Positions 1 through 64,000 of a DNA stretch of 64,000 bases are shown here, in pieces. The notes beneath the pieces are model-generated. The model had not been told where the DNA came from. It ran no database searches and saw only the letters and a list, made by a program, of their open reading frames with translations. Location of the stretch: contig JAJRQC010000167.1 of the NCBI GenBank assembly GCA_024280455.1, forward strand, positions 1 to 64,000. The letters are read 5' to 3'. Position 1 is the stretch's first letter. The number at the start of each line of letters is the position of its first letter. A program made the position numbers and the translations under genes. Origin of the DNA: Deltaproteobacteria bacterium. Lineage in GTDB: Bacteria; Desulfobacterota; Desulfobulbia; Desulfobulbales; Desulfobulbaceae.

Positions 1-16
1 ACCAACCCAATATTTC

Positions 17-42
17 CCGTAGGATGGGCACCGCCCATCAAC
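17..42. repeat. Partial copy of the MITE-interior motif at the window edge
   Basis: CCGTAGGATGGGCACCGCCC followed by ATCAA matches the interior motif of the MITE-like family. The element continues, if at all, outside the window. The rest of 1-153 holds no gene. Confidence 0.45.
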
Positions 43-153
43 CATGCAACCACCGCGCCGCAGCCGGGACGCCCATTTCATGTTGGCCATGCCCAACCTG
101 CGGAGTTTTCTTTTACAAAATACCGGGGTTGCAGACGCGGTGACAGGGCATGA

Positions 154-1419
154 TTATTTGCCCAGGATAAAGGCAACATTTGTCGTTGCCGCACCTCCGA
201 TATTCAACATCATCCCATTACGGACAGGCCCGATCTGGCAATCTCCGGCTTTTCCCATAATCTGTCTGTATACATCCAGAAACATGCGAACACCGCTGGC
301 ACCGACAGGATGGCCGATCCCGATAAGCCCGCCGCCGGGATTTATAGGGTAGGATCCACTGCGGGTCACCATGCCGGCCTCAATCGCCTGCAGTTCCTTT
401 CCGGGCGGGGTAATGCCGAAAGCGGAGATCATTGCAAACTCGCTGGATGTAAAACAGTCGTGTGCTTCAAAGGTATCCATATCATCGAACGTCAGTTTTG
501 CCCGCCTGTAGGCATCCTCAACCGTCTGACGGGTCCACGGCAAGATATGGGCATGGGTTTTTGCGTCGTGTATCTTGACGTCCATGGTGAGCGGCGCAAC
601 CCTGTGGCCCCAGCCTTTGACCCTGGGGATTTCAGCGAGATCCTTCGCCTTGCCGGCGGCATAATCCCGGGCAAATGTTTCGGAGCATAATAAAACCGCA
701 ACCGCACCGTCGGTTACCTGGGAACAGTCTGAAACCGCCAGTCGCCCCCCCACGTTGATATTAAAGCGAGATGTTCGGTTGGCGGCATGTTTTTTGTTCA
801 TGAACCATGCTCTGGTATGTGCCTTGGGGTTGTCTTTTGCGTTGGCATAATTCTTGGCAGAGATCTCAGCCAGGGCATCCATGAAGCGCTGCTCCGGATA
901 CTTATATTTCTCCAGCAGCTCGTCGGCCAGTCGACTGAAAAGCTTGGGAAAAGGAAACTCTATGCCTTTTCCCTCTTTTTCGTAATAGGCAGCGGTACCT
1001 AAAAAATCTCCGCCGACAATGGCACCTACGGTTTTCATAACCTCTATGCCCAGAACCAGAGCAACGTCATAATCACCAGCCCGAATCTTAGTGGCCGCGG
1101 CATCAAGAGCAATGGCGCCGGATGCACATGCCGCTTCGTAACGTGCAGCTGGAGCCCCATAGAACACCGGATCGATTTCTGTAAAAAAAGCACCGAGATG
1201 TCCCTGGTTCACATATTGTTCGGCATTGAAATTCCCAACAAAAATTCCGAACCTGTTTTGATCATTTACTATGCGTATATCATTATAATCCAACCCCACA
1301 TCTTCCAGAGCATCTTCAACCGTTTCCTTCATAATGGAAAAAAACGATTTACCCTCCTTTGCCCAATTCCTCTGGAAATCAGTCTGCTCTCCGCCCAGAA
1401 CCCGGACTATATTGTTCAT
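154..1419 (-). CDS. SCP2-type thiolase (acetyl-CoA acetyltransferase family)
   Basis: Predicted to cleave or form 3-ketoacyl-CoA in the cytoplasm. The 421-residue protein has the thiolase nucleophile motif ACASG near residue 95, the AHDCFT motif typical of SCP-x/SCP2-like thiolases, and GHPVGASG near the C-terminus carrying the catalytic His. A GGAG ribosome site lies about 7 bases before the ATG. It follows the hydroxyacyl-CoA dehydrogenase gene by 15 bp on the same strand, so the pair probably catalyses the last two steps of a beta-oxidation-like route or its reverse. The substrate is not readable; SCP2-like members often act on branched or unusual acyl chains. Confidence 0.85.
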
Positions 1420-1434
1420 TGTACAGTCTCCATC

Positions 1435-2754
1435 TCAACAGTTGGCTCTGAACAAGCTGCGTGGATCAAGCGTTTTTTTCAGGGTGTAGCAGGGACCATC
1501 TACTCCGGTTTCCAACAACACTTCGGGGGGAGTGACACCGGCCTGTTCAAGAAAGCAAACGGTCTCCTTCACCCCTCCCAGCAGGTCAACCCAGGCCGAG
1601 GGAGGGACCCAGTTAAAGCCAAATCCCATAACCATATCAAGGCATTCCCGATCCGGAACCACAGTGCCGACCAGTGAAAAGGCGTAGCCTATATAGCGGG
1701 CAAGAACATAGCGGCATATTTCGCCCTCCAGACTCTGTTCCCGGCGAATGACATTCACCGCCCCGCTGTAATCCGAGACCCTGATAAGCGCATTGGCACG
1801 ATCGGCAAATTCAATCTGAATTTCGGGTACAGGTCGATATTGACCCGTCAATATATCGTAACATTGCCCTGCACCCGTACTGCCGGGGACTGAAACATAA
1901 TCATAGAGCCCCTGCCTGGCCTTACGCCCTATCCGGCCAAGATTAATTAACTGCTGCATAAAATCAGGCAGCAGAAACATATCACGTTCCTCCTGACCGT
2001 CCGCACCAGCGTAAATATGATCGACAATAGCCTTATGGATATCAAGACCAACCAGATCAATGGTTTTCAGGAGCGGGAAGACCCGGCCGGTAAAACCACC
2101 TAAAATTGTGTCGATAAACGGGATTCCTCCCCGGTCCTTGTGCTGCTGGGCAAGTTGGACCGCCAGATTGAGCATGAGAAAACCAATCCTGTTCCCTGCA
2201 AACGCCGGGCTGTCGGCCACATGAACCACCTGGCGGCGCAGAATCTTGCTCAAAAAGGATGAGAGCATCTCGGTGACCTCTGGATCAGCTTGAGACGTAG
2301 AGATAAACTCGCACAGCAGCATCTTGTACGGCGGATTGAAAAAATGGGTGCCGAAAAAACAGGGCCTGGCCTCCGGCTTCAATGCTTTTGACAACTTTTC
2401 AATGGAGAGTCCCGAGGTACCGGAAGAAACAATGGTACCGGGTTTCAGGTGAGGATCAACGAGGGACAGCAGAGAACTTTTTGTGGTATAATCTTCTGCA
2501 ACCACCTCCAGCACCCAATCCGAATCCTGAATCGCCTCTTTCAAATCGTGATCATAGGTGCCGGGAATGAGCTGTTCACGAATGGAATCCGAACGAATAG
2601 ACTTGATGGCCCGTTCAATTCCGAACTCGGCCTTATCAATATTCCTTGCCAGCATGTGGACAACGACTCCACCAAAACCGGCTATGATGCCTGCACATTG
2701 GGATCCCACGTTTCCGTTGGCCCCGAGTATGGTTACCGTTCTAATATTGCGCAT
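1435..2754 (-). CDS. 3-hydroxyacyl-CoA dehydrogenase
   Basis: NAD-dependent oxidation of 3-hydroxyacyl-CoA to 3-ketoacyl-CoA. The 439-residue protein starts with a Rossmann glycine motif (TILGANGNVGS, residues 8-18) and carries HFFNPP near residue 138, which includes the catalytic His of this family. The C-terminal part has the length of two HCDH dimerisation domains. No enoyl-CoA hydratase domain is fused to it, unlike FadB. It is the first gene of a two-gene unit with the thiolase downstream. Confidence 0.85.
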   Translation of the reverse strand: MRNIRTVTILGANGNVGSQCAGIIAGFGGVVVHMLARNIDKAEFGIERAIKSIRSDSIREQLIPGTYDHDLKEAIQDSDWVLEVVAEDYTTKSSLLSLVDPHLKPGTIVSSGTSGLSIEKLSKALKPEARPCFFGTHFFNPPYKMLLCEFISTSQADPEVTEMLSSFLSKILRRQVVHVADSPAFAGNRIGFLMLNLAVQLAQQHKDRGGIPFIDTILGGFTGRVFPLLKTIDLVGLDIHKAIVDHIYAGADGQEERDMFLLPDFMQQLINLGRIGRKARQGLYDYVSVPGSTGAGQCYDILTGQYRPVPEIQIEFADRANALIRVSDYSGAVNVIRREQSLEGEICRYVLARYIGYAFSLVGTVVPDRECLDMVMGFGFNWVPPSAWVDLLGGVKETVCFLEQAGVTPPEVLLETGVDGPCYTLKKTLDPRSLFRANC

Positions 2755-2827
2755 AAATCACCCTGGTCAATCGCTGAAAACTGAGAAGGTTAAAACAACA
2801 CCCTGCGATGTACAACGGGACGGTTTG

Positions 2828-2882
2828 AAAAAACGAGAACGGCCGACTCTTCAGATCCAGGCAGGATCTCCGCGAGTCGGCC
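2828..2882 (-). terminator. Rho-independent terminator after the polysaccharide export pair
   Basis: Read on the minus strand, a 9-bp perfect stem (GGCCGACTC / GAGTCGGCC, 2841-2882) is followed by a six-T run at 2833-2828. It sits just past the stop of the Wza-like gene and before the next minus-strand gene. Confidence 0.75.
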
Positions 2883-2896
2883 TCCGGCAGGCAGGA

Positions 2897-3721
2897 TTAA
2901 TCCGCACTTTTATAAAAGCCGTAGCTCAAGTCAAAGGGTATATTCTTGCGGATATACAGATCAACAAAGGTGTTTATATGGGCGATGGCGGACTTGGGAA
3001 CGTAGACAATATCATACGGCTCCAGAACAACATTCTGGGTCACATCCGTCCCGTCCATGGCTGCATCCACATCGACCTTCAAGACAAAGGGTCGTTTCAG
3101 GTTATTGCGCCGGATAATCAAGACTTCACTCCTGCGGGCACTGTTTTTTAATCCCTTGACACTGGCAATGGCCTGCATAATTGTCAACCCTCCCCCCATT
3201 TCAACCATGCCGGGCTGAACAACCTCTCCATCGACATAAACTCTCTGGGAATCAAAAGAGCGGACAATCACACTGATTTCCGGATCCCTGAGATGGGACG
3301 AGAATTTTTCCTTCAGAACGGCGGACAACTCGCTTGTGGTCAGAGAGGCGGCCTGAACTTCCTGAACCAACGGCAGAGAGATACGACCATCCGGGCGAAC
3401 CGTGACGGATTCGTCGAGCAACGGATTATAAAAAAACTTCACATCAATCTCATCGCCCGGATGGATGATATAGGCAGGCGTAACCGAGGCCAGCGAGGGG
3501 GCTGGAGGTTCAAGCGTCCCCTGCTCACTGATTGGAACCGGAGTTTGCGGCCCGGCGCTGCAGCCCGCCAGCAACAACAGCAGAAAGAGAACGCCAAAGA
3601 CACTCTTCAGGAACAGGCTCTTTTCAGCAGCTGCCCGGTCTGCTTGAAATCGCTGCCCGGAAAAAAGACAGCCATCCTCTTTTTCCAAAGAATAACGCGT
3701 ACACATTATGTCTTTAACCAT
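2897..3721 (-). CDS. Polysaccharide export outer-membrane lipoprotein (Wza-like)
   Basis: Outer-membrane export component for capsule or exopolysaccharide. The 274-residue protein has a late signal segment (hydrophobic stretch 41-51) ending in the lipobox LLAGC with Cys54, then a poly-export domain (about 75-155, with IIHPGDEIDV) and an SLBB domain (about 160-215, with VYVDGEVVQPG). At 274 residues it is shorter than classical Wza, as in the reduced family of many Desulfobacterota. Its ATG overlaps the stop of the Wzz-like gene (TGATG at 3719-3723), which suggests translational coupling. An internal start nearer the signal peptide is possible. Confidence 0.8.
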   Translation of the reverse strand: MVKDIMCTRYSLEKEDGCLFSGQRFQADRAAAEKSLFLKSVFGVLFLLLLLAGCSAGPQTPVPISEQGTLEPPAPSLASVTPAYIIHPGDEIDVKFFYNPLLDESVTVRPDGRISLPLVQEVQAASLTTSELSAVLKEKFSSHLRDPEISVIVRSFDSQRVYVDGEVVQPGMVEMGGGLTIMQAIASVKGLKNSARRSEVLIIRRNNLKRPFVLKVDVDAAMDGTDVTQNVVLEPYDIVYVPKSAIAHINTFVDLYIRKNIPFDLSYGFYKSAD

Positions 3722-5121
3722 CAGATTTTCCGCCCCTTCACGTTCTCTATCAGCAGCCCGTAGGAAAGACTGCAGGCAGCTCCCAGGATGATGCCGACCA
3801 AGACATTGAGCTTCTTTCTCGGCTTGATCGGCTTAATCGGCACCATGGGTTTTTCAATAACAACCACATTGACCATCTTCTGCCTGTCCATGGCGTCCCG
3901 TATTCGACTGTCCTCTAGGCGGCCAACAAAATTCTTATATGTTTGCGCAGTCGTATCAACCTGGATCGACAACTCTCTGAACTTTACTTCCTGTTCTGAC
4001 AACTTCTGCAACTGGGCTTCAAGACCTTTCAACTGCCGCTCAAGCTCCGCGGTTTTTTCTTTTTGCCCGACATACTCGGCCCTTACCACAGCAAGTTTAA
4101 AGCTCAACTCCTGATAGACGGAGTTTTGCCCTGTAGAGACTTTTTCCTGGGAACTCTCCCCCTGCTCTGCGAGGAAGTCCCTCACCAGCGCAATCTTCTT
4201 GCGTACAGCTATAACTAATCGATTATCTTCAGGGTATTGTTCCAAAAGCTGCTTTTCCTCAAGCTGCAAGTCCAGCAAAATTGAACTTGAACGGGCCTCA
4301 CTCTGGTCGTTTAGCCTTGTTGTGGATTCCTCGGTTCGTAAAATCCTCTCAGGTACCCTTTCCCGCTCCCGCTCCAATGCGGACGCATTTTCTTCAAGCT
4401 TGGATAAATTACTGCGAACCTCAATGAGCATTGTGTTTATCTGAACATATTGCTCCATGAGTACTCGCTGCTGATGCTTAGGGGAAAAAATTTTGTTTTC
4501 CTGTTTATACAGTGTCAACGCATTCTCAGCATCTTGCAGTTGCCGGCTGTAGACGCCGACCTGTTTTTCCAGAAAGGCCGTCTGCGGATTTTTAAAAATC
4601 TGCAAATGACGTTCCTTAAACAGTTCAGTCAAGAGGCTCACCGCCTGAACAGCAAGCTCAGGATCCTGGTGCTGAAAACTCACATTAATGACATTGGATT
4701 CTTTGACATGAAACAACTGCAACTTCTTCCCAAATCGGCTTACGGCCATGGCCAGCAGCCGTTTTTTGTCCTCCACCTTATCGGCAAGTTTCGGAAAAAG
4801 CTGTTCAAGTCCGATAGAATCAACAACTTTCTCAGCTAATTTTTTACTTCTGAAAATTTCAAGCTCCGTATTGATCCACGGAGTTGTTTTAAAGGTATAC
4901 TGAGGTTGTATTTCTCCACTTTTCCTTACCGGATGATAGAAGTATTCTCTGCCATACTTCACCATGACGCTGGACATAACCTCATAAATCGGAGTCTGGG
5001 TAAGGGTCCAGACTGTCACAATGGAAACAATGATGATAAAAATAACGGACATCCCGAAGAGATGTCTTCGCAATGTAACAAAGATATCAAGCAGGGTATT
5101 TTGACTGTATTCTTCTTGCAT
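3721..5121 (-). CDS. Polysaccharide chain-length/co-polymerase protein (Wzz/GumC-like)
   Basis: Inner-membrane partner of the exporter. The 466-residue protein has a membrane segment near residues 24-43 and another near 440-458, with a long periplasmic region between them rich in Glu/Lys/Leu coiled-coil sequence (about 190-390). A Pro-rich stretch (MVPIKPIKPRKK) precedes the second membrane segment, as in Wzz proteins. There is no Walker A motif after it, so the tyrosine-kinase domain of some BY-kinase fusions is absent. No glycosyltransferases lie next to this pair, so the polymer is unknown. Confidence 0.8.
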   Translation of the reverse strand: MQEEYSQNTLLDIFVTLRRHLFGMSVIFIIIVSIVTVWTLTQTPIYEVMSSVMVKYGREYFYHPVRKSGEIQPQYTFKTTPWINTELEIFRSKKLAEKVVDSIGLEQLFPKLADKVEDKKRLLAMAVSRFGKKLQLFHVKESNVINVSFQHQDPELAVQAVSLLTELFKERHLQIFKNPQTAFLEKQVGVYSRQLQDAENALTLYKQENKIFSPKHQQRVLMEQYVQINTMLIEVRSNLSKLEENASALERERERVPERILRTEESTTRLNDQSEARSSSILLDLQLEEKQLLEQYPEDNRLVIAVRKKIALVRDFLAEQGESSQEKVSTGQNSVYQELSFKLAVVRAEYVGQKEKTAELERQLKGLEAQLQKLSEQEVKFRELSIQVDTTAQTYKNFVGRLEDSRIRDAMDRQKMVNVVVIEKPMVPIKPIKPRKKLNVLVGIILGAACSLSYGLLIENVKGRKI

Positions 5122-5542
5122 TAAAAGATTTGCCTGATCATTGATTTAACGGTTAAAAACTCTACACAACACTATTACGGCAGTCCCATTATAGCGGGCA
5201 AAAAAATAATTTCCAAGGCATCGTTACATTATCATCCTACAATCTTTTTTAATTACCAAGTCTTCATCCGCTTCACAACTAGTATTTCTACGAGCCTTCA
5301 GAGGCATCCTGTTCTCACCGATTACCACCCAGCCACTGAAAAAAGCCAACCGTGGGCAGCGGGTATAGCGCCCTGGAACAGACCACACCTGTTCCGACTC
5401 TACGTCCCTGTTCCGGTAGAACTGAGCTCTGCAAAGCCGTTGGCAAATCCCTTGACGTTCAAGATAGCAAAGGGTAGTTTTAAAGATTTTTTAAAAATCC
5501 GGGCCGCAATACACTGACAATACTGATTACAAAAACCGCCAT
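5122..5542. other. Divergent intergenic region
   Basis: This 421-bp AT-rich gap separates the divergent Wzz-like and SLC13 genes. It holds the minus-strand promoter candidate above and a weaker plus-strand one (TTGACG at 5452-5457, 17-bp spacer, TAGTTT at 5475-5480). I see no gene in it. Confidence 0.5.
5188..5216 (-). promoter_or_regulatory. Candidate sigma70 promoter for the wzz-wza pair
   Basis: On the minus strand, TTGGAA (5216-5211), a 17-bp spacer and a perfect TATAAT (5193-5188) precede the Wzz start by about 65 bp. Prediction by consensus only. Confidence 0.45.
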
Positions 5543-6934
5543 ATGCTTCATTTCTTAAAAACGCATATAAAAAAAATCTTCGCCCTGATTTCCATGCTTG
5601 GCGCGCTGGCGCTGTTACTTTTCTCCACCGACACCTTTTCACCCATTGAAACAAAAACCGCCGCCCTCTCCCTGGTGACTATCGGCTTCTGGGCCACAGG
5701 CGTGATTCCCGAACACATTACCTCGCTGTTATTTTTTCTCCTGGCAATGTTGTTTTCCATAGCAACCCCGGAAGTCATCTTTGCAGGGTTTGCTTCACCC
5801 GCGGTATGGCTGGTTTTCGGCGGCCTGATCATCGGGGTCGCGATCATGACGACCGGACTGGGCAAAAGGATCGCCGACTGGATTGCCACCAGGCTTCACG
5901 GAAGTTACCTGCGCATCATCAGCGGCCTGGTAATAACAGGTGTCCTGTTCAGTTTTCTCATGCCCTCGGCCATGGGACGAGTTGTCCTCCTGACCCCGAT
6001 AGCCATTGCCATAGCGGAACATTTTGGATTCAAAGAAGGCTCTAAGGGAAGAACCGGAGTTCTGCTTGCAATCATTCTCGGCACCTTTATCCCCGCATTC
6101 GGTATATTACCTGCCAATGTGCCCAATATGATTCTTATCGGTATGGCGGAAACCCAGTATCAGGTCTCTCTTCTTTACGGTCCGTACCTGTTCCTGCACT
6201 TTCCGATTCTGGGCCTTGTCAAGGCAGTACTTATCGTCGGCCTCATTCTCTGGTTCTATCCGGATCAACCGGTCGAGATGGCCGAGCAGGATATTGAGCA
6301 ACATCCGCCCATGTCCCGCAATGAGACCATCCTGGCATTTGCCGTCGGCATCATGCTCGCCCTGTGGATGCTCGACTTTCTCCACCATATTTCACCGGCA
6401 TGGATTGCCCTTGCCGGAGCGATTTTTCTGCTCCTTCCCGGCATTGATATTGTCGGCAAAAAACAGTTTAATCAAAAGATCAACTGGGCCTCAATTTTTT
6501 TTATTGCCGGCATCCTCGGCCTCGGGGAAATGATAAATCACTCGGGACTCGGACAGACACTTGCAACAAAAATCATTGCCCTGCTCCCCATTGGTGAGGG
6601 ACGGGATTTTGTCAATTTCGTCTCCATCAGCTTCGCATCCGCCCTGACCGGTATAGCAACCACACTTCCCGGCGTACCCGCAGTCTTCACACCGCTCTCG
6701 GAAACGCTTGCCCAGACCACAGGCTTGCCGATTAAAACGGTACTGATGATGCAGGTTATAGGTTTCTCAACCACTATTTTCCCCTATCAGGCTCCACCCA
6801 TTGTCATCGGCATGCAGTTATCCGGTGAAAAGTTCTCCAGTGCGGCAAAACTCTGTGCGGTTCTGGCAGCAATAACCGCTCTTTTTCTCCTGCCGATCAA
6901 TTATTTCTGGTGGAAACTGCTGGGCTGGTTATAA
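5543..6934 (+). CDS. SLC13/DASS-family membrane transporter
   Basis: Likely a sodium-coupled anion symporter for dicarboxylates, sulfate or a similar anion. The 463-residue protein is almost entirely hydrophobic, with about 11-12 predicted membrane helices. The family-like segment IGFWATGVIPEHITSLLFF lies near residue 46, and a second repeat near residues 370-420 contains FPYQAPPIVIGMQ. It stands alone between two intergenic regions, so the neighbours give no substrate hint. Confidence 0.7.
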   Translation: MLHFLKTHIKKIFALISMLGALALLLFSTDTFSPIETKTAALSLVTIGFWATGVIPEHITSLLFFLLAMLFSIATPEVIFAGFASPAVWLVFGGLIIGVAIMTTGLGKRIADWIATRLHGSYLRIISGLVITGVLFSFLMPSAMGRVVLLTPIAIAIAEHFGFKEGSKGRTGVLLAIILGTFIPAFGILPANVPNMILIGMAETQYQVSLLYGPYLFLHFPILGLVKAVLIVGLILWFYPDQPVEMAEQDIEQHPPMSRNETILAFAVGIMLALWMLDFLHHISPAWIALAGAIFLLLPGIDIVGKKQFNQKINWASIFFIAGILGLGEMINHSGLGQTLATKIIALLPIGEGRDFVNFVSISFASALTGIATTLPGVPAVFTPLSETLAQTTGLPIKTVLMMQVIGFSTTIFPYQAPPIVIGMQLSGEKFSSAAKLCAVLAAITALFLLPINYFWWKLLGWL

Positions 6935-8387
6935 AAAAATATCGGCCACGAAGTGATGCTGATTCAGGGCTATTTTCATACTTTGTTGTGGCTGTGACGT
7001 TAATAATCTGGTCCAGCCATGCTGGCTTATCCGAAAATGGCGCAGAGCGCCTGTGGTGATGTGTGCACCGCAGAGCGGTGCAACAAGTAACCTTCTTGGC
7101 TTCATCTCGATCTCGTGACACCGCTCTGCGGTGTCACGTGTAAATGCCAGGGTGATTTTCATCCTTTGTTGTGCCCGGCCCGCCGGAAATGATGGTTTAT
7201 CAGAATCAATGAACTCAATGTAATCTATACTCAAAACTGAACTTCACTGGTAATCAAATTTCACATTTCATATTGGCAGGTACAGAGAAATCCAGCCGGG
7301 GGGGAGACTAAACAGGAACGCCATGCCTTAAAGTGGTATTTTTTTAAGCGCACACCGACAACCGGGGATCAACGAACTCACACTTGACAACCTGAACACA
7401 GCCGAACCATGCCTCACGGTGCAGCCTTGACCGGCATAACCTGCGCAGCGCCGGGACTATTTTCTTGCGCTGACACCTGCCGATGCTTGCCGAAATCTTT
7501 ACCGATAACGACGTGGTATCACAGTATAATAATTACTACAGACAGCAGGCGAACACTCCGCTTCTGCAGCATGGAATCACACTGGACATACAGTAGAGAC
7601 TATTCTCCACCTCATTAAAGAATATTCTCCATTTCTCCCTACACTCCAGTTGGCCTTATCCTCTTTCACTGGAAGATCAGGCCATTTTTGAAATGTTTAC
7701 ACTGTGTTCTTAAACAATTAAATATTTCAGTTTCATTTTTATCTATTCAGGAACCAATGTTGCATACCTGTAAGAAAGTCGAGAGTTCGAACTTCTAACC
7801 GAAAAGGACGCCCCTGAAGCGCCTCGGAAATCAGTTACCGGAAAAAAACATGGTGAGGGAAATGCGATGTTGGGAATTATCGGAAAACAGAGAGTATACG
7901 GACAAAGCCCGGGTCTGGATCATATGAAAAATCGACAAATAATTTTAACGATTCACAGACTTTTTAATATTTTACTTTTTCAGAAAGAGGAAATGTGGTA
8001 CCTGTAAAAGTATTGCGGCAGAATTCTCTAGGGAGTATTGGGATTCTTTATCAGGAAAATTTGAACCTAAAACAAGACTCTACGCTGACTTCAAGTTACT
8101 ACGTATAAATGCTTCCAGGTCTTGGTCGCCCACTGATAACTCTGGTTAAAATTCAATCAGTAGAATGACGATATTTAATTACTCATTCTGATTAACAGGA
8201 AACGGGCAAAAAAGAAATGCGGCAAATTGTCGCGACCCTTAACGACTGTAGGATACATGATCGGAACTTCAAAAAACTCTCTCTTGGAAAGAGAACTTTA
8301 ACGTCAATGAGAGTAAAGACGGGTTGACTTCATGCAAACTCAGATTTATATATTAATTATAAATTTCAAAAGAGAAAGGTTATCGCT
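6935..8387. other. 1.45-kb gene-poor region with palindromes and direct repeats
   Basis: I see no convincing gene here. It contains two copies of ATTTTCATMCTTTGTTGTG (6972-6990 and 7155-7173, one mismatch), a perfect 15-bp palindrome CACCGCAGAGCGGTG (7066-7080) and a longer palindrome with arms GTGACACCGC and GCGGTGTCAC (7115-7137). A short ORF from about 7483, reading MLAEIFTDNDVV and ending in a stop near 7594, could be a decayed gene end. The last 60 bp carry the promoter of the next gene. Confidence 0.5.
8324..8352 (+). promoter_or_regulatory. Sigma70-type promoter for the binding-protein/YedE gene set
   Basis: TTGACT (8324-8329), an exact 17-bp spacer and TATATA (8347-8352) lie 36 bp before the ATG at 8388. 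A ribosome site (AGAAAGG) follows. Confidence 0.6.
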
Positions 8388-8987
8388 ATGAAACAAAAAA
8401 TTGCTCTCCTCTTCGCAGGCTGCATTATTCTTCTGTATGCATTTGCACTTCCCGCTCAAAGTTGTGTCGGCCGAATCCTGACGCTGTCGATAGATGATAC
8501 GGTTGAACAGAAAGTTATAGGCCAGTTGCTTGCAACCTATATTACGGAACGAACCGGGACCACGGTCAACTTAACGACCGTACTGGATGTAAAGGCAAGC
8601 GAAGACTTAATTGTGGAATGCAAGGCGGATATCTTCTTGAATTACATTAATGTCGGCATGGCAGGCATGGAGGATGCGCGTACCGCAGCGGGTACTCAAG
8701 AGTCCTACTCACTTGTCAAACAGTATTATCTGGAAAAAAACAATATGGTATGGCTGAAGCCTCTTGGCTACAAAGGACCATTGCAGAATGCTGCGGGCAG
8801 CATATCCCTTGCAGTACCGGTCACCACCAAAGACGTCCTGGACAGGTTTCCAGTCTTAGACCGGGTTATCAACAAGTTAAGCGGACGGATTGACGACAGA
8901 ACCATGCAGCAATTGATGCAAAAAGCAGAGACCGACGGGGTTGAGGTTGCAGTTAAAGGCTTTCTGAAAGCCCAGAACCTTATCTAA
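8388..8987 (+). CDS. Secreted OpuAC-like substrate-binding protein, short
   Basis: Signal peptide of about 25 residues (MKQKIALLFAGCIILLYAFALPAQS). The mature part reads like the first half of a glycine-betaine/quaternary-amine binding protein: SIDDTVEQKVIGQLLATYI, then VECKADIFLNYINVGMAG. At 199 residues it is clearly shorter than the usual 270-300, and no ABC ATPase or permease is adjacent. It may be a single-lobe sensor or solute scavenger. It begins the plus-strand set that leads to YedE. Confidence 0.5.
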   Translation: MKQKIALLFAGCIILLYAFALPAQSCVGRILTLSIDDTVEQKVIGQLLATYITERTGTTVNLTTVLDVKASEDLIVECKADIFLNYINVGMAGMEDARTAAGTQESYSLVKQYYLEKNNMVWLKPLGYKGPLQNAAGSISLAVPVTTKDVLDRFPVLDRVINKLSGRIDDRTMQQLMQKAETDGVEVAVKGFLKAQNLI

Positions 8988-9120
8988 TAAGATAAATATC
9001 TGAAACAGGTACTGATACGAGAACAGCTGTACGGCGTTGTGATTAATCGAAAAAAGGTAAGCCCGATATTCCCGTAATCTTGTCGCCCCGGTGAACGGTT
9101 ACGAAAAAAGAGAGGAAAAA

Positions 9121-9615
9121 ATGCAAAAACTGTTTTTAGCTCTGACTGTTGTTTTACTGATGTCCGGTTCCGCTGCTGCCCACGGGAACATTTCAAAGCT
9201 TCCCGACTCGGTCCAGATTCTGCAATACAAGATGAAATTGTACATGAATGCTGACGATGCCGACACCAAAAACAGTCTGGCAATGGCCTATTTTCGAACC
9301 AACCAGCTGGATGAAGCAAAAAATGAGCTCTCCTCTATCCTGGAAAAAGATGCGAATAATTTTAATGCCCTTGACGGGATGGGTCTGGTTTTGATTAAAG
9401 AAGGGAATGGTGCCGAGGCCCTGGACTATTTAAAAAGGGCGCAGAAGGTAAACGACAAGGACGTTATGCTTCATGTCCACCTTTCCGTTGCGCACTCCCA
9501 ACTCAAAGAGGCGGATCTTGCCCGCAGTGAAATGGACAAGGCTAAAGCCCTGGCATCCGGCCCGGAAGAATTGACCAGGATTCAGGAAGAAGTAAAGATG
9601 ATAACCAACTCTTAA
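9121..9615 (+). CDS. Secreted TPR-repeat protein
   Basis: An N-terminal signal peptide (MQKLFLALTVVLLMSGSAAAH) is followed by about three tetratricopeptide repeats (residues about 40-150, e.g. NSLAMAYFRTNQLDEAKNEL and ALDGMGLVLIKEGNGAEAL), predicting a periplasmic scaffold for protein contacts. I chose the ATG at 9121 because it starts the signal peptide and follows AGAGGAAAAA; an in-frame upstream start at 9091 would add ten residues. It lies between two binding-protein genes and is probably cotranscribed with them. Confidence 0.7.
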   Translation: MQKLFLALTVVLLMSGSAAAHGNISKLPDSVQILQYKMKLYMNADDADTKNSLAMAYFRTNQLDEAKNELSSILEKDANNFNALDGMGLVLIKEGNGAEALDYLKRAQKVNDKDVMLHVHLSVAHSQLKEADLARSEMDKAKALASGPEELTRIQEEVKMITNS

Positions 9616-9633
9616 AGGAAAGCGAGAAACGGA

Positions 9634-10548
9634 ATGAAAAAATTTACCTTTTTTGTCCTCTGTGCAGTGCTACTCTCACTGGCAGGATGTAAGGGCCAGA
9701 ACAGTAGCCCGGCTGTAAGTAACGAGAAACCTGTCAAAATCGGATTTATGATCTGTGACAGTCGAAAGGAATCCGAGGAACGTTTTGCACCGTTTGTTGC
9801 CTACTTAAGTGAGAAAACCGGCCGTAAATTTGAAATGATCCTGGCCAACACCTTTGAATTTGAACGTCTTTTCAAAGAGAAAAAAGTCGACTTTTTCCAT
9901 GTGAATTCTCTGGTCGCAATCCTGTTAAAAGAAAAATTTAACGCCGAGTTTCTCGCGGTCGACATCCGTGGCCGCAACGGTTACAAGGCCAGCGGCACCA
10001 TCATTGCCCGCAAGGACAGCGGTATTAAGACCTTTGAAGACATGCGCGGCAAGACTATGATTTTTGGTCCGGCCCTGGCCCCTTTTGGATATATGGCTCA
10101 ATACGACCTTCTGCTGCAAAACGGTATTGATCCAGAGACGGACCTGTCCAACTACGTAATCCCTCCCGGAGCCGCCAAACATGACAAAGTCCTTTACGGC
10201 GTGTACTTCGGCAAGTACGACCTCGGAGCCGCACCAAGAATTGACCTGGACCGCATGATTGATGCCGGCATCTTCACCAAGGATGACTTTACGGTCATTG
10301 CCGAGAGCGAGACCATGCCCTACTGTACAATCGGCGCCCAGCCTGATGCGGATCCTGCCCTGAAGGAGCAGATAAAGGAGATAGCCTTGAATCTGAAAAA
10401 GGATGAGACCGTACTGATAAACGGCGAAGTGCTCAGGGTGCTCGATCGGATGCTGCTTGATGGTTTTGCCCCTGCTATCGACAGTGAATACGAACCGATC
10501 AGGGATCGCATGAAACGTTGCAATATGGCTCCATATAGAAAATTTTAA
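9634..10548 (+). CDS. PhnD-like phosphate/phosphonate-type substrate-binding lipoprotein
   Basis: A lipoprotein signal (FFVLCAVLLSLAGC, Cys20) precedes a PhnD/PtxB-type periplasmic binding fold: VKIGFMICDSRKESEERFAPFVAYLSEKTGR, then FFHVNSLVAILL and EDMRGKTMIFG. At 304 residues it is full length. No transport ATPase or permease is adjacent, so it may act as a sensor or deliver its ligand to another transporter. Related proteins bind oxyanions such as phosphonate or phosphite; the ligand here is open, and the YedE context makes a sulfur or selenium oxyanion worth testing. A second PhnD-like protein is at 51176-52069. Confidence 0.7.
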   Translation: MKKFTFFVLCAVLLSLAGCKGQNSSPAVSNEKPVKIGFMICDSRKESEERFAPFVAYLSEKTGRKFEMILANTFEFERLFKEKKVDFFHVNSLVAILLKEKFNAEFLAVDIRGRNGYKASGTIIARKDSGIKTFEDMRGKTMIFGPALAPFGYMAQYDLLLQNGIDPETDLSNYVIPPGAAKHDKVLYGVYFGKYDLGAAPRIDLDRMIDAGIFTKDDFTVIAESETMPYCTIGAQPDADPALKEQIKEIALNLKKDETVLINGEVLRVLDRMLLDGFAPAIDSEYEPIRDRMKRCNMAPYRKF

Positions 10549-10564
10549 CAGAGAGGCCCAGAGA

Positions 10565-11560
10565 ATGAAAAAATCAGCGACATCCCATATGGTCAACCGG
10601 GCAGCCCTGACGCTTATTGCAGGTATGACTGTTTTCCTCCTGTCACTGTCCCCGGTACTTGCAGGACAGCTCGTCATCAATAAAGGGATTATTGACAGGG
10701 ATACCGTATGGCAGGGCGATGTTTTGATCAAAGGTGATGTGGAAGTTGCCAAAGGAACTACCCTGACCATAATGCCTGGGTCCGTTATCCGATTTGAAAA
10801 AATCGAAGAATTCGGCCCGCAGAAACTCAGTAAGGATAAACTCAGCCATTTCCCCAGAGCGGAACTCATTATCAGGGGCAAGCTCTATGCGCAGGGAACC
10901 CTGGAAAACAAGATAACCTTTACCAGCGCTGAAGAGTCTCCATCACCTGGGGACTGGGGCGCGGTGAACTTTCTTGACAGTGTTGACAACATCATCGAGT
11001 TTTGTGTCTTCACCTATGGCCATACCGCAGTGCACTGCCATTCGTCACAGGTTGTTATCGCCTACTCCACTTTTCATTATAACGGAGTGGCAATCGGCCA
11101 GAAAAATGCCAAGGGATTGCCGAACAAATGCGTTGTCCCCATACTGTACAATCGGATAACGGAAAACGGCGGCGGCGTATTATTTGGTGGTGGATCGACT
11201 CCGACGGTTGCTCATAACGAGATCAACAACAACACCTTTTTCGGGATCTATGCAAAGAAAGGCGGCGTTGCCAATGTTCGCTACAACAACATTAGAAATA
11301 ACGGCAAAGGGATTATCTTCTTCAAGGTGAAGGATATCTTCCTCAGAGACAACAACATCGTCGACAACAAGGATTACAACGTTTCCATGCTTGATGGGCA
11401 ATCCACCGATATTATGCTGCAAAATAACTGGTGGGGCACCACGGATACGGCCAAGATACAAGATCTTGTCCGGGACAAGAAACGTGACGACACCCTTGGC
11501 CGTGTTGACTTTTCAAACATTCTGAAAAAACCCGTCGTCGGTGCCGGATTGCTCTGGTAA
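10565..11560 (+). CDS. Secreted right-handed beta-helix (NosD-like repeat) protein
   Basis: A signal peptide (about residues 1-34, ending SPVLAG) precedes a chain of short parallel beta-helix repeats with Asn ladders (NRITENGGGVLFGG, NEINNNTFFGIYA, NNIRNNGKGIIFF). The end reads LQNNWWGTTDTAKIQDLV, a motif common at the C-terminus of such repeats. This matches the NosD/CASH family seen in periplasmic metal-loading or carbohydrate-binding proteins. It follows the PhnD-like gene by 16 bp. No enzymatic residues can be assigned. Confidence 0.65.
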   Translation: MKKSATSHMVNRAALTLIAGMTVFLLSLSPVLAGQLVINKGIIDRDTVWQGDVLIKGDVEVAKGTTLTIMPGSVIRFEKIEEFGPQKLSKDKLSHFPRAELIIRGKLYAQGTLENKITFTSAEESPSPGDWGAVNFLDSVDNIIEFCVFTYGHTAVHCHSSQVVIAYSTFHYNGVAIGQKNAKGLPNKCVVPILYNRITENGGGVLFGGGSTPTVAHNEINNNTFFGIYAKKGGVANVRYNNIRNNGKGIIFFKVKDIFLRDNNIVDNKDYNVSMLDGQSTDIMLQNNWWGTTDTAKIQDLVRDKKRDDTLGRVDFSNILKKPVVGAGLLW

Positions 11561-11924
11561 CAGTACACCGGAGGTAAGATTTCGGGGATTGCTCTACCGT
11601 ATTCTCTCCGTCGGTTATGCTCTTTGCCCCGGAACGGTTGAGGGCATAGCCGTCAAGCTAAGGCCAACTACCGCACATACTTTAGGAATTTTTTCCGTAG
11701 CCTTCACCCAGGCGATAACCGGTTTTTTTGTAGGGTGGGCACCGCCCACCAGCAGGAAGGTTTTTTGGTGGGCGGTGCCCACCCTACTTTTTTTCACCTG
11801 CTAGACAATTTTTCCTTAGATTGACGGCTATGCGGTTGAAGGGTCCGGAAATTTGAATTGAGCAGATGTTTGTCCGCAAACACTTGAACAGTTATACACC
11901 TGAACAGTTACTAACAGAGGAAGA
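11561..11924. other. Intergenic region holding a MITE-like element
   Basis: Apart from the repeat element at 11645-11832 I see only AT-rich DNA leading to the next gene, including an AGAGGAAG ribosome site at about 11916-11923. Confidence 0.6.
11645..11832. repeat. MITE-like element, complete copy
   Basis: Ends are near-perfect 19-bp inverted repeats: CATAGCCGTCAAGCTAAGG (11645-11663) and the complement of 11814-11832, differing at one base. The interior holds an inverted pair of the GTAGGGTGGGCACCGCCCACC-type motif. There is no coding capacity. Sequences sharing the interior and one end recur at 25491-25899 and 46325-46568. Confidence 0.7.
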
Positions 11925-12506
11925 TTGGATGACAGTGCTCTGTATGCTCTTGTTTCCAGCCCAACCGCCATGGATCTGATTCACAAACTAAGCATTACCG
12001 CGCTGGTTCTCCTGTCGTTGATCACGGCAGGCATGCTGATTCAACATCAGGTGTCTACCAAAGGTCTCCAGGGTTCAGCCAATACCCGGAAAATAGACTT
12101 AAAAAAATATTACGAAGATCGGATGGCCCGGGATGCTGAAATCTTTGCGGAAGTGATCCAGCTGCAGGAGCAGAAGCAGTTCTCACAGGCACTGGAAAAG
12201 CTTGAAGAAATTCGGACAGCTCACCCGGACAACCCGCAATCATATGTTTATCAGGCCCAATTGGAATACTCTCAGGGACAGCTTGCCGCCGCCATTCATA
12301 GTTATCGACAGGCAGTGGATAATGAACCCGACTATGTGGACAAGAAAACGCCGCTCTTCATAGGCAATACAATGCTGGAGCTGATAAATGAGGCTCGAGG
12401 GAAACTTCAGCGAGAGAAAAAATTAAAGCCCAAAGACCGAACCATCCTCATTGCACTGGATGATCTCTTATACTTACAACGCCGAATTGCCGGGGGGTGT
12501 GAATAA
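11925..12506 (+). CDS. Membrane-anchored TPR protein next to YedE
   Basis: One N-terminal membrane segment (about residues 22-40, LSITALVLLSLITAGMLI) is followed by a soluble helical part with tetratricopeptide character (QKQFSQALEKLEEIRTAHPDNPQSYVYQAQLEYSQGQLAA, described here in two halves). The start is uncertain: TTG at 11925 lies very close to AGAGGAAG, while an in-frame ATG at 11970 lacks a ribosome site. The stop adjoins the GTG of the YedE gene, so the two are probably translated together and may interact in the membrane. Confidence 0.6.
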   Translation: MDDSALYALVSSPTAMDLIHKLSITALVLLSLITAGMLIQHQVSTKGLQGSANTRKIDLKKYYEDRMARDAEIFAEVIQLQEQKQFSQALEKLEEIRTAHPDNPQSYVYQAQLEYSQGQLAAAIHSYRQAVDNEPDYVDKKTPLFIGNTMLELINEARGKLQREKKLKPKDRTILIALDDLLYLQRRIAGGCE

Positions 12507-13586
12507 GTGGCTCGATTTAAAGTACCGGATCTCGCGATAATTACAGGGGCAGCCCTGGGACTTGGTGCCGTTACCCTGACGCTGCTCGGCAACCCCGCCA
12601 ATTCAGGGATATGCATCTCCTGCTTCATGGAGAATCTTGCAGGAGCCCTGCAATTGCAGGACAACATGCGGATGAGTTACATCAGGCCGGAGTTGATCGG
12701 CTTCCTGCTTGGTTCCTTTTTCATGGCCAAAAAGAGCAAACGCTTTCATGTTACGGGTGGCTCATCTCCTATCATACGTTTTTTTCTCGGCTTCTTCATT
12801 ATTGTCGGCTGCGCCGTCTTTATCGGCTGTCCCATTAAAATGATACTGCGCCTGGCTGCCGGAGACTTGACTGCAGTAGCCGCAGTACTTGGACTGGTTT
12901 TCGGAATCTGGCTGGGGACAAAATATATCCGGGCCGGCGTCTTTCTTGACAGAGAAAAACAGATGCCGACAATCAACGGTTATATATTCCCCGCCATAGG
13001 CGTATTGCTCTTGATTTTTCTTGTCCTTAAGCCCGGCTTTATCCATCAGGGCGAAACCGGCCCTGCGGCACAACGGGCGCCCCTGCTCATCGCCCTGGCC
13101 ATTGGTCTTATAATCGGTGGGCTGGCGCAGCGTTCAGGGCTCTGTATCACCGGGGGGATTCGAAATTTCCTGCTGGTACGCGAAACGACCCTGCTCTACG
13201 GCGTTATTACGACCTTTATCACAGCCATGCTCCTCAGCATGGTCAGTGGCCAGTTTAACCTGGGCCTGGAAGGTCAGCCCGCATCCCATATGGGTCATGG
13301 CTGGACTTTTCTGGCCATGACTCTTGTCGGACTCGCCTCGGTCATGATTGACGGTTGTCCATTTAGACAGGTCATCAAGGCCGGCCAGGGAGATATTGAT
13401 GCCGGTATCACATGTTTCGGCATGTTGACCGGAGCTGCTTTCGTTATCACCTGGCTTTTGCGAAGCACATCCGCCGGTCCTTCTTTCAATGGCAAAATTG
13501 CCGTGCTGGTTGGCTTAATATTCTGTGTTATCGTTGCCCTGAATTACCGCAAGCTTACCGGAAAACGTGGTCGCAGCCACACATGA
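12507..13586 (+). CDS. YeeE/YedE-family sulfur or selenium compound channel
   Basis: Polytopic inner-membrane protein (359 residues, about 9-10 helices) of the family that includes thiosulfate-importing YeeE and the selenium-associated YedE. Conserved cysteine motifs are visible: GICISC near residue 35, FIGCPIKM near 108, RSGLCITGG near 211 and IDGCPFRQVIKAGQGD near 280. The start is GTG, directly after the TPR gene stop. A DUF3343 gene, a common partner of YedE in selenium clusters, lies 600 bp downstream. No selD is visible in the window, so a sulfur role is at least as likely as selenium. Confidence 0.8.
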   Translation: MARFKVPDLAIITGAALGLGAVTLTLLGNPANSGICISCFMENLAGALQLQDNMRMSYIRPELIGFLLGSFFMAKKSKRFHVTGGSSPIIRFFLGFFIIVGCAVFIGCPIKMILRLAAGDLTAVAAVLGLVFGIWLGTKYIRAGVFLDREKQMPTINGYIFPAIGVLLLIFLVLKPGFIHQGETGPAAQRAPLLIALAIGLIIGGLAQRSGLCITGGIRNFLLVRETTLLYGVITTFITAMLLSMVSGQFNLGLEGQPASHMGHGWTFLAMTLVGLASVMIDGCPFRQVIKAGQGDIDAGITCFGMLTGAAFVITWLLRSTSAGPSFNGKIAVLVGLIFCVIVALNYRKLTGKRGRSHT

Positions 13587-14185
13587 GTGAGAAAGGATAC
13601 AATTATTTTTTTTGCCGGGCACACAGCTAAAGAGACAATGCCGGCGACAGTGCAGTGTGAATTTTCCGAATTACTGGTCACATTGTCATATTCTTCAAAG
13701 CACACCAGTAGATGATGTTTTCTTTTCCGGAAAATCGAAGCAATTGGCGACAAAGCCAACCGAGGTGTTCCCTGTTGGTAACTCGTATTGCATAAAGTGG
13801 TAATTCGTATTGCATAAATGCATTATCGCGACGGTGAGACGAACAGTATTATTTGATGATTACGCTTTACATTAATTGTAACAATCCTTACCTTATAAAA
13901 TAGATAATTATTAGCATTAAGTCAACCTCTCATGGTTGTCGTATACCCGGCCATGGGATAATTTAAAATTCTTACCCTCACTTTTTGTACTATCACCTTT
14001 TGAAGAAAAATTTCACTTGGTGTACTTCAGGAGACCAAGTGGCTGACCCACAGTCTCCAGACAGGTGTATTTGATATTTTTGAATAAATTTCAGGTGGGC
14101 ACATACTTTGCAATCAGTTGTACCAGGAAGACCGTATCTCGCAGAACCGCCCGAACCTAACTCTCTCATTGAACACGGAGGCGCC
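13587..14185. other. Intergenic region before the sulfur-carrier cluster
   Basis: This 599-bp AT-rich stretch has no convincing gene. It holds a tandem 22-bp repeat at 13776-13818 and presumably the promoter of the eight-gene cluster, for which I cannot fix -35/-10 boxes. The gene start at 14186 has a strong GGAGG site. Confidence 0.5.
13776..13818. repeat. Tandem 22-bp repeat, possible operator
   Basis: Two units TGGTAAYTCGTATTGCATAA begin at 13776 and 13798, differing at one base, with a 22-bp period (two helical turns). This arrangement suits binding of two regulator dimers on one face of the DNA. It lies 370 bp before the cluster. Confidence 0.45.
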
Positions 14186-14737
14186 ATGAACTGGTTTAAA
14201 AAACTCACTAAAAAAGAACCCGAAGATGCCGGAGATGTTGAGGTGAAACGAGGGCTTCTCGTCTTTGCCCATCCAACAACCGTCATTTCGGTTGAAGAGC
14301 TTCTGCGAGACGAAGGGTATGAAATTCGTGTCGTCAGTCCGCCGCCCGCATATAGAACGGGTTGTGACCTCAGCGTTGAATTTCCTCTCTCGGAAGAGGC
14401 AACGATTACCGAACTTCTCAATACCTGTGGGATGTCACCCCTTGATGTCGTTCCCATTACCAGCCGCGGAACGGAACCGTTGCGATTCGTCCGCACAACA
14501 ATGTATGGCAAATACATCATGGTCAGGGCCGCCAATATGAAAATGACGGTTGACCAGGAAACCAAAATAATCGTCAATATTTCCGGTGGTGGCTGCCCCG
14601 ATGTTCCATACCTGGCCACAGAGATGCTGGGAAAACGGCTTCGTGATGCACCAGATCCAGGTGAGGTCGGCTTTTCCCTGTGTGCCTATTCTCTGAACAC
14701 CTCCCGCGAAGAACTTATTCGTGTAATAGGAGATTAA
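14186..14737 (+). CDS. DUF3343-type putative S/Se carrier with a second C-terminal domain
   Basis: 183 residues. The first part matches the DUF3343 pattern: RGLLVFAHPTTVISVEELL, then PPPAYRTGCDLSVEF with a Cys at the position proposed to carry sulfur or selenium. The second part (about 95-183) has SGGGCPDVPYLA and GFSLCAYSL, two more cysteines, and I do not recognise it. The ATG at 14186 has GGAGG seven bases upstream, which is better than the in-frame upstream start at 14108. It is the first gene of the cluster, 3 bp before the kinase gene. A role in passing sulfur to the downstream ThiS/ThiF pair is inference. Confidence 0.65.
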   Translation: MNWFKKLTKKEPEDAGDVEVKRGLLVFAHPTTVISVEELLRDEGYEIRVVSPPPAYRTGCDLSVEFPLSEEATITELLNTCGMSPLDVVPITSRGTEPLRFVRTTMYGKYIMVRAANMKMTVDQETKIIVNISGGGCPDVPYLATEMLGKRLRDAPDPGEVGFSLCAYSLNTSREELIRVIGD

Positions 14738-14740
14738 TCC

Positions 14741-15610
14741 ATGTTGCTTTTAGCTGGTGCAGTTCCCGTTGAACATCTTCCTCTGTTGATAGGACCGATT
14801 GAAGTCAGCCCGACAGGAATAACAATAGACGGAAACAAGCTCCCGATCAATCGCGGTAACGAAGCGATGATGTCTGCGGCCTGTCTTATCTGCAAAGAGT
14901 ATGGGATTGAAGCCCCGGTAGGCATGGTTGCCGGGGATATCGGCAAGCGGGAAGGAAGTATTGCGATCTATAAACATCTCGCTGAGCATCTTCCGGAAAT
15001 GGGCGTTAAGGTACTGACTCTTCACTATGTTATGCCGGATCTTAAACTCAATAAAAAGGTCCTGGCAACCATTGATACCATGGCGGAAGAGGACAAACCG
15101 CTCATGATTGCCGATGCCGGCAGCATGTATGTCGCTAAAGCCGGTGGTGATGCCCATTATTACCAGGTTTTCACCCCCGATCTTGGCGAAACCGCCTTCC
15201 TTGCCGATGACAAGGCGGACCACCCCAGCTTTACCCGTGGTTTTATTTTTAACATGGAAGAAGACGTTCCCGAACTCATCCGCAGAGCGTATGCCGGCAA
15301 GAATGCCACCCCAACCATGTTCGTTAAGGGAAAGGTTGACTACATCTGCCAGGACGGTGAAATCGTCGACACCATTGACCAGCCATCCGTTGAAACCATG
15401 GAGCCTATCGGCGGTACCGGAGATCTCATCACCGGTATGATCAGTGCCTTGATCTATGCCGGAGAAACACCTCTGCAGGCCTGTCGCATTGCCGGCAGAG
15501 TAAACAGAGCCGCGGGTGAGCTTGCTCAGCCCACTCCAGCGACCCAGATCGACCAGATACTACGTTTCCTGCCCGAAGCACTGGCAAAGGTACAAAAACA
15601 ATTAGGTTAA
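14741..15610 (+). CDS. YjeF C-terminal-type kinase (NAD(P)HX dehydratase-like)
   Basis: Ribokinase-fold protein of 289 residues with the ATP/active-site motif GGTGDLITG near residue 228, the hallmark of ADP/ATP-dependent NAD(P)H-hydrate dehydratase domains. The N-terminal epimerase domain of bifunctional Nnr enzymes is missing. Placed inside a sulfur-carrier cluster, it could be a specialised small-molecule kinase rather than the repair enzyme. IADAGSMYVAKAGGDAHYY and FTPDLGETAFLADD line up with the substrate side of the family. Neighbours are 3 and 4 bp away. Confidence 0.65.
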   Translation: MLLLAGAVPVEHLPLLIGPIEVSPTGITIDGNKLPINRGNEAMMSAACLICKEYGIEAPVGMVAGDIGKREGSIAIYKHLAEHLPEMGVKVLTLHYVMPDLKLNKKVLATIDTMAEEDKPLMIADAGSMYVAKAGGDAHYYQVFTPDLGETAFLADDKADHPSFTRGFIFNMEEDVPELIRRAYAGKNATPTMFVKGKVDYICQDGEIVDTIDQPSVETMEPIGGTGDLITGMISALIYAGETPLQACRIAGRVNRAAGELAQPTPATQIDQILRFLPEALAKVQKQLG

Positions 15611-15614
15611 GATT

Positions 15615-15878
15615 ATGGCTACTATTATTATTCCATTTCCCTTTCGCAAGCATACCGAGAACCAGCGAGAGATCAGCCTCACCGGCGAAACCCTGGACAA
15701 CGTACTGGACGGGCTGCTTAAGCAGTACTCAGGGCTGCAGGTTATTCATGACCAACCAGGATTGCTGTCCATATTCGTCAACGGCAAGTCAGTCGCCGGT
15801 GGTGCTGACAATTGGGCCGATGTTGCAATTGCCGACAGTGATGAAATCTCTCTGATTATCCCGATTGCCGGAGGTTGA
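15615..15878 (+). CDS. ThiS/MoaD-like sulfur carrier protein
   Basis: An 87-residue beta-grasp protein ending exactly in Gly-Gly (IIPIAGG), the form that is adenylated and thiocarboxylated by ThiF/MoeB enzymes. SIFVNGKSVAGG and ADSDEISLIIPIAGG match the ThiS/MoaD core. No processing is needed to expose the Gly-Gly, unlike HcyS-type carriers with an extra residue. It is followed at once by the JAMM gene and shares the cluster with a ThiF homologue, which fits carrier-based sulfur transfer as in CysO, HcyS or QbsE systems. Confidence 0.85.
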   Translation: MATIIIPFPFRKHTENQREISLTGETLDNVLDGLLKQYSGLQVIHDQPGLLSIFVNGKSVAGGADNWADVAIADSDEISLIIPIAGG

Positions 15879-15886
15879 AAAAGCGC

Positions 15887-16447
15887 ATGAGCTTGTTCAG
15901 TAACACAGACCGGATCCTTCTTCCCGCTGAGAAATGGGAAGCAATCGTCACCCATTGCAAAAGGAAACTGGCAGGTGAGTTCCTCCCAGGTGAAAGCCGG
16001 GTCAAGAGGGCGTATGGGATTCTGGCCGGTGTTCAGGAGGGCCGCGAACTTCATGTCCGGCGTGTCCTGCCGGTCAAGAAAAACGCCCGGAACAACGAAC
16101 CGCTGAAGACCTATATGGATACGATGATGACGGAACATGCCGTTGCATCAACGACTCCTCTGAGCCAGCGGGGATGGATTACCGATCCCCGGGAACTCAT
16201 GGAGTGTTACGACCTTTGCGACCGGGAAGATCTCCAGATTTTCGGGACCTATCATATGCACATTGTGCCCTGGGAAGGTGATGCCGTCCGCGACACCCCT
16301 ACCCTCCTTGATACCGTGCTGGCAAAAGAAAGTAATCTGTATTCCTTCATCATATCAATAGTCGATATTGAACACCCTTTCATGCGTGCCTTTTATGAAG
16401 GGGTTAACGACAAAGAAACTCCACTTGTCATACAAGAGAATTCATAA
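15887..16447 (+). CDS. JAMM/MPN-type metalloprotease-like protein
   Basis: Expected to cleave a product off the ThiS-like carrier, as Mec+ does with CysO. The 186-residue protein has the zinc His pair in TYHMH (His123, His125), with Asp136 at the canonical distance. The usual Ser of the HxHx7SxxD motif is Ala133; a shifted reading with Thr139/Asp142 after a longer loop is also possible. I chose ATG 15887, 12 bases after GGAGG; a TTG at 15875 would overlap the carrier stop. Activity therefore needs testing, but the gene context is strong. Confidence 0.65.
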   Translation: MSLFSNTDRILLPAEKWEAIVTHCKRKLAGEFLPGESRVKRAYGILAGVQEGRELHVRRVLPVKKNARNNEPLKTYMDTMMTEHAVASTTPLSQRGWITDPRELMECYDLCDREDLQIFGTYHMHIVPWEGDAVRDTPTLLDTVLAKESNLYSFIISIVDIEHPFMRAFYEGVNDKETPLVIQENS

Positions 16448-16462
16448 CGAGCAGGGGACATC

Positions 16463-17740
16463 ATGATTGAGAGCCTAAATACCGAACCTGAACTGGTTGT
16501 CGAATACACGGATCCCATTGAAGGTTTCAAAGGGTGGCTGGTCATCGACTCCATGACACATAATTTATGTGCCGGAGGTCTGAGAGTCCAACCCGGGCTT
16601 ACCCGCGAATGTGTTCAACGTCTTGCCGCAACAATGACGCTCAAGATGCGAATTGCCGGGATCAAGGCCGATGGCGCGAAAAGCGGGATTGATTACGACC
16701 CGTCAAGCCCCGGAAAACATGAGGCTCTCTATAGATTTATCCGGGCAATCAAACCATTTATCAAGCAATGCTATTCCATGGGGCCCGACATGAACACCAC
16801 CATGCCGGAACTGGATGCAGTCTGTTCGCGACTCGGCATCACCTCGATCAAAACAGCTGTGGCCAGGGCCCAAAACCTTACCCCTGCTGAATTCGACCAG
16901 AGGACGGCCCTGCTGTCTCAACCGATCGGCCACGCAACGCTTGGTAAATTGCGTGCCGGTTCCGGACTGGCTGCTTCCTGTCTCGGGGTCCTTGAATTTC
17001 TGGGCATCCCCGCCGGGGAGGCAACGGTTTCGATCCAGGGATTTGGTGGTCTGGCTGCCGGAGCCGCGTATTTTCTCGATCAGGCCGGGGTGAAAATTGT
17101 CGGCCTTGCCGACCGGGAAAAAAGCCTGATCAGCTCCGACGGAGAGGCTCTTGATATCCCATCATTTCTCAGCGGATCCGTTGACGGCATAATTCCATAT
17201 ACGACTTCCACCGGCAGATACGGCAGAAGAGAAGAAATCTATTCCGTCCCCTGTGATGTCTTTATTCCGGCTGCAGTAGAAAATGCTGTTGGGGCCCTGG
17301 AAGCCAGATCCATGCAGGTTCGAGCCATCGCCTGTGGTGCCAACCTTGCGGTGACTGCAGATGCTGAAAAAATTCTCCATGAGCGCGATATTCTTTTAAT
17401 TCCGGACATGGTTGCCGGCTGCGGAGGATCTTTGTCCATGGAGGGGCTGTTTGCACCCGACCACCTGCCGTCGGTCAAAGAAGTGCTAGCCCATGTGGAT
17501 AGCAAGACCCGCGTTATTGTAAACAACCTGCTGACACGCAGCCAAAAAGACAAGGTTCCGCCCAGAGAGGCTGCCTTACGGCTTTGTGCCGAGGCATCCG
17601 TCTATCCCGGCACCCGACCCTATGGTGCTCTAACCAAAAAAGTCGACTCTCCGGAACCCCGGAGGAAGGCTGCACAGAAAACCCGCAGCCACAGACTTCC
17701 ATCCCGGTACATAAACGGCCATGCCTGTCCATCCGTTTGA
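16463..17740 (+). CDS. Glu/Leu/Phe/Val dehydrogenase family enzyme
   Basis: Amino-acid dehydrogenase fold of 425 residues. Substrate and catalytic lysines are in MTLKMRIAGIKADGAKSGI (residues about 55-73), GPDMNTTMPEL follows near residue 110, and a Rossmann segment VSIQGFGGLAAGAAYFL lies near 190. The last 35 residues are basic and look like an extension. In the cluster it would interconvert a 2-oxo acid and an amino acid with ammonia and NAD(P)H. It reads closer to leucine dehydrogenase-type enzymes than to canonical GdhA, but the substrate cannot be read. Its end overlaps the next gene by 20 bp. Confidence 0.75.
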   Translation: MIESLNTEPELVVEYTDPIEGFKGWLVIDSMTHNLCAGGLRVQPGLTRECVQRLAATMTLKMRIAGIKADGAKSGIDYDPSSPGKHEALYRFIRAIKPFIKQCYSMGPDMNTTMPELDAVCSRLGITSIKTAVARAQNLTPAEFDQRTALLSQPIGHATLGKLRAGSGLAASCLGVLEFLGIPAGEATVSIQGFGGLAAGAAYFLDQAGVKIVGLADREKSLISSDGEALDIPSFLSGSVDGIIPYTTSTGRYGRREEIYSVPCDVFIPAAVENAVGALEARSMQVRAIACGANLAVTADAEKILHERDILLIPDMVAGCGGSLSMEGLFAPDHLPSVKEVLAHVDSKTRVIVNNLLTRSQKDKVPPREAALRLCAEASVYPGTRPYGALTKKVDSPEPRRKAAQKTRSHRLPSRYINGHACPSV

Positions 17741-19121
17741 TTATCAGATAAATCCACACGTCTTCAGTACGCCTGAATTTGAAGCGCTGTTTGATGAACG
17801 GACCATCTTTCAGCGCTGGCTCGATTTTGAAGCGGCCCTGGCAACGGCACAGGAAAAATTCGGCGTCATTCCCGTTGAGGCAGCTCAAGAGATACGCAAC
17901 AAGGCACAGCTTGAGCTGATTGACCTTGAGGCTGTACGGGCAGGTTATGCCAAGAGCCGCAACTCAGTGGTTCCACTTCTCGGTGGACTTCGACGGGCCT
18001 GCAGCGGCTCTCATGGCGAATACGTTCACTACGGGGCAACGACCCAGGATGTTCTTGATACCGGCGAAATTCTTGCCTTGAGGGAAACACTCTCCCTGCT
18101 CTATCGCGATCTTCGATCACTTGAAAAAATCCTCCTCAACCTGGCCCTGAAACACCGAGCAACCCCCATGGCGGCCAGAAGTCACGGCCAGCAGGCACTG
18201 CCCACGACGTTCGGCCTGAAAGTTACCATATGGGCAGCAGAAATTCGACGTCATATCGAGCGCCTACAACACCTCCATTCCATTATCAGCCACGGCCAGT
18301 TAAGTGGCGCCATCGGCACCTATGCCGCCCTCGGACCCCAGGGACTGGAAATTGCGAATGAAACCATGGCTCTGCTTGGCCTCAAGCACAGTGCACTATC
18401 CTGGCATACCGCCCGGGATACTATTGCCGAACTGGCTGCCGATTTTTCCATGCTGGTCATGACTCTTGCAAAAATTGCCAATGAGATTTTTCAACTCCAG
18501 AAGACTGAAATCGGTGAACTGCAGGAACCTTCTATTTCCGGCGCTCTTGCGAGCAGTACAATGCCGCACAAACAAAATCCGGTCATCTGTCAACGGGTGA
18601 TCGCACTGTCAAAACATGTGCGAGGTCTTGCCGGAATAGTCATGGAAGGCATGGGCCACGAACATGAACGTGATCCCCGCAGCCTGTGGGCGGAGTGGCT
18701 GGCTATACCACAGCTCTGCATTTATACCGGCAATGCCCTTCAATCCATGGTCGATGTTCTTACCGGCTTGACCATCCGGCCCGAACGAATGCTCGAAAAT
18801 CTGTACCGACAGAAAAACCTGATAACAACGGAATGGCTTCTCTTCAGGCTCAGCGAACATCTGGGCAAGACAAAATCTCTGGAAAAGCTGCACGCGCTTT
18901 CAGCTGCAGCCGCCGAAGAAAATACCAGTCTCAAGGAAGCAGTCCTTGCCGATGCCGAGATTGGTTCGATGTTCAGCCGGGAAGATCTTGAGCCGCTTGA
19001 CCATCCCGAAGACTATACCGGTCAAGCTATCAAAATAGTGGACCTGACGGTTGCAGAAATTTCTACCAGACGCCAGAGTGATTCCGATGCTTTACCTTCA
19101 GGGCGGATTGTTAACCACTAA
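17721..19121 (+). CDS. Fumarase/aspartase-superfamily lyase 1 (PurB/CMLE-like)
   Basis: 466 residues. It has the superfamily regions YVHYGATTQDVLDT (about residue 94), ARSHGQQALPTTFG (about 151) and the catalytic-loop signature SSTMPHKQNP (about 274). The signature is nearer to carboxymuconate cycloisomerase/adenylosuccinate lyase than to fumarase. Such enzymes add to or eliminate from fumarate-like acceptors through N, O, S or a halide. It overlaps the dehydrogenase gene by 20 bp and precedes a paralogue, which argues for a biosynthetic step rather than purine synthesis. Confidence 0.75.
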   Translation: MPVHPFDYQINPHVFSTPEFEALFDERTIFQRWLDFEAALATAQEKFGVIPVEAAQEIRNKAQLELIDLEAVRAGYAKSRNSVVPLLGGLRRACSGSHGEYVHYGATTQDVLDTGEILALRETLSLLYRDLRSLEKILLNLALKHRATPMAARSHGQQALPTTFGLKVTIWAAEIRRHIERLQHLHSIISHGQLSGAIGTYAALGPQGLEIANETMALLGLKHSALSWHTARDTIAELAADFSMLVMTLAKIANEIFQLQKTEIGELQEPSISGALASSTMPHKQNPVICQRVIALSKHVRGLAGIVMEGMGHEHERDPRSLWAEWLAIPQLCIYTGNALQSMVDVLTGLTIRPERMLENLYRQKNLITTEWLLFRLSEHLGKTKSLEKLHALSAAAAEENTSLKEAVLADAEIGSMFSREDLEPLDHPEDYTGQAIKIVDLTVAEISTRRQSDSDALPSGRIVNH

Positions 19122-19155
19122 GACCCTATTATTCAACCGATGAGCTATACTCTCC

Positions 19156-20613
19156 ATGAGCGACTGTAATTTCAGCTGTCATATTGTCGATTCCGGATTC
19201 TACAGTTCGGCCTATACTACGGCTGAATGCCGTAAGGTCTTTTGCGACATCTACCGGTATCAGCGCTGGCTTGACGTTGAGGTTGCTCTTGCCATGGCCC
19301 AGGCCGAACTTGGACTCATCCCGGTCAGTGCAGCGGAAAATATTCGGGATAATGCTAAGATAGGCTCCCTTGACCTTGACGCGATCCGGCAGGGACTGAA
19401 GGTGACAAGTCATTCCCTCATGCCCCTGCTCAATGCCCTGCGTCAGGTCTGCACCAAGGAAGCAGGCCAGTTCATTCATTTTGGCGCAACGACCCAGGAT
19501 ATCCAGGACACTGCCCAGATTCTGGAGATCAAAAATATTTTAAAACTGGTTGAACGTGATCTGGTCATCATTATCGGCCAGGTTATTGCTCTTGCTGAAA
19601 AATACGGCAACCTGGTGACCATCGGCCGTACCCACACCCAGCATGCACTGCCCATGACCATGGGATTAAAGATGGCGGTCTGGCTGGACGAGCTGTACCG
19701 GAACCTGGAACGGTTCGAAGAAATGAAAGGGCGGGTGCTGGTCAGCCAACTCTTTGGCGGAGTCGGCACCATGGATCCTTTTGGCGATCAGGCCTTTGCC
19801 CTGCTTGACAACTTTTCCACCCGACTCGGGCTCGAAGCGCCGAATGTGGCCTGGCATTCCTCCCGTGACCGCATTACCGAATTCCTCTCGACCATGGCTA
19901 TGATTTCCGGCACCCTTGCCAAGGTTGCTGATGAGATCCGCTGCCTTGCCCGCAATGAAATAGGAGAGATGGAAGAACCCTTTCAGATGGGTAAGATCGG
20001 CAGCAGTACGATGCCGCATAAGAGAAACCCGGAAATGTGTGAACAGGTGGTAGTCCTGTCAAAACTGATCAAATCCAATGCCGGACTTGGTTTTGAAGGC
20101 TTGCTCAATGAACATGAACGAGATTACCGATCCGTCCGCCTGGAATGGGTTACAGTTACCGACACCTCGCTTTTTACCTGCGGTCTGCTGGGCCTCATGA
20201 AGGATATTCTTGATGACCTGAGGATCCACGAAGACAAGGTTCGGGAAAACGTCAACAGGGCCGCGCCCCTCATTTCAACTGAAGCACTGATGTTTTTCCT
20301 TGGCCGGTCCATAGGCAAACAGACCGCACATACACTTATTTACGAAACATCCATGGAAGCGATCGAAACGGGCAAGCCGTTACTTGATCTTCTGATGATT
20401 CGTCCTGAAATTAACGGACACTTCAGCAGGGAAAAAATGCAGCAGGCCATGCTGCCGGAATGTCATGTCGGGATGTCGCAACCGCTCACTCAGCGTACCA
20501 TTGATTATGTTAAGGCCAGGTTGCAGCAACGGGGCACGTTGCAGCCCGTTGGAGCCCCCTGTCCATTGGCAACAGAGGAGGGAACATGTTGCAAGCAGAG
20601 AAAAAACAAGTAG
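19156..20613 (+). CDS. Fumarase/aspartase-superfamily lyase 2 (PurB/CMLE-like)
   Basis: 485 residues, clearly related to the preceding gene product (e.g. RYQRWLDVEVALAMAQAELG against RTIFQRWLDFEAALATAQEK). Motifs are FIHFGATTQDIQDT, GRTHTQHALPMTMG with the catalytic His region, and GSSTMPHKRNPEMCEQ. The C-terminal tail contains a Cys pair (GTCCKQRK). A 28-bp overlap with the ThiF gene indicates coupled expression. Two differing lyases suggest two successive addition/elimination steps or a heteromeric enzyme. Confidence 0.75.
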   Translation: MSDCNFSCHIVDSGFYSSAYTTAECRKVFCDIYRYQRWLDVEVALAMAQAELGLIPVSAAENIRDNAKIGSLDLDAIRQGLKVTSHSLMPLLNALRQVCTKEAGQFIHFGATTQDIQDTAQILEIKNILKLVERDLVIIIGQVIALAEKYGNLVTIGRTHTQHALPMTMGLKMAVWLDELYRNLERFEEMKGRVLVSQLFGGVGTMDPFGDQAFALLDNFSTRLGLEAPNVAWHSSRDRITEFLSTMAMISGTLAKVADEIRCLARNEIGEMEEPFQMGKIGSSTMPHKRNPEMCEQVVVLSKLIKSNAGLGFEGLLNEHERDYRSVRLEWVTVTDTSLFTCGLLGLMKDILDDLRIHEDKVRENVNRAAPLISTEALMFFLGRSIGKQTAHTLIYETSMEAIETGKPLLDLLMIRPEINGHFSREKMQQAMLPECHVGMSQPLTQRTIDYVKARLQQRGTLQPVGAPCPLATEEGTCCKQRKNK

Positions 20614-21332
20614 ATCAGGAACGTTACAGACGACAGATACTGATTGACGGCTGGGGAGTAGAGACACAGGAAAAACTCCAGGACAGCAAAGTCTTTATCC
20701 TCGGTGCCGGCGGTCTCGGCTGCCCTGTTGCCCTCAATCTGACCAGCGCCGGCATCGGCAATATTACAATCTGCGATGCCGACAGTGTTGAACTGAGCAA
20801 CCTGAACCGACAGTTCCTCCATGTGGAAAAAAACATCGGCGTTGACAAGACCACATCCGCAGTCCAGTTCCTCTCCAGCTTCAATTCGGCGGTCAACTTC
20901 ACAACCATTACCGATAAAGTGACGGTTGACAACGTCAACGAGATGGTCGGCGATGCCGACATTATCCTTGACTGTGTAGATAACTTCCCTGCCCGTTACG
21001 CGCTGAACCAATGTGCCATTGAAAAACAGATCCCGCTTGTTCATGCCGCGGTCTGGGGCATGGAAGGACGAGTGACCTTTTTAAAACCACCGGCAACCCC
21101 ATGCCTCTCCTGCCTCTTTCCGGTTGCCCCGCAAAAAGAGGTAATTCCCATCGTCGGGGTTGTCGCCTGCGCCACAGGCAGCCTGCAGGCCATGGAAGCA
21201 ATCCAATACCTTTGCGGCAACCACCAGTCCCTGCAGGGACAGATGCTGATAATGGATTACTCGTCCATGCGGTTCCAGACTCTGGAGATATCCAGGAATC
21301 CAGACTGCCCCGTATGTGAACAGCTCCGGTAA
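20586..21332 (+). CDS. ThiF/MoeB/HesA-type carrier-activating enzyme
   Basis: Adenylates the Gly-Gly tail of a ThiS/MoaD-like carrier before sulfur transfer. The 248-residue protein has the nucleotide motif LGAGGLGCPVALNL near residue 38, DADSVELSNLNRQFL, and a Cys4 zinc site made by PCLSCL and CPVC. The region of the conserved catalytic Cys reads VGVVACATGSLQAMEA, so the usual Cys position is shifted or lost. There is no rhodanese domain. The start has GAGGAGGG upstream. It closes the eight-gene cluster. Confidence 0.85.
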   Translation: MLQAEKKQVDQERYRRQILIDGWGVETQEKLQDSKVFILGAGGLGCPVALNLTSAGIGNITICDADSVELSNLNRQFLHVEKNIGVDKTTSAVQFLSSFNSAVNFTTITDKVTVDNVNEMVGDADIILDCVDNFPARYALNQCAIEKQIPLVHAAVWGMEGRVTFLKPPATPCLSCLFPVAPQKEVIPIVGVVACATGSLQAMEAIQYLCGNHQSLQGQMLIMDYSSMRFQTLEISRNPDCPVCEQLR

Positions 21333-21424
21333 GTAAGGATTCAGGCGTTTAAACGTTTGGTGGACAATCCGACCTTCACCAGTAGTTTCGGTTATTGAAA
21401 AGTTACAACATCCGAGGTCGCGAT

Positions 21425-22324
21425 TTAATCTTTATATAAATCGGCAAGGTGGTTTTCAACCAATTGAGGAAACCGGTTAAGCTGTTCAAGATTGCCGGGT
21501 CGCAGCAAATGAAAAACAGGAACCTGCCGGACAAGGGTGGACAGCTGCTCAAACTGACCGGCGCCGCCGTTTTGTCCATAACGGCTCGGCATGGCATGCT
21601 GCAGGAGTTCAACCAGGGCCGCAGCAGGCGATAACGGTTTCATCTCTTCCCGCTCACCCTCTCCAAGAAGATAGACCGCGGCAAGCGGTTGAGCCTCTGG
21701 ACAGAACTGGTCATGGAGCGGAAGAACAAGCTCGTCATCAATCTCCGGGTGAACAGAGACAAGTGACTGCACCGGAATATCCAAAGCCTCTGCAGTGTCT
21801 ATATGAACCTTAAGCCGTGGAAATCCAGACTGCACGAAAACGTCCTGACCGGACAACGACAGGGCAACGATATCATCGGCCAGCAGTGCGTGCCCCTGTC
21901 GGCAGCAGGCTGCAGCGGCAGAGGATTTTCCGGCCCCGGAATGGCCGACAAAGGCCACAGTTTTATTGCCGATGCGGACAACACTCCCGTGCAGAACAAG
22001 CAAACCGCGTTGATAGAGCAGAAGACTGAGTATTGCACCGGTGAGGTAGAGTTCCCAAAGAGAAGATAAGCCGCCGGAGACATCCGGTTGAAAAGAAACG
22101 GTGCTCCCGTTACAAAGGGTAAACTGCCCAACAACCGGAGGACGCATGGTAATCTGTGTACATCCCAAATCGTCCTAGAAGGAAAGAAAAGGCTGGTCTT
22201 GCGGCTGCACAGCAGGTGAGGATAAATCAATGACTACATCGGGGAGTACATCGGAAGTGCAGGTAAGCAGAGGAAGTTGAACCGGAGAGCGCAGGGTAAT
22301 ACCAAAGCACGTATATTGAGGCAT
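21425..22324 (-). pseudogene. HPr-kinase-like lasso-peptide kinase interrupted by in-frame TAG
   Basis: Reading from ATG 22324 gives MPQYTCFGITLRSPVQLPLL and continues in one frame to the stop at 21425, except for a single amber TAG at codon 50 (22177-22175). After it the frame resumes with DDLGCTQITMRPP and reaches a kinase core: P-loop GHSGAGKSS, LHGSVVRI and LLADDIVALS. HprK-like kinases phosphorylate lasso precursors in paeninodin-type clusters. A shortened version could start at TTG 22168, but it would lack the first 52 codons. The TAG may be inactivating, suppressed, recoded or a sequencing error. It lies 109 bp downstream of the precursor gene. Confidence 0.6.
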
Positions 22325-22433
22325 GCTGTCGGTAACCCTCTTGAATCGGCTGGTCTATATAGTGATATTACAGATCACTGGATCACAAAAAAAATTGATA
22401 AAGGTGTTCCTGATCATTCTAACAGATTCAACG

Positions 22434-22628
22434 TTACGACCAGGGACAATCTTTAGCCCCAGCAAGCCGTTTATTACACTTGCCACCGTAAGGTTGACCG
22501 GAATTAGGATCAATCGGTCCGTTCTTGTTGGCATTGAGGGTTAAATCTTCAACCCTGCCAAAAGATTTGCACGTTGGCGCAGCCCACTCCTTTTTAGCTG
22601 TCAACAATAATTCCGCCTTTTCTTCCAT
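22434..22628 (-). CDS. Lasso-peptide precursor (A protein) candidate
   Basis: 64 residues with a leader pattern Trp15-x2-Pro18-x5-Gly24-x4-Leu29-Thr30, as in lasso leaders (recognition W/YxxP...G, penultimate Thr). If cut two residues after Thr, the core starts NANKNGPID, placing Asp at position 9 for a 9-residue macrolactam ring, followed by a long tail with two Cys (GGKC, KDCPWS). Asn as residue 1 is unusual, so the cleavage site is uncertain. ATG 22628 has GAGG eight bases upstream. It sits between the cyclase and kinase genes. Confidence 0.65.
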   Translation of the reverse strand: MEEKAELLLTAKKEWAAPTCKSFGRVEDLTLNANKNGPIDPNSGQPYGGKCNKRLAGAKDCPWS

Positions 22629-22782
22629 ATACTCCACCTCATCAAGATGCGTCCATCGGTGAGCAAGCACAACCTTTCTACTTAGTTCAGCAAAAATTGC
22701 CGGATATCGTATATTTTAAGTGAACCTGACACCTATATAACAAATAGCATGATTTTTTTAAAAAAACCAGCAAATAACACCG

Positions 22783-24696
22783 TTAGGAATAGAAACCATT
22801 ATCATCACTCCGTGATATTAACCACCGATGCAAAAGAACCGTGCCGTACAGGTTGAGATAATTGGTCGGGGTGGCATGGGGATCACCAAGGCATGTATTG
22901 AGACTACGGGTCAGGATTTCAGGAACTATTGCCTGGTAAAGAAAAGGATGAAACGCCGACACCATCTCTGCCAACATATCCCGATGGCAACGCAGCAGGT
23001 TAGAGGTAAACCCAAAGCTGAGATCACTTTTATCCGATCGCCACTGCACCTCATGCGGGAGAATATTATGCATACTGCGACGGAGAATAAACCGCCCCCA
23101 TCCCTGTTGCAGTTTCTGCTCAGTCGGCATGGCCAGACAGAACTCCATCAGTCTCCGATCATAAAAAGGAGAGCGTGTACTGATTGAGAATGCTGCAGAC
23201 AACGGGTTAACCATCTCCAACAAGGCAGCCTGAAAGGGAGATATCTGACCATACATATGCAGCATCCTCGGATGCATGAATGAGGTAAGGCAAGGAATCA
23301 ACCTGTCCTGCAACCCGCATTGCCTGCCGAACTCCTGCTGAATAAGATCAGCAAAATTCCACCCCGGTTTAAGCCGTGCCATCGCACGACCATGGAAATA
23401 TGCCAAAGGAGCCAACACGAGGGGATAGAGAGCATGACGATAGAGCAATCTTTTCCTGCCGACACCTCGCCTCTTTGACATCAGATTTATTTCACGGATA
23501 AAGGTCGGCCACTGCCCCTGCAGGATAAGCCAATGCAGCCGTTCATAGCCATGGGAAACTATAGTATCGCCATCCTGCCCATCCAGTACGACCCGCACTC
23601 CGCTCACCTCTGCGAGCCGATAGGTCTCATCATTCAAAAAAAAGTTCGGGGCGAAATACGGTTGATCCATCAGTTGGAGATGACGATCCAGATGAATCAG
23701 CGGGGCCAGTTGATCGGCACGAAAGGTATGGGGTATAAAACCGCCCTGGTCAAGCACGGCCTGAAGATATGTACGCTCATCAATCGCAGCAAGTTGCTCC
23801 GTCGGCAGACCGGGATAGATCCCTGAGAATGTATGGAGCTTTTCGCCGCGCTCAGCCAGGATATTGCGGGCGACACAGGCCACGGAAGATGAATCAAGAC
23901 CGCCGCTGAGCATGCAGCCGACCGGGTAGACACTCCGCAGACGGCAGCGTACCGCCTCAAAAAAGATCTCCCTGAACTGATGGGCGTATTCCTCATTGGT
24001 GGCTGCCGGTAATCTACGATCGGGGTCAAGCTGCCAGTAGCGGTTCCGCTGTTCCCGAGCCGATTCAACGGTAAGAGTCGTCGCCGGCTCCAGTCGAAAA
24101 ATATCCTGATAAAACGTGTCATAGTTATTGACCAGGATTCGCTGGAGAAAATCAGCCACCCGCGGCTCATAGAGATGCGGCGTGATCTCCGGCAGCTTAA
24201 CAAGCGCCTTTATTTCCGAGGCAAAGGCAAAAAGCGTATCGGACAGAAAATAATACAGAGGCCGGCTTCCCAGATGGTCCCGGGCGCAGAACAGTTTTTT
24301 ATATTTATTATCCCAGAGTACAAAGACAAAATCCCCGATCAGGTATGCCGGGCAGTCGGCACCCCATTTTTCATAGGCCGCGGCAATAAGACAGCTGTCC
24401 GGAAGGGTTGCCGCCCCGGCAGAATCAAGGCCCAATCGCTCAAACAGGTCGTCGCGGTTGTCAATTCGGGCATCACAGCACAACACCGTATCGCGTTGCC
24501 GGTCAATCAGCGGTAGCTGTTCATATCTGGATTCCGGAGTAATCCTGTTCAGGAGCTGGCCAAGAGCAACCTGCTCGCCCTGCATGGAAGCCAGTCCATC
24601 AGGTCCGCGGCGGGCAAGCGATTCCATCATGCCGTTTATCCGTCCCGGCAAAACGGGTTTGCCGTTTCTGTTAAAAAAACCGCAGATTCCGCTCAT
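22783..24696 (-). CDS. Lasso cyclase (C protein; asparagine-synthase homologue)
   Basis: ATP-dependent formation of the isopeptide ring. The 637-residue protein has an N-terminal class II amidotransferase-like domain (MSGICGFFN) in which the nucleophile position 2 is Ser instead of Cys, as expected when glutamine is not the nitrogen donor. The synthetase domain carries the PP-loop VGCMLSGGLDSSSVACV near residue 265. Its start overlaps the stop of the B2 gene (ATGA). Together with PqqD-like B1, protease B2 and the small leader peptide it defines a lasso locus rather than asparagine metabolism. Confidence 0.8.
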   Translation of the reverse strand: MSGICGFFNRNGKPVLPGRINGMMESLARRGPDGLASMQGEQVALGQLLNRITPESRYEQLPLIDRQRDTVLCCDARIDNRDDLFERLGLDSAGAATLPDSCLIAAAYEKWGADCPAYLIGDFVFVLWDNKYKKLFCARDHLGSRPLYYFLSDTLFAFASEIKALVKLPEITPHLYEPRVADFLQRILVNNYDTFYQDIFRLEPATTLTVESAREQRNRYWQLDPDRRLPAATNEEYAHQFREIFFEAVRCRLRSVYPVGCMLSGGLDSSSVACVARNILAERGEKLHTFSGIYPGLPTEQLAAIDERTYLQAVLDQGGFIPHTFRADQLAPLIHLDRHLQLMDQPYFAPNFFLNDETYRLAEVSGVRVVLDGQDGDTIVSHGYERLHWLILQGQWPTFIREINLMSKRRGVGRKRLLYRHALYPLVLAPLAYFHGRAMARLKPGWNFADLIQQEFGRQCGLQDRLIPCLTSFMHPRMLHMYGQISPFQAALLEMVNPLSAAFSISTRSPFYDRRLMEFCLAMPTEQKLQQGWGRFILRRSMHNILPHEVQWRSDKSDLSFGFTSNLLRCHRDMLAEMVSAFHPFLYQAIVPEILTRSLNTCLGDPHATPTNYLNLYGTVLLHRWLISRSDDNGFYS

Positions 24697-25142
24697 GATC
24701 CCTTTGTTCCTCGGCCTTGATAGAGAGGCAGTTCCCGATACCGATCGAGATCAGGGACGTTGCCCAGAATAATCCGTCCGTCCAGACTGAGCCATGCATG
24801 CGCCTCAAGTTCTTCCTCTTTTTCTCTGGCAACACCGACATGGAGCCTGGAAAAATATCCGCAACCGGTCAAAATCATTTGCCCGGCCATAGCCCGCGAC
24901 AGACAGGTTGTAAAGGGCACGATCCGGCAGGCCGCTGCAAGCAGCCGGATCAGGGTGTCGGCAGGAATCGATGGAACAGTTTGCAGCAAGGCCGTGGTTG
25001 TTGAATTTGACAGCTGGTCAACCAGAGATTGAAAATGTTGCCTGCGCAAGGCAATACGATAGTAGAATAACAGATACACGGCCCGGCAGAAGATCAACTT
25101 CTCCGAACCGGTAAGGTGGAAAAATTTAAGAACTTTCCCCAC
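24693..25142 (-). CDS. Lasso-peptide leader protease (B2, transglutaminase-like)
   Basis: About 149 residues. The Cys-His-Asp triad of B2 proteases is visible: PFTTCLSRAMAG, then AHAWLSLDG preceded by LHVGVAR. I chose GTG 25142 because it has GAGGTG about six bases upstream and overlaps the B1 stop by 17 bp, typical of coupled B1-B2 genes. A longer in-frame start at 25217 would lie deep inside the B1 gene. Confidence 0.8.
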   Translation of the reverse strand: MGKVLKFFHLTGSEKLIFCRAVYLLFYYRIALRRQHFQSLVDQLSNSTTTALLQTVPSIPADTLIRLLAAACRIVPFTTCLSRAMAGQMILTGCGYFSRLHVGVAREKEEELEAHAWLSLDGRIILGNVPDLDRYRELPLYQGRGTKGS

Positions 25143-25449
25143 CGCGCACCTCAATGAGGTTCTGAGCTGCCAGACTTTTAAGAAAAACCAGCAGATCCTG
25201 TTGGCACAGCTCAACACCTACCTCATATTCTTCGCGCAAAACAGCACGAAGAGCGGCAACGGTCTGCTCATGCTCAAGTAACTGCCAGATCCTGGTTCCA
25301 ACCGCATCCAGACCGCTGTATATACCGGCGTCAAGATCAAGAATGACGGTTTCATCCTCCAACTCGGTGTCGACGGTAGTTTGGGATCGCAGAATGCGCA
25401 GACAATCGACCTGCTCCCCGGCTTGTCCGAAAAGTTCATCAATGTTCAT
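25126..25449 (-). CDS. Lasso-peptide leader-recognition protein (B1, PqqD-like)
   Basis: 107-residue PqqD-fold protein: DETVILDLDAGIYSGLDAVGTRIWQLLE is the family core (shown here as two joined segments around residues 31-58), followed by a helical end ELCQQDLLVFLKSLAAQNLI. It should bind the precursor leader and present it to B2 and C. It is the first gene of the minus-strand locus; upstream lies a repeat-filled gap and then the exporter genes. Confidence 0.8.
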   Translation of the reverse strand: MNIDELFGQAGEQVDCLRILRSQTTVDTELEDETVILDLDAGIYSGLDAVGTRIWQLLEHEQTVAALRAVLREEYEVGVELCQQDLLVFLKSLAAQNLIEVRGGESS

Positions 25450-25948
25450 GGGATTCTCTCGAATAAACTTGAACGTTCTATTTTATTTTTTCCCGTAGCC
25501 TTCACCTTGGCGATAACCAGTTTGGGGGGGGGTGGGCACCGCCCGCCGGCAGGAAATGGGGTGCAATAATCGCGGCTTCGCCGGAAGGTCGTTGCTACGT
25601 ATAGAGTGCTGCTGGATTCGGCAGCTTTTTTGGTGGACTGTGTCCACCATTGTCATATGCTGTTACCATCTCCCGGTGAACATCATGCACCCTGTAGGAT
25701 GGGCACCGCCCATCAATATTGCACCTCATTGCCTTTTTGTTGGGCAGTGCCCAACCTACATCAGGCATTTCCACTGGATGGGCAACGCCCATCATCATTC
25801 ATACGCCGGATCATATCTTGCCACGCCAATTTCTGTTGGCCACCGCCCAGCCTTTTTTGTATCTGCCAATGACAATTTTTCCTTAACTTGACGGCTATGC
25901 CCATAGGGGCGGGCTACACGAAAAAAAGAGCTGCGGGCAAAGCCCGCC
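25450..25948. other. Repeat-filled gap between lasso and exporter genes
   Basis: Contains most of a MITE-like element (25491-25899) with several inverted GGGCACCGCCC-type motifs. I see no gene. Presumably the lasso promoter lies close to 25450-25480, where the sequence is AT-rich. Confidence 0.6.
25491..25899. repeat. MITE-like element, expanded copy lacking the left terminal repeat
   Basis: Shares CCGTAGCCTTCACC and GGCGATAACC near its left end and CCTTAACTTGACGGCTATG (25881-25899) at its right end with the 11.6-kb copy. The segment ATAATCGCGGCTTCGCCGGA recurs with one change in the 46.4-kb copy. It is about twice as long as the 11.6-kb copy, due to extra hairpin motifs at 25690-25800. Confidence 0.6.
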
Positions 25949-26785
25949 TTAATAATGCAACAATGATCCCTCTTTCCGGGCAACCCGTAAACCAAAATAA
26001 ATGGAGCCTATACCGATTGTCAGTAAAACAACAGAAAAAACCAGCAGAATCAACAGCTGCGTCCGGATATCAGCAAGGGAAGCGCCGTTGAGCAGAACCT
26101 GACGCATGGCCTCCAGGCCATGGGTTATCGGCAGCAGGGCCGAAATCGGTTTCAGCCAGCCGGGCAGAACAGCAACCGGATACAGCACCCCCCCGAGCAG
26201 GCCGGAACTTACGGCAATAAGGCCGCTGATCGGACTGCCCTGCTTAAAAACCAGAATAAAGGTGGCGGAAAGAAGTCCAAGGCCGTAAAACGGCAACAAC
26301 GAGAGAAGAAAGGTCAGCAAAACCGTGCCCGGCCCGACAGCCTGGAAGTGTACGCCAAAGACCCAGGCCCCCAGAATAAAGTACCACACAATACGAAGAC
26401 TGGTCGCAAGCAGGGTGTACATATAGGAGGAGAACAAAATCGTCATTATCGACGTGGGGGTAACCAGCAGCGACTCCAGGGTGCCGACTACCTGGGCTGC
26501 ACGGATTTCACCGGCAAAGGTGTTGGTGGAGCTGACAAGGTAATCGGAGAAGGCAATACCGACAATTACAAAGGAGAAAAAATCACCGCCATAGGGTTGC
26601 AGAAACGAAATATTCTGACCGGAAAGCAGGTTGGAAAACAGTGAAAACATCAGGGTCGTCAGGAAAATCCCGGCACCCTGCAGAAAAAACTGGAGGCGAT
26701 AGCTCGTTGCCAGCTTGAAATCACGCACCAGGAAGGCAACCGGTTTAGCCAATACTTGAGAAAAAATGTTTCTACGTTTGCTCAT
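25949..26785 (-). CDS. ABC-2 type transporter permease
   Basis: 278 residues with six predicted membrane helices and the ABC-2 pattern: SNTFAGEIRAAQVVGTLESLLVTP region (around residues 85-110), then GLLGGVLYPVAVLPGWLKPIS. It follows the ATPase gene without a gap. With its partner it would export a small molecule, lipid or peptide. Its position just upstream of the lasso locus on the same strand makes lasso export or immunity a reasonable guess, but the repeat-filled gap weakens the link. Confidence 0.8.
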   Translation of the reverse strand: MSKRRNIFSQVLAKPVAFLVRDFKLATSYRLQFFLQGAGIFLTTLMFSLFSNLLSGQNISFLQPYGGDFFSFVIVGIAFSDYLVSSTNTFAGEIRAAQVVGTLESLLVTPTSIMTILFSSYMYTLLATSLRIVWYFILGAWVFGVHFQAVGPGTVLLTFLLSLLPFYGLGLLSATFILVFKQGSPISGLIAVSSGLLGGVLYPVAVLPGWLKPISALLPITHGLEAMRQVLLNGASLADIRTQLLILLVFSVVLLTIGIGSIYFGLRVARKEGSLLHY

Positions 26786-27766
26786 TCAACCGATTCCATT
26801 TTCTCTATCAATGATTTCAGTAAAGACCTCTTCCAGGGGACGTTCTATTTTCGCACACTCATACACCTTGATTCCAGCACCGGTCAAGGTCTTGATCGTG
26901 TCCGGAACTCTGTTTGAGTCCAACAGTACGGTGCAGGATTTCACTCCGTTTTCTACAGGTTCAAGCTCCCTGAAACTCGGATTCTCCTCAAGATCAGGTA
27001 AAAAAGCACTGAGTGCAAAACGATATGTCGCGCCCGTGCCCAGAACCTGTTTCATTGCTGCAGGTATTTCGTCCTCAATCACCCGGCCGTTATACAAAAT
27101 CACAATCCGGTCACAGAGTTCATCGGCCTCACTCAGGTTGTGCGTGCACCAGATAATGGTTTTTTTCTGCTCCCTTGCCAGGGTGTTCTTTGTAAACTGC
27201 AAAAGTTTTCCTGCCCCGATGGGATCAAGGCTGGATGTTGCCTCATCCAGGAGAAGAACGTCCGGATTTGCCAGCAGGGCCCTGGCAATGGCCAACCGTT
27301 GCCGCTGGCCGGCGGAATAGGACATAAACCGGAAGTCGGCCTTGTCGGAGATGCCGACAAGATCAAGCACCTCATTAATACGATCCGTCTTATATCGTCC
27401 ATACATATTGTAGAGACTTGCAAAAAAAGAGAGATTGTCCCGCCCGCTGAGCCGCCAGTAAAAGGTTCGGTCATTGGTACTCACCAGGCCGATCTTATGG
27501 CGGATACAATGGGCCTGCGTCTCAAGATCTAAACCGGTGATGGATCCCGAGCCGCTGTCGGGAGAGACAAGCGTGGCCAGAATCTTTATCAGGGTTGTTT
27601 TACCCGCCCCATTGGGGCCGAGTAACCCCAGGATTTCCCCTTCATGGACTGCTAACGAAACGTCTTCCAGCGCCTGAACCCGCCTGGTCTTCCGCAACAG
27701 AACCGATTTCCAGGTTCGTTCCGTAAATGACTTGGAAATGTTTTCAAGTTGAATAACAGGCGGCAT
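26786..27766 (-). CDS. ABC transporter ATP-binding protein
   Basis: 326 residues: Walker A LLGPNGAGKTTLIKIL near residue 52, signature SYSAGQRQRLAIARALL near 150 (SAGQR in place of SGGQ), Walker B VLLLDEATSSLD, and an H-loop in IIWCTHNLSEADELCD. A C-terminal extension of about 90 residues is typical of DrrA-like exporters. It forms a two-gene exporter with the following permease. Confidence 0.85.
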   Translation of the reverse strand: MPPVIQLENISKSFTERTWKSVLLRKTRRVQALEDVSLAVHEGEILGLLGPNGAGKTTLIKILATLVSPDSGSGSITGLDLETQAHCIRHKIGLVSTNDRTFYWRLSGRDNLSFFASLYNMYGRYKTDRINEVLDLVGISDKADFRFMSYSAGQRQRLAIARALLANPDVLLLDEATSSLDPIGAGKLLQFTKNTLAREQKKTIIWCTHNLSEADELCDRIVILYNGRVIEDEIPAAMKQVLGTGATYRFALSAFLPDLEENPSFRELEPVENGVKSCTVLLDSNRVPDTIKTLTGAGIKVYECAKIERPLEEVFTEIIDRENGIG

Positions 27767-27850
27767 GACAATTTTTCAGAGATTTTTCTTCATACGGTTT
27801 CTTTGCATTCCTACAAGTGGGGTCAGAGTAAAATTATTTGACCAGTTCCC

Positions 27851-27902
27851 GGGACGGTATACTTAATTCACCTAAATCCGGCGGGATTGAGTATCCCCGG
27901 AA
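27851..27902. repeat. REP-like palindromic repeat, copy 1
   Basis: GGGACGGTATACTTAATTC, then CCTAAATCCG and ATTGAGTATCCCCGG. Related copies are at 33555-33604 and 34374-34430. The preceding GTGGGGTCAGAGTAAAATT may belong to the same REP-type family. Confidence 0.6.
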
Positions 27903-28061
27903 TTCCCGAAATTCCTTGGGTTTCTTTCAGAGCGTTACCTTCCTTTGCAAAACTATTGAGCAGCCCTTTGCTCGTACACCAAGTTGCTGCTGTATCTTTT
28001 CAGCAAAGCCTTCTCAAGGATTATCAATACACTGTTCATGGTAAGTAAAGGCTAAGGGAAA

Positions 28062-28319
28062 TTATGGGGGATGGGGTAAATGTTCACTTAGCCACATTTT
28101 CATTAATGATTGATATGGGACATCTCGCTTGTTTGCTTCCACTTTAATTTGGGCTAACATCGATTCCGGCAGCCTTAAAGAGATTGCTTTGGTTGTTGGT
28201 TTTAAACTGGGAAAGACTGCAAGCTTTGCCTGGTTCCAATCAAGGTAGTCACTTGAATCATTTTTTTCCCAAAAAGCCCTTTCTTCTAATTCTGATGTGA
28301 ACTCAGGAATTTTTTTCAT
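28062..28319 (-). CDS. BrnA-like ribbon-helix-helix antitoxin
   Basis: 85 residues. The C-terminal half AISLRLPESMLAQIKVEANK reads as a ribbon-helix-helix DNA-binding domain followed by PYQSLMKMWLSE; the N-terminal half would wrap the toxin. It overlaps the toxin gene by 4 bp, toxin first, the usual BrnT-BrnA order. It probably represses the pair through the palindrome over the promoter at 28601-28621. Confidence 0.75.
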   Translation of the reverse strand: MKKIPEFTSELEERAFWEKNDSSDYLDWNQAKLAVFPSLKPTTKAISLRLPESMLAQIKVEANKRDVPYQSLMKMWLSEHLPHPP

Positions 28320-28597
28320 AACTCTCTCTCCTTTTTATGCATTGGTCGAGCTGAGATTACTCTGATCTGATTTTTTCGAATTGTGAAGGTTATGTGTAAT
28401 TTTCGATTGTTATCAGTTCTGCCCAAAGCATGATATCTTCTTTCTTTTTGTGAATGGGCTTTATCTTCAAGTAACAATAATGGTAGATTAAAAAATACTT
28501 GCTCTGCTTCTACCTGCGAAGCATTGTGCTTGTCAGAGCTTTCACGTTCGTTCCCGTGATCCCACTGGAACTGCTTGGGTTCTATTATTTCCACCAT
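28316..28597 (-). CDS. BrnT-like ribonuclease toxin
   Basis: 93 residues with the BrnT layout: FQWDHGNERESSDKHNAS near the start, then VFFNLPLLLLEDKAHSQKERRYHALG and the C-terminal VISARPMHKKERE, which carries the conserved basic residues of the RelE-like active site. It is predicted to cleave RNA when free of its antitoxin. Confidence 0.75.
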   Translation of the reverse strand: MVEIIEPKQFQWDHGNERESSDKHNASQVEAEQVFFNLPLLLLEDKAHSQKERRYHALGRTDNNRKLHITFTIRKNQIRVISARPMHKKEREL

Positions 28598-28600
28598 GAT

Positions 28601-28632
28601 TGTATATTAATGCAATATACATCAAATGTCAA
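28601..28632 (-). promoter_or_regulatory. Promoter with overlapping operator of brnT-brnA
   Basis: Minus-strand TTGACA (28632-28627), a 17-bp spacer and TAATAT (28609-28604) precede the toxin ATG by only 6 bp. A perfect inverted repeat TGTATATT-N5-AATATACA (28601-28621) covers the -10 box, the expected place for autorepression by the antitoxin. Confidence 0.75.
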
Positions 28633-28719
28633 TTGTCTGGGAAAAGAGTGGGATAAGAGGTAGAGTAGAACACTGGTTTGGCAGGTTTCCACTGGATCTT
28701 TTATAACGCCTCGCCGCAC

Positions 28720-28815
28720 GCGGCTACTACGTATTCCAGAGCCCTTTCCTCCCCAATGCCCCCTCATCAAACCGTGCGTACGGTTCTCCCGTATACGGCT
28801 TTCCGATGTCCTTCA
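28720..28815 (-). mobile_element. Group II intron 3' end remnant (domain V region)
   Basis: On the minus strand the sequence runs AAAGCCGTATACGGGAGAAC and then CGTACGCACGGTTTGATGAG, a pattern I recognise from the domain V hairpin and flank of bacterial group II introns, followed by GGGGCATTGGGGAGG. No reverse-transcriptase ORF remains upstream, so this is a truncated relic. Confidence 0.6.
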
Positions 28816-29251
28816 GTGTAAAGCTTGCACATGTTTCCATTTAGCCCAACCTTGTGAGCACTTTTCATGAATTGTTATAATTTCAACATATTATCGTGAT
28901 GGCAAATGGCTGTCTGGCACTACATCTTTTTATTTTGTTGTTTTTTGTCAAAATGTTACGGGCAGAAAAATTTCGTATGGCACTACACTGGCCTTTTTTT
29001 ATAACATATTATAATTAAAAGAATTTATTTTTTCTCTTTTATGAGAAACCTTCCCTACAGAGCAAATTGGGAATCAATCACAAAAAATTGGGTTAGCACA
29101 TCCCCACCATTCCTAACCAAGACATAACAAATATCTGATCAAAACATTACATACCTGTGGCACTATCCAGTGCGATATCATGATCGGGTTGGTACGTCTT
29201 TGAGACGCTAATGACCCCTGAAACCTCACAACAGGAACACAGGAGAAAGGA

Positions 29252-30742
29252 ATGAAGAAAACAATTATCTTGAGTATCGGCCTTGCCTTTTTAAGCACTT
29301 CGGCACTGGCAGAACTCCCCCAACAGGACAACAGCTGGTATCGAGATGCCCAGAAGGTCCTCAAGGAAAAGATGGCACGAAGCCCTATCACCACACGAGC
29401 CAAGAACGTCATCCTCTTTGTGGCCGATGGTAATGGGGTGGCCAGCAACTATGCGACCCGCCTCTACATGGGCCAAAAAGCCGGAGGATATGGTGACGAC
29501 TTCACCCTCCCCCGAGAGCAATTCCCCTACCTGGCCCTCAGCAAGATTTACAATAGCAATGCCCAGACCCCGGATAGTGCCGGGACCGCCACGGCCATGA
29601 ACAGCGGAGTAAAAACCAAGGCCGGAGTTCTTGGTATCTCTGCTGCGGCGCGTCGTGGCAGTTGTGAGGACGTCAAAGCAGCCAGCGTCGAGTCTTTTGG
29701 GGAACTGATGCATTCCGAAGGCAAGTCGGTTGGCTTTGTCACCACCACCCGCATCACCCACGCAACCCCTGCTGCCGGATATGCCCATTCAGGCGATCGC
29801 AACTGGGAAGACGATTCCAAGATTCCTGAAGGCTGTGACCAAAAAGATATCGCAACCCAACTCTACGACAAGCTCGTGGACGGAGAGGTCGATCTTGCCA
29901 TGGGCGGCGGGCGCCGTCATTTTATTCCCAAGGAAACCGTAGGGGAGGAGGGCAAGAAGGGCAAGCGCAAGGATGGCCGTAACCTCATCGCCGAGGCCAA
30001 GGTCAAAGAGGTCCAATATGCCTGGGACGATCGGACCTTTGCCCAACTCAACCTAGACGGCACAACCCCCATTCTGGGCCTCTTTGCAAGCTCCCACATG
30101 AAATATGAGCATGATCGTAGCGGAGAGCCGTCACTGGCCGAAATGACCGAGGCCAGCATCAAACAATTGTCACAAAACAAAAAGGGCTACTACCTCCTCA
30201 TCGAGGGCGGTCGAGTCGACCATGCCAACCATAACGGCAATGCCTACCGGACCGTTACCGATAACGAGGCATTTTCCAAGGCCGTGGCCAAGGCCGTACA
30301 GATGACCTCCGACGAGGATACCTTAATCATCGTCACCGCCGACCACGGCCATGGAATGGCCATGAACGGTTACTGCGGTCGCGGCTCTGATATCCTGGGC
30401 CTCTGCTACAAGATCGATAAAGACGGAGAAAGACATCTCGACTCCCCGAACCTCGGCGATGACGGCAAGCCTTACACGGTCATTGGCTATCTCAACGGAC
30501 CCGGCTCCATCTTGAAGAAAGGGGCAGACGGTACATATACAGGGAGCCGGCCTGACCTGACCCAAGAACAAGCAACAGATCCCGATTATCTTCAACAGTC
30601 TCTGATTCCCAAATCATCTGAGAGCCACTCCGGTGCCGATGTGGCCATATACGCCCGTGGCCCCTGGGCCCAACTCTTTGATGGCACCGTGGAACAGAAT
30701 TATATCTACCACGTGATGAACCAGGCAGTTCATGCCAAATAG
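29252..30742 (+). CDS. phoA: Alkaline phosphatase (PhoA family), secreted
   Basis: Periplasmic phosphomonoesterase. A signal peptide (MKKTIILSIGLAFLSTSALA) is followed by a 476-residue mature enzyme with VILFVADGNGV (first metal Asp), the nucleophile motif TPDSAGTATAM, THATPAAGYAHSGDR, IEGGRVDHANHNGNA with metal ligands, and VTADHGHGM. The late HSGADVAIYARGPWA matches the last metal His. It begins a plus-strand block with a DUF3299-like protein and an ABC transporter. AGGAGAAAGG precedes the ATG. Confidence 0.9.
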   Translation: MKKTIILSIGLAFLSTSALAELPQQDNSWYRDAQKVLKEKMARSPITTRAKNVILFVADGNGVASNYATRLYMGQKAGGYGDDFTLPREQFPYLALSKIYNSNAQTPDSAGTATAMNSGVKTKAGVLGISAAARRGSCEDVKAASVESFGELMHSEGKSVGFVTTTRITHATPAAGYAHSGDRNWEDDSKIPEGCDQKDIATQLYDKLVDGEVDLAMGGGRRHFIPKETVGEEGKKGKRKDGRNLIAEAKVKEVQYAWDDRTFAQLNLDGTTPILGLFASSHMKYEHDRSGEPSLAEMTEASIKQLSQNKKGYYLLIEGGRVDHANHNGNAYRTVTDNEAFSKAVAKAVQMTSDEDTLIIVTADHGHGMAMNGYCGRGSDILGLCYKIDKDGERHLDSPNLGDDGKPYTVIGYLNGPGSILKKGADGTYTGSRPDLTQEQATDPDYLQQSLIPKSSESHSGADVAIYARGPWAQLFDGTVEQNYIYHVMNQAVHAK

Positions 30743-30870
30743 ACCCTAGAGTCTGCTCCCCACCTCTCTGTAAAGAGGCCATGGGGTGAGGAGTAGTGCC
30801 TAGGAATTTTGCGGCCGTTCAACCCTAGCAATCCATGCCCTACAACTTGGCCCACCAAGGAACGCTCACC

Positions 30871-31359
30871 ATGAGCTTACCCTGGTGGTCCTCCCTACGG
30901 AGACACACAACTCCCATGAACCCCTTCCTCAACCGCAGGATATTCCTCAGCACCATGGTGGCAATCTCGGCCCTTGCCCTCTTCCCCGGAGGGGTCACAG
31001 GCGCCGATGCCATCAAGATGCGCCAACTCTACAATAAGGATCTCTCCTTCTCAAAGCTTGCCCTCACGTTGGCGGACAGTCGTATTACGGTGCAGGGATT
31101 CATGGCCCCTCCCCTAAAGGCCAACGCCTCTTTCTTTGTACTCACCAAGATGCCCATGGCCGTCTGCCCCTTCTGTGAAACAGATGCCGACTGGCCCGAT
31201 GACATCTTGGCCATCTACACCAAACGTGTCACCCGGATCATTGCCTTCAACATCGGCATTCAGGTCCGTGGCATCTTAAAGCTTGGAAGCTACACCGACC
31301 CTGACAACGGTTTTGTCAGCCAGATACGACTCGTCGATGCCAACTACACTAGGCAATAG
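30871..31359 (+). CDS. DUF3299-like exported protein
   Basis: About 162 residues. The N-terminus has a twin-arginine-like segment NRRIFLSTMVAISALALFPG, and two tatA genes occur elsewhere in this window. The mature part carries ITVQGFMAPPLKANASFFVL and MAVCPFCETDADWPDD with a CxxC pair, resembling DUF3299 proteins that accompany LolD/MacB-like transporters. Function is unknown; metal binding by the CxxC is possible. I chose ATG 30871 because AAGGAA lies 8 bases before it; ATG 30916 is an alternative. Confidence 0.6.
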   Translation: MSLPWWSSLRRHTTPMNPFLNRRIFLSTMVAISALALFPGGVTGADAIKMRQLYNKDLSFSKLALTLADSRITVQGFMAPPLKANASFFVLTKMPMAVCPFCETDADWPDDILAIYTKRVTRIIAFNIGIQVRGILKLGSYTDPDNGFVSQIRLVDANYTRQ

Positions 31360-31360
31360 C

Positions 31361-32053
31361 ATGCTTCCCCTTCATATCAGTGACATGGTCATCAAGGGTG
31401 AGGACGGGTACGTCATGCTGGCTATCCCCCTCCTGGATATAGCCCCAGGTGCCAAAATTGGTGTGCGGGGGCCCTCAGGTGCCGGGAAATCAACCTTGCT
31501 CCATCTCCTGACCGGTCTCATCCTTCCTTGTTCTGGCAGCATCCGTTGGGGAACAACCGTTATCAACCTCCTTAGCGAGACCCAACGAGACACCTTTAGA
31601 CGCCAAAATTTCGGCCTCATTTTTCAGGATTTTCTCCTCTTTGAAGAGCTAACGGCCTTGGCCAATGCCAGCATTGCTGCCCGTTTTTCCTCTCCGGCAC
31701 TACGCCCTCTCATCCTCAAGAGGGCAGCGGACTCTCTGCAACGATTCGGACTCCCCTTGGGGACCAGGGGAGTCGACACATTTTCCGGTGGTGAACGACA
31801 ACGGGTAGCCGTGGCCAGGGCCCTGGCAACAGATCCTGGCGTCATCATAGCCGACGAACCTACCGCCGCACTCGACCGAGAAAGTGCCGACCGCTTACTC
31901 GCCGACCTCCTGGCCGTGACCGATCAGGCCGGCAAGACCTTGATCATGGTCTCCCACGACCCCAAGGCCCTGGAACATATGGATCAGATTATCCTCATCA
32001 AAGACGGTCAAGTCTGCCTCTCCCCCGAAGACATGGAGCCTAGAAGACCATGA
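31361..32053 (+). CDS. ABC transporter ATP-binding protein (LolD/MacB type)
   Basis: 230 residues with Walker A GPSGAGKSTLLHLLTG near residue 37, Q-loop FGLIFQDFLLFEELTA, signature FSGGERQRVAVARALA, Walker B GVIIADEPTAALD and MVSHDP H-loop. This is the ATPase type of mechanotransmission transporters that act on lipoproteins or periplasmic substrates. It starts 1 bp after the DUF3299-like gene and overlaps the permease gene by 4 bp. Confidence 0.85.
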   Translation: MLPLHISDMVIKGEDGYVMLAIPLLDIAPGAKIGVRGPSGAGKSTLLHLLTGLILPCSGSIRWGTTVINLLSETQRDTFRRQNFGLIFQDFLLFEELTALANASIAARFSSPALRPLILKRAADSLQRFGLPLGTRGVDTFSGGERQRVAVARALATDPGVIIADEPTAALDRESADRLLADLLAVTDQAGKTLIMVSHDPKALEHMDQIILIKDGQVCLSPEDMEPRRP

Positions 32054-33366
32054 TGCCTGAGCTCTGGCAGAGATTTTCAGCAGGCACCCAGGACAGTATC
32101 TTTCTCATTGCCCTTCTCCTGCCGGTCCTTTTGCTCGGAATACGTGTCCTCCATGGCTTCCAGCCCTGGCACCTTGTCTTCTCCCTACTGTGGCGCTACC
32201 ACTGGACAAATCTTCTCCTTGTGAGTCTGATGGCCTTGTCGGTGGGACTTGGTACGGCCTTGATCGCCCAGGAACGTGGGCTTCGAGTAGGGATGGCCCA
32301 GGCCGCTGACAAGTTTGATCTCATCATCTCAGCCCCCGGGAGTCGAGTCGATATGATGCTGGCGGTGGTCTATCTGCAGCCCCTTGATGTCCCACTCCTC
32401 GATGGCACGATTATGGAAGAGCTGGCCCAGGACCCCTTAGTGGCCATGGCCACTCCCATTGCCTACGGGGACTCTTTCAAGAGCCATCCACTCATAGGAT
32501 CCACCAAGGCCTTCATCACCCACCTCAGCGGTGAGCTTACGGAAGGACATTTTTTTAAGACGACCCGAGAGGCCGTAGTCGGATCCCGAGTCCCCCTCGA
32601 CATGGGCCAGACATTCATCCCGGCCCACGGACAAGGCCTAGAAAATCCAGACCATACGCACCACGATACCGAGATCCAAGTCGTGGGAAAGATGCCCATG
32701 ACCGGTAGCCCATGGGATAACGCTATTATGATACCGATTGAGGGGGTCTGGGAGATGCATGGGCTAGGATTGGGCCACGCCCCAGGGCAGAACGATCATC
32801 TTGGGCCCCCTTTTGACCCAAAGCTCTTCCCCGGAACCCCTGCCATTGTTGTTCAGGCCACCAAATTATGGGCAAACTATGCCCTCGCCTCGAAATACAC
32901 CCGTGACGATTCCATGGCCTTTTTCCCTGGCACGGTCCTGGCCAGACTCTACAGCCTCGGTGCCGATATCCGTCAGGTAATGTCCCTTATGGCCAGCCTC
33001 TCCCAACTCTTGGTCGCCGCAGGGGTCATATCAGGTCTGGTGGTTCTCTCAAAACTCTTCTCGCGTCGTTTTGCCCTACTCCGCGCCATTGGTGCCCCAC
33101 GACGCTTTATCTTTGCCGTTATGTGGGGCTATACCACTATCTTGATGGCCGCCGGCTCCCTGGCAGGAATTCTTATCGGCTCCCTGGCCACGACCATACT
33201 CTCTGAAATCATTACCAGACGCACCGATATCCTGGTCAAGACCTGGCTCAGTTGGCCTGAACTACACCTCGTGGCTGGATTTTTCAGCATCACCGTCTTC
33301 CTCGCCCTTATTCCGGCCTCCATTGCCTTCCGCCAACCAGTGGTGGACAATCTTCGAGCCCAGTAA
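32050..33366 (+). CDS. ABC transporter permease (FtsX/MacB-like)
   Basis: 438 residues: a first membrane helix near the N-terminus and another near 58-75, a large periplasmic domain (about 80-300), then three C-terminal helices containing the FtsX-like segment LFSRRFALLRAIGAPRRFIF. The layout fits a type VII transporter that moves material in the periplasm rather than across the inner membrane. It is cotranscribed with the ATPase and the DUF3299-like protein. Confidence 0.8.
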   Translation: MMPELWQRFSAGTQDSIFLIALLLPVLLLGIRVLHGFQPWHLVFSLLWRYHWTNLLLVSLMALSVGLGTALIAQERGLRVGMAQAADKFDLIISAPGSRVDMMLAVVYLQPLDVPLLDGTIMEELAQDPLVAMATPIAYGDSFKSHPLIGSTKAFITHLSGELTEGHFFKTTREAVVGSRVPLDMGQTFIPAHGQGLENPDHTHHDTEIQVVGKMPMTGSPWDNAIMIPIEGVWEMHGLGLGHAPGQNDHLGPPFDPKLFPGTPAIVVQATKLWANYALASKYTRDDSMAFFPGTVLARLYSLGADIRQVMSLMASLSQLLVAAGVISGLVVLSKLFSRRFALLRAIGAPRRFIFAVMWGYTTILMAAGSLAGILIGSLATTILSEIITRRTDILVKTWLSWPELHLVAGFFSITVFLALIPASIAFRQPVVDNLRAQ

Positions 33367-33554
33367 GAGGTCTCCCCTACCCCACTCCACTAAGAATTTT
33401 TATTGACTTCAGTACCCAAAAATTATACAAAAAAAATAGAGTGATAATTACTATTAGCCAATTGTCTCTGGACTATCACCTTGCCTCAAAACAACAAAAG
33501 AACAGGATAGGGGATTCCAGATATTCCGGAGCAGTTCCCAGGACGCAGTTCCCA

Positions 33555-33604
33555 GGACGGTATACTTAATTCACCCTAAATCAGGCCGAATTGAGTATCC
33601 CCGG
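33555..33604. repeat. REP-like palindromic repeat, copy 2
   Basis: GGACGGTATACTTAATTCAC, then CCTAAATCAG and GAATTGAGTATCCCCGG. Near-identical to copies 1 and 3. Confidence 0.6.
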
Positions 33605-33738
33605 ATCACTGGCCCGCCGGGAACAGGCACTTGACTGGCCGAAGTTGATAAAGGTGGCTGAACGATAACGCCTCCGAAGCCCTGCGGGACTAGTGCAACC
33701 GATGGTTATAATGCGCCTTTTTAATCTAGCGACTATGA

Positions 33739-33788
33739 TTGACACCAACAAGCACCTGTTGTACAATATGGACACAAAGTACAACAGG
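33739..33788 (+). promoter_or_regulatory. Promoter and operator of the Phd/RelE-type module
   Basis: TTGACA (33739-33744), a 17-bp spacer and TACAAT (33762-33767). A perfect 10-bp inverted repeat CCTGTTGTAC / GTACAACAGG (33755-33764 and 33779-33788) flanks the -10 box and start region, as expected for antitoxin autoregulation. Confidence 0.75.
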
Positions 33789-33798
33789 GAGGTGATGT

Positions 33799-34050
33799 AT
33801 GACCACAACGATTTCTACCGCAGATGCCAGAAAAAATTTTGCTGATATTGTTAACAAAGTTGCTTACGGCAAAGAACCTATTGTCTTGACCCGGAGAGGA
33901 CAAAAAATTGCCGCTTTGGTTTCTATAGATGAGCTTGAATTGCTTCAACAGATTGAAGACCATATTGACATTGAAGATGCGAAAAAAGCTCTTGCAGAAC
34001 CAGATGAGAACATTTCCGACAAAGAAGTTTGGAAGCAACTGGGACTTTAA
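33799..34050 (+). CDS. Phd/YefM-family antitoxin
   Basis: 83 residues with the family start TTISTADARKNFADIVNKV and VLTRRGQKIAALVSIDELE, the DNA-binding part. The acidic C-terminus (DIEDAKKALAEPDENISDKE) would neutralise a RelE/ParE-type toxin. GGAGGTGAT precedes the ATG. The partner gene, 3 bp downstream, is frameshifted, so this antitoxin may now be an orphan. Confidence 0.8.
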   Translation: MTTTISTADARKNFADIVNKVAYGKEPIVLTRRGQKIAALVSIDELELLQQIEDHIDIEDAKKALAEPDENISDKEVWKQLGL

Positions 34051-34053
34051 CAT

Positions 34054-34319
34054 ATGCGGTATTCTGTAGAATTTCGCCCTTCTGTGCCGAAAAGTTTGAA
34101 ACGATTTCCCAAAAAGGATTTGGTACGAATTAAAAAAAAGTTGAAGATCTTGCCGCCAATTTGCCAGACCCAAATATAACCAGGATGAAGGGGAATAATT
34201 CTTTTCATAAAGTTCGATCTGGCAATTACCGTATAATATATGAAATTCATGACGATAAATGGGTTATTTTGATTATAAAAGTCGGGTACAGAAAAGACGT
34301 TTACAAAAAACTCTCTTAA
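34054..34319 (+). pseudogene. RelE/ParE-type toxin with a frameshift in an A8 run
   Basis: The first frame reads MRYSVEFRPSVPKSLKRFPK up to an eight-A run at 34132-34139 and then stops at about 34179. If one A is added, translation continues with EDLAANLPDPNITRMKGNN, FHKVRSGNYRIIYEIHDD and VGYRKDVYKKLS to 34319, a complete RelE-like C-terminus. This may be an inactivating deletion, polymerase slippage that restores the frame in some transcripts, or a sequencing error in the homopolymer. Confidence 0.75.
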
Positions 34320-34373
34320 ATACTCCTTCCCGTTTGTCCTTCATCAAACGTAACTATTCAGCGCACAATTTCC

Positions 34374-34430
34374 GGGACGGTATACTTAATTCTCCTAAAT
34401 CCGACTGAATTAAGTATCCTGTCCCCGGAA
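34374..34430. repeat. REP-like palindromic repeat, copy 3
   Basis: Best hairpin of the three copies: TACTTAATTC and GAATTAAGTA form a 10-bp stem, with GGGAC and GTCCC extending it across a small mismatch. It follows the frameshifted toxin gene. Confidence 0.6.
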
Positions 34431-34502
34431 CTCGCCGGAACTCCATAAAAAGGTATCTAAAAGGATTCACCATCCTGAAAATAATGAAACAGCAGAAGAG
34501 AG

Positions 34503-34625
34503 TTATTTGTCACACTCTGCGTCGACGCGACACTCGTCCTGACTGGTAGAATCAAAGAAGAACAATTCATTTGACTCCCCGCCCACCTGAAGCGGCTGAA
34601 GACAATTCTGCTTCAAATAGGTCAT
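34503..34625 (-). CDS. Small 40-residue ORF coupled to the VKOR-like gene
   Basis: The ATG overlaps the stop of the VKOR-like gene (TAATG at 34623-34627). The ORF encodes MTYLKQNCLQPLQVGGESNE followed by a tail with two more Cys (DECRVDAECDK). I recognise no family. The overlap and the three cysteines beside a thiol oxidase suggest a substrate or partner, but a chance ORF cannot be excluded at this length. Confidence 0.35.
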   Translation of the reverse strand: MTYLKQNCLQPLQVGGESNELFFFDSTSQDECRVDAECDK

Positions 34626-35446
34626 TATAGCGCCTTCTCCCCTGATAAACCGCATCCCATCAGACCTTTTTCAATCAAAACCGGGACGGTCTCAATCCCA
34701 AGCATCTTCAGGACCAGAACATTGATATCCGGATCCCAGGAATCTGCAGGAACCAGGTCGGGAAGAACCTTATTATCTATCTGCTGTACAGGGTTGAACC
34801 GAACTTCACATCGAGTACAGCTGCTTAAGAGTTCAAGGACCCGTTCGCAATGAGGACAGTTATTTGAAAACAGCAGGTAGAGTTGCCGTTGCGCTTTGTC
34901 ACATTGTTTCACACCATAGGTACCGTTATCAAGGGTAAATGAATCCTTGAACACCACCGGATTATGAAACTGGAGCAGGGAAAAGAGGATGAGTTCCGTG
35001 CCGAACAGTATCACCGCAAGGCTGAACTGCCTCCAGCCTGCGACAATATTCATGACAATGAGAATGAAACAGATAAAAAGACAGTAGGAACATAATGTCT
35101 GGACAACAAAGACCTGGTACCCAACAAGTATTCCTTCCGCCACCATGCCGCTGAGTACCAGAAGACGCAGCAGCACGACCTGCGGCCCGGGTCTGTCTCC
35201 AGCAGCTCTTGCAGCAAGCAGAAGAATAAAAAGAATGAAAAAAAATATGGCCCCAAGCCCGTTGAACCATATCGGCGGGATACGAAGCAGAGATTCGACC
35301 ACACCGCATCCCTGATTCACACAGAGAACATGGTCGTTGAAAAACAGATAAATAACCTGACCAAGCGTTATAATGCATCCAAGCCCTGCCAGGGGTGTCA
35401 GCCAGGTAAGCTGTTTTCTGCTCAACATCATGGATGAAAAAAACAT
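34625..35446 (-). CDS. VKOR-family thiol oxidase with C-terminal thioredoxin-like segment
   Basis: Disulfide-generating inner-membrane enzyme. About 273 residues with four to five membrane helices. It has the loop Cys pair CVNQGCGVVE near residue 40, the quinone-side active site TLCSYCLF near 122, and a thioredoxin-like tail with NNCPHCERV near 205. The tail would pass disulfides to periplasmic proteins, as in bacterial VKOR-DsbA fusions, though it is shorter than a full DsbA. I chose ATG 35446, six bases after GGAG; the longer ORF start lacks a ribosome site. Confidence 0.8.
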   Translation of the reverse strand: MFFSSMMLSRKQLTWLTPLAGLGCIITLGQVIYLFFNDHVLCVNQGCGVVESLLRIPPIWFNGLGAIFFFILFILLLAARAAGDRPGPQVVLLRLLVLSGMVAEGILVGYQVFVVQTLCSYCLFICFILIVMNIVAGWRQFSLAVILFGTELILFSLLQFHNPVVFKDSFTLDNGTYGVKQCDKAQRQLYLLFSNNCPHCERVLELLSSCTRCEVRFNPVQQIDNKVLPDLVPADSWDPDINVLVLKMLGIETVPVLIEKGLMGCGLSGEKAL

Positions 35447-35620
35447 GATTATTCTCCAGCTGGTGCTGTAATTTTCAGGAACCGCCCATGCCTTGGAGCT
35501 TCCTCCCCCCCCCATTAGGGAGGGATAAGAGGGGGGGGAGAGACAGTAGAATGTGGTGTATTGATATTATTTTCCCCAATAGTATCAACCACACGACACC
35601 CCTCTTCCATGCCTACCATA

Positions 35621-35920
35621 TTAAGATATACCTGTTCCGGCTAGGGAGAACATCCTGTTCGCAGTCCCCATTGTGCAACCACCCTTCTTTTTTTTTAGGG
35701 CCTGGTTTTCGGGGATGTAAATCCTCCCCAGGGACTGCTCCATTTTTTTTATAAAGCCTGCTCTTCCCAACGGACGACCGGTGCGTTCATGGAGTTGGAG
35801 CACTTTCAGCTCCTCCTCGGTGGATAACCTCAAAAAATCTTTCCAGCCAGGAATCAGCTCACTAAATCGTGGTCTGTTCCTATTATTATTTAATTGCCGG
35901 GACGACCTATCCCTTTCCAC
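35621..35920 (-). pseudogene. REP-associated tyrosine transposase C-terminal remnant
   Basis: The reading frame SELIPGWKDFLRLSTEEELK followed by HERTGRPLGRAGFIKKMEQSLGR and a Lys-rich end matches, from memory, the C-terminus of Y1-type REP-associated transposases. The N-terminal HUH nuclease part is absent because the frame runs into the end of rsmG at 35907. It would explain the REP-like hairpins nearby. Confidence 0.6.
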
Positions 35921-36581
35921 GAACCTTGCAAACCGTCCGCTCGGCCCCGGAAAAAGGCAGGATAACGCTCCTCTTTTCTTCCAGGATTATCCCGGCCACC
36001 GGGTTGTCGATTGCAAACTGCTGTGCCTGCTCACGACCAAGCATGAGCAGGGCTCGGGCTCCCCGCTCAAGATAGGGAGCGACCATGGGCAAAAAAACTG
36101 CGAATTCGGCCACGGCCCGGCTGGTCACATAGTCAATTTTTTGGTCGTAAAGCTCGGGCACGGATTCAAGTCGGTTCTCGATGATTTCGACATTTGTAAG
36201 AGACAGGGTGCGGCTGATATGACGCAGAAAGGAGACTCTCTTTGAACGGGGTTCAACCAGAATGACCTGCAGATCCGGCCGGGCCACGGCCAGAACCAGA
36301 CCGGGAAAACCAGCCCCGGTTCCGACATCAAGCAGGGTTTGCTTCCGTGCCCCGGAGTTTTCGAAAAATGGCAGCAGGGTCAGGGAATCAAGAAAATGCT
36401 TTTCAAGACTGACTTCAGGGGGTGTGTTCCTGGCGATGAGATTCATGCGCCGGTTCCACTTCTGCAGTTCCCCTGCATAGATGAGCAGGTTTTCCACTGA
36501 TGGTGCATCAAGGGCAATTTCCAGCTGCCTGAGCCCTGAACGAAAAACCTGGTCGAGACGTTGCTGCCCCTTGATGCTCAC
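35907..36581 (-). CDS. rsmG: 16S rRNA (guanine-N7) methyltransferase RsmG
   Basis: 224 residues, normal family length. SAM-binding motif LLDVGTGAGFPGLVLAVARP near residue 78, preceded by the family segment WNRRMNLIARNTPPEVSLEKHFLDSL (given here as one region around 43-68), then LVEPRSKRVSFLRHI and DYVTSRAVAEF. It methylates G527 of 16S rRNA. It follows hisD by 12 bp. A transposase remnant abuts its 3' end. Confidence 0.9.
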   Translation of the reverse strand: MSIKGQQRLDQVFRSGLRQLEIALDAPSVENLLIYAGELQKWNRRMNLIARNTPPEVSLEKHFLDSLTLLPFFENSGARKQTLLDVGTGAGFPGLVLAVARPDLQVILVEPRSKRVSFLRHISRTLSLTNVEIIENRLESVPELYDQKIDYVTSRAVAEFAVFLPMVAPYLERGARALLMLGREQAQQFAIDNPVAGIILEEKRSVILPFSGAERTVCKVRGKG

Positions 36582-36593
36582 CTGCCCGTCCTC

Positions 36594-37910
36594 TCAGTCT
36601 TCTCTGTTTTCAACCCGGACGGTCACCGAGTTTCCATGCCCGGTTAAGCCTTCCAGGGCAGCCAGACGCCGGATATGGTCGGCATCGGCCAGCAGGGCCT
36701 GTCTGGAGTAGGAGATAATCGAACTTTTCTTTAAAAAGGTCTCCACTCCAAGGGCTGAAGAGATACGGGCCATGCCCATGGTCGGCAGCACATGATTAGG
36801 CCCGGCCACGTAATCACCGGCCGCCTCCGGAGTATAGGAACCGAGAAAAATGGCACCGGCATGACGTATCTTCGGCAGCCACTGCCAGGGATCCTCCACC
36901 TGCAGCTCCAGATGTTCAATGGCAATCTGATTGGCCATATCAATGGCCTCATCAAGGGTTTCGACCAGCAGAACGGCCCCACGTTCGGCAAGCGCGGTGC
37001 GGGCAATATCTTTGCGGGCAAGCGCCTCCAGCTGCCTGTCGAGCTCGGTGATGGTCTGCTCGGCCACCGTCCTGCTGATGGTAATGAGCAGGGCAAGGGC
37101 CTGGGGGTCATGTTCGGCCTGAGCCAGCATATCTGCAGCGATAAAGGCCGGGGTTGCGGTTGCATCGGCAATGATCAATACTTCACTGGGACCGGCCAGC
37201 ATGTCGATCCGCACCCTGCCCATGACCTGCTGTTTGGCTTCGGCGACAAACTGGTTGCCCGGGCCGACAATCACATCCACCCGGGGAATGGTCTCGGTCC
37301 CGAAGGCGAGCGCCGCAATAGCCCAGGCGGAACCGGCCTTGTAGACCTCGTCAATCCCCACCTCACGGGCAGCCATGAGCAGGGCCGGGCTGATCTTTCC
37401 TTCACGGTTAGGCGGCGTGACCATCACCCGTCTGTCGACTCCGGCGATAACCGCCGGAATACCGTTCATCAGGACAGAGGACACAAGCGGTGTCGATCCT
37501 CCCTGCCCGCCCGGGACATAGAGACCGGCCGAATCAACCGGCCGCACCAGCCGCCCGGTTACGGTGCCGTCTTCACGGGTGGTGATCCAGGAGTCTTCCA
37601 TCTCCCGTTCATGAAAGCCGCGTATCCGCCCGGCAGCAAAATGCAGGGTTTCCATAAAATCATCGTAAACCAGCCCGGCAGCTTCGGTAAACTCCTCATC
37701 CGTTACCCGCAGGAGCTGAGCAGTCATATCCGGAGCATCAAATTTACGGGTATATTCCACAACTGCGGCATCACCCTCGGTTCTGACCCGGTGGATAATT
37801 TCCGTCACCACATCGCGACAGTCCCGGTTACCACTGGAAAACCGGTCGCGTAACTTATGGAGAAGTTCCCGGCCTGCAGGAGAGCCACTTTCTTCAAAAC
37901 GTATATTCAT
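36594..37910 (-). CDS. hisD: Histidinol dehydrogenase
   Basis: Last two oxidations of histidine synthesis, histidinol to histidine with NAD. 438 residues with the family segments GLYVPGGQGG, VIVGPGNQFVAEAKQQV, AGPSEVLIIADATA and the zinc/active-site region MLAQAEHDPQA. The C-terminal AGDYVAGPNHVLPT is also diagnostic. No other his genes are adjacent; it pairs only with rsmG. Confidence 0.95.
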   Translation of the reverse strand: MNIRFEESGSPAGRELLHKLRDRFSSGNRDCRDVVTEIIHRVRTEGDAAVVEYTRKFDAPDMTAQLLRVTDEEFTEAAGLVYDDFMETLHFAAGRIRGFHEREMEDSWITTREDGTVTGRLVRPVDSAGLYVPGGQGGSTPLVSSVLMNGIPAVIAGVDRRVMVTPPNREGKISPALLMAAREVGIDEVYKAGSAWAIAALAFGTETIPRVDVIVGPGNQFVAEAKQQVMGRVRIDMLAGPSEVLIIADATATPAFIAADMLAQAEHDPQALALLITISRTVAEQTITELDRQLEALARKDIARTALAERGAVLLVETLDEAIDMANQIAIEHLELQVEDPWQWLPKIRHAGAIFLGSYTPEAAGDYVAGPNHVLPTMGMARISSALGVETFLKKSSIISYSRQALLADADHIRRLAALEGLTGHGNSVTVRVENRED

Positions 37911-38053
37911 ATTGCACCATTACATCAATGATCCTGTTGCCTTCCTGTTCTTTTTCACAGGACTGATTAGGTAGCACGGAGCCTTGTTCTTGTCAACGGG
38001 AATGCTCTTGTGTACAGTTATGAACTCAAATATTCCTTCCACAGGTACTCACT

Positions 38054-38728
38054 ATGAAACAAACCACATTTTTCCTCCTGCTTGCGCTGCTGTGCATTCC
38101 TGTTCCGGGCTTGAGCACCACCTCAACCTCGGGTTGCCATTGCTTTCGGAACCGGACCTTTGATCCCACCGACCGGTACAACGCCGACGACTACCTGCTG
38201 ACAACCACCTACAACGCCCTGATCGCGGTCAGCTTTGACATCTCCAAGCGACAAATCGTCATGAAAAAAATGAAAGGCGGCACCAATGGCGATGATCTGC
38301 TCATCGGTCTCTATGTCTCGACCAGAACCTCGACCCCGCTGGACATCCTGCTCTCGATCCGCGACAACGGCGGTTCCTGGCAGGACATTCTGCAGGCACC
38401 GAATCTGAAAGAAAAAGGGACTGCCGACACTGTTCTCTCGGCCATCCGCAGTGGAGCGAAAACCGAAGAAATCACCCGGATGATCACCGACAATATGCTC
38501 TGCTCAAAATACAACTGCAGCAGGCAGGATCTTGACGATCTTCAAAAAAATAACCTCTCCGATAAGGAAACAGGCCTGGTTTTTGCTTTAAACAAACAGA
38601 CCGGAACACCCCTGAAAAAAATTGTTGAAATGTACCGTCAACAGAAGATGAGCTGGAGCGAAATAGCCCATCATTTCAAGCTGAGCCCGGCAGAAGTTGG
38701 AAAAAATATTCTTGGGGAGAGTGAATAA
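38054..38728 (+). CDS. Exported hypothetical protein
   Basis: 224 residues with a signal peptide ending near LSTTSTSG, then a mature start with Cys-His-Cys (GCHCFRNRTFDP). The C-terminal half has SWSEIAHHFKLSPAEVGKNIL, which looks like a helix-turn-helix-like repeat, paired with an earlier copy-like segment SWQDILQAPNLKEKGTADTV. I do not recognise the family. It opens a plus-strand run of three exported proteins. Confidence 0.6.
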   Translation: MKQTTFFLLLALLCIPVPGLSTTSTSGCHCFRNRTFDPTDRYNADDYLLTTTYNALIAVSFDISKRQIVMKKMKGGTNGDDLLIGLYVSTRTSTPLDILLSIRDNGGSWQDILQAPNLKEKGTADTVLSAIRSGAKTEEITRMITDNMLCSKYNCSRQDLDDLQKNNLSDKETGLVFALNKQTGTPLKKIVEMYRQQKMSWSEIAHHFKLSPAEVGKNILGESE

Positions 38729-38805
38729 CCACGTCAACCAAATGCTCACAAAGAGCGACAATTACAAAACCGTGCTCCCCAATCTGCGACATGGAGGAAA
38801 CACCA

Positions 38806-39717
38806 ATGCACAGTCAAGGTCGCCACTCTTTTTTGCATGTAAGTGTACGGAAAACGAACAGGTCATCAATCGCTTTTCTTTCTCTTCTCTTTCTCTCTCT
38901 TGTCCTGGCCGGCAGGGTCGGGGCCGCCGATGAACGGATTATCTTTCTCCATCACTCCACTGGGAATATCATCTACAGCGATGGTGATGTGCCCGGCTGG
39001 ATTACCGATTACAACACGACCCATAACAGCGCCTATGTGGTAGAGGATCGCTACTATCCCAACACCCCCTATCCGTGGGCAAACTATCCCTACGATTACT
39101 GGAATCTCTGGATCAACGGTGCCTGCAGCACCGATGATCCGGATATTCACTGCCTGGATCAGCTGACAGCCGACTACCAGATTGTGATTTTCAAAAACTG
39201 TTACCCGGTCAGCGATATTGAGGCGGATACCGGCAGCCCGGATATTACCAGCAGCAGAAAATCTCTGGAGAACTATAAACTGCAGTATAGTGCGGTCCGG
39301 GATACGCTGCAGCAATATCCGAAAACGCTGTTTATCTTCTGGACCGGAGCACCACGCCACCGACTGGCCACGACCCCGGAAAAGGCCGGCCGCGCCCGGC
39401 AATTTGCCAACTGGGTTAAAAATGAAATGCCGGCCGGTGGCTCATACCCCAACATTCGTGTCTTCGACTACTTTGACCTGACCGCCGGTTCCGACAACAT
39501 GCTGCGCTATGATTACGAAAAGAGCCATACCGGCAGCGACAGCCACCCAAACACCCTTGCAGCCACTGATGTAGGTCCGGTCTTTGCCCGCTTTATCATT
39601 AACAGTGCAAAGGATTTTTTTGACGGCACGGAAGACGCCCAGGGCAGTTCCGGGACGCCACTGCCCCGGAACGCGACGATCTCCGTCCCGGCAACCGCTC
39701 TCCTGCTGAAAAACTAA
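38806..39717 (+). CDS. Exported SGNH-hydrolase-like protein
   Basis: About 303 residues. After an N-terminal membrane/signal segment (FLSLLFLSLVLAGRVGAADE) comes IIFLHHSTGNIIYSDGDVPG, resembling block I of secreted GDSL/SGNH hydrolases although the usual GDS is not present. The late HTGSDSHPNTLAATDVGPVF gives a D-x-H pair where the catalytic Asp-His would be. I chose ATG 38806, 7 bases after GGAGG. Function is uncertain. Confidence 0.55.
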   Translation: MHSQGRHSFLHVSVRKTNRSSIAFLSLLFLSLVLAGRVGAADERIIFLHHSTGNIIYSDGDVPGWITDYNTTHNSAYVVEDRYYPNTPYPWANYPYDYWNLWINGACSTDDPDIHCLDQLTADYQIVIFKNCYPVSDIEADTGSPDITSSRKSLENYKLQYSAVRDTLQQYPKTLFIFWTGAPRHRLATTPEKAGRARQFANWVKNEMPAGGSYPNIRVFDYFDLTAGSDNMLRYDYEKSHTGSDSHPNTLAATDVGPVFARFIINSAKDFFDGTEDAQGSSGTPLPRNATISVPATALLLKN

Positions 39718-39732
39718 CGACCACGGGTCACC

Positions 39733-41442
39733 ATGAAAAAAACCTTTGCCCTGCTTTTTGTATTTTCCCTGTTGCCGGTTCACGCACGCCTCTTTGCCGC
39801 CCCGGTTCAGCAGCCGGTGTTCACAAAGCAGATCAAGTGGACCGGCACCTCCTGGTTCGGCTCCCCCATTGTTCATGATCTTGGCACCGGGCAGCGGAAA
39901 ATCATCGCCACCTTTTACGACATCATTGTCTGGGACGGACAGGGCAACGAACTGGCCCGGGTTCCGCATGGCTCCGGCTTGCCCCTGCAGGGACGGATCT
40001 ATGCGCCCGCAGTCGTTACCGACCTTGAAGGCGACGGGATTTATGAGATTATTGCCGGCAGCGGCTCCAATGTTGCCGCCTATGAATGGCGCAACAACAC
40101 CCTGGTCTTAAAACAGGGCTGGCCCGCCTCCACCTGTTCGGCCGGACAGTGCCCGGAGGTGCGCGGCATGGCCGCCGGAGACCTGGACGGTAACGGCAGC
40201 ATAGAGATCGTGGTCACCACCACCCAGACCAAATCCGACGGAGCCCAGGTCTTTACCTTCAATCCGGACGGCAGCCTCTACCAGCCGCCGGGGCTGGGCT
40301 TTCAGGCCTGGCCACGCTACAACACCGCTTCCGGGTCCGGAAATGACGCCGACGTCAACGGCCCGGGTAACCATGGCTACGGCTGTTACGGATTAAATGT
40401 GGGGATCGGCAACCTGGATGACGACCCGCAAAAGGAAATAGTGGTCACCTTTGACAACCACCAGATCAATGTCTTTCAGCATACCGGGGTCAGCATGCCG
40501 GCCTCGCCCTGGTTCACCAACAGATCATCGCAATACTCCGGAAACCGGCTCAACTGGGGCCAGTTCATTCGCTGGTTTGACCAGCAGGTGGAAGAAAACC
40601 ATTACCATCTCCATACCGGAACCTGGCCCCACCCGAAGTACCAGAAATGGATGCAGTGGACCGCCTCCCCCCCTTCGGTGGCCGACCTCAACGGCGACGG
40701 AAAGAATGAGGTTATTGCAGTGGCCAACGTGGAAAAAGACGTGCCCTATGACACCAAGCACCACTCGATCATGGTTTTGCAGGGCTCGTACGGCAACGGA
40801 AGCACCTCAGCCATGCGGCTGCCGGGCTGGCAGAACCTGCCCTCCTCCGGCTCCCCCCTGAACCGGGGCGACAGATCCTGGTATCCACCCAGAAATCCAC
40901 CTGCCCCGACCATCGTCAACATCAGCGGCGACAAGCGGCCGGAGATCCTGTACGCGGCCCATGACGGCTATATCTACTGCACTTCCGCCACCGGCCAGCG
41001 GTTGTGGCGGCGGGATATCCGTCATGGCAGGGCGATCATGTACGGCTCGGAAATCGTGGTTGCCGATCTGAACCGGGACAGTGTTCCGGAACTGATCCTC
41101 ACCACCTACGGCGATCCAGAAAATATTACCCCCGGCAAGGCGCACGGCTACCTGATGATTCTGGACAACTCCGGCAACCTACTCTTTGACCTGCAGCTTC
41201 CCCAGCAGGGCACCAACGGCAACGGCAAGGGCGCACCTGCGGCACCGACCGTTATGGATATCAACGGCAACGGCACTCTGGAAATTTTGACTCAGACCTT
41301 CGGGGCCGGTTTTTTCATCTACACTGTGCCGGGATCGGCGGAGAATCAACTGCTCTGGCCTACGGCCCGGGGAAATTTTCTTCGCGACGGCCAGGCAACC
41401 AAGAAAACAACCCCAACTCCCATTTACTTACTGTTACTCTAG
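39733..41442 (+). CDS. Secreted FG-GAP/VCBS beta-propeller protein
   Basis: 569 residues with a signal peptide (MKKTFALLFVFSLLPVHARLFA). Repeated Asp-rich calcium-binding loops of FG-GAP type follow: DLEGDGIYEIIAGSG, DLDGNGSIEIVVTT, DLNGDGKNEVIAVAN, DLNRDSVPELILTT and DINGNGTLEILTQT. This predicts a seven-bladed integrin-alpha-like propeller, usually an extracellular adhesion or ligand-binding module. It lies 15 bp downstream of the SGNH-like gene, so the two may act together at the surface. Confidence 0.75.
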   Translation: MKKTFALLFVFSLLPVHARLFAAPVQQPVFTKQIKWTGTSWFGSPIVHDLGTGQRKIIATFYDIIVWDGQGNELARVPHGSGLPLQGRIYAPAVVTDLEGDGIYEIIAGSGSNVAAYEWRNNTLVLKQGWPASTCSAGQCPEVRGMAAGDLDGNGSIEIVVTTTQTKSDGAQVFTFNPDGSLYQPPGLGFQAWPRYNTASGSGNDADVNGPGNHGYGCYGLNVGIGNLDDDPQKEIVVTFDNHQINVFQHTGVSMPASPWFTNRSSQYSGNRLNWGQFIRWFDQQVEENHYHLHTGTWPHPKYQKWMQWTASPPSVADLNGDGKNEVIAVANVEKDVPYDTKHHSIMVLQGSYGNGSTSAMRLPGWQNLPSSGSPLNRGDRSWYPPRNPPAPTIVNISGDKRPEILYAAHDGYIYCTSATGQRLWRRDIRHGRAIMYGSEIVVADLNRDSVPELILTTYGDPENITPGKAHGYLMILDNSGNLLFDLQLPQQGTNGNGKGAPAAPTVMDINGNGTLEILTQTFGAGFFIYTVPGSAENQLLWPTARGNFLRDGQATKKTTPTPIYLLLL

Positions 41443-41565
41443 TAACCAGGCATGGACGGAGATTTTTTTGCCATTTTATCGTCACGACCATGCCCCTTCA
41501 TTTTTATAACTGCGGAGCGGTGTCCGTATTGTTCCCGCTCTGCGGGCACGCTGGTTTGAAAGAAA

Positions 41566-42621
41566 TCACAGAGGAAAGGAGATAAAAAAACTGGAGCCTT
41601 GACCGGGCTCGCTTGAGACCCGGGTTGTGCCGCCATGGGCTCCGACAATGGCCTTGACCGCTGCCAGACCAAGACCGGTGCCCCTGGCCTTCTGCGCTTC
41701 GATCGGCACCTGGTAGAAGGATTCAAAGATATGATCCTGCTGTTCCGGAGCAATGCCGATCCCCTCGTCCCTGACCTCGACCACAAGCTGATTCTCCTCC
41801 ACCGACACCCTGACATGGACGGGTTTTCCGGGTTCAGAATATTTGATCGCATTATCGAGCAGATTGGTCACCACCCGGGTTACCTGTAAACCATCACCGT
41901 GCAGGTCCGGCAGGTTCTCGGGCAGATCCAGGTGCAGGGTTATATTCTTCTTTGCCGCCTGCAGGCGAAAGCCCTCCATGATGTCGGCAAGCAGACTGCC
42001 CAGATCAAGGGACTCCATCTGCAACTCTATCTGCCCGGCCTCAATCCTGGATATTTCCAGAAACGAAAAAATATAGCTCTCCAGCCTACCGACTTCCCGC
42101 TGGATGGCTTCCAGATAACTCTGCTGCTTTTCGGTTAAAGGCCCGGCCTTGCCCTTGAGCAGCCGTTCGACAAAGCCACCAGCTATGGCGACAGGGGCTT
42201 TCAGATCATGGGTCAACAGGGAGATAATATTTTTTTTCTGGGCTTCGAGCTTTTTTTCCGCCGAGGCATCACGAAAGACCTCGACCCCGTTGATCAGGTT
42301 GCCCTCTTCATCGGTCAGGGCGGCGCTGGAAAAAAAGATAGGTATCTGTTCATGATCTCTGGTCGTAATCATCGCCTGCCGCCCCATGCAGGTTTTTCCG
42401 GTGTGCAGACTCTCCCGCAGAGGACAGTGCTCGCCGCAAAGACTGCTGTCCAGGACATCGCTGCAGGTGTGGCCAAGGACATCCGCTTTCAGCCACCCGG
42501 TCAGTTCTTCCGCAGCCTGATTAAATTCAACAATCCGGTAGGCATTATTGACCACAAACAGGGCCACCGGCAAACCGCTGATAATGAGGTCATAAAGTTG
42601 TTTTCTGGCTGTCTGCTGCAT
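41566..42621 (-). CDS. PAS-domain sensor histidine kinase
   Basis: About 351 residues. A PAS domain (residues about 10-115) with a Cys-rich loop (SSLCGEHCPLRESLHTGKTC) is followed by a HisKA domain with the H-box LLTHDLKAPVAIAGGF and a HATPase domain (NLLDNAIKYSEPG, DEGIGIAPE, GTGLGLAAVKAIV). No membrane segment is seen, so it senses a cytoplasmic signal. I chose ATG 42621 because GAGGTG lies six bases before it; an in-frame start at 42654 overlaps the upstream gene. It ends the stressosome-like operon; no response regulator is adjacent. Confidence 0.8.
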   Translation of the reverse strand: MQQTARKQLYDLIISGLPVALFVVNNAYRIVEFNQAAEELTGWLKADVLGHTCSDVLDSSLCGEHCPLRESLHTGKTCMGRQAMITTRDHEQIPIFFSSAALTDEEGNLINGVEVFRDASAEKKLEAQKKNIISLLTHDLKAPVAIAGGFVERLLKGKAGPLTEKQQSYLEAIQREVGRLESYIFSFLEISRIEAGQIELQMESLDLGSLLADIMEGFRLQAAKKNITLHLDLPENLPDLHGDGLQVTRVVTNLLDNAIKYSEPGKPVHVRVSVEENQLVVEVRDEGIGIAPEQQDHIFESFYQVPIEAQKARGTGLGLAAVKAIVGAHGGTTRVSSEPGQGSSFFISFPL

Positions 42622-42631
42622 GAAAATCACC

Positions 42632-43969
42632 TCATAGAGTTGTTCCCTGTTCACGCCAGATCAGGGGAAACCGCATGACAAGCCGACCACCCTCGCCGGA
42701 CTCCATGCTGTTTTCCACCTGAAGTTCACCCTGATGCTCCGCCAAAATATGCCGAACCAGGGCCAGTCCGGGCTGCCCGACCTGCAGCCTGCTCTCCGGA
42801 GGATGCCTGAGTTCATCCAGATCTTCTCTAGAAAACCCGGTTCCCTGGTCAACAACTGTTACTGTAGCATGCTTCTGATCGGAATCAACCCGGATTATTA
42901 TCCGTCCCCCTGCCGGGGTAACAGTTGCGGCATGACGAAACACATGAATCAGGGCGACTTTCAGCACCCTGCGGTTGGCATGGATGAAAACCGGTTGTTC
43001 TCCCAGCTCAAGAACCGGCTCAATCGCCCGTTTGCCCATGGTCGGGCAGGACTGGAGGGCATCCTGGACCAACAGAATCAGATCCTCCTGGACAAAGAGA
43101 TCTCGACGTTCATCGGCCATGGCATGAAACCGATGGACGATTTGATCAATACGTTCCGCCTGATCGGCAATCTGCTGGATTTTCCGGGCAGCTTTTTCAG
43201 GCAGCAGCCCTTTTCTGAGCAGCTGTCCGGCCAGTCCGCCGATAACCGTAGCCGGATTTCGCACCTGGTCGGCAATTTTCAGCGACATTTCAATGATTGT
43301 CCGCTCCTGAGCCAGGGCCTCAAGGTCGTTGCTGAGCTGGAGGAGTTCATTATTACTCTGGTCCAGCATCCGGTTCTGCTCGGTTTTTTCCTGGAGCAGC
43401 CGCAGGACCTCGTCGTGTTTGGCCCGCAGGTTTTCCATGTAGGATTCTTCGGTATCGGCAAAAAGATCCCGGCGAATGGCCTTGATCCGCGTAAGCAGGT
43501 TCTCAGTTCCGGGGAGACCCTCCAGGGAGCTCCTGCAACGGATGGTCAGGGGAACCGTGCCGACTCCGCCTTCGATTTCAACCTCCTCAAAAACCCGGTG
43601 CACCCCTGGAAAAGGCGGCCCTGAAACCAGATCTTTACCCCCGGCGCAGGAATCCTTTTTGCGCTCCTGTGTCCAGGCATCACAGGGGCCGCTTGAGTGA
43701 AAGGCAAACTCCAGGATAAGACCAGCCAGCTCTGCACCGGCAGCTGTGCGGAGAAACGAAAGGCTTATCTTGCCGCCGTGACAACAGGTTAAAAGAATTC
43801 TGGCCAGTTCGGAGGCTGCAGTGGCAAACCGGGCCACCTGCCTGCGGCCACAGCCGATGGAACAGGTCAGCAGCTTGACCTTTTTCCTGACCATGGGAAT
43901 ATCGGCAGGTTTCTGGATAACCAGGGTCAGAATATGATGGAGTTCTTTTACGTGTTCTGCCATTGCCAT
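42632..43969 (-). CDS. RsbT-like plus degenerate histidine-kinase protein
   Basis: 445 residues. The N-terminal 140 look like an anti-sigma-type ATPase (KKVKLLTCSIGCGRRQVARF, then ASELARILLTC). A coiled coil (about 175-240) leads to a kinase-like core, EMSLKIADQVRNPATVIGGL, in which the phosphoacceptor His of the H-box is Asp. A HATPase domain follows with DQGTGFSREDLDELRHP and GQPGLALVRHIL. It may signal by protein contacts rather than His phosphorylation. It overlaps the preceding gene by 22 bp. Confidence 0.65.
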   Translation of the reverse strand: MAMAEHVKELHHILTLVIQKPADIPMVRKKVKLLTCSIGCGRRQVARFATAASELARILLTCCHGGKISLSFLRTAAGAELAGLILEFAFHSSGPCDAWTQERKKDSCAGGKDLVSGPPFPGVHRVFEEVEIEGGVGTVPLTIRCRSSLEGLPGTENLLTRIKAIRRDLFADTEESYMENLRAKHDEVLRLLQEKTEQNRMLDQSNNELLQLSNDLEALAQERTIIEMSLKIADQVRNPATVIGGLAGQLLRKGLLPEKAARKIQQIADQAERIDQIVHRFHAMADERRDLFVQEDLILLVQDALQSCPTMGKRAIEPVLELGEQPVFIHANRRVLKVALIHVFRHAATVTPAGGRIIIRVDSDQKHATVTVVDQGTGFSREDLDELRHPPESRLQVGQPGLALVRHILAEHQGELQVENSMESGEGGRLVMRFPLIWREQGTTL

Positions 43970-45036
43970 ACACAGATCGAAACATCATCCTGATGTTGAC
44001 GGTTCATTGAAAAAGCCGAGTGCAGCACCAGGCTGCATTTCGGAAGTTGTCCATTTTTCGTATCAACGAGCAGTAACCGTTCCATTTCTTTGCGCTCAAA
44101 CGGCTGCAGCCCGTCCGAATGCACCAGACAGGACACATACTGCTCCACCGGATACCGGAACAGTTCTACACTGCCATGATATGGATCACCTAAGGGCTGC
44201 CAGCCGGCTTCAAGCACGAGTCTGCCGTCGACAACAAGCCCGATTCCGATATTACCCACTCCTGCACACTGCACTTCCCGCTGCATGCGGTCAAAACGGA
44301 TGATCTTGATTGATGCACCGGCTGTAAGGGCAAAGGACAACCGTTCAAGCAGCTGATCCGGGGGCCAGACCAGATCCATTTCCCGGAGTCTGACCCCGAC
44401 ATCACGGGTCATCTGGAAACCAGTGCCGAGCCCGGGACTGTCGACCAGGGCAACCCGGATAAAACGGTCATCACCATCGATAAAGAGCCCATCGCCACAG
44501 GGCATATTTTCCGTACGTCCGCTGACAATCCCGGCCAGATCAACCTGGTCGCCGGCAAGCATCTGCGGCGGCCGGTAATCAGGCCAGCTGACCGCAGTTA
44601 TTATTGTTCCGGGCTGCCACGTTTCCCGGCCCGGACACCTGTAGCGAATATTTTCTTCGTTTTGCGAACAGACGGAAAACCGATCGGCCAGGCGACGGAC
44701 CGAGGCCAGACCGCCCCCGAGACCGCTGGTCGACGGGCAGCCGGTTTTCTGGGCCAGCAAGCCATCGACATCTCCAAGCCCCGGGCCCTGGTCAACACTT
44801 GCAAGCATCAGACAGGGCACCTCCTGAATCCGCAGACTGGACACCCGGATAAGCCCATGCTCAGTTCGATGATCCAGATGGTTCTGGGCCAGCTCGGTTG
44901 CCATCAGACGGATTTCCGCCTGGCGCTGGGCCGGAAAGAGGCGCTCAGCCGCCATCTGCCCGGCAATCTGCCTGACCACCGCAACATCGGCCGGCGAGCA
45001 AACCATAATTTCCCGAAACAGGGCCCGCAACCTCAA
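43948..45036 (-). CDS. RsbT-RsbX-type fusion (ATPase plus PP2C-like phosphatase)
   Basis: 362 residues. The first 140 form a GHKL ATPase like switch kinase RsbT (MATELAQNHLDHRTEHG; DQGPGLGDVDGLL; STSGLGGGLASVRRL). The rest resembles SpoIIE/RsbX phosphatases, with IRVALVDSPGLGTGF at the first metal Asp and a final HQDDVSICVW. In stressosomes RsbT phosphorylates RsbS and RsbR, and RsbX reverses this; here both activities seem to be on one chain. It overlaps the STAS gene by 4 bp. Confidence 0.7.
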   Translation of the reverse strand: MRLRALFREIMVCSPADVAVVRQIAGQMAAERLFPAQRQAEIRLMATELAQNHLDHRTEHGLIRVSSLRIQEVPCLMLASVDQGPGLGDVDGLLAQKTGCPSTSGLGGGLASVRRLADRFSVCSQNEENIRYRCPGRETWQPGTIITAVSWPDYRPPQMLAGDQVDLAGIVSGRTENMPCGDGLFIDGDDRFIRVALVDSPGLGTGFQMTRDVGVRLREMDLVWPPDQLLERLSFALTAGASIKIIRFDRMQREVQCAGVGNIGIGLVVDGRLVLEAGWQPLGDPYHGSVELFRYPVEQYVSCLVHSDGLQPFERKEMERLLLVDTKNGQLPKCSLVLHSAFSMNRQHQDDVSICVWQWQNT

Positions 45037-45395
45037 CCCTCCCGCCGCCGGCCCTGGAGATGAAGCAGGGCCTGTTCCGCATCCAGGGCAAAGTTCAGGC
45101 CCGGCAGGGTAATATCGAAATCAAGCAGGGTCATGACCACCGGCACCGAGAGACCGGCCACCACCACCTCGGCCTGCAGGAGTTTCAACATGACTGCCAG
45201 CTCCTCCACCTTTTCGGCAAAATAGGAGTCCATCACCTCCAGATCCTGGAGATCGAGAATCACGCCGTCAATGCTGCCGTTGCTGACACGTTCACTGACC
45301 TGGTCCTGGAGCAGACGAATCGCACTGTCCTCAATGTCCTCCTCAATGGAGACCAGCAGCACCGAACCCAGAGAAAAGAGAGAAAAAGACCGCAT
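45033..45395 (-). CDS. RsbS-like STAS-domain protein
   Basis: 120-residue single STAS domain: GVILDLQDLEVMDSYFAEKV contains the Ser that RsbT-like kinases phosphorylate in RsbS, and EVVVAGLSVPVVMTLLDFD is the following strand-helix. It lies between an RsbR-like gene and the RsbT-like gene with 4-bp gaps or overlaps, the classical R-S-T order. Confidence 0.75.
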   Translation of the reverse strand: MRSFSLFSLGSVLLVSIEEDIEDSAIRLLQDQVSERVSNGSIDGVILDLQDLEVMDSYFAEKVEELAVMLKLLQAEVVVAGLSVPVVMTLLDFDITLPGLNFALDAEQALLHLQGRRREG

Positions 45396-45399
45396 GAAA

Positions 45400-46293
45400 T
45401 CAGTCAGGAAGCTTTTCAGAGGTCCCGGACTCGATCAGTCCGGACACCTTGCCGAGCCGGCTCTTCCGTTCTTCAAGCCGGGCAATGGCATACTGGAGGG
45501 CATCGGTCATCCGGCCGCGGAGGATAATATTTTCCAGGCTGACCCCGGATTCACTGATCACCCGGGCAATATGCGGGCCGACCCCGGTGAGCAGGGTTTC
45601 ACTGCCCATCAGCCGGGCTGCGGCCGCGGTCATCAGGATGTGGCGGGCCACCTCGGCATCGACAATCGGCACCCCGGTAATATCGATAATAATAAAGGCG
45701 GCCCTGCTCTGTTCAATCGCCTCCAGAACCCGTTCCATGGCGATATGGGCCCGGTGCGAGTCCAGGGTGCCGACAAGCGGCAGAGTCAGGACGCTTTCCC
45801 AGACCTCGATAACCGGAGTGGACAGTTCCAGGATTTCATCCTGCAGATGGCGGATATCCTCTTCCCGTTTTTTGAGCAGCTTCTCCTTCTGCTCCATGAT
45901 GATCCGGTCCGTTTCCAGCCGCTCGCTGATGTTGATAAAATGCTCGACACAGCCGATGATCTCGCCGGCGTGGTTTCGCAGGGGTCTGGAGGTATACTCA
46001 ATGGGGATCTCTACATCTCCGTAATGAAGAGTCGTCTCGCCATGACTTTCCGCGTTCCGGGAGGTTGCCTGCAGACAGGTGCAGGAATCGGTCTTGCACA
46101 TGGGGGTGTCAAAGATGTCATAACATTGCTGATCAAAACACTCGCCGCAGGTCTTGCCCACCATCTTGGCCCCGGCCTTGTTGATCATCAGGATATTATG
46201 TTCAAGATCGGTCACAAAGATGCCCGAGGTGATGGCGTTGATAATTTCCGAGAGAAAGCCTTCATCCTGATATACTTCGGCAAAATCTTCCAT
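45400..46293 (-). CDS. RsbR-like PAS-STAS stressosome sensor
   Basis: 297 residues. An N-terminal PAS domain (about 10-130) holds a striking Cys-rich loop (KTCGECFDQQCYDIFD, then MCKTDSCTCLQ). A linker helix follows, then a STAS domain with FIIIDITGVPIVDAEVARHI, where the Thr matches an RsbR phosphorylation site. The Cys loop could hold a metal or Fe-S cluster or act as a redox switch. First gene of the module. Confidence 0.75.
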   Translation of the reverse strand: MEDFAEVYQDEGFLSEIINAITSGIFVTDLEHNILMINKAGAKMVGKTCGECFDQQCYDIFDTPMCKTDSCTCLQATSRNAESHGETTLHYGDVEIPIEYTSRPLRNHAGEIIGCVEHFINISERLETDRIIMEQKEKLLKKREEDIRHLQDEILELSTPVIEVWESVLTLPLVGTLDSHRAHIAMERVLEAIEQSRAAFIIIDITGVPIVDAEVARHILMTAAAARLMGSETLLTGVGPHIARVISESGVSLENIILRGRMTDALQYAIARLEERKSRLGKVSGLIESGTSEKLPD

Positions 46294-46571
46294 GTTCTCC
46301 TCCTTTTCACTTCAACGTTCAGACCATAGCCGTCAGGCTAAGGCCAACTACTGCGCATACATTAGAAATTTTTCCGTAGCCTTCACCCAGGCGATAACCA
46401 GTTTTTTGTAGGGTGGGCACCGCCCACCAGCAGGAAGTGGGTTACAATAATCGCTGCTTCGCCGGAAGGTCGTTGCTACATATAGAGTGCAGCTGGATTC
46501 GGCAGCTTTTTTGGTGGGCTGTGCCCACCCTACTTTTTTGTATCAGCCAATGACAAATTTTCCCTTAGGGT
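46294..46571. other. Intergenic repeat region
   Basis: Filled by a MITE-like element (46325-46568) that ends 4 bp before the stop of the next minus-strand ORF. No gene is seen. Confidence 0.6.
46325..46568. repeat. MITE-like element, copy with truncated right end
   Basis: Left terminal repeat CATAGCCGTCAGGCTAAGG (46325-46343) differs at one base from the 11.6-kb copy. The right end stops after CCTTAG (46563-46568), so most of the right repeat is gone. The interior shares GTAGCCTTCACCCAGGCGAT and the inverted GGGTGGGCACCGCCCACC motif. Confidence 0.7.
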
Positions 46572-46823
46572 TCAGATTGCATCAACGGCCGCAAATTCCG
46601 GTTCGTGCAGGGGAATGATATAATCCGCCATGTCCCGGACCTTCAACATCATGTTGTAGGCCTCATAGCTGTTGATGTTGGTTCCCGGCGGAATGACCTC
46701 CATCTCCATGGCCCGGATCTGGATCGGGGGCTCAAAATTTTCCCGGATCACGCAAAACCCGGTAATGGCGGTCTTGCCTTTTTTGGTGCCGACAACAATG
46801 GGATGGATGGTGTAGGTGTTCAT
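46572..46823 (-). CDS. Small protein resembling an internally deleted MBL-fold lactonase
   Basis: 83 residues. The N-terminus MNTYTIHPIVVGTKKGKTA resembles the first strand of metallo-beta-lactamase-fold N-acyl homoserine lactonase-like proteins, and the end YNMMLKVRDMADYIIPLHEP resembles their C-terminal helix and PxHxP segment. The HxHxDH metal motif between is absent, so it cannot be a working hydrolase. It may be a deletion remnant or a recycled small protein. An AGGAATC site precedes the ATG. A MITE-like element abuts its stop. Confidence 0.45.
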   Translation of the reverse strand: MNTYTIHPIVVGTKKGKTAITGFCVIRENFEPPIQIRAMEMEVIPPGTNINSYEAYNMMLKVRDMADYIIPLHEPEFAAVDAI

Positions 46824-46859
46824 ACTGATTCCTCCGACACATTAAATAAGACATTAACA

Positions 46860-46906
46860 GGTTGCGTGGAGAAACGGACGGTTTCAGCCCGTTTTCCCAC
46901 GCAACC
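46860..46906 (-). terminator. Strong hairpin downstream of mutL
   Basis: An extended stem (GGTTGCGTGG with CCACGCAACC, prolonged by AAACGG/CCGTTT) lies 19 bp past the mutL stop. The T tract on the minus strand is weak (TGTTAATGTCTTATTT), so termination is likely but not textbook. Confidence 0.5.
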
Positions 46907-46924
46907 GTTTAAGTATCTTTTAAT

Positions 46925-48745
46925 TTACGTACGGTGAAACCATTTTTCAATCTCGACCCGGGAAAAAGTCTTGATCACCGGCCGCCCGTGCGGACAATGG
47001 GAAAAGACCTCGCTTTCCTCCATCTGCTGCAGGAGTTCGAGCATCTCCCTGGGCTGCAGACTGTTGCCCGCCTTGATCGCCGCCTTGCAGGCCATAGAGG
47101 CAAACAGGGCATCGACCGCAGCCGGAATCCCCTCGTCCTCACGCAGGGCGGAACCGCGCAGCCCATCCAGGGTCTCACAGAGAATATCCGCCGGAGCCAG
47201 AGAACTGACCAGTGCCGGTACCGCCTTGATCACATAGGTGGATTCGCCAAAATGGGCGACCTCCAGACCAAGCATGGAGAGCGTTTCCCCCTGCCTGTCT
47301 ACCAGTTCACAATGATCGGGACCGAGCTCGACGGTAACCGGAAACAACAGGTTCTGGGCCGGGACATTTCTACTCAGGTAGGCCTGGAGTAATTTCCCGT
47401 ACAGAATACGCTCATGGGCTGCATGTTGATCAATAACCAGCAGTTGCCCGTCTTTTTCACAGAGCAGGTACAGATCCAGCAACTGACCGATCAGGGAAAG
47501 TCCGGTCAGGTCCTTTTTCTGTTGTTCTTCCTCGGCTACGATCGGGGCTGGTGGAATTTCAAACGGTTCCGGCCGCGCTTCAGGCTCCCTGCTCTCAACC
47601 ACGGCAGCCCCGACAGGCTGCACCTGCGGCCTGGAATCCGACGAACCGAAGGGCATGGGACGCGGGCTAAACGAAGGCGTGTCAGCAGGAGGAACGGATC
47701 GCTGTTGCCCGCCGGGAGCAGGAGCTGCAAAAAGCTCGGTTCGCCTTAGTTCCTGATAGGCCTGCACGGCACGGCGTACGGTCCCGGATACAAACTGGTG
47801 AACATCCCTGGACCTGCGGAAACGAATCTCCCTCTTGGCCGGATGCACGTTGACATCAATATCTGCCGGCGAAAGCTCAAGTATGAGTACACCGGAAGGG
47901 CTGTACCCCTTCATCAGAAAGCCCTGCAGCCCCTCAATCACTCCGTGGCGAATCATCCGGTCCTGCACCGCCCGGCCGTTGACCAGCAGACGCAGGCGGG
48001 CGCTTGAGGCGGATACCGATTCCGGCAGCAGCAGGAAGCCGCTTAAGCCTGCACCATCGTCTCCGCCGCCCGTGCCCTCAAGCTCCAGGAGTTGGCCCTG
48101 ATAACGAAATACCGCCCGCATGCGGCCTTCAAGATCGGGAGCAGCGGGATAGTTCAGGCTCTGACGGCCATCGACCTGCAGGCTGAAGGCAACTTCAGGA
48201 TTGGCCAGGGCCTGATTTTTGATCACCTCTTCGATATGAAAAAATTCGGTCCGCCCGGACTTGAGAAATTTCTTGCGGGCCGGAATGTTACCAAACAGAT
48301 TTTTGACCTCAACAATGGTCCCCTTGGCGCACCCGTCCTCATGGACCGCGTGCAGGGTTCCGTAGCGGACCTCGACTCGGGTTCCGGTTGGACTCTCGGC
48401 AAGGCGGGAAAGGATGGTCAGACGGGAGACCGAAGCAATACTGGGAATGGCCTCACCCCGAAATCCGAGAGTGGCAATCGCCCCAAGCTGCATCTCCTCC
48501 TGGAGCTTGGAGGTCGCATGGCGCTCAAGACAGAGCAGAACATCATCCTCATCCATGCCCATGCCGTTGTCCATGACCCGGAGCAGACGGGTTCCGCCGC
48601 CCTCGACCTGGACCGCAATCCTGGTGGCACCGGCATCAAGGCTGTTTTCAAGCAGTTCCTTGACCACTGAGGCTGGACGCTCAACCACTTCGCCGGCGGC
48701 GATCTGGTTGGCCAGATGATCGGAGAGAATACGTATACGAGACAT
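46925..48745 (-). CDS. mutL: DNA mismatch repair protein MutL
   Basis: 606 residues. GHKL ATPase domain: IAAGEVVERPASVVKELLEN, DNGMGMDEDD and TLGFRGEAIPSIASV. The C-terminal domain has the endonuclease motif in an altered form: DQHAAHERILYG, where the last Glu of DQHA(x)2E(x)4E is Gly. ACKAAIKAGNSL and CPHGRP, the accompanying metal-site motifs, are present. It should link MutS recognition to strand removal; whether it nicks DNA is uncertain. A linker rich in Pro/Ser separates the domains. Confidence 0.9.
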   Translation of the reverse strand: MSRIRILSDHLANQIAAGEVVERPASVVKELLENSLDAGATRIAVQVEGGGTRLLRVMDNGMGMDEDDVLLCLERHATSKLQEEMQLGAIATLGFRGEAIPSIASVSRLTILSRLAESPTGTRVEVRYGTLHAVHEDGCAKGTIVEVKNLFGNIPARKKFLKSGRTEFFHIEEVIKNQALANPEVAFSLQVDGRQSLNYPAAPDLEGRMRAVFRYQGQLLELEGTGGGDDGAGLSGFLLLPESVSASSARLRLLVNGRAVQDRMIRHGVIEGLQGFLMKGYSPSGVLILELSPADIDVNVHPAKREIRFRRSRDVHQFVSGTVRRAVQAYQELRRTELFAAPAPGGQQRSVPPADTPSFSPRPMPFGSSDSRPQVQPVGAAVVESREPEARPEPFEIPPAPIVAEEEQQKKDLTGLSLIGQLLDLYLLCEKDGQLLVIDQHAAHERILYGKLLQAYLSRNVPAQNLLFPVTVELGPDHCELVDRQGETLSMLGLEVAHFGESTYVIKAVPALVSSLAPADILCETLDGLRGSALREDEGIPAAVDALFASMACKAAIKAGNSLQPREMLELLQQMEESEVFSHCPHGRPVIKTFSRVEIEKWFHRT

Positions 48746-48753
48746 GTTTTTTT

Positions 48754-48870
48754 AGTTTCGGGTTCCGGGTTCCGGGTTTCGGGTTCCGAGTTTTGAGTTC
48801 TGAGTTCCGGGTTTCGGGTTTCGGGTTCCCGATTCTGAGTTTGCGGTTTACAGTTCAGGGCTTACGGTTT
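48754..48870. repeat. Degenerate heptanucleotide repeat tract
   Basis: Units of the type GGGTTCC, GGGTTTC, GAGTTCT repeat with a 7-bp period between the divergent mutL and PBP genes. Spacer-length and dyad features of CRISPR are absent. Confidence 0.7.
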
Positions 48871-48930
48871 AAGCTGTTTTTCCTTAAAAAGATATACTCA
48901 TTTTTCAACATTTACTGCGTCTCCCCGATC

Positions 48931-50790
<1,860 letters not shown>

Positions 50791-50942
50791 GATCAAGCCT
50801 ATCTTCTGCCTGAACTATAACTGCAGCCATATCAACGAGGCCGCAACAACTCAGCAGATGCTGGCACTGGAGAAAAAGGCGGCGGTTCTCCTTGGTGAAC
50901 AGACCGCCCTTGAGTCACTGCTGCTGGAACTGTTGTAGTTCT

Positions 50943-51033
50943 GGCTTTGGGCTTTGGGCTTTGGGCTTTGGGCTTTGGGCTTTGGGCTTTGGGCTTTGGG
51001 CTTTGGGCTTTGGGCTTTGGGCTTTGGGCTTTG
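50943..51033. repeat. Perfect heptanucleotide tandem repeat (GGCTTTG)n
   Basis: About 13 consecutive copies of GGCTTTG, running directly into a GGTGGGCGGTGCCCACC palindrome at 51033-51053. It lies between the PBP gene and the terminator of the PhnD-like gene. Such a tract is prone to slippage and copy-number change. Confidence 0.85.
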
Positions 51034-51053
51034 GTGGGCGGTGCCCACCCTAC
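51033..51053. repeat. Solo copy of the MITE-interior palindrome
   Basis: GGTGGGCGGTGCCCACCCTA matches the interior hairpin motif of the MITE-like elements; a degenerate partner GGTGGCCACCGCCCACC follows near 51081-51098. Confidence 0.6.
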
Positions 51054-51112
51054 AAATTCTAGATAGCGATGACATTACCGGGTGGCCACCGCCCACCAAT
51101 ATTACCGACTGC

Positions 51113-51153
51113 AAAAAAAATCCTCCACTCTCAAGGAGCAGAGAGTGGAGGAT
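51113..51153 (-). terminator. Rho-independent terminator of the PhnD-like gene
   Basis: A perfect 13-bp stem (ATCCTCCACTCTC / GAGAGTGGAGGAT) with an 8-nt loop is followed on the minus strand by a run of eight T (complement of 51113-51120). It lies 22 bp after the stop codon. Confidence 0.9.
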
Positions 51154-51175
51154 CGCACCCTGTAGATATAACAAA

Positions 51176-52069
51176 TTACTTTGCGTACGCACCTACGGAC
51201 AGGGTCTTCTGCAATTCTTCAACCGGACCGTAGTCCAGCGGATCGGTCCAGCCCACGATCTTGGCGGCCTTGGCTGCCTTATCATCCTTGGGCAGGGCCT
51301 TTAATGCGGCCACAACCTGAGCTGCGAGACCGTCATCGGTAGCTGCAACCTTTGCCAGCGGCCATTCCGGATACAACTTGGTGGAGCAGACAAAGGGGAA
51401 GTCCGGGTAGTCTTTTTTTGCAATAACCTTAAAGTCTTCCATGGAAATGGCACCTGAGGCAACCATTCGCTCCAGGGTGTCGGTGCGCACGGTTCCCACC
51501 TCAACCTGCTCATTCTGGACCGCAAAGACCACGTTATCGTGCTTGCCGCCGAACTCCACCGCCGCAAAATCCTTGAACGGATCGATACCGGCATCGGTGA
51601 ACTCTTTATAGGCCATCTGCCAGCCGCCGAAAGATGATTTTTTTACGGCCATAAACTTTTTCCCCTTCACGTCGGCCAGAGAATTGACCTTGTCGTTATA
51701 GGAGGTAGTGAAGATCACGCCGCCGAATGATTTCAGGGCCTTGCCCTGACGGGAGTTGATCATGGTCAGGATCGGCACTGCCCCATATTTAACCTTGGCG
51801 GTCACAAACATGGAAGAGTTGACCAGAAAAAAATCAACCTCCCCGCCTTCAATTGCCGGAAAGACCTTATCAAAATCAAGCGGAACAATCTCAAAGGTCT
51901 TGCCTTCAACCTTACCGCTCAGATATTCACCGGTGGCCTTCCATTTTTTCAGGGCCTTGGCCGGGCCGTTTTTGGCCAGCACACCGATTTTTACCGCATC
52001 ACCGGCCTGACAAAGACCGGCAAATAAAAATAACCCCACCGCAACGATACAACCAACCTTCCTCAACAT
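51176..52069 (-). CDS. PhnD-like periplasmic substrate-binding protein
   Basis: About 297 residues. Signal peptide MLRKVGCIVAVGLFLFAGLCQA, then the phosphate/phosphonate-binding pattern: VKIGVLAKNGPAKALKKWKA, VDFFLVNSSMFVTAKVKYG and LADVKGKKFMAVKKSSFGGW. I chose ATG 52069 because GGGAGGCG lies six bases upstream and it begins the signal peptide. No ATPase or permease is adjacent, so it is an orphan binding protein like the one at 9634-10548, and may feed a sensor. It has its own terminator. Confidence 0.75.
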   Translation of the reverse strand: MLRKVGCIVAVGLFLFAGLCQAGDAVKIGVLAKNGPAKALKKWKATGEYLSGKVEGKTFEIVPLDFDKVFPAIEGGEVDFFLVNSSMFVTAKVKYGAVPILTMINSRQGKALKSFGGVIFTTSYNDKVNSLADVKGKKFMAVKKSSFGGWQMAYKEFTDAGIDPFKDFAAVEFGGKHDNVVFAVQNEQVEVGTVRTDTLERMVASGAISMEDFKVIAKKDYPDFPFVCSTKLYPEWPLAKVAATDDGLAAQVVAALKALPKDDKAAKAAKIVGWTDPLDYGPVEELQKTLSVGAYAK

Positions 52070-52463
52070 AAACGCCTCCCTTAAGACTAAAACACACTTG
52101 AGTAACTTTTCTACCTGAAACCATTGTCTCAAAGCAGAACCGCCCTGTCAAGCTACTCCATAGTTTTTCATAAAAATTATACTGACCTTAATCTCGATAG
52201 CTCTGGGGACCCATCTTGAAACAGTCTGTTTTTTGTTGGCAGTTCAGCAAATCAAGGGTAAGCAGAAATGGTAACCGTTCACCAAATAGCAACTAAGATT
52301 GATAAACCCATACTTGTAAGCGTTTACCAGATAAGCGCAGCGAAGCGGAGACTTCGATAGCTTGCCTATGTGAGGAGGCCTGATCGAACGAAGAGGGGGT
52401 GCTGGTGAACGCTTACCAGAAATGTACAAATTATATACTACAGAGTACCACCAGGAAAATGCT
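52070..52463. other. Intergenic region with three related palindromes
   Basis: Between the divergent PhnD-like and ogt genes lie three 16-bp palindromes of consensus TGGTRAvCGyTyACCA (see 52269-52418). No gene is seen. Confidence 0.55.
52269..52418. repeat. Three TGGTRAvCGyTyACCA palindromes
   Basis: TGGTAACCGTTCACCA (52269-52284), TTGTAAGCGTTTACCA (52314-52329) and TGGTGAACGCTTACCA (52403-52418). They look like operators for a dimeric regulator or the arms of a small hairpin element. Confidence 0.5.
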
Positions 52464-52946
52464 ATGTTGATGACCACAATCTCAACTCAGATCGGCGAGT
52501 TTCACGCCTATGCCGATGACCAGGGTCTGTGCAGACTTCTATTTCCTGACCGCTCCGGGCCGGATTTGCCCGGAGGACTGCGCGAGATACCACCAAACGC
52601 TCTCCGTCTTTTTTCTCAGGTCGGCCAACAGCTCAATGAGTATCTGCAGAAGAAACGACATACTTTTGACCTTCCCCTTTCCATCCACGGAACGGACTTT
52701 CAACGATCGGTCTGGGATCTGCTCTGTGAAATACCTTACGGGCAAACCAGCAGCTATGGCGAACTTGCCGAAAAACTCGGCAGCAGAAATAAAGCACGGG
52801 CGGTGGGCGGGGCAGCCCATGTCAATCCGCTGCCCATCATCATCCCCTGTCACAGGCTCAACGGTGCCGGCGGTGCGTTGACCGGTTTTGCGGGCGGACT
52901 CTCGACAAAGAAATACCTGCTCAAACTTGAAGAATTCCCGGCATAG
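52464..52946 (+). CDS. ogt: Methylated-DNA-protein cysteine methyltransferase
   Basis: 160 residues. Active-site segment IIIPCHRLNGAGGALTGFAG with the acceptor Cys in PCHR, preceded by the DNA-binding helix YGQTSSYGELAEKLGSRNKARAVGG (around residues 97-121). It repairs O6-alkylguanine by suicide transfer to Cys. I chose ATG 52464, 8 bases after AGGA; a start at 52422 would add 14 residues of no family likeness. Confidence 0.9.
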   Translation: MLMTTISTQIGEFHAYADDQGLCRLLFPDRSGPDLPGGLREIPPNALRLFSQVGQQLNEYLQKKRHTFDLPLSIHGTDFQRSVWDLLCEIPYGQTSSYGELAEKLGSRNKARAVGGAAHVNPLPIIIPCHRLNGAGGALTGFAGGLSTKKYLLKLEEFPA

Positions 52947-52959
52947 AGCTGAAAAACTA

Positions 52960-53340
52960 ATGAAAATCAGCTGGATAACCGACATACAGGATAGAGAAGC
53001 GTACGAATTCAGGGAAAGAGCTTATTCAGGGACGAATGAATACAAAAAATTCAGGGAGGAAAAAGCCATGGTCGATATCGTTATAGGAGCCATCCAGCCC
53101 ACCGGGCCTCCGGTGAACAAACCGGACACCACTGCCGGGGCGATAGAGGCGGAAATCCTGAATATCAGGGAGCCCAGACAGAATATTTCCGGACCAACGG
53201 GAAAAGAACGAAGAAAACAGTTCCGACAGGATCCTGTCAATGGTCGGGTACTGACGGTCCTGGTGCCAAACGGCACCATCCTGCCTAAAAATCTTGACCG
53301 TCGGAAGTATAAAGTACTGCTTCGGTTCATAAAAAGATAG
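52960..53340 (+). CDS. Hypothetical protein
   Basis: About 126 residues from ATG 52960. It is hydrophilic, with LTVLVPNGTILPKNLDRRKY near the end. I do not recognise a family. It follows ogt by 13 bp and ends directly at a rho-independent terminator, which supports it being a real cotranscribed gene. Confidence 0.5.
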   Translation: MKISWITDIQDREAYEFRERAYSGTNEYKKFREEKAMVDIVIGAIQPTGPPVNKPDTTAGAIEAEILNIREPRQNISGPTGKERRKQFRQDPVNGRVLTVLVPNGTILPKNLDRRKYKVLLRFIKR

Positions 53341-53382
53341 GGAACCGTTCAGGCAAGCCGTCGGTTCCCTGATTTTTTATTT
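53340..53382 (+). terminator. Rho-independent terminator after the ogt unit
   Basis: Stem GGGAACCG / CGGTTCCC (53340-53369) followed by GATTTTTTATTT. It lies between convergent transcription units. Confidence 0.8.
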
Positions 53383-53445
53383 CCTGTGCAAGAGGGAGAA
53401 CTGTATTCCCACACAGAGCGCAGGAACGGGGCAGCCCCTAAACCC

Positions 53446-55809
53446 CTAAAAGGGTTGCATGGTCCAGATACCACAGGGACAGGTATCGGCACAGAAACCG
53501 CAGGCAATACATTTATTATCATCAGAGACGTACTCGTAATTCACTCCGTCCACTTCATCAGCAACAAGCTCACGCCTGGAAATCGCATGGGTCGGGCAGA
53601 TGGTCTCACAGAGATGGCAGTCACGACAGGAACCGCAGCTCAGGCAGCGGGCCGCCTGATGATTCTCGGTATCTCCCTTTTCCTCAGCAGGATCGTAATG
53701 GGCAAAGGTCAGGGCCTCGTACTTGATCAACTCTTTGGCAAAGGGTTTCCACTCCTCACCTTTTAAAGTCGCCGCGAGATACTCGCCGGTTCTCTTGCCG
53801 GCGCCGAGGGCATTGGTTGCAAGCCCTGGCCGCTCAACATCACCGACCGCAAGGATCTTGGGATCGCTGGTTCTTCCGGTATCGTCGGTCTTAATCCATG
53901 AGCCGCCGGCCACATTGATAACCTCGACCGAATCGGGCAAAAAAGAGACCTTGGGCACATCACCGATGGAGATGATCACCGTCTGGGCCGGAATCAGCTC
54001 GCCGGAATCAGTCACCAGTCCTTCTTCGGTCACCCGCTCGGTCATCACCGGCCACTTAAAGGTCGCTCCCAGAGCCTCGGCAGCATCACGCTCTTTGCCG
54101 AATGCCAGCGGTTTCTGGATATCAACCATGGTCACCTGGTCGGCACCGAGGCGATAACATTCGGCAGCCACATCGCAGCCCACGTTACCGGCACCGATGA
54201 TCACCACCTGCTTGCCGGTTTTAATGGGACTGTCACTTTTAGCTGCCTTGAGATAGTCAAGGGCAGGGATAACACGCTCATGGCCCGGGAAAGGAATAGT
54301 CTTAGGCTGATGGGTTCCCACACCGATCACGACGAAATCATATTCTTTTTTAAGCTCTTCAACCTTGTCCTTGCTCATGGACACCCCGAAATGAACGGTG
54401 ATATTCTCCTCTTTCAGGAATCGGTCAATCTCCACCTCCCAGACCGCTTTTGACAAACGCTCCCAGGGAATGGTCTGGGCAAGCTTGCCGCCCAGCTGGT
54501 TATCCTTTTCAAATATATGGGCCTCAATACCGTTGAGGGCCAGATGCCAGGCAGTGGCCATACCGGCCGGTCCTCCGCCGATGATTGCAACCTTCTTGCC
54601 TATGGACGGCAGAGGCTTTGGCGGTTCGGCCGTACGGACGGCCTTGCCGAGCACCTGAACATCAATGGAGTAATCGACCTTTTTTCGCGAACAGTTCTGG
54701 ATACAGAGATTCGGACAGATGGTTCCACAGACCGAGGCTGGAAAAGGAGTATAGCGAAGCAGCATCTCGTAAGCTTCTTCGGTTTTGCCCTCCCGGATCA
54801 ACCGCAGACGGTCAATAGTGGGAATATGCATGGGGCAGTAATAGGTGCACGGGGCGGCAGAATCACGGTTGGCCCAGAACGGTTTACGGCGCCGAAACTC
54901 ACCTGATTCAATCACCCCGATAACCGAGCGCTCAAGTCCGGGCGCAAGATCACGCAGGGGATCGCCACCGCCGAAGCCCTGGCTCCAGACCCGGCGGGAA
55001 AACTCGGCCATGGGCATAGGGCCTGAGAACATCAGAGCCCGTTCCTGGGGGGTGATGGCGGTCAGCAGATTCCAATCGTCACGGACGGATAAGGTTTCAA
55101 GCAGCTCCGGCCGTTGAATAGCCTCGAGATAGCCGGGGAGCTTATCAATAAGCCACTGCCACTCTTCATCGTCGGGTTTTGATAATTTTGCATTGGTGCG
55201 GGAATAGGTGTCATCGGTTGTACCGCGGTAATAAACCTGACCGCCAACCATGCCGACACAGGGCCGATAGCCAAGAACATTATCGGGATTCTTGGCCTCC
55301 ACACCGCAGACAATACCGATACCGCCGCAGTTGAACTCGGCAAAGGTATCACCCACCGAACCCAGAACCCACATCTCCGGTTTCTCATACTCCGGGTTCC
55401 ACTTGGTCATGGTCAGACCACGGGAACCGATGGAGCCGCCGATCATTACCCGGCCGCCGGCCATGGCATTACAGACCCCGTTAGTGGCGTTGCCGCGGAC
55501 AATAATATCAGCACCGATATTCAAATAGCCGACATCATCGGATGCCGCACCTTCGCAGATGATAGTCGCGCCGATCTGGCCCATACAACCGAGACGCTGG
55601 CCGGCCGGTCCTTTAACCCGGATAGTCAGCGGATGGGTTTCCGTACCGAGGCGGAGGCCGATATTATGTTGGCCGAACGACTCGAGGATCAGTTCATCCG
55701 CTGCAGCTGCTGCGCCGCGGACCTCTTCCTCAAAAATCTTGGAGGTCAGCCGCCGTCCGTTTTCATCTTTACCGCGAACTGTTACAATCTTCCTCTCTTG
55801 TGTACTCAT
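53446..55809 (-). CDS. Glutamate synthase subunit: GXGXG domain fused to GltD-like oxidoreductase and ferredoxin
   Basis: About 787 residues. Residues 1-250 are the GXGXG beta-helix of GltB (LGCMGQIGATIICEG, NAMAGGRVMIGGSIGSRG). Next comes a GltD-like part with an Fe-S helical domain (CTYYCPMHIPTIDRL, CGTICPNLC), FAD site KVAIIGGGPAGMATAWHL and NADPH site VVIIGAGNVGCDVAAE. The end carries two 4Fe-4S motifs (CGSCRDCHLCETICPT, CIACGFCADTCPCG). It supplies electrons from NADPH or ferredoxin to the FMN subunit encoded just upstream. ATG 55809 is chosen; 55821 is possible. Confidence 0.85.
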   Translation of the reverse strand: MSTQERKIVTVRGKDENGRRLTSKIFEEEVRGAAAAADELILESFGQHNIGLRLGTETHPLTIRVKGPAGQRLGCMGQIGATIICEGAASDDVGYLNIGADIIVRGNATNGVCNAMAGGRVMIGGSIGSRGLTMTKWNPEYEKPEMWVLGSVGDTFAEFNCGGIGIVCGVEAKNPDNVLGYRPCVGMVGGQVYYRGTTDDTYSRTNAKLSKPDDEEWQWLIDKLPGYLEAIQRPELLETLSVRDDWNLLTAITPQERALMFSGPMPMAEFSRRVWSQGFGGGDPLRDLAPGLERSVIGVIESGEFRRRKPFWANRDSAAPCTYYCPMHIPTIDRLRLIREGKTEEAYEMLLRYTPFPASVCGTICPNLCIQNCSRKKVDYSIDVQVLGKAVRTAEPPKPLPSIGKKVAIIGGGPAGMATAWHLALNGIEAHIFEKDNQLGGKLAQTIPWERLSKAVWEVEIDRFLKEENITVHFGVSMSKDKVEELKKEYDFVVIGVGTHQPKTIPFPGHERVIPALDYLKAAKSDSPIKTGKQVVIIGAGNVGCDVAAECYRLGADQVTMVDIQKPLAFGKERDAAEALGATFKWPVMTERVTEEGLVTDSGELIPAQTVIISIGDVPKVSFLPDSVEVINVAGGSWIKTDDTGRTSDPKILAVGDVERPGLATNALGAGKRTGEYLAATLKGEEWKPFAKELIKYEALTFAHYDPAEEKGDTENHQAARCLSCGSCRDCHLCETICPTHAISRRELVADEVDGVNYEYVSDDNKCIACGFCADTCPCGIWTMQPF

Positions 55810-55904
55810 GTCAGCTATCAATCGTGTATAAGTTAACCACGCTCTTCCATTCAGGAGTTACGCCTGCGTGGCTGGAAAATCCGTCCCTGCCGGTCAGTTG
55901 GTGA

Positions 55905-57545
55905 TCAGCAGATATATTTAATTTTCAGCCGCTCGGCAGCATCGGCATCATCAATGCCGAGGGCATCGGACATGCCGATGGGCAGACTCTGTGAACGTCC
56001 CAACGGGGCCATGATCTTCTTCATCTCCGTCCGGATTACCATAAAGGTTTCGGCCACCCGCTGGGCGACATCATCGGGATCAAGCCGCCTGAACAGTTTC
56101 GGATTCTGTGAGGTTATACCCTTGGGACAGATCCCGACGTTACAGACATTGCAGCGTCCCTTCTCGTTGCCCAGACATCCGGCACAGGACTGCATGATGT
56201 ACTTACCGATGTGGACCCCGGAGGCACCAAGCATAATCAACGCCAATCCATTCTGAGTCACATTGCCGTTCTTGCCGACACCACCGGCGGCAAAAAGCGG
56301 GATCTCGTTCTGGCGCCCCTGGGCAACCAGATCCAGATAACACTCGCGCAGATTGGAGGCAATCGGATGGCCGGTCGCTTCCAGGGATACGTTATAGGCT
56401 GCACCGGTTCCACCATCGATACCATCAATAAGCAGGGCCCCGGCATAGGGGTTACGAACCAGATTATTGAGCACGGATTTGGCTGAAGTGGAACCGGAAA
56501 TCTTGGGATAGACCGGAACCCGGAAACCGAACGCCATCGACAGGGTCTGGATCATCTTCATGACACTCTCTTCAATGGAATAGAGTGTCTGGTGGACCGG
56601 CGGCGACGGCAGGTCAACCCCTTCGGGCACCCCGCGCAGGCGCGCAATCAGCTTGGAGACCTTAAACCACATGAGCAGGCCGCCGTCACCGGGCTTGGCA
56701 CCCTGACCGTATTTGATCTCGATTGCGGCCGGATCGCACTGCATCTCAGGAATGGCCCGGATGATTTCGTCCCAACCGAAGTAACCCGACGCTATCTGAA
56801 GAATAATATATTTGAGAAACGGACTTTTGAGGACCCAGGGCGGACAGCCGCCCTCACCGGTAGCCATGACCACGGGAATACCAAGGACCTCGTTGCAGTA
56901 GGCCACGCCCTGGAGCAGCCCCAGCCACATGTTGGGCGACAGGGCGCCAAAGGACATGGAGCCGATCACAAACGGAAAAATCTCGCGGGTGGGCGGGATC
57001 CATTCACCGGTGGCTTTACGGCGAAGATATTCCTCCGGCGGCAGAACCCGGCCAAGAATAGTATTGGTGCTGAACTCATGCCGACCGGCATCAAGGGCCG
57101 GATCGGTGAGCATGGAAATACGACCAAACGAAATCCGATCAAGAATGGTTGCCCCGGTCTTATTTCTACGGCCACCACGCTTTGCGGCCTCACCTTTCTG
57201 GTTCTGCTGAAAGACGGTGCGGTGCTCATTGGGATTGGGCACCGGTCCGATGGCCTCATTGGGGCAGACCGAAGAACACATTCCGCAGCCGATACATTTC
57301 TTATCCATGGCGGTATGCTGACGAATACCGACAAAATGACGATACTCATTGCCCCGTTTTTTGCGGAGCACATCAAGCTTGGGTACCCGCTGCCGACGGT
57401 AGGTCAGATAAATCGAATTAACCGGGCAGACGGCGGTGCACTGGCCACAGAGGGTACAACGATCCTCACGGTGCTGGATAATCCAGGGCAGATCGCTATA
57501 GGTTAGGCTGCTTGGGGTAGTGTAAACGGATCGAACTGAGTCCAT
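55905..57545 (-). CDS. Glutamate synthase, FMN-binding synthase subunit with ferredoxin domain
   Basis: 546 residues. An N-terminal pair of 4Fe-4S motifs (CTLCGQCTAVCP, CIGCGMCSSVCPNEA) is followed by the FMN-binding Glu_synthase barrel (GEGGCPPWVL, IKYGQGAKPGDGGLL, DGIDGGTGAAY) and the Fe-S cluster motif CAGCLGNEKGRCNVCNVG. This is the archaeal-type GltB core. Ammonia should come from the separate amidotransferase encoded upstream, with which it overlaps by 43 bp. Confidence 0.9.
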   Translation of the reverse strand: MDSVRSVYTTPSSLTYSDLPWIIQHREDRCTLCGQCTAVCPVNSIYLTYRRQRVPKLDVLRKKRGNEYRHFVGIRQHTAMDKKCIGCGMCSSVCPNEAIGPVPNPNEHRTVFQQNQKGEAAKRGGRRNKTGATILDRISFGRISMLTDPALDAGRHEFSTNTILGRVLPPEEYLRRKATGEWIPPTREIFPFVIGSMSFGALSPNMWLGLLQGVAYCNEVLGIPVVMATGEGGCPPWVLKSPFLKYIILQIASGYFGWDEIIRAIPEMQCDPAAIEIKYGQGAKPGDGGLLMWFKVSKLIARLRGVPEGVDLPSPPVHQTLYSIEESVMKMIQTLSMAFGFRVPVYPKISGSTSAKSVLNNLVRNPYAGALLIDGIDGGTGAAYNVSLEATGHPIASNLRECYLDLVAQGRQNEIPLFAAGGVGKNGNVTQNGLALIMLGASGVHIGKYIMQSCAGCLGNEKGRCNVCNVGICPKGITSQNPKLFRRLDPDDVAQRVAETFMVIRTEMKKIMAPLGRSQSLPIGMSDALGIDDADAAERLKIKYIC

Positions 57546-58639
57546 ATCAAAAGTTCCTTACGATCTGGAGGAATAATAATTGTATGTTCACGCATGGGCT
57601 GGAAGTCCAGGACCGGATCACGATCCGGTACCAGGGCCTGTACCCCGCACATTTCAGAGGCAATCGCCCAGGTCCCGGGCTTACCGCCGACAGTGGCAGG
57701 GCGCAACTTTTTGGCATCCATAACCAGCATACTGGTTTCATCAGGCAGGGTGCCGATTACGGCGTTGGGGCCGTCGATAATAAGTCTGCGGCAGGCAGTG
57801 CGCAACCCCTTGAGAAACTCGCCCTGGGGATGGACATCCAGTTCTTCGTTTTTCAACGGGGTAATGACATGCTTATAGGCCTGCAGAGGCAGTTTTAACT
57901 TTTTGGTTACATAATGGAGAATATGGGTAAAGACCTCGGAGTCACTCTGATAGCCGGTGTAACCCGGAATATTTTTCCCCTCCAGCCACTCCTTGATCGG
58001 AATGAAGGCGGTATTCTCACCGTTGGTCATGGTGGAGATGCCCTGGATAAAGAACGGATGGCAGGCATAGAGATTAATACCGTAATTGGTGTTCTGCCGC
58101 CCCTGGGCCATGACCACCCGGGCCATGATCCGGTTGTCGCTCAGTGACAGGGCGTCACCGATCTCAAGGGGCCAGCCGACCTCCTTGATCATCACCACAT
58201 CGGACCAGAAAGAAAAAACCGTCAAATCGCCGCCATGCTCCTCACCGTCCCGGCGCAGATAAAGCCGGGTCTGCATTAGGTACTCTTCCAGCTCAGCCTC
58301 ATCCATGTCGGCCGGTTTCTTATAGACCCGGACAATATATTTATGGCGGTCTTTGGCCTCAATGAGCTCGGCCTTGACCTTGAACTCATGATCATATTTC
58401 TGGACAAAGCCACGGGTCTCCATGTACCCGTTAAGCCTGGACAAGGCCTCTTCGGTATGGGCTATTCCGGAAAGGATAACCTGATTGTCCTTCTCGTAGT
58501 TGAAATCCGCAAACTGGACTCCTCGCAGCAAAAGGCCGAGCCCGCTGCCGTCATACCCTTCCTGCATGGCCTCCATGGCCTCAAGAACCTCATACGGAGA
58601 GAAGGGCGTACTTGAAGTTTTTAACGCTAAACGACACAT
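57503..58639 (-). CDS. Glutamate synthase, class II glutamine amidotransferase subunit
   Basis: 378 residues starting MCRLALKT; Cys2 is the expected nucleophile after Met removal. YDGSGLGLLLRGV and TNYGINLYACHPFFIQGIST, with MTNGENTAF, match the GATase domain of GltB. It releases ammonia from glutamine for the FMN subunit. It is the first gene of the three-gene operon, so GltB is split into three chains here. Confidence 0.85.
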   Translation of the reverse strand: MCRLALKTSSTPFSPYEVLEAMEAMQEGYDGSGLGLLLRGVQFADFNYEKDNQVILSGIAHTEEALSRLNGYMETRGFVQKYDHEFKVKAELIEAKDRHKYIVRVYKKPADMDEAELEEYLMQTRLYLRRDGEEHGGDLTVFSFWSDVVMIKEVGWPLEIGDALSLSDNRIMARVVMAQGRQNTNYGINLYACHPFFIQGISTMTNGENTAFIPIKEWLEGKNIPGYTGYQSDSEVFTHILHYVTKKLKLPLQAYKHVITPLKNEELDVHPQGEFLKGLRTACRRLIIDGPNAVIGTLPDETSMLVMDAKKLRPATVGGKPGTWAIASEMCGVQALVPDRDPVLDFQPMREHTIIIPPDRKELLIWTQFDPFTLPQAA

Positions 58640-58968
58640 GGATTACTCCTGAAAATCATTGCTGAACCCGAGTGTTCAGGTCAAACACAGGCCTGAACCG
58701 GCTCGAAACATTGGAAAACAGCACATACTCGAACACATTTATCACGGAGAAGCGAAGACGTTCACCAATCTGCCCGCAACGATCTTTATGAAAAATGTGG
58801 TCTGGAATGCCAAGACTGCAGACGGGACGAATACAAAAAAAGTTCCCTTGTGTCAAGGAGAAAGGAACGCCGGATTCTCAGGCGGGATGGGAAGGTCTGA
58901 AACGTGTAAAAAAAAATCCGGACGGCAGAAAAACCTGCGTCCGGATCTATGTATTGAGACGGGTCGGT
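58640..58968. other. Intergenic region upstream of the glutamate synthase operon
   Basis: Contains the tatA terminator (58908-58946) and, toward 58640, the leader of the glutamate synthase operon. I see no gene and cannot fix a promoter. Confidence 0.5.
58908..58946 (-). terminator. Rho-independent terminator of the tatA genes
   Basis: A 9-bp stem (ATCCGGACG / CGTCCGGAT) is followed on the minus strand by nine T. It lies 22 bp past the tatA stop. Confidence 0.85.
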
Positions 58969-59217
58969 CTACTTTGTGATTACCTCGGTAATATCGCGGG
59001 CTTTATCAATTTTGTCCTTGACCGCTGTTACCTCTTTAACTCCAGGCAGACTCTTTTTCAGATCCAGACCGGCATCCTCCACGTCATCAAGCCCCCGTTT
59101 AAACGAGCCGATCGCCTTGCCGAGGCCGGCACCGATCTCAGGGAGTTTTTTACCGCCAAAAAACAGAAAGGCAATTCCAAGTATGACTACAAGCTCCGGG
59201 GTACCAAGTCCAAACAT
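58969..59217 (-). CDS. tatA: Twin-arginine translocase TatA/TatE protein
   Basis: 82 residues: MFGLGTPELVVILGIAFLFF membrane helix, hinge Gly-Gly, then an amphipathic helix KKLPEIGAGLGKAIGSFKRG and a charged tail. It forms the pore of the Tat system for folded, cofactor-bearing proteins. It lies 44 bp after a second tatA; no tatC is nearby in the window. Confidence 0.9.
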   Translation of the reverse strand: MFGLGTPELVVILGIAFLFFGGKKLPEIGAGLGKAIGSFKRGLDDVEDAGLDLKKSLPGVKEVTAVKDKIDKARDITEVITK

Positions 59218-59261
59218 GATCTTTTCCTCGCCAAAAAAATTAATCTACGTGGTGACAGTCC

Positions 59262-59447
59262 TTAAGCATCCTTATTTTCTTTTTCATCTTCAATGGATTT
59301 TGCGTTGTCATCATTTTTGGTCGCATCCTTAAAATTTCGAATGCCCTTGCCGATTCCACCACCAATTTCCGGCAATTTACCGGCCCCAAAAATAATAACA
59401 ATAATGACCAGAATGATGATCAGTTCAGGCATTCCAAGACCGAACAT
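59262..59447 (-). CDS. tatA: Twin-arginine translocase TatA/TatE protein, short paralogue
   Basis: 61 residues: [20 protein letters not shown] helix, [20 protein letters not shown] amphipathic helix, and an acidic/Lys tail. It is a tandem paralogue of the preceding entry, a frequent arrangement in sulfate reducers and their relatives. Confidence 0.9.
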
Positions 59448-59628
59448 GGTGTCACCTCATTTTTCTATATAAATTTTATTAATAGTTCGAACTGATGAAC
59501 TCGTAAAAACTACATTTTTCTATATTCCCGCCTTCGCGGGAATGACGGAACAGGGAACTCCTTACGACACTGACAAAACCTTCAATCAGGTAACATAGCA
59601 CCAAGAAACCAAGACTGTCAACAGACCA

Positions 59629-60945
59629 TTATTTCATATCCTGAATTACCCGACCGATCTTCTCCATCTCGGTAAGCACGGCCTGTTCATCGAGGGTTTC
59701 GATTTTCCGGTTGCGCATGACCAGCTGACCATTGATTATCGAATGAACGACATCCCCGCCCCGGGCGGCATAGACCAAGTGAGAAACCGGGTTGTAGACC
59801 GGGGTCAGGTGCGGTTTATTCAGATCAAGGACAATCACATCGGCCTTCTTGCCGGGCTCCAGACTGCCGATCAGCGATTCCGCTCCCAGGGCCCGGGCCC
59901 CGCCCATGGTTGCCGCCCGCAGGGTAGTTGCAGCGTCCATGGCGGTAGGATCCATCCGCGCCACCTTGTGAATTTTAGCAACACTGTTCATCTCACCAAA
60001 CATGTCGACATCATTGTTGGAGGCAGCACCGTCGGTACCGATACTCACACAGACTCCGGCATTAAGCATCTTCACCACCGGCGCGATACCCGAGGCCAGT
60101 TTCATGTTGGATTCCTGGCAATGGGTGACCTTAACTCCACGTTCAGCCATTAGCGCTATTTCGTCGTCTTCAACCATGACGCAGTGGGCGGCCAGCACCC
60201 GGTCATTCAACAGCCCCAGCTGTTCAAGATGCTGCACCGGACTGCAGTTGTAACGTTCTCTGCAGGTCTCCACTTCCTCCCGATTTTCCGAAAGGTGGAT
60301 ATGATAGATTACATTCCGCTCGCGGGCAACCTGAGCCAGCCGGGTCAGCAGTTCGGGTGAACAGGTGTAGACCGCATGAGGATTGACGGTAATGGTCAGC
60401 AGGTCATGGTTGTCATAGTCTGCAAACAGGTTTTCCATGTAGGTGAAACCGTTTGCGGGTTCACCATAATTGGGGGATGGAAAATCATACAGCACCTCAC
60501 CGAGCCAGGCGCGCATGCCGGATTCTGCCACCGCCCTGGCTACATCGGAGGCAAACAGATACATATCACAGAAACTTGTCGTGCCGGATTTGATCATCTC
60601 ACAGATGGACAACAGGGTGGAGTGGTAGACCATCTCGCCGCTGAGCTGTGCCTCGCGGGGAAAGATATAGTCCTGCAGCCACTGCATGAGCGGCAGATCA
60701 TCGGCCAGACCGCGAAAGCAGCTCATGGCGGCATGGGTATGGGTGTTGACAAGTCCGGGCAAGATCAGGCCGTGCTCCTCAGTCAGTACATCGGCATCGG
60801 GATATTTTGTACTCAGTTCCGCACCATATCCGACCTCGACAATCCGGTCGCCCGCAATAACCAGGCCACCGTTTTCCAGGATGGAATTGTCCTCATCCAT
60901 GGTCAGCAGGTATTTGCCCCTCACTATTTTTTTGGTTTTCTCCAT
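59629..60945 (-). CDS. mtaD: 5-methylthioadenosine/S-adenosylhomocysteine deaminase
   Basis: 438-residue amidohydrolase. Metal ligands are in LVNTHTHAAMSCFRGLADD near residue 69, IYHIHLSENREEV near 218, LAAHCVMVEDDE and the late SIGTDGAASNNDVDM. It deaminates SAH and MTA to the inosyl forms. It lies 2 bp upstream of nothing in its own direction but 2 bp after the nucleoside phosphorylase gene, so the pair recycles SAM by-products to hypoxanthine and a sugar phosphate. Confidence 0.9.
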   Translation of the reverse strand: MEKTKKIVRGKYLLTMDEDNSILENGGLVIAGDRIVEVGYGAELSTKYPDADVLTEEHGLILPGLVNTHTHAAMSCFRGLADDLPLMQWLQDYIFPREAQLSGEMVYHSTLLSICEMIKSGTTSFCDMYLFASDVARAVAESGMRAWLGEVLYDFPSPNYGEPANGFTYMENLFADYDNHDLLTITVNPHAVYTCSPELLTRLAQVARERNVIYHIHLSENREEVETCRERYNCSPVQHLEQLGLLNDRVLAAHCVMVEDDEIALMAERGVKVTHCQESNMKLASGIAPVVKMLNAGVCVSIGTDGAASNNDVDMFGEMNSVAKIHKVARMDPTAMDAATTLRAATMGGARALGAESLIGSLEPGKKADVIVLDLNKPHLTPVYNPVSHLVYAARGGDVVHSIINGQLVMRNRKIETLDEQAVLTEMEKIGRVIQDMK

Positions 60946-60947
60946 GA

Positions 60948-61778
60948 TCAGATTTTACGCAAGAGTGCTTGAAGCAACTGCTGCAACCGGGGTTCGGCAC
61001 GCTCTGCGGCAGCGACAATATCTTCCAGCAGAATAGGCTCAAAGTTATCCGGATCGTTGACATTGGCGACCACGGACAGACCGAGCACCCGCAGGCCCCC
61101 GTGGATGGCGACCAGGATTTCGGGCAGCGACGACATACCGACCGCATCGGCCCCGATCATCCGCAGGTACCGGGTTTCAGCCGGGGTCTCCAGACTGGGC
61201 CCGGGAATACAGACATAGGTGCCGCCGGTGACCTCATCCAGTCCCAGCTCAGCAGCCGTGTCCAGAGCCAGGTTCAGCAATGCTTCATCATAGGGCTGGG
61301 AGAGATCGGGAAAGCGGGGGCCCCATTCATCGACATTGGGACCGCGCAGGGGATTTTCCGGCAGCAGGTACAGATGATCGTTCATGACCATGATGGTGCC
61401 CGGAGCGTATCCCGGGTTTAAGCCGCCCGAGGCATTGGTAATGATGGCGGTGTGCGCACCGAGCAGGGTAAGAACCCGGACAGGAAAGGCCACTTCCGGG
61501 GTTGAATAACCTTCGTAATAATGCAGACGTCCCTGGAGCAGGGCGACAGACTTGCCACCAAGCCGGCCCAGAATAAGATTTCCGGCATGGCTGGTGACGG
61601 TCGATTGTGGGAAATGAGGAATTTCCCGGTACGGGATGATGCAGGCGTCCGCCATGGAATCGGCCAGTCCGCCGAGACCGGTGCCCAGTTGAATCAGAAT
61701 CTCCGGCTGAACCGGGAGCCGGGAGCGGAGAAAGTCGACCGCTTCCTCGACCTGTTGTCTGTACGGTTTACGGTTCAA
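60948..61778 (-). CDS. Purine nucleoside phosphorylase (MTA/inosine type)
   Basis: About 276 residues. Family motifs: IPHFPQSTVTSHAGNLILG, LQGRLHYYEGYS, ITNASGGLNPGYAPGTIMV and GGTYVCIPGPSLETPAETRY, with VGMSSLPEILVAIH. It cleaves purine nucleosides with phosphate. The start is uncertain: TTG 61778 is the last plausible start before the conserved part. A longer open frame to 61910 merely translates a heptamer repeat and a GTTCCCACGC-type repeat and is unlikely to be protein. Confidence 0.8.
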   Translation of the reverse strand: MNRKPYRQQVEEAVDFLRSRLPVQPEILIQLGTGLGGLADSMADACIIPYREIPHFPQSTVTSHAGNLILGRLGGKSVALLQGRLHYYEGYSTPEVAFPVRVLTLLGAHTAIITNASGGLNPGYAPGTIMVMNDHLYLLPENPLRGPNVDEWGPRFPDLSQPYDEALLNLALDTAAELGLDEVTGGTYVCIPGPSLETPAETRYLRMIGADAVGMSSLPEILVAIHGGLRVLGLSVVANVNDPDNFEPILLEDIVAAAERAEPRLQQLLQALLRKI

Positions 61779-61780
61779 AG

Positions 61781-61827
61781 TTCTGAGTTCTGAGTTCTGA
61801 GTTCTGAGTTCTGAGTTCTGAGTTCTG
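61781..61827. repeat. Heptanucleotide tandem repeat (TTCTGAG)n at the PNP 5' end
   Basis: Nearly seven perfect copies of TTCTGAG. If translated with the gene it would read as repeats of RTQNSEL. It touches the only plausible start of the phosphorylase gene. Confidence 0.85.
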
Positions 61828-61926
61828 CATTCCCACGCAGAGCGTGGGAACGAGGGTTCACAGTTGACAGGCCCCTGAGGGTTCATCGTTGTCAGGCCTC
61901 TCGTTCCCACGCTCTGCGTGGGAATG
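61828..61926. repeat. Inverted pair of GTTCCCACGC-type repeats
   Basis: CATTCCCACGCAGAGCGTGG (from 61828) and its reverse complement ending GTGGGAATG (to 61926) face each other about 45 bp apart; each is itself palindromic. This sequence type is common in many bacterial genomes as a REP-like element. The thrC stop lies at its edge. Confidence 0.65.
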
Positions 61927-61932
61927 CCTCAT

Positions 61933-63327
61933 TTATGTCAAGGCGTGCGTACGGACATATTCCTTGATCTGGCCCACATCCGCATCCATGATCTCACACC
62001 GACTCTCTTTACCCTGCAGATTTGCCAGGGCCGGGGGCAGATCCACGTCCCTGCCGATGGCCTTCTGCACCGCATCGCCGAACTTGGCCGGATGGGCCGT
62101 GGACAGGCAGATCACCGGACGCTCACCGTCACCTAACTCCTGGGCTGCCTTTACCCCGACAGCGGTATGGGGATCAAGCAGATAGTCATGCTCCTTGAAA
62201 AAATCGGCAATGGTGGCAATAGTTTCGTCCTCGCTGACGCTGCGGGAGATAAAATCCTCGGCAACCCTCCCCTTCACGTCGGACAGGTCAATCCGACCGG
62301 TCTGAGCAAAGGCCTCCATGTCCGCTTTCACCTGAGCACTGTCTTTATCGCGCAGATAATATAAATATCGCTCAAAGTTAGAGGCTATCTGAATATCCAT
62401 GGATGGGCTCGAAGTCGGGGTTACAGAGCCTGCGATTGAATAATCGCCCTCATGAACAAAGCGGGTCAGGATATCATTTTCATTGGTGGCAAGAATGAGA
62501 CGGTTGATACATCCCTCGGGCAGCAGCTGTTTGGCGACAAAACCGGCAAAGATATCACCAAAGTTACCGGTGGGCACGGAAAAGTCAATCGACTCGGCCC
62601 CGGTCTTCCACAGCTTGCAGTACCCGTACACATAATAGACCACCTGGGCCAGAACCCGGGCCCAGTTGATGGAGTTGATTGCCCCGAGATGGTAGGCATC
62701 CTTGAATTCAAGATCACCAAAGATTTCTTTGACAATGGCCTGAGCGTCGTCAAAGGTTCCGCGTACAGCAATATTAAAGACGTTGGGGTCAACAACCGTT
62801 GTCATCTGCAGGGCCTGAATCGGGCTGGTCCGGCCGTCGGGATGCAAAATAAAAATATTGATCCCCTTCTTACCCCGCACCCCGTAAATGGCCGCACTGC
62901 CGGTATCACCCGAGGTGGCGCCGACAATATTCATAAAGCTGCCGCTTCGCTTGAGAATATATTCAAACAGGTTACCGAGCAGCTGCAGGGCCACGTCCTT
63001 AAAGGCCAGGGTCGGACCGTGGAACAGCTCCATGATGTACAGGTCGCCGACCTTGCGCACCGGCGTGACCTGGGGATGAGAAAAACTCGCATAAGAACGC
63101 TCCACGAGCTCATCAAGATCAAGCCTTGGTATATCATCAACAAACAGACTGAGGATTTCCAGGGCCAGATACTGATAGGGCAGATTTCGCCAGGAGTTGA
63201 GGGTTTCCTTTGAAACAGAGGGCAGGGTTTCAGGCAGCAGCAGACCGCCGTCACGGGCCAGGCCCATCATCACGGCATCCTGAAAACTGATGGGCTCAAT
63301 TCCGCCCCGGGTACTTATGTATTTCAT
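61933..63327 (-). CDS. thrC: Threonine synthase
   Basis: 464 residues, PLP-dependent conversion of phosphohomoserine to threonine. MKYISTRGGIEPISFQDAVM starts the family; FHGPTLAFKDVALQLLGN carries the PLP lysine, GATSGDTGSAAIYGVRGKKG follows, and SIDFSVPTGNFGDIFAGFVA is the phosphate-binding segment. I chose ATG 63327, where homology begins; the open frame continues upstream to 63489 through repeats and the gpmI gene and is not genuine. Confidence 0.95.
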   Translation of the reverse strand: MKYISTRGGIEPISFQDAVMMGLARDGGLLLPETLPSVSKETLNSWRNLPYQYLALEILSLFVDDIPRLDLDELVERSYASFSHPQVTPVRKVGDLYIMELFHGPTLAFKDVALQLLGNLFEYILKRSGSFMNIVGATSGDTGSAAIYGVRGKKGINIFILHPDGRTSPIQALQMTTVVDPNVFNIAVRGTFDDAQAIVKEIFGDLEFKDAYHLGAINSINWARVLAQVVYYVYGYCKLWKTGAESIDFSVPTGNFGDIFAGFVAKQLLPEGCINRLILATNENDILTRFVHEGDYSIAGSVTPTSSPSMDIQIASNFERYLYYLRDKDSAQVKADMEAFAQTGRIDLSDVKGRVAEDFISRSVSEDETIATIADFFKEHDYLLDPHTAVGVKAAQELGDGERPVICLSTAHPAKFGDAVQKAIGRDVDLPPALANLQGKESRCEIMDADVGQIKEYVRTHALT

Positions 63328-63331
63328 AATG

Positions 63332-63388
63332 CGGGTTCCGAGTTTCGAGTTTCGAGTTCCGGGTTTTGAGTTCCGGGTTTTGAGTTCA
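63332..63388. repeat. Degenerate heptanucleotide repeat between gpmI and thrC
   Basis: Units such as GAGTTTC, GAGTTCC and GGGTTTT with a 7-bp period fill the gap and lie directly before the thrC start, replacing a normal ribosome-binding region. Confidence 0.7.
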
Positions 63389-64000
63389 ACACTTGAGCAG
63401 ATTATCCCCTTCCATCTCCGCAGGTACGGGCAGATCCAGGATGGAGAGCATGGTCGGGGCAATGTCCTTGAGCGCCCCGCCGTTCTCAAGTCGGCAGCCT
63501 TTAAACTGATCGGCCACCAGAATAAGCGGTACCGGATTCAGACTGTGGGCGGTATACGGTTCACCGGTCTCCGGATTAACCATAATCTCGGCATTGCCGT
63601 GATCAGCGGTGATCAGCATGACCCCCTGCCTCTCCTGCATATATGATCGGATTCGTCCCAGGCACCGGTCCACAGTTGCACAGGCACGGATTGCGGCCTC
63701 AAGAACGCCGGTATGCCCGACCATGTCGCCGTTGGCAAAATTGAGAATAACCACGTCAAAGGGGGTACCGACTTCCTCATTTTCCTGCAGGGCATCAAGC
63801 AGGGCATCGGTTACCGCCTCGGCACTCATCTCCGGTTTGAGATCATAGGTGGCTACGTCCCGGGGCGATTCAATCAAGATGCGTTCCTCACCGGGAAAGG
63901 GCTCTTCCTCGCCGCCGTTAAAGAAATAAGTCACATGGGCGTACTTCTCGGTTTCGGCAATCCGCAGCTGATGAAGCTTGTGACGGCTGAGTTCCTGGCC
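63386..64000 (-). CDS. gpmI: 2,3-bisphosphoglycerate-independent phosphoglycerate mutase, 3' part
   Basis: Interconverts 3- and 2-phosphoglycerate. Visible is the C-terminal alkaline-phosphatase-like part (205 codons): [36 protein letters not shown] and [16 protein letters not shown] with Mn ligands. The frame stays open to the window edge, so the N-terminal part lies beyond 64000. The heptamer tract follows the stop. Confidence 0.95.

Follow-up and report, generated by a model that had tools for sequence, protein, structure and literature searches.

Comparison with described systems

Within the Desulfobulbales, the nickel exporter RcnA was previously reported to be specific for cable bacteria and was tied to their nickel bis(dithiolene) (NiBiD) conductor, for which the synthesis genes were not described (PMC11247825, PMC10959288). 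In strain YB6, NiBiD is present and rcnA is absent (PMC12093952). The locus analysed here lies in a 64,000-nucleotide stretch of DNA (the window; positions 1 to 64,000 of contig JAJRQC010000167.1, assembly GCA_024280455.1) from a member of the Desulfobulbaceae. It has its hosts (Ca. Electrothrix), the type of RcnA and genes for periplasmic proteins and for sulfur supply in common with the conductor system, but the cluster also occurs in bacteria that are not known to have a conductor, and the conductor is a proposed product of it.

The PDTC (PdtFGH) and thioquinolobactin (Qbs) pathways (PMC1779556, row 4a) combine a ThiS-like carrier, an E1-like enzyme and a JAMM/JAB protein, as does the locus. 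In contrast to those pathways, the ThiF of the cluster has no rhodanese fusion, the carrier is dispensable, and in place of a CaiB-like CoA transferase or an AMP-acid ligase there are two lyases, a dehydrogenase and a kinase. The CysO-CysM-Mec+ and HcyS-HcyD-HcyF pathways follow the same logic of a carrier, an activating enzyme and a JAMM protein; however, they need both the carrier and the E1, which the cluster loses in cable bacteria and in the f96-f107 type, and the cluster contains nickel and periplasmic genes but neither a cysteine synthase nor a PLP enzyme of the MetY type. NosD is a beta-helix protein of the periplasm that serves the copper-sulfur centre of N2O reductase. The secreted beta-helix protein of the cluster likewise neighbours metal and sulfur genes, but nosZ and nosFYL are absent and the metal would be nickel. 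A search of the literature for a pathway with these genes found no description, in line with the preliminary description of the locus, which knew of none.

Gene content of the locus

The preliminary description named eight co-oriented genes, and these were confirmed by the ORFs, by the Pfam and NCBIfam matches and by the fold model of the JAMM protein. All eight are plus-strand ORFs at the coordinates in Table 1, and their junctions either overlap by at most 28 bp or leave gaps of at most 34 bp.

Table 1. Genes of the conserved locus and its divergently transcribed neighbour, with their positions in the window
Feature	Position	Strand	Support
Wzz-like chain-length protein, divergently transcribed neighbour	3721-5121	-	PF13807
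DASS/CitMHS-type anion transporter, at the start of the block	5543-6934	+	PF03600/PF00939
Short OpuAC-like binding protein, signal peptide	8388-8987	+	PF04069; syntenic, cable bacteria 46-50% identity
TPR1, secreted TPR protein	9091-9615	+	TPR families; syntenic, cable bacteria 54-59% identity
PhnD-like (Phosphonate-bd) lipoprotein	9634-10548	+	PF12974
Secreted NosD-like right-handed beta-helix protein	10565-11560	+	PF13229/PF05048; syntenic, cable bacteria 55-61% identity
TPR2, N-terminal transmembrane segment	11925-12506	+	Syntenic, cable bacteria 42-45% identity
YedE-family sulfur/selenium transporter	12507-13586	+	TIGR04112, 398 bits (cut-off 200)
DUF3343 (Se_S_carrier) domain and conserved C-terminal domain	14186-14737	+	PF11823, alignment; orthologue in cable bacteria
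YjeF/ThiM-type kinase (Carb_kinase)	14741-15610	+	PF01256; GGTGD motif invariant
ThiS/MoaD-like carrier, IIPIAGG C-terminus	15615-15878	+	PF02597
JAMM/MPN-fold metalloprotein (predicted), HxHx10D	15887-16447	+	Alignment, AlphaFold2 and Foldseek
Glu/Leu/Phe/Val-type dehydrogenase (ELFV_dehydrog, both domains)	16463-17740	+	PF00208/PF02812
LyaA, PurB/CMLE/XcbD-superfamily lyase	17721-19121	+	PF00206/PF10397 (Lyase_1 and ADSL_C)
LyaB, second PurB/CMLE/XcbD-superfamily lyase	19156-20613	+	PF00206/PF10397 (Lyase_1 and ADSL_C)
ThiF/MoeB-like activating enzyme	20586-21332	+	PF00899, 242 bits

The JAMM protein had no Pfam match; its AlphaFold2 model matched JAMM1, BRCC36 and Rpn11 in Foldseek (E down to about 1e-8), and its HxHx10D motif is invariant in the alignment, while the serine of the HxHx7Sx2D definition of the JAMM/MPN+ metalloproteases is not conserved. 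Its most likely start is the ATG at 15887, as the alternative TTG at 15875 overlaps thiS. The C-terminal domain of the DUF3343 protein carries GGGCPD and SLCAYSL motifs in the alignment, and its structural model (pTM 0.56) had no significant match in the PDB (best E 3e-3). The IIPIAGG terminus of ThiS was invariant in all ten of the aligned orthologues, ThiF carries both of the CxxC pairs, and K73 and D109 of the dehydrogenase are invariant in the alignment. In both lyases the key motifs are intact: the invariant histidine and the first serine of the SSxMP loop correspond to H155 and S278 in LyaA (n=28 orthologues) and to H160 and S283 in LyaB (n=29). The identity between the proteins of the window and those of cable bacteria was 80-82% for the kinase, 71% for LyaA and 67-70% for LyaB.

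XcbD (NF052536) was among the best family matches of LyaA and LyaB (433 and 466 bits, respectively). The XcbC/XcbD enzymes of coenzyme M synthesis (NF052535, NF052536) resemble the lyases of the cluster in being two tandem members of the fumarase/aspartase superfamily, but the latter score below the 600-bit cut-off and the other Xcb genes are absent from the block, and bacterial coenzyme M synthesis was therefore rejected. The remaining family identities were also rejected: both proteins scored under the cut-offs for adenylosuccinate lyase PurB (312 and 306 bits; TIGR00928, 326) and 3-carboxymuconate cycloisomerase (302 and 252 bits; TIGR02426, 356), and the score for nitrosuccinate lyase was also below its cut-off. 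A separate PurB-like homologue (28% identity) is located at G000:C69.

The conserved unit extends past the eight genes and starts about 8.6 kb further upstream (5543-13586), so that the conserved set comprises approximately 15 genes, of which the eight reported ones are half. The upstream half encodes an anion transporter, a pair each of periplasmic binding proteins and TPR proteins, a NosD-like beta-helix protein and YedE, and the stop of the second TPR gene abuts the start of yedE. The anion transporter is syntenic in L006-L014 and in Ca. Electrothrix (64-68% identity in the latter), and YedE is 72-75% identical between the window and Ca. Electrothrix. The cluster-type copy of PhnD, which was defined by a gap in bit scores (paralogues at most 93 bits, cluster-type copies over 200), was found in 48 of the 51 genomes that carry the JAMM gene compared to four of the 207 other genomes. 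Several beta-helix paralogues occur in the f97/g210 clusters. The Wzz-like neighbour is usually syntenic (24-42% identity at the same place, cable bacteria included), and its membership in the cluster is doubtful.

Conservation and gene content variants

A lack of co-occurrence of the eight genes in other genomes would have refuted the preliminary description. The neighbourhood comparison did not refute it: the same gene order was found in at least eight further genomes (L006, L007, L008, L009, L013, L014, L073 and L155) at 42-88% identity, which is far beyond chance. The JAMM gene was present in 51 of the 258 Desulfobulbales genomes, and the cluster is spread over 24 genera of this order and a second order. 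The match in L015 (Lentisphaerae) was due to chance, and the cluster is absent there.

Orthologues of the upstream block, YedE, the DUF3343 protein, the kinase, the JAMM protein, the dehydrogenase, LyaA and LyaB were found in Ca. Electrothrix. The JAMM gene occurred in seven of the eight genomes assigned to this genus (g208), a group taken to include E. scaldis GW3-3, and the rest of the set, ThiS and ThiF excepted, was present in those that were read. ThiS and the cluster-type ThiF were not found in the cable-bacterial loci, and a search of the stretches that were read for a replacement Gly-Gly carrier gave no convincing candidate. Both genes are also missing from the f96/f97/f101-f107 type and from G249; the f96/f97/f101-f107 type keeps the JAMM gene, the dehydrogenase and both lyases, while the f96-f107 type clusters also have no DUF3343 protein of this kind. 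The dehydrogenase is missing from L010, L011 and G249. These three genes are therefore dispensable parts of the cluster. In G363, a universal-stress-like protein occupies the slot between the kinase and the JAMM protein, as read from the translation. In L010, multihaem cytochromes are encoded nearby.

Association with the nickel exporter RcnA

Among the 258 Desulfobulbales genomes, 33 of the 34 with this RcnA also had the JAMM gene (p = 1.7e-27; by genus 9e-10; both values ignore shared ancestry). The sole exception is G507, in which the lyases adjoin RcnA and the contig ends before the JAMM position. The rcnA gene lies inside the cluster in eleven genomes and 5-7.5 kb from the JAMM gene in ten. 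RcnA was not detected in 18 of the 51 JAMM carriers, the Desulfocapsa-type genome G398 (98% complete) included. In the genome of the window, RcnA is located beside a nik/opp-type ABC operon, the ATPase of which matches NikD, CntF and CntD.

Proposed pathway and alternative explanations

With a probability of slightly under one half (about 0.48), we propose that the Desulfobulbales and some of their relatives have a conserved system that makes a sulfur-bearing nickel ligand, the nickel-sulfur product of which is assembled in the periplasm, and that the eight genes are one half of this system. The gene content, the conservation, the intact active-site motifs, the presence in cable bacteria and the linkage to RcnA were observed, and the chemistry of the pathway, its product and the binding of the metal are inferred. 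YedE would import sulfur that the DUF3343 protein passes on, and ThiF would adenylate ThiS and load it with sulfur, only in the versions that have both; this pair appears to be an accessory module for sulfur supply. Together with the kinase and the dehydrogenase, the two lyases may build and sulfurate a small acid by adding to or eliminating from a fumarate-like double bond, in the manner of XcbD with a thiol. The sulfur supply genes (YedE, DUF3343, ThiS/ThiF) and the lyases, which among the specialised families are closest to XcbD, are consistent with a pathway that forms C-S bonds. The JAMM protein would free an amide-bound or carrier-bound molecule, which may be the product or an intermediate. 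RcnA would export nickel to the periplasm, where the assembly would be carried out by the TPR proteins, the binding proteins and the NosD-like beta-helix protein. The two main weaknesses of this reading are the carriers that have no RcnA and the carriers outside cable bacteria; moreover, sulfur delivery in cable bacteria is left unexplained by the model because ThiS and ThiF are lost there.

The gene set is a leading candidate for making the NiBiD conductor of cable bacteria. Against this, NiBiD is known so far only from cable bacteria, most of the carriers are not known to be cable bacteria, and strain YB6 has NiBiD but no rcnA. More tentatively, the cluster may encode the biosynthesis and periplasmic assembly of the nickel-dithiolene organic conductor itself, in which case many further Desulfobulbales would have nickel-organic conductors, and cable bacteria would have retained the genes scattered over the chromosome.

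A different and unlikely role for the locus is the synthesis of a nickel metallophore that is either secreted or kept in the periplasm. A carboxylate scaffold would then be made by the lyases and the dehydrogenase, ThiS, ThiF and the JAMM protein would convert a carboxylate to a thiocarboxylate, as for thioquinolobactin and PDTC, and the nickel complex would be handled by the binding proteins and the nik/opp transporters. Amino-polycarboxylates can be products of this lyase superfamily, and the rcnA of the window genome adjoins the nik/opp-type operon, both of which are consistent with such a role. ThiS-E1-JAB sets are also known from siderophore-type pathways (PMC1779556). However, ThiS and ThiF are missing from many versions, an acid-CoA ligase, a CoA transferase and a TonB receptor are all absent from the block, and a metal transporter within the cluster that exports to the periplasm, together with the conserved NosD-like beta-helix, fits assembly better than uptake.

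The preliminary description favoured a carrier-thiocarboxylate route, similar to CysO or HcyS, in which the product is a sulfur-containing amino acid or a soluble cofactor and nickel has no particular part; this now appears improbable. It is favoured by the joint presence of ThiS, ThiF, the JAMM protein and the amino-acid dehydrogenase, which the window shares with at least eight further genomes, and the part that stood is that a carrier module (ThiS with IIPIAGG, ThiF with its CxxC pairs, the JAMM fold) is encoded with motif-intact lyases. The carrier as the core of the pathway did not stand, as the carrier and the E1 are lost where the rest remains and the dehydrogenase is lost elsewhere. 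No cysteine synthase or MetY-like gene is present among the 15 genes, and a product of this kind does not account for RcnA, for the periplasmic block or for the occurrence in cable bacteria.

Slightly less probable again is a helper in sulfur oxidation or disproportionation, in which YedE and its partners would import reduced sulfur and process it for the energy metabolism of the Desulfobulbales and nickel would be incidental. Clusters of the YTD type that contain YedE were linked to disproportionation (PMC12998232), and the YedE-type transporter, the Desulfobulbales hosts and the nearby cytochromes in L010 are consistent with this role. Nevertheless, the YTD partner genes TusA, DsrE and Chp are absent among the annotated genes of the block, biosynthetic enzymes predominate, the JAMM gene occurs in 51 of the 258 genomes of an order that is rich in sulfur metabolism, and the association with RcnA is unaccounted for.

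A pathway in which YedE and DUF3343, which the locus shares with the selenium trait and the YTD cluster and which were linked to selenium use (PMC5322559), provide selenium for a selenium compound is very improbable, because although selD over the cut-off was found in 43 of the 52 tested genomes, it was absent in nine carriers (G374, G380, G520, G533, G507 and all four of the g207 carriers, which are 78-95% complete and have the YedE block), and the f96-f107 type clusters have no DUF3343 protein of this kind.

Significance

The nickel-sulfur ligand pathway that we propose addresses the question of how cable bacteria make a nickel-sulfur material that conducts current over centimetres, and a conserved candidate set with a nickel exporter, both lyases and a block for periplasmic assembly opens this question to testing. 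If the product proves to be different, the locus would still be a conserved nickel-linked sulfur pathway for which no description was found in the literature. The distribution of the genes suggests a capacity that extends beyond cable bacteria, and the set may offer a possible genetic route to a conductive biomaterial.

Results

All eight genes of the preliminary description, which encode a DUF3343 protein, a YjeF-type kinase, ThiS, a JAMM protein, a dehydrogenase, two PurB/CMLE-superfamily lyases (LyaA and LyaB) and ThiF, were present, lay tightly packed on the same strand and belonged to the families named there; their complete order recurred in eight other loci (L006, L007, L008, L009, L013, L014, L073 and L155). 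Scanning the contigs of GTDB genomes for JAMM gave ten clear relatives, exclusively from Desulfobulbaceae/Desulfocapsa-type or other deltaproteobacterial MAGs, in which the gene order was maintained within the span covered by each contig. Among the genomes surveyed, mostly incomplete MAGs, JAMM profile searches were positive for 51 of the 258 Desulfobulbales genomes, representing 24 of 69 genera, and for 7/46 genomes of a second order, and the window JAMM as the lone query detected 2/297 genomes of a phylum-wide sample. In the window's genus, JAMM was found in the window's genome and G328 only, out of eight genomes. G322, where it was not found, has a 92% identical PhnD, so gaps in the assembly may account for its missing cluster; the remaining five genomes point to patchy loss or transfer.

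The conserved unit is larger than eight genes and extends upstream, where an ORF comparison showed equal conservation of an anion transporter (DASS), short OpuAC-like and PhnD-like binding proteins, two TPR proteins, a NosD-like right-handed beta-helix protein and YedE. The cluster-type PhnD gene was present in 48 of the 51 JAMM carriers compared with four of the 207 remaining genomes. Common to the compared versions was a core of YedE, the periplasmic proteins, JAMM, LyaA and LyaB, while ThiS, ThiF, the dehydrogenase, DUF3343, the kinase and the nickel exporter RcnA varied.

The JAMM protein had no Pfam match; its AlphaFold2 model (pLDDT 78) matched P. furiosus JAMM1, BRCC36 and Rpn11. The HxHx10D motif was kept in 12/12 aligned orthologues, among which the classical JAMM-motif Ser was not conserved. 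ThiS ended in IIPIAGG in all ten aligned loci; GGTGD was retained in the kinase, as were the Lys and Asp of the dehydrogenase. Of the solved structures, those nearest to LyaA and LyaB (about 37% identical to each other) were a fumarate lyase (3c8t), trans-aconitate decarboxylase, CMLE and adenylosuccinate lyase. Because the T/S-H-x-Q His and the first Ser of the SSxMP loop, which we take from superfamily knowledge to be catalytic, were invariant in 28 LyaA and 29 LyaB orthologues, both should be active. Both scored high, yet under the cut-off, against XcbD, the enzyme of bacterial coenzyme M synthesis that joins a thiol to an activated alkene.

The fused DUF3343 protein occurred in 82 of 297 sampled genomes of the phylum and, being far commoner than JAMM, has a wider role. 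Structure comparison of its C-terminal domain gave no clear relative. A second full-length copy in the window's genome (G000:C55:47599-48147; L082 7600-8148; 69% identical) stands alone, with neither kinase nor YedE within the 13 kb read.

Past ThiF, L010 (14273-18937) encodes an outer-membrane-like protein, a beta-helix protein, a multihaem cytochrome and more secreted proteins, with homologues in L011 (14540-19270, past ThiF) and L008. Additional beta-helix proteins were found in L009 (12679-15137) and the G309 and G379 clusters. These neighbours are possibly electron transfer or scaffold proteins. In the window, the minus-strand genes at 21425-25217 look like a lasso-peptide-type cluster.

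Features of the putative lasso-peptide-type cluster, assigned by eye from translations only
Feature	Position	Strand
HPr-kinase-like protein	21425-22168	-
Possible 78-aa precursor	22434-22670	-
Asparagine-synthase-like protein	22783-24696	-
Small protein	24693-25217	-

In G309, the gene directly after LyaB codes for a nickel/cobalt exporter of the RcnA type whose loop is rich in His; orthologues of this exporter match the NCBIfam 'nickel/cobalt efflux transporter' under the model cut-off. A search of Desulfobulbales found this type in 34/258 genomes, 33 of which carry JAMM, compared with 51/258 overall (Fisher p 1.7e-27; by genus, p = 9e-10); 18 JAMM carriers had no detected RcnA. As neither p-value takes common descent into account, more weight attaches to the spread over eight families and to the physical linkage. 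The rcnA gene lies 5-7.5 kb from JAMM in ten genomes, and G507, the one RcnA genome in which JAMM was not detected, encodes GluDH-LyaA-LyaB-RcnA-OpuAC-TPR1-PhnD, the contig ending just past these genes. Distances from LyaB to rcnA of 16-20 kb were seen in G368:C1:3680794-3699411, G366:C76:14370-36040 and G361:C7:753-20783; the intervening genes common to G368 and G366, one of about 1500 aa, may include conductor-related ones. The RcnA of the window's genome has a short loop and 62% identity to that of G309, and its gene adjoins a nik/opp-type ABC transporter operon.

JAMM was present in seven of eight genomes of g208, a genus that we infer to be the cable bacteria Ca. Electrothrix; the eighth, G370, is 69% complete. 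In the genomes read, the cluster is split over separate loci: JAMM, the dehydrogenase and LyaA adjoin (67-71% identity), as do DUF3343 and the kinase (71-82%); LyaB shows 67-70% identity and the block DASS-OpuAC-TPR1-PhnD-BHel-TPR2-YedE (BHel, the beta-helix protein) is intact. Cluster-type ThiF was absent, the nearest homologue being MoeB-like (32-35%), and searching the stretches read yielded no ThiS. In genus g207, most of the set is grouped in one region, likewise without ThiS and ThiF; this may be the other cable genus, because its RcnA proteins have 28-39 His across a loop span of about 100 residues.

Discussion

The preliminary description proposed a ThiS/ThiF/JAMM carrier-based pathway to a sulfur-containing amino acid or cofactor. 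This carrier pathway is one module rather than the whole system, because ThiS and ThiF come and go while the core stays. Reading the cluster as a selenium system is weakened by nine carriers without selD over the cut-off, all four g207 carriers among them.

Hiralal et al. 2024 (PMC11247825) reported RcnA, with an enlarged His loop, in cable bacteria and in none of their Desulfobulbales references, and tied it to the nickel cofactor, for which no biosynthetic machinery had been described. Here, RcnA also occurred in non-cable relatives, nearly always together with the cluster. None of the literature searched names these genes; unpublished or preprint work may do so, and the nickel framework is the subject of a preprint from 2025 (doi 10.1101/2025.10.10.681601, cited in PMC13047784).

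We infer all chemical steps of the proposed pathway, and the non-cable carriers are not known conductor makers. Because sulfur import, lyases capable of C-S chemistry, nickel export and periplasmic assembly proteins come together in hosts of a periplasmic conductor, the cluster is the best candidate known to us for the pathway to a nickel bis(dithiolene)-like conductor.
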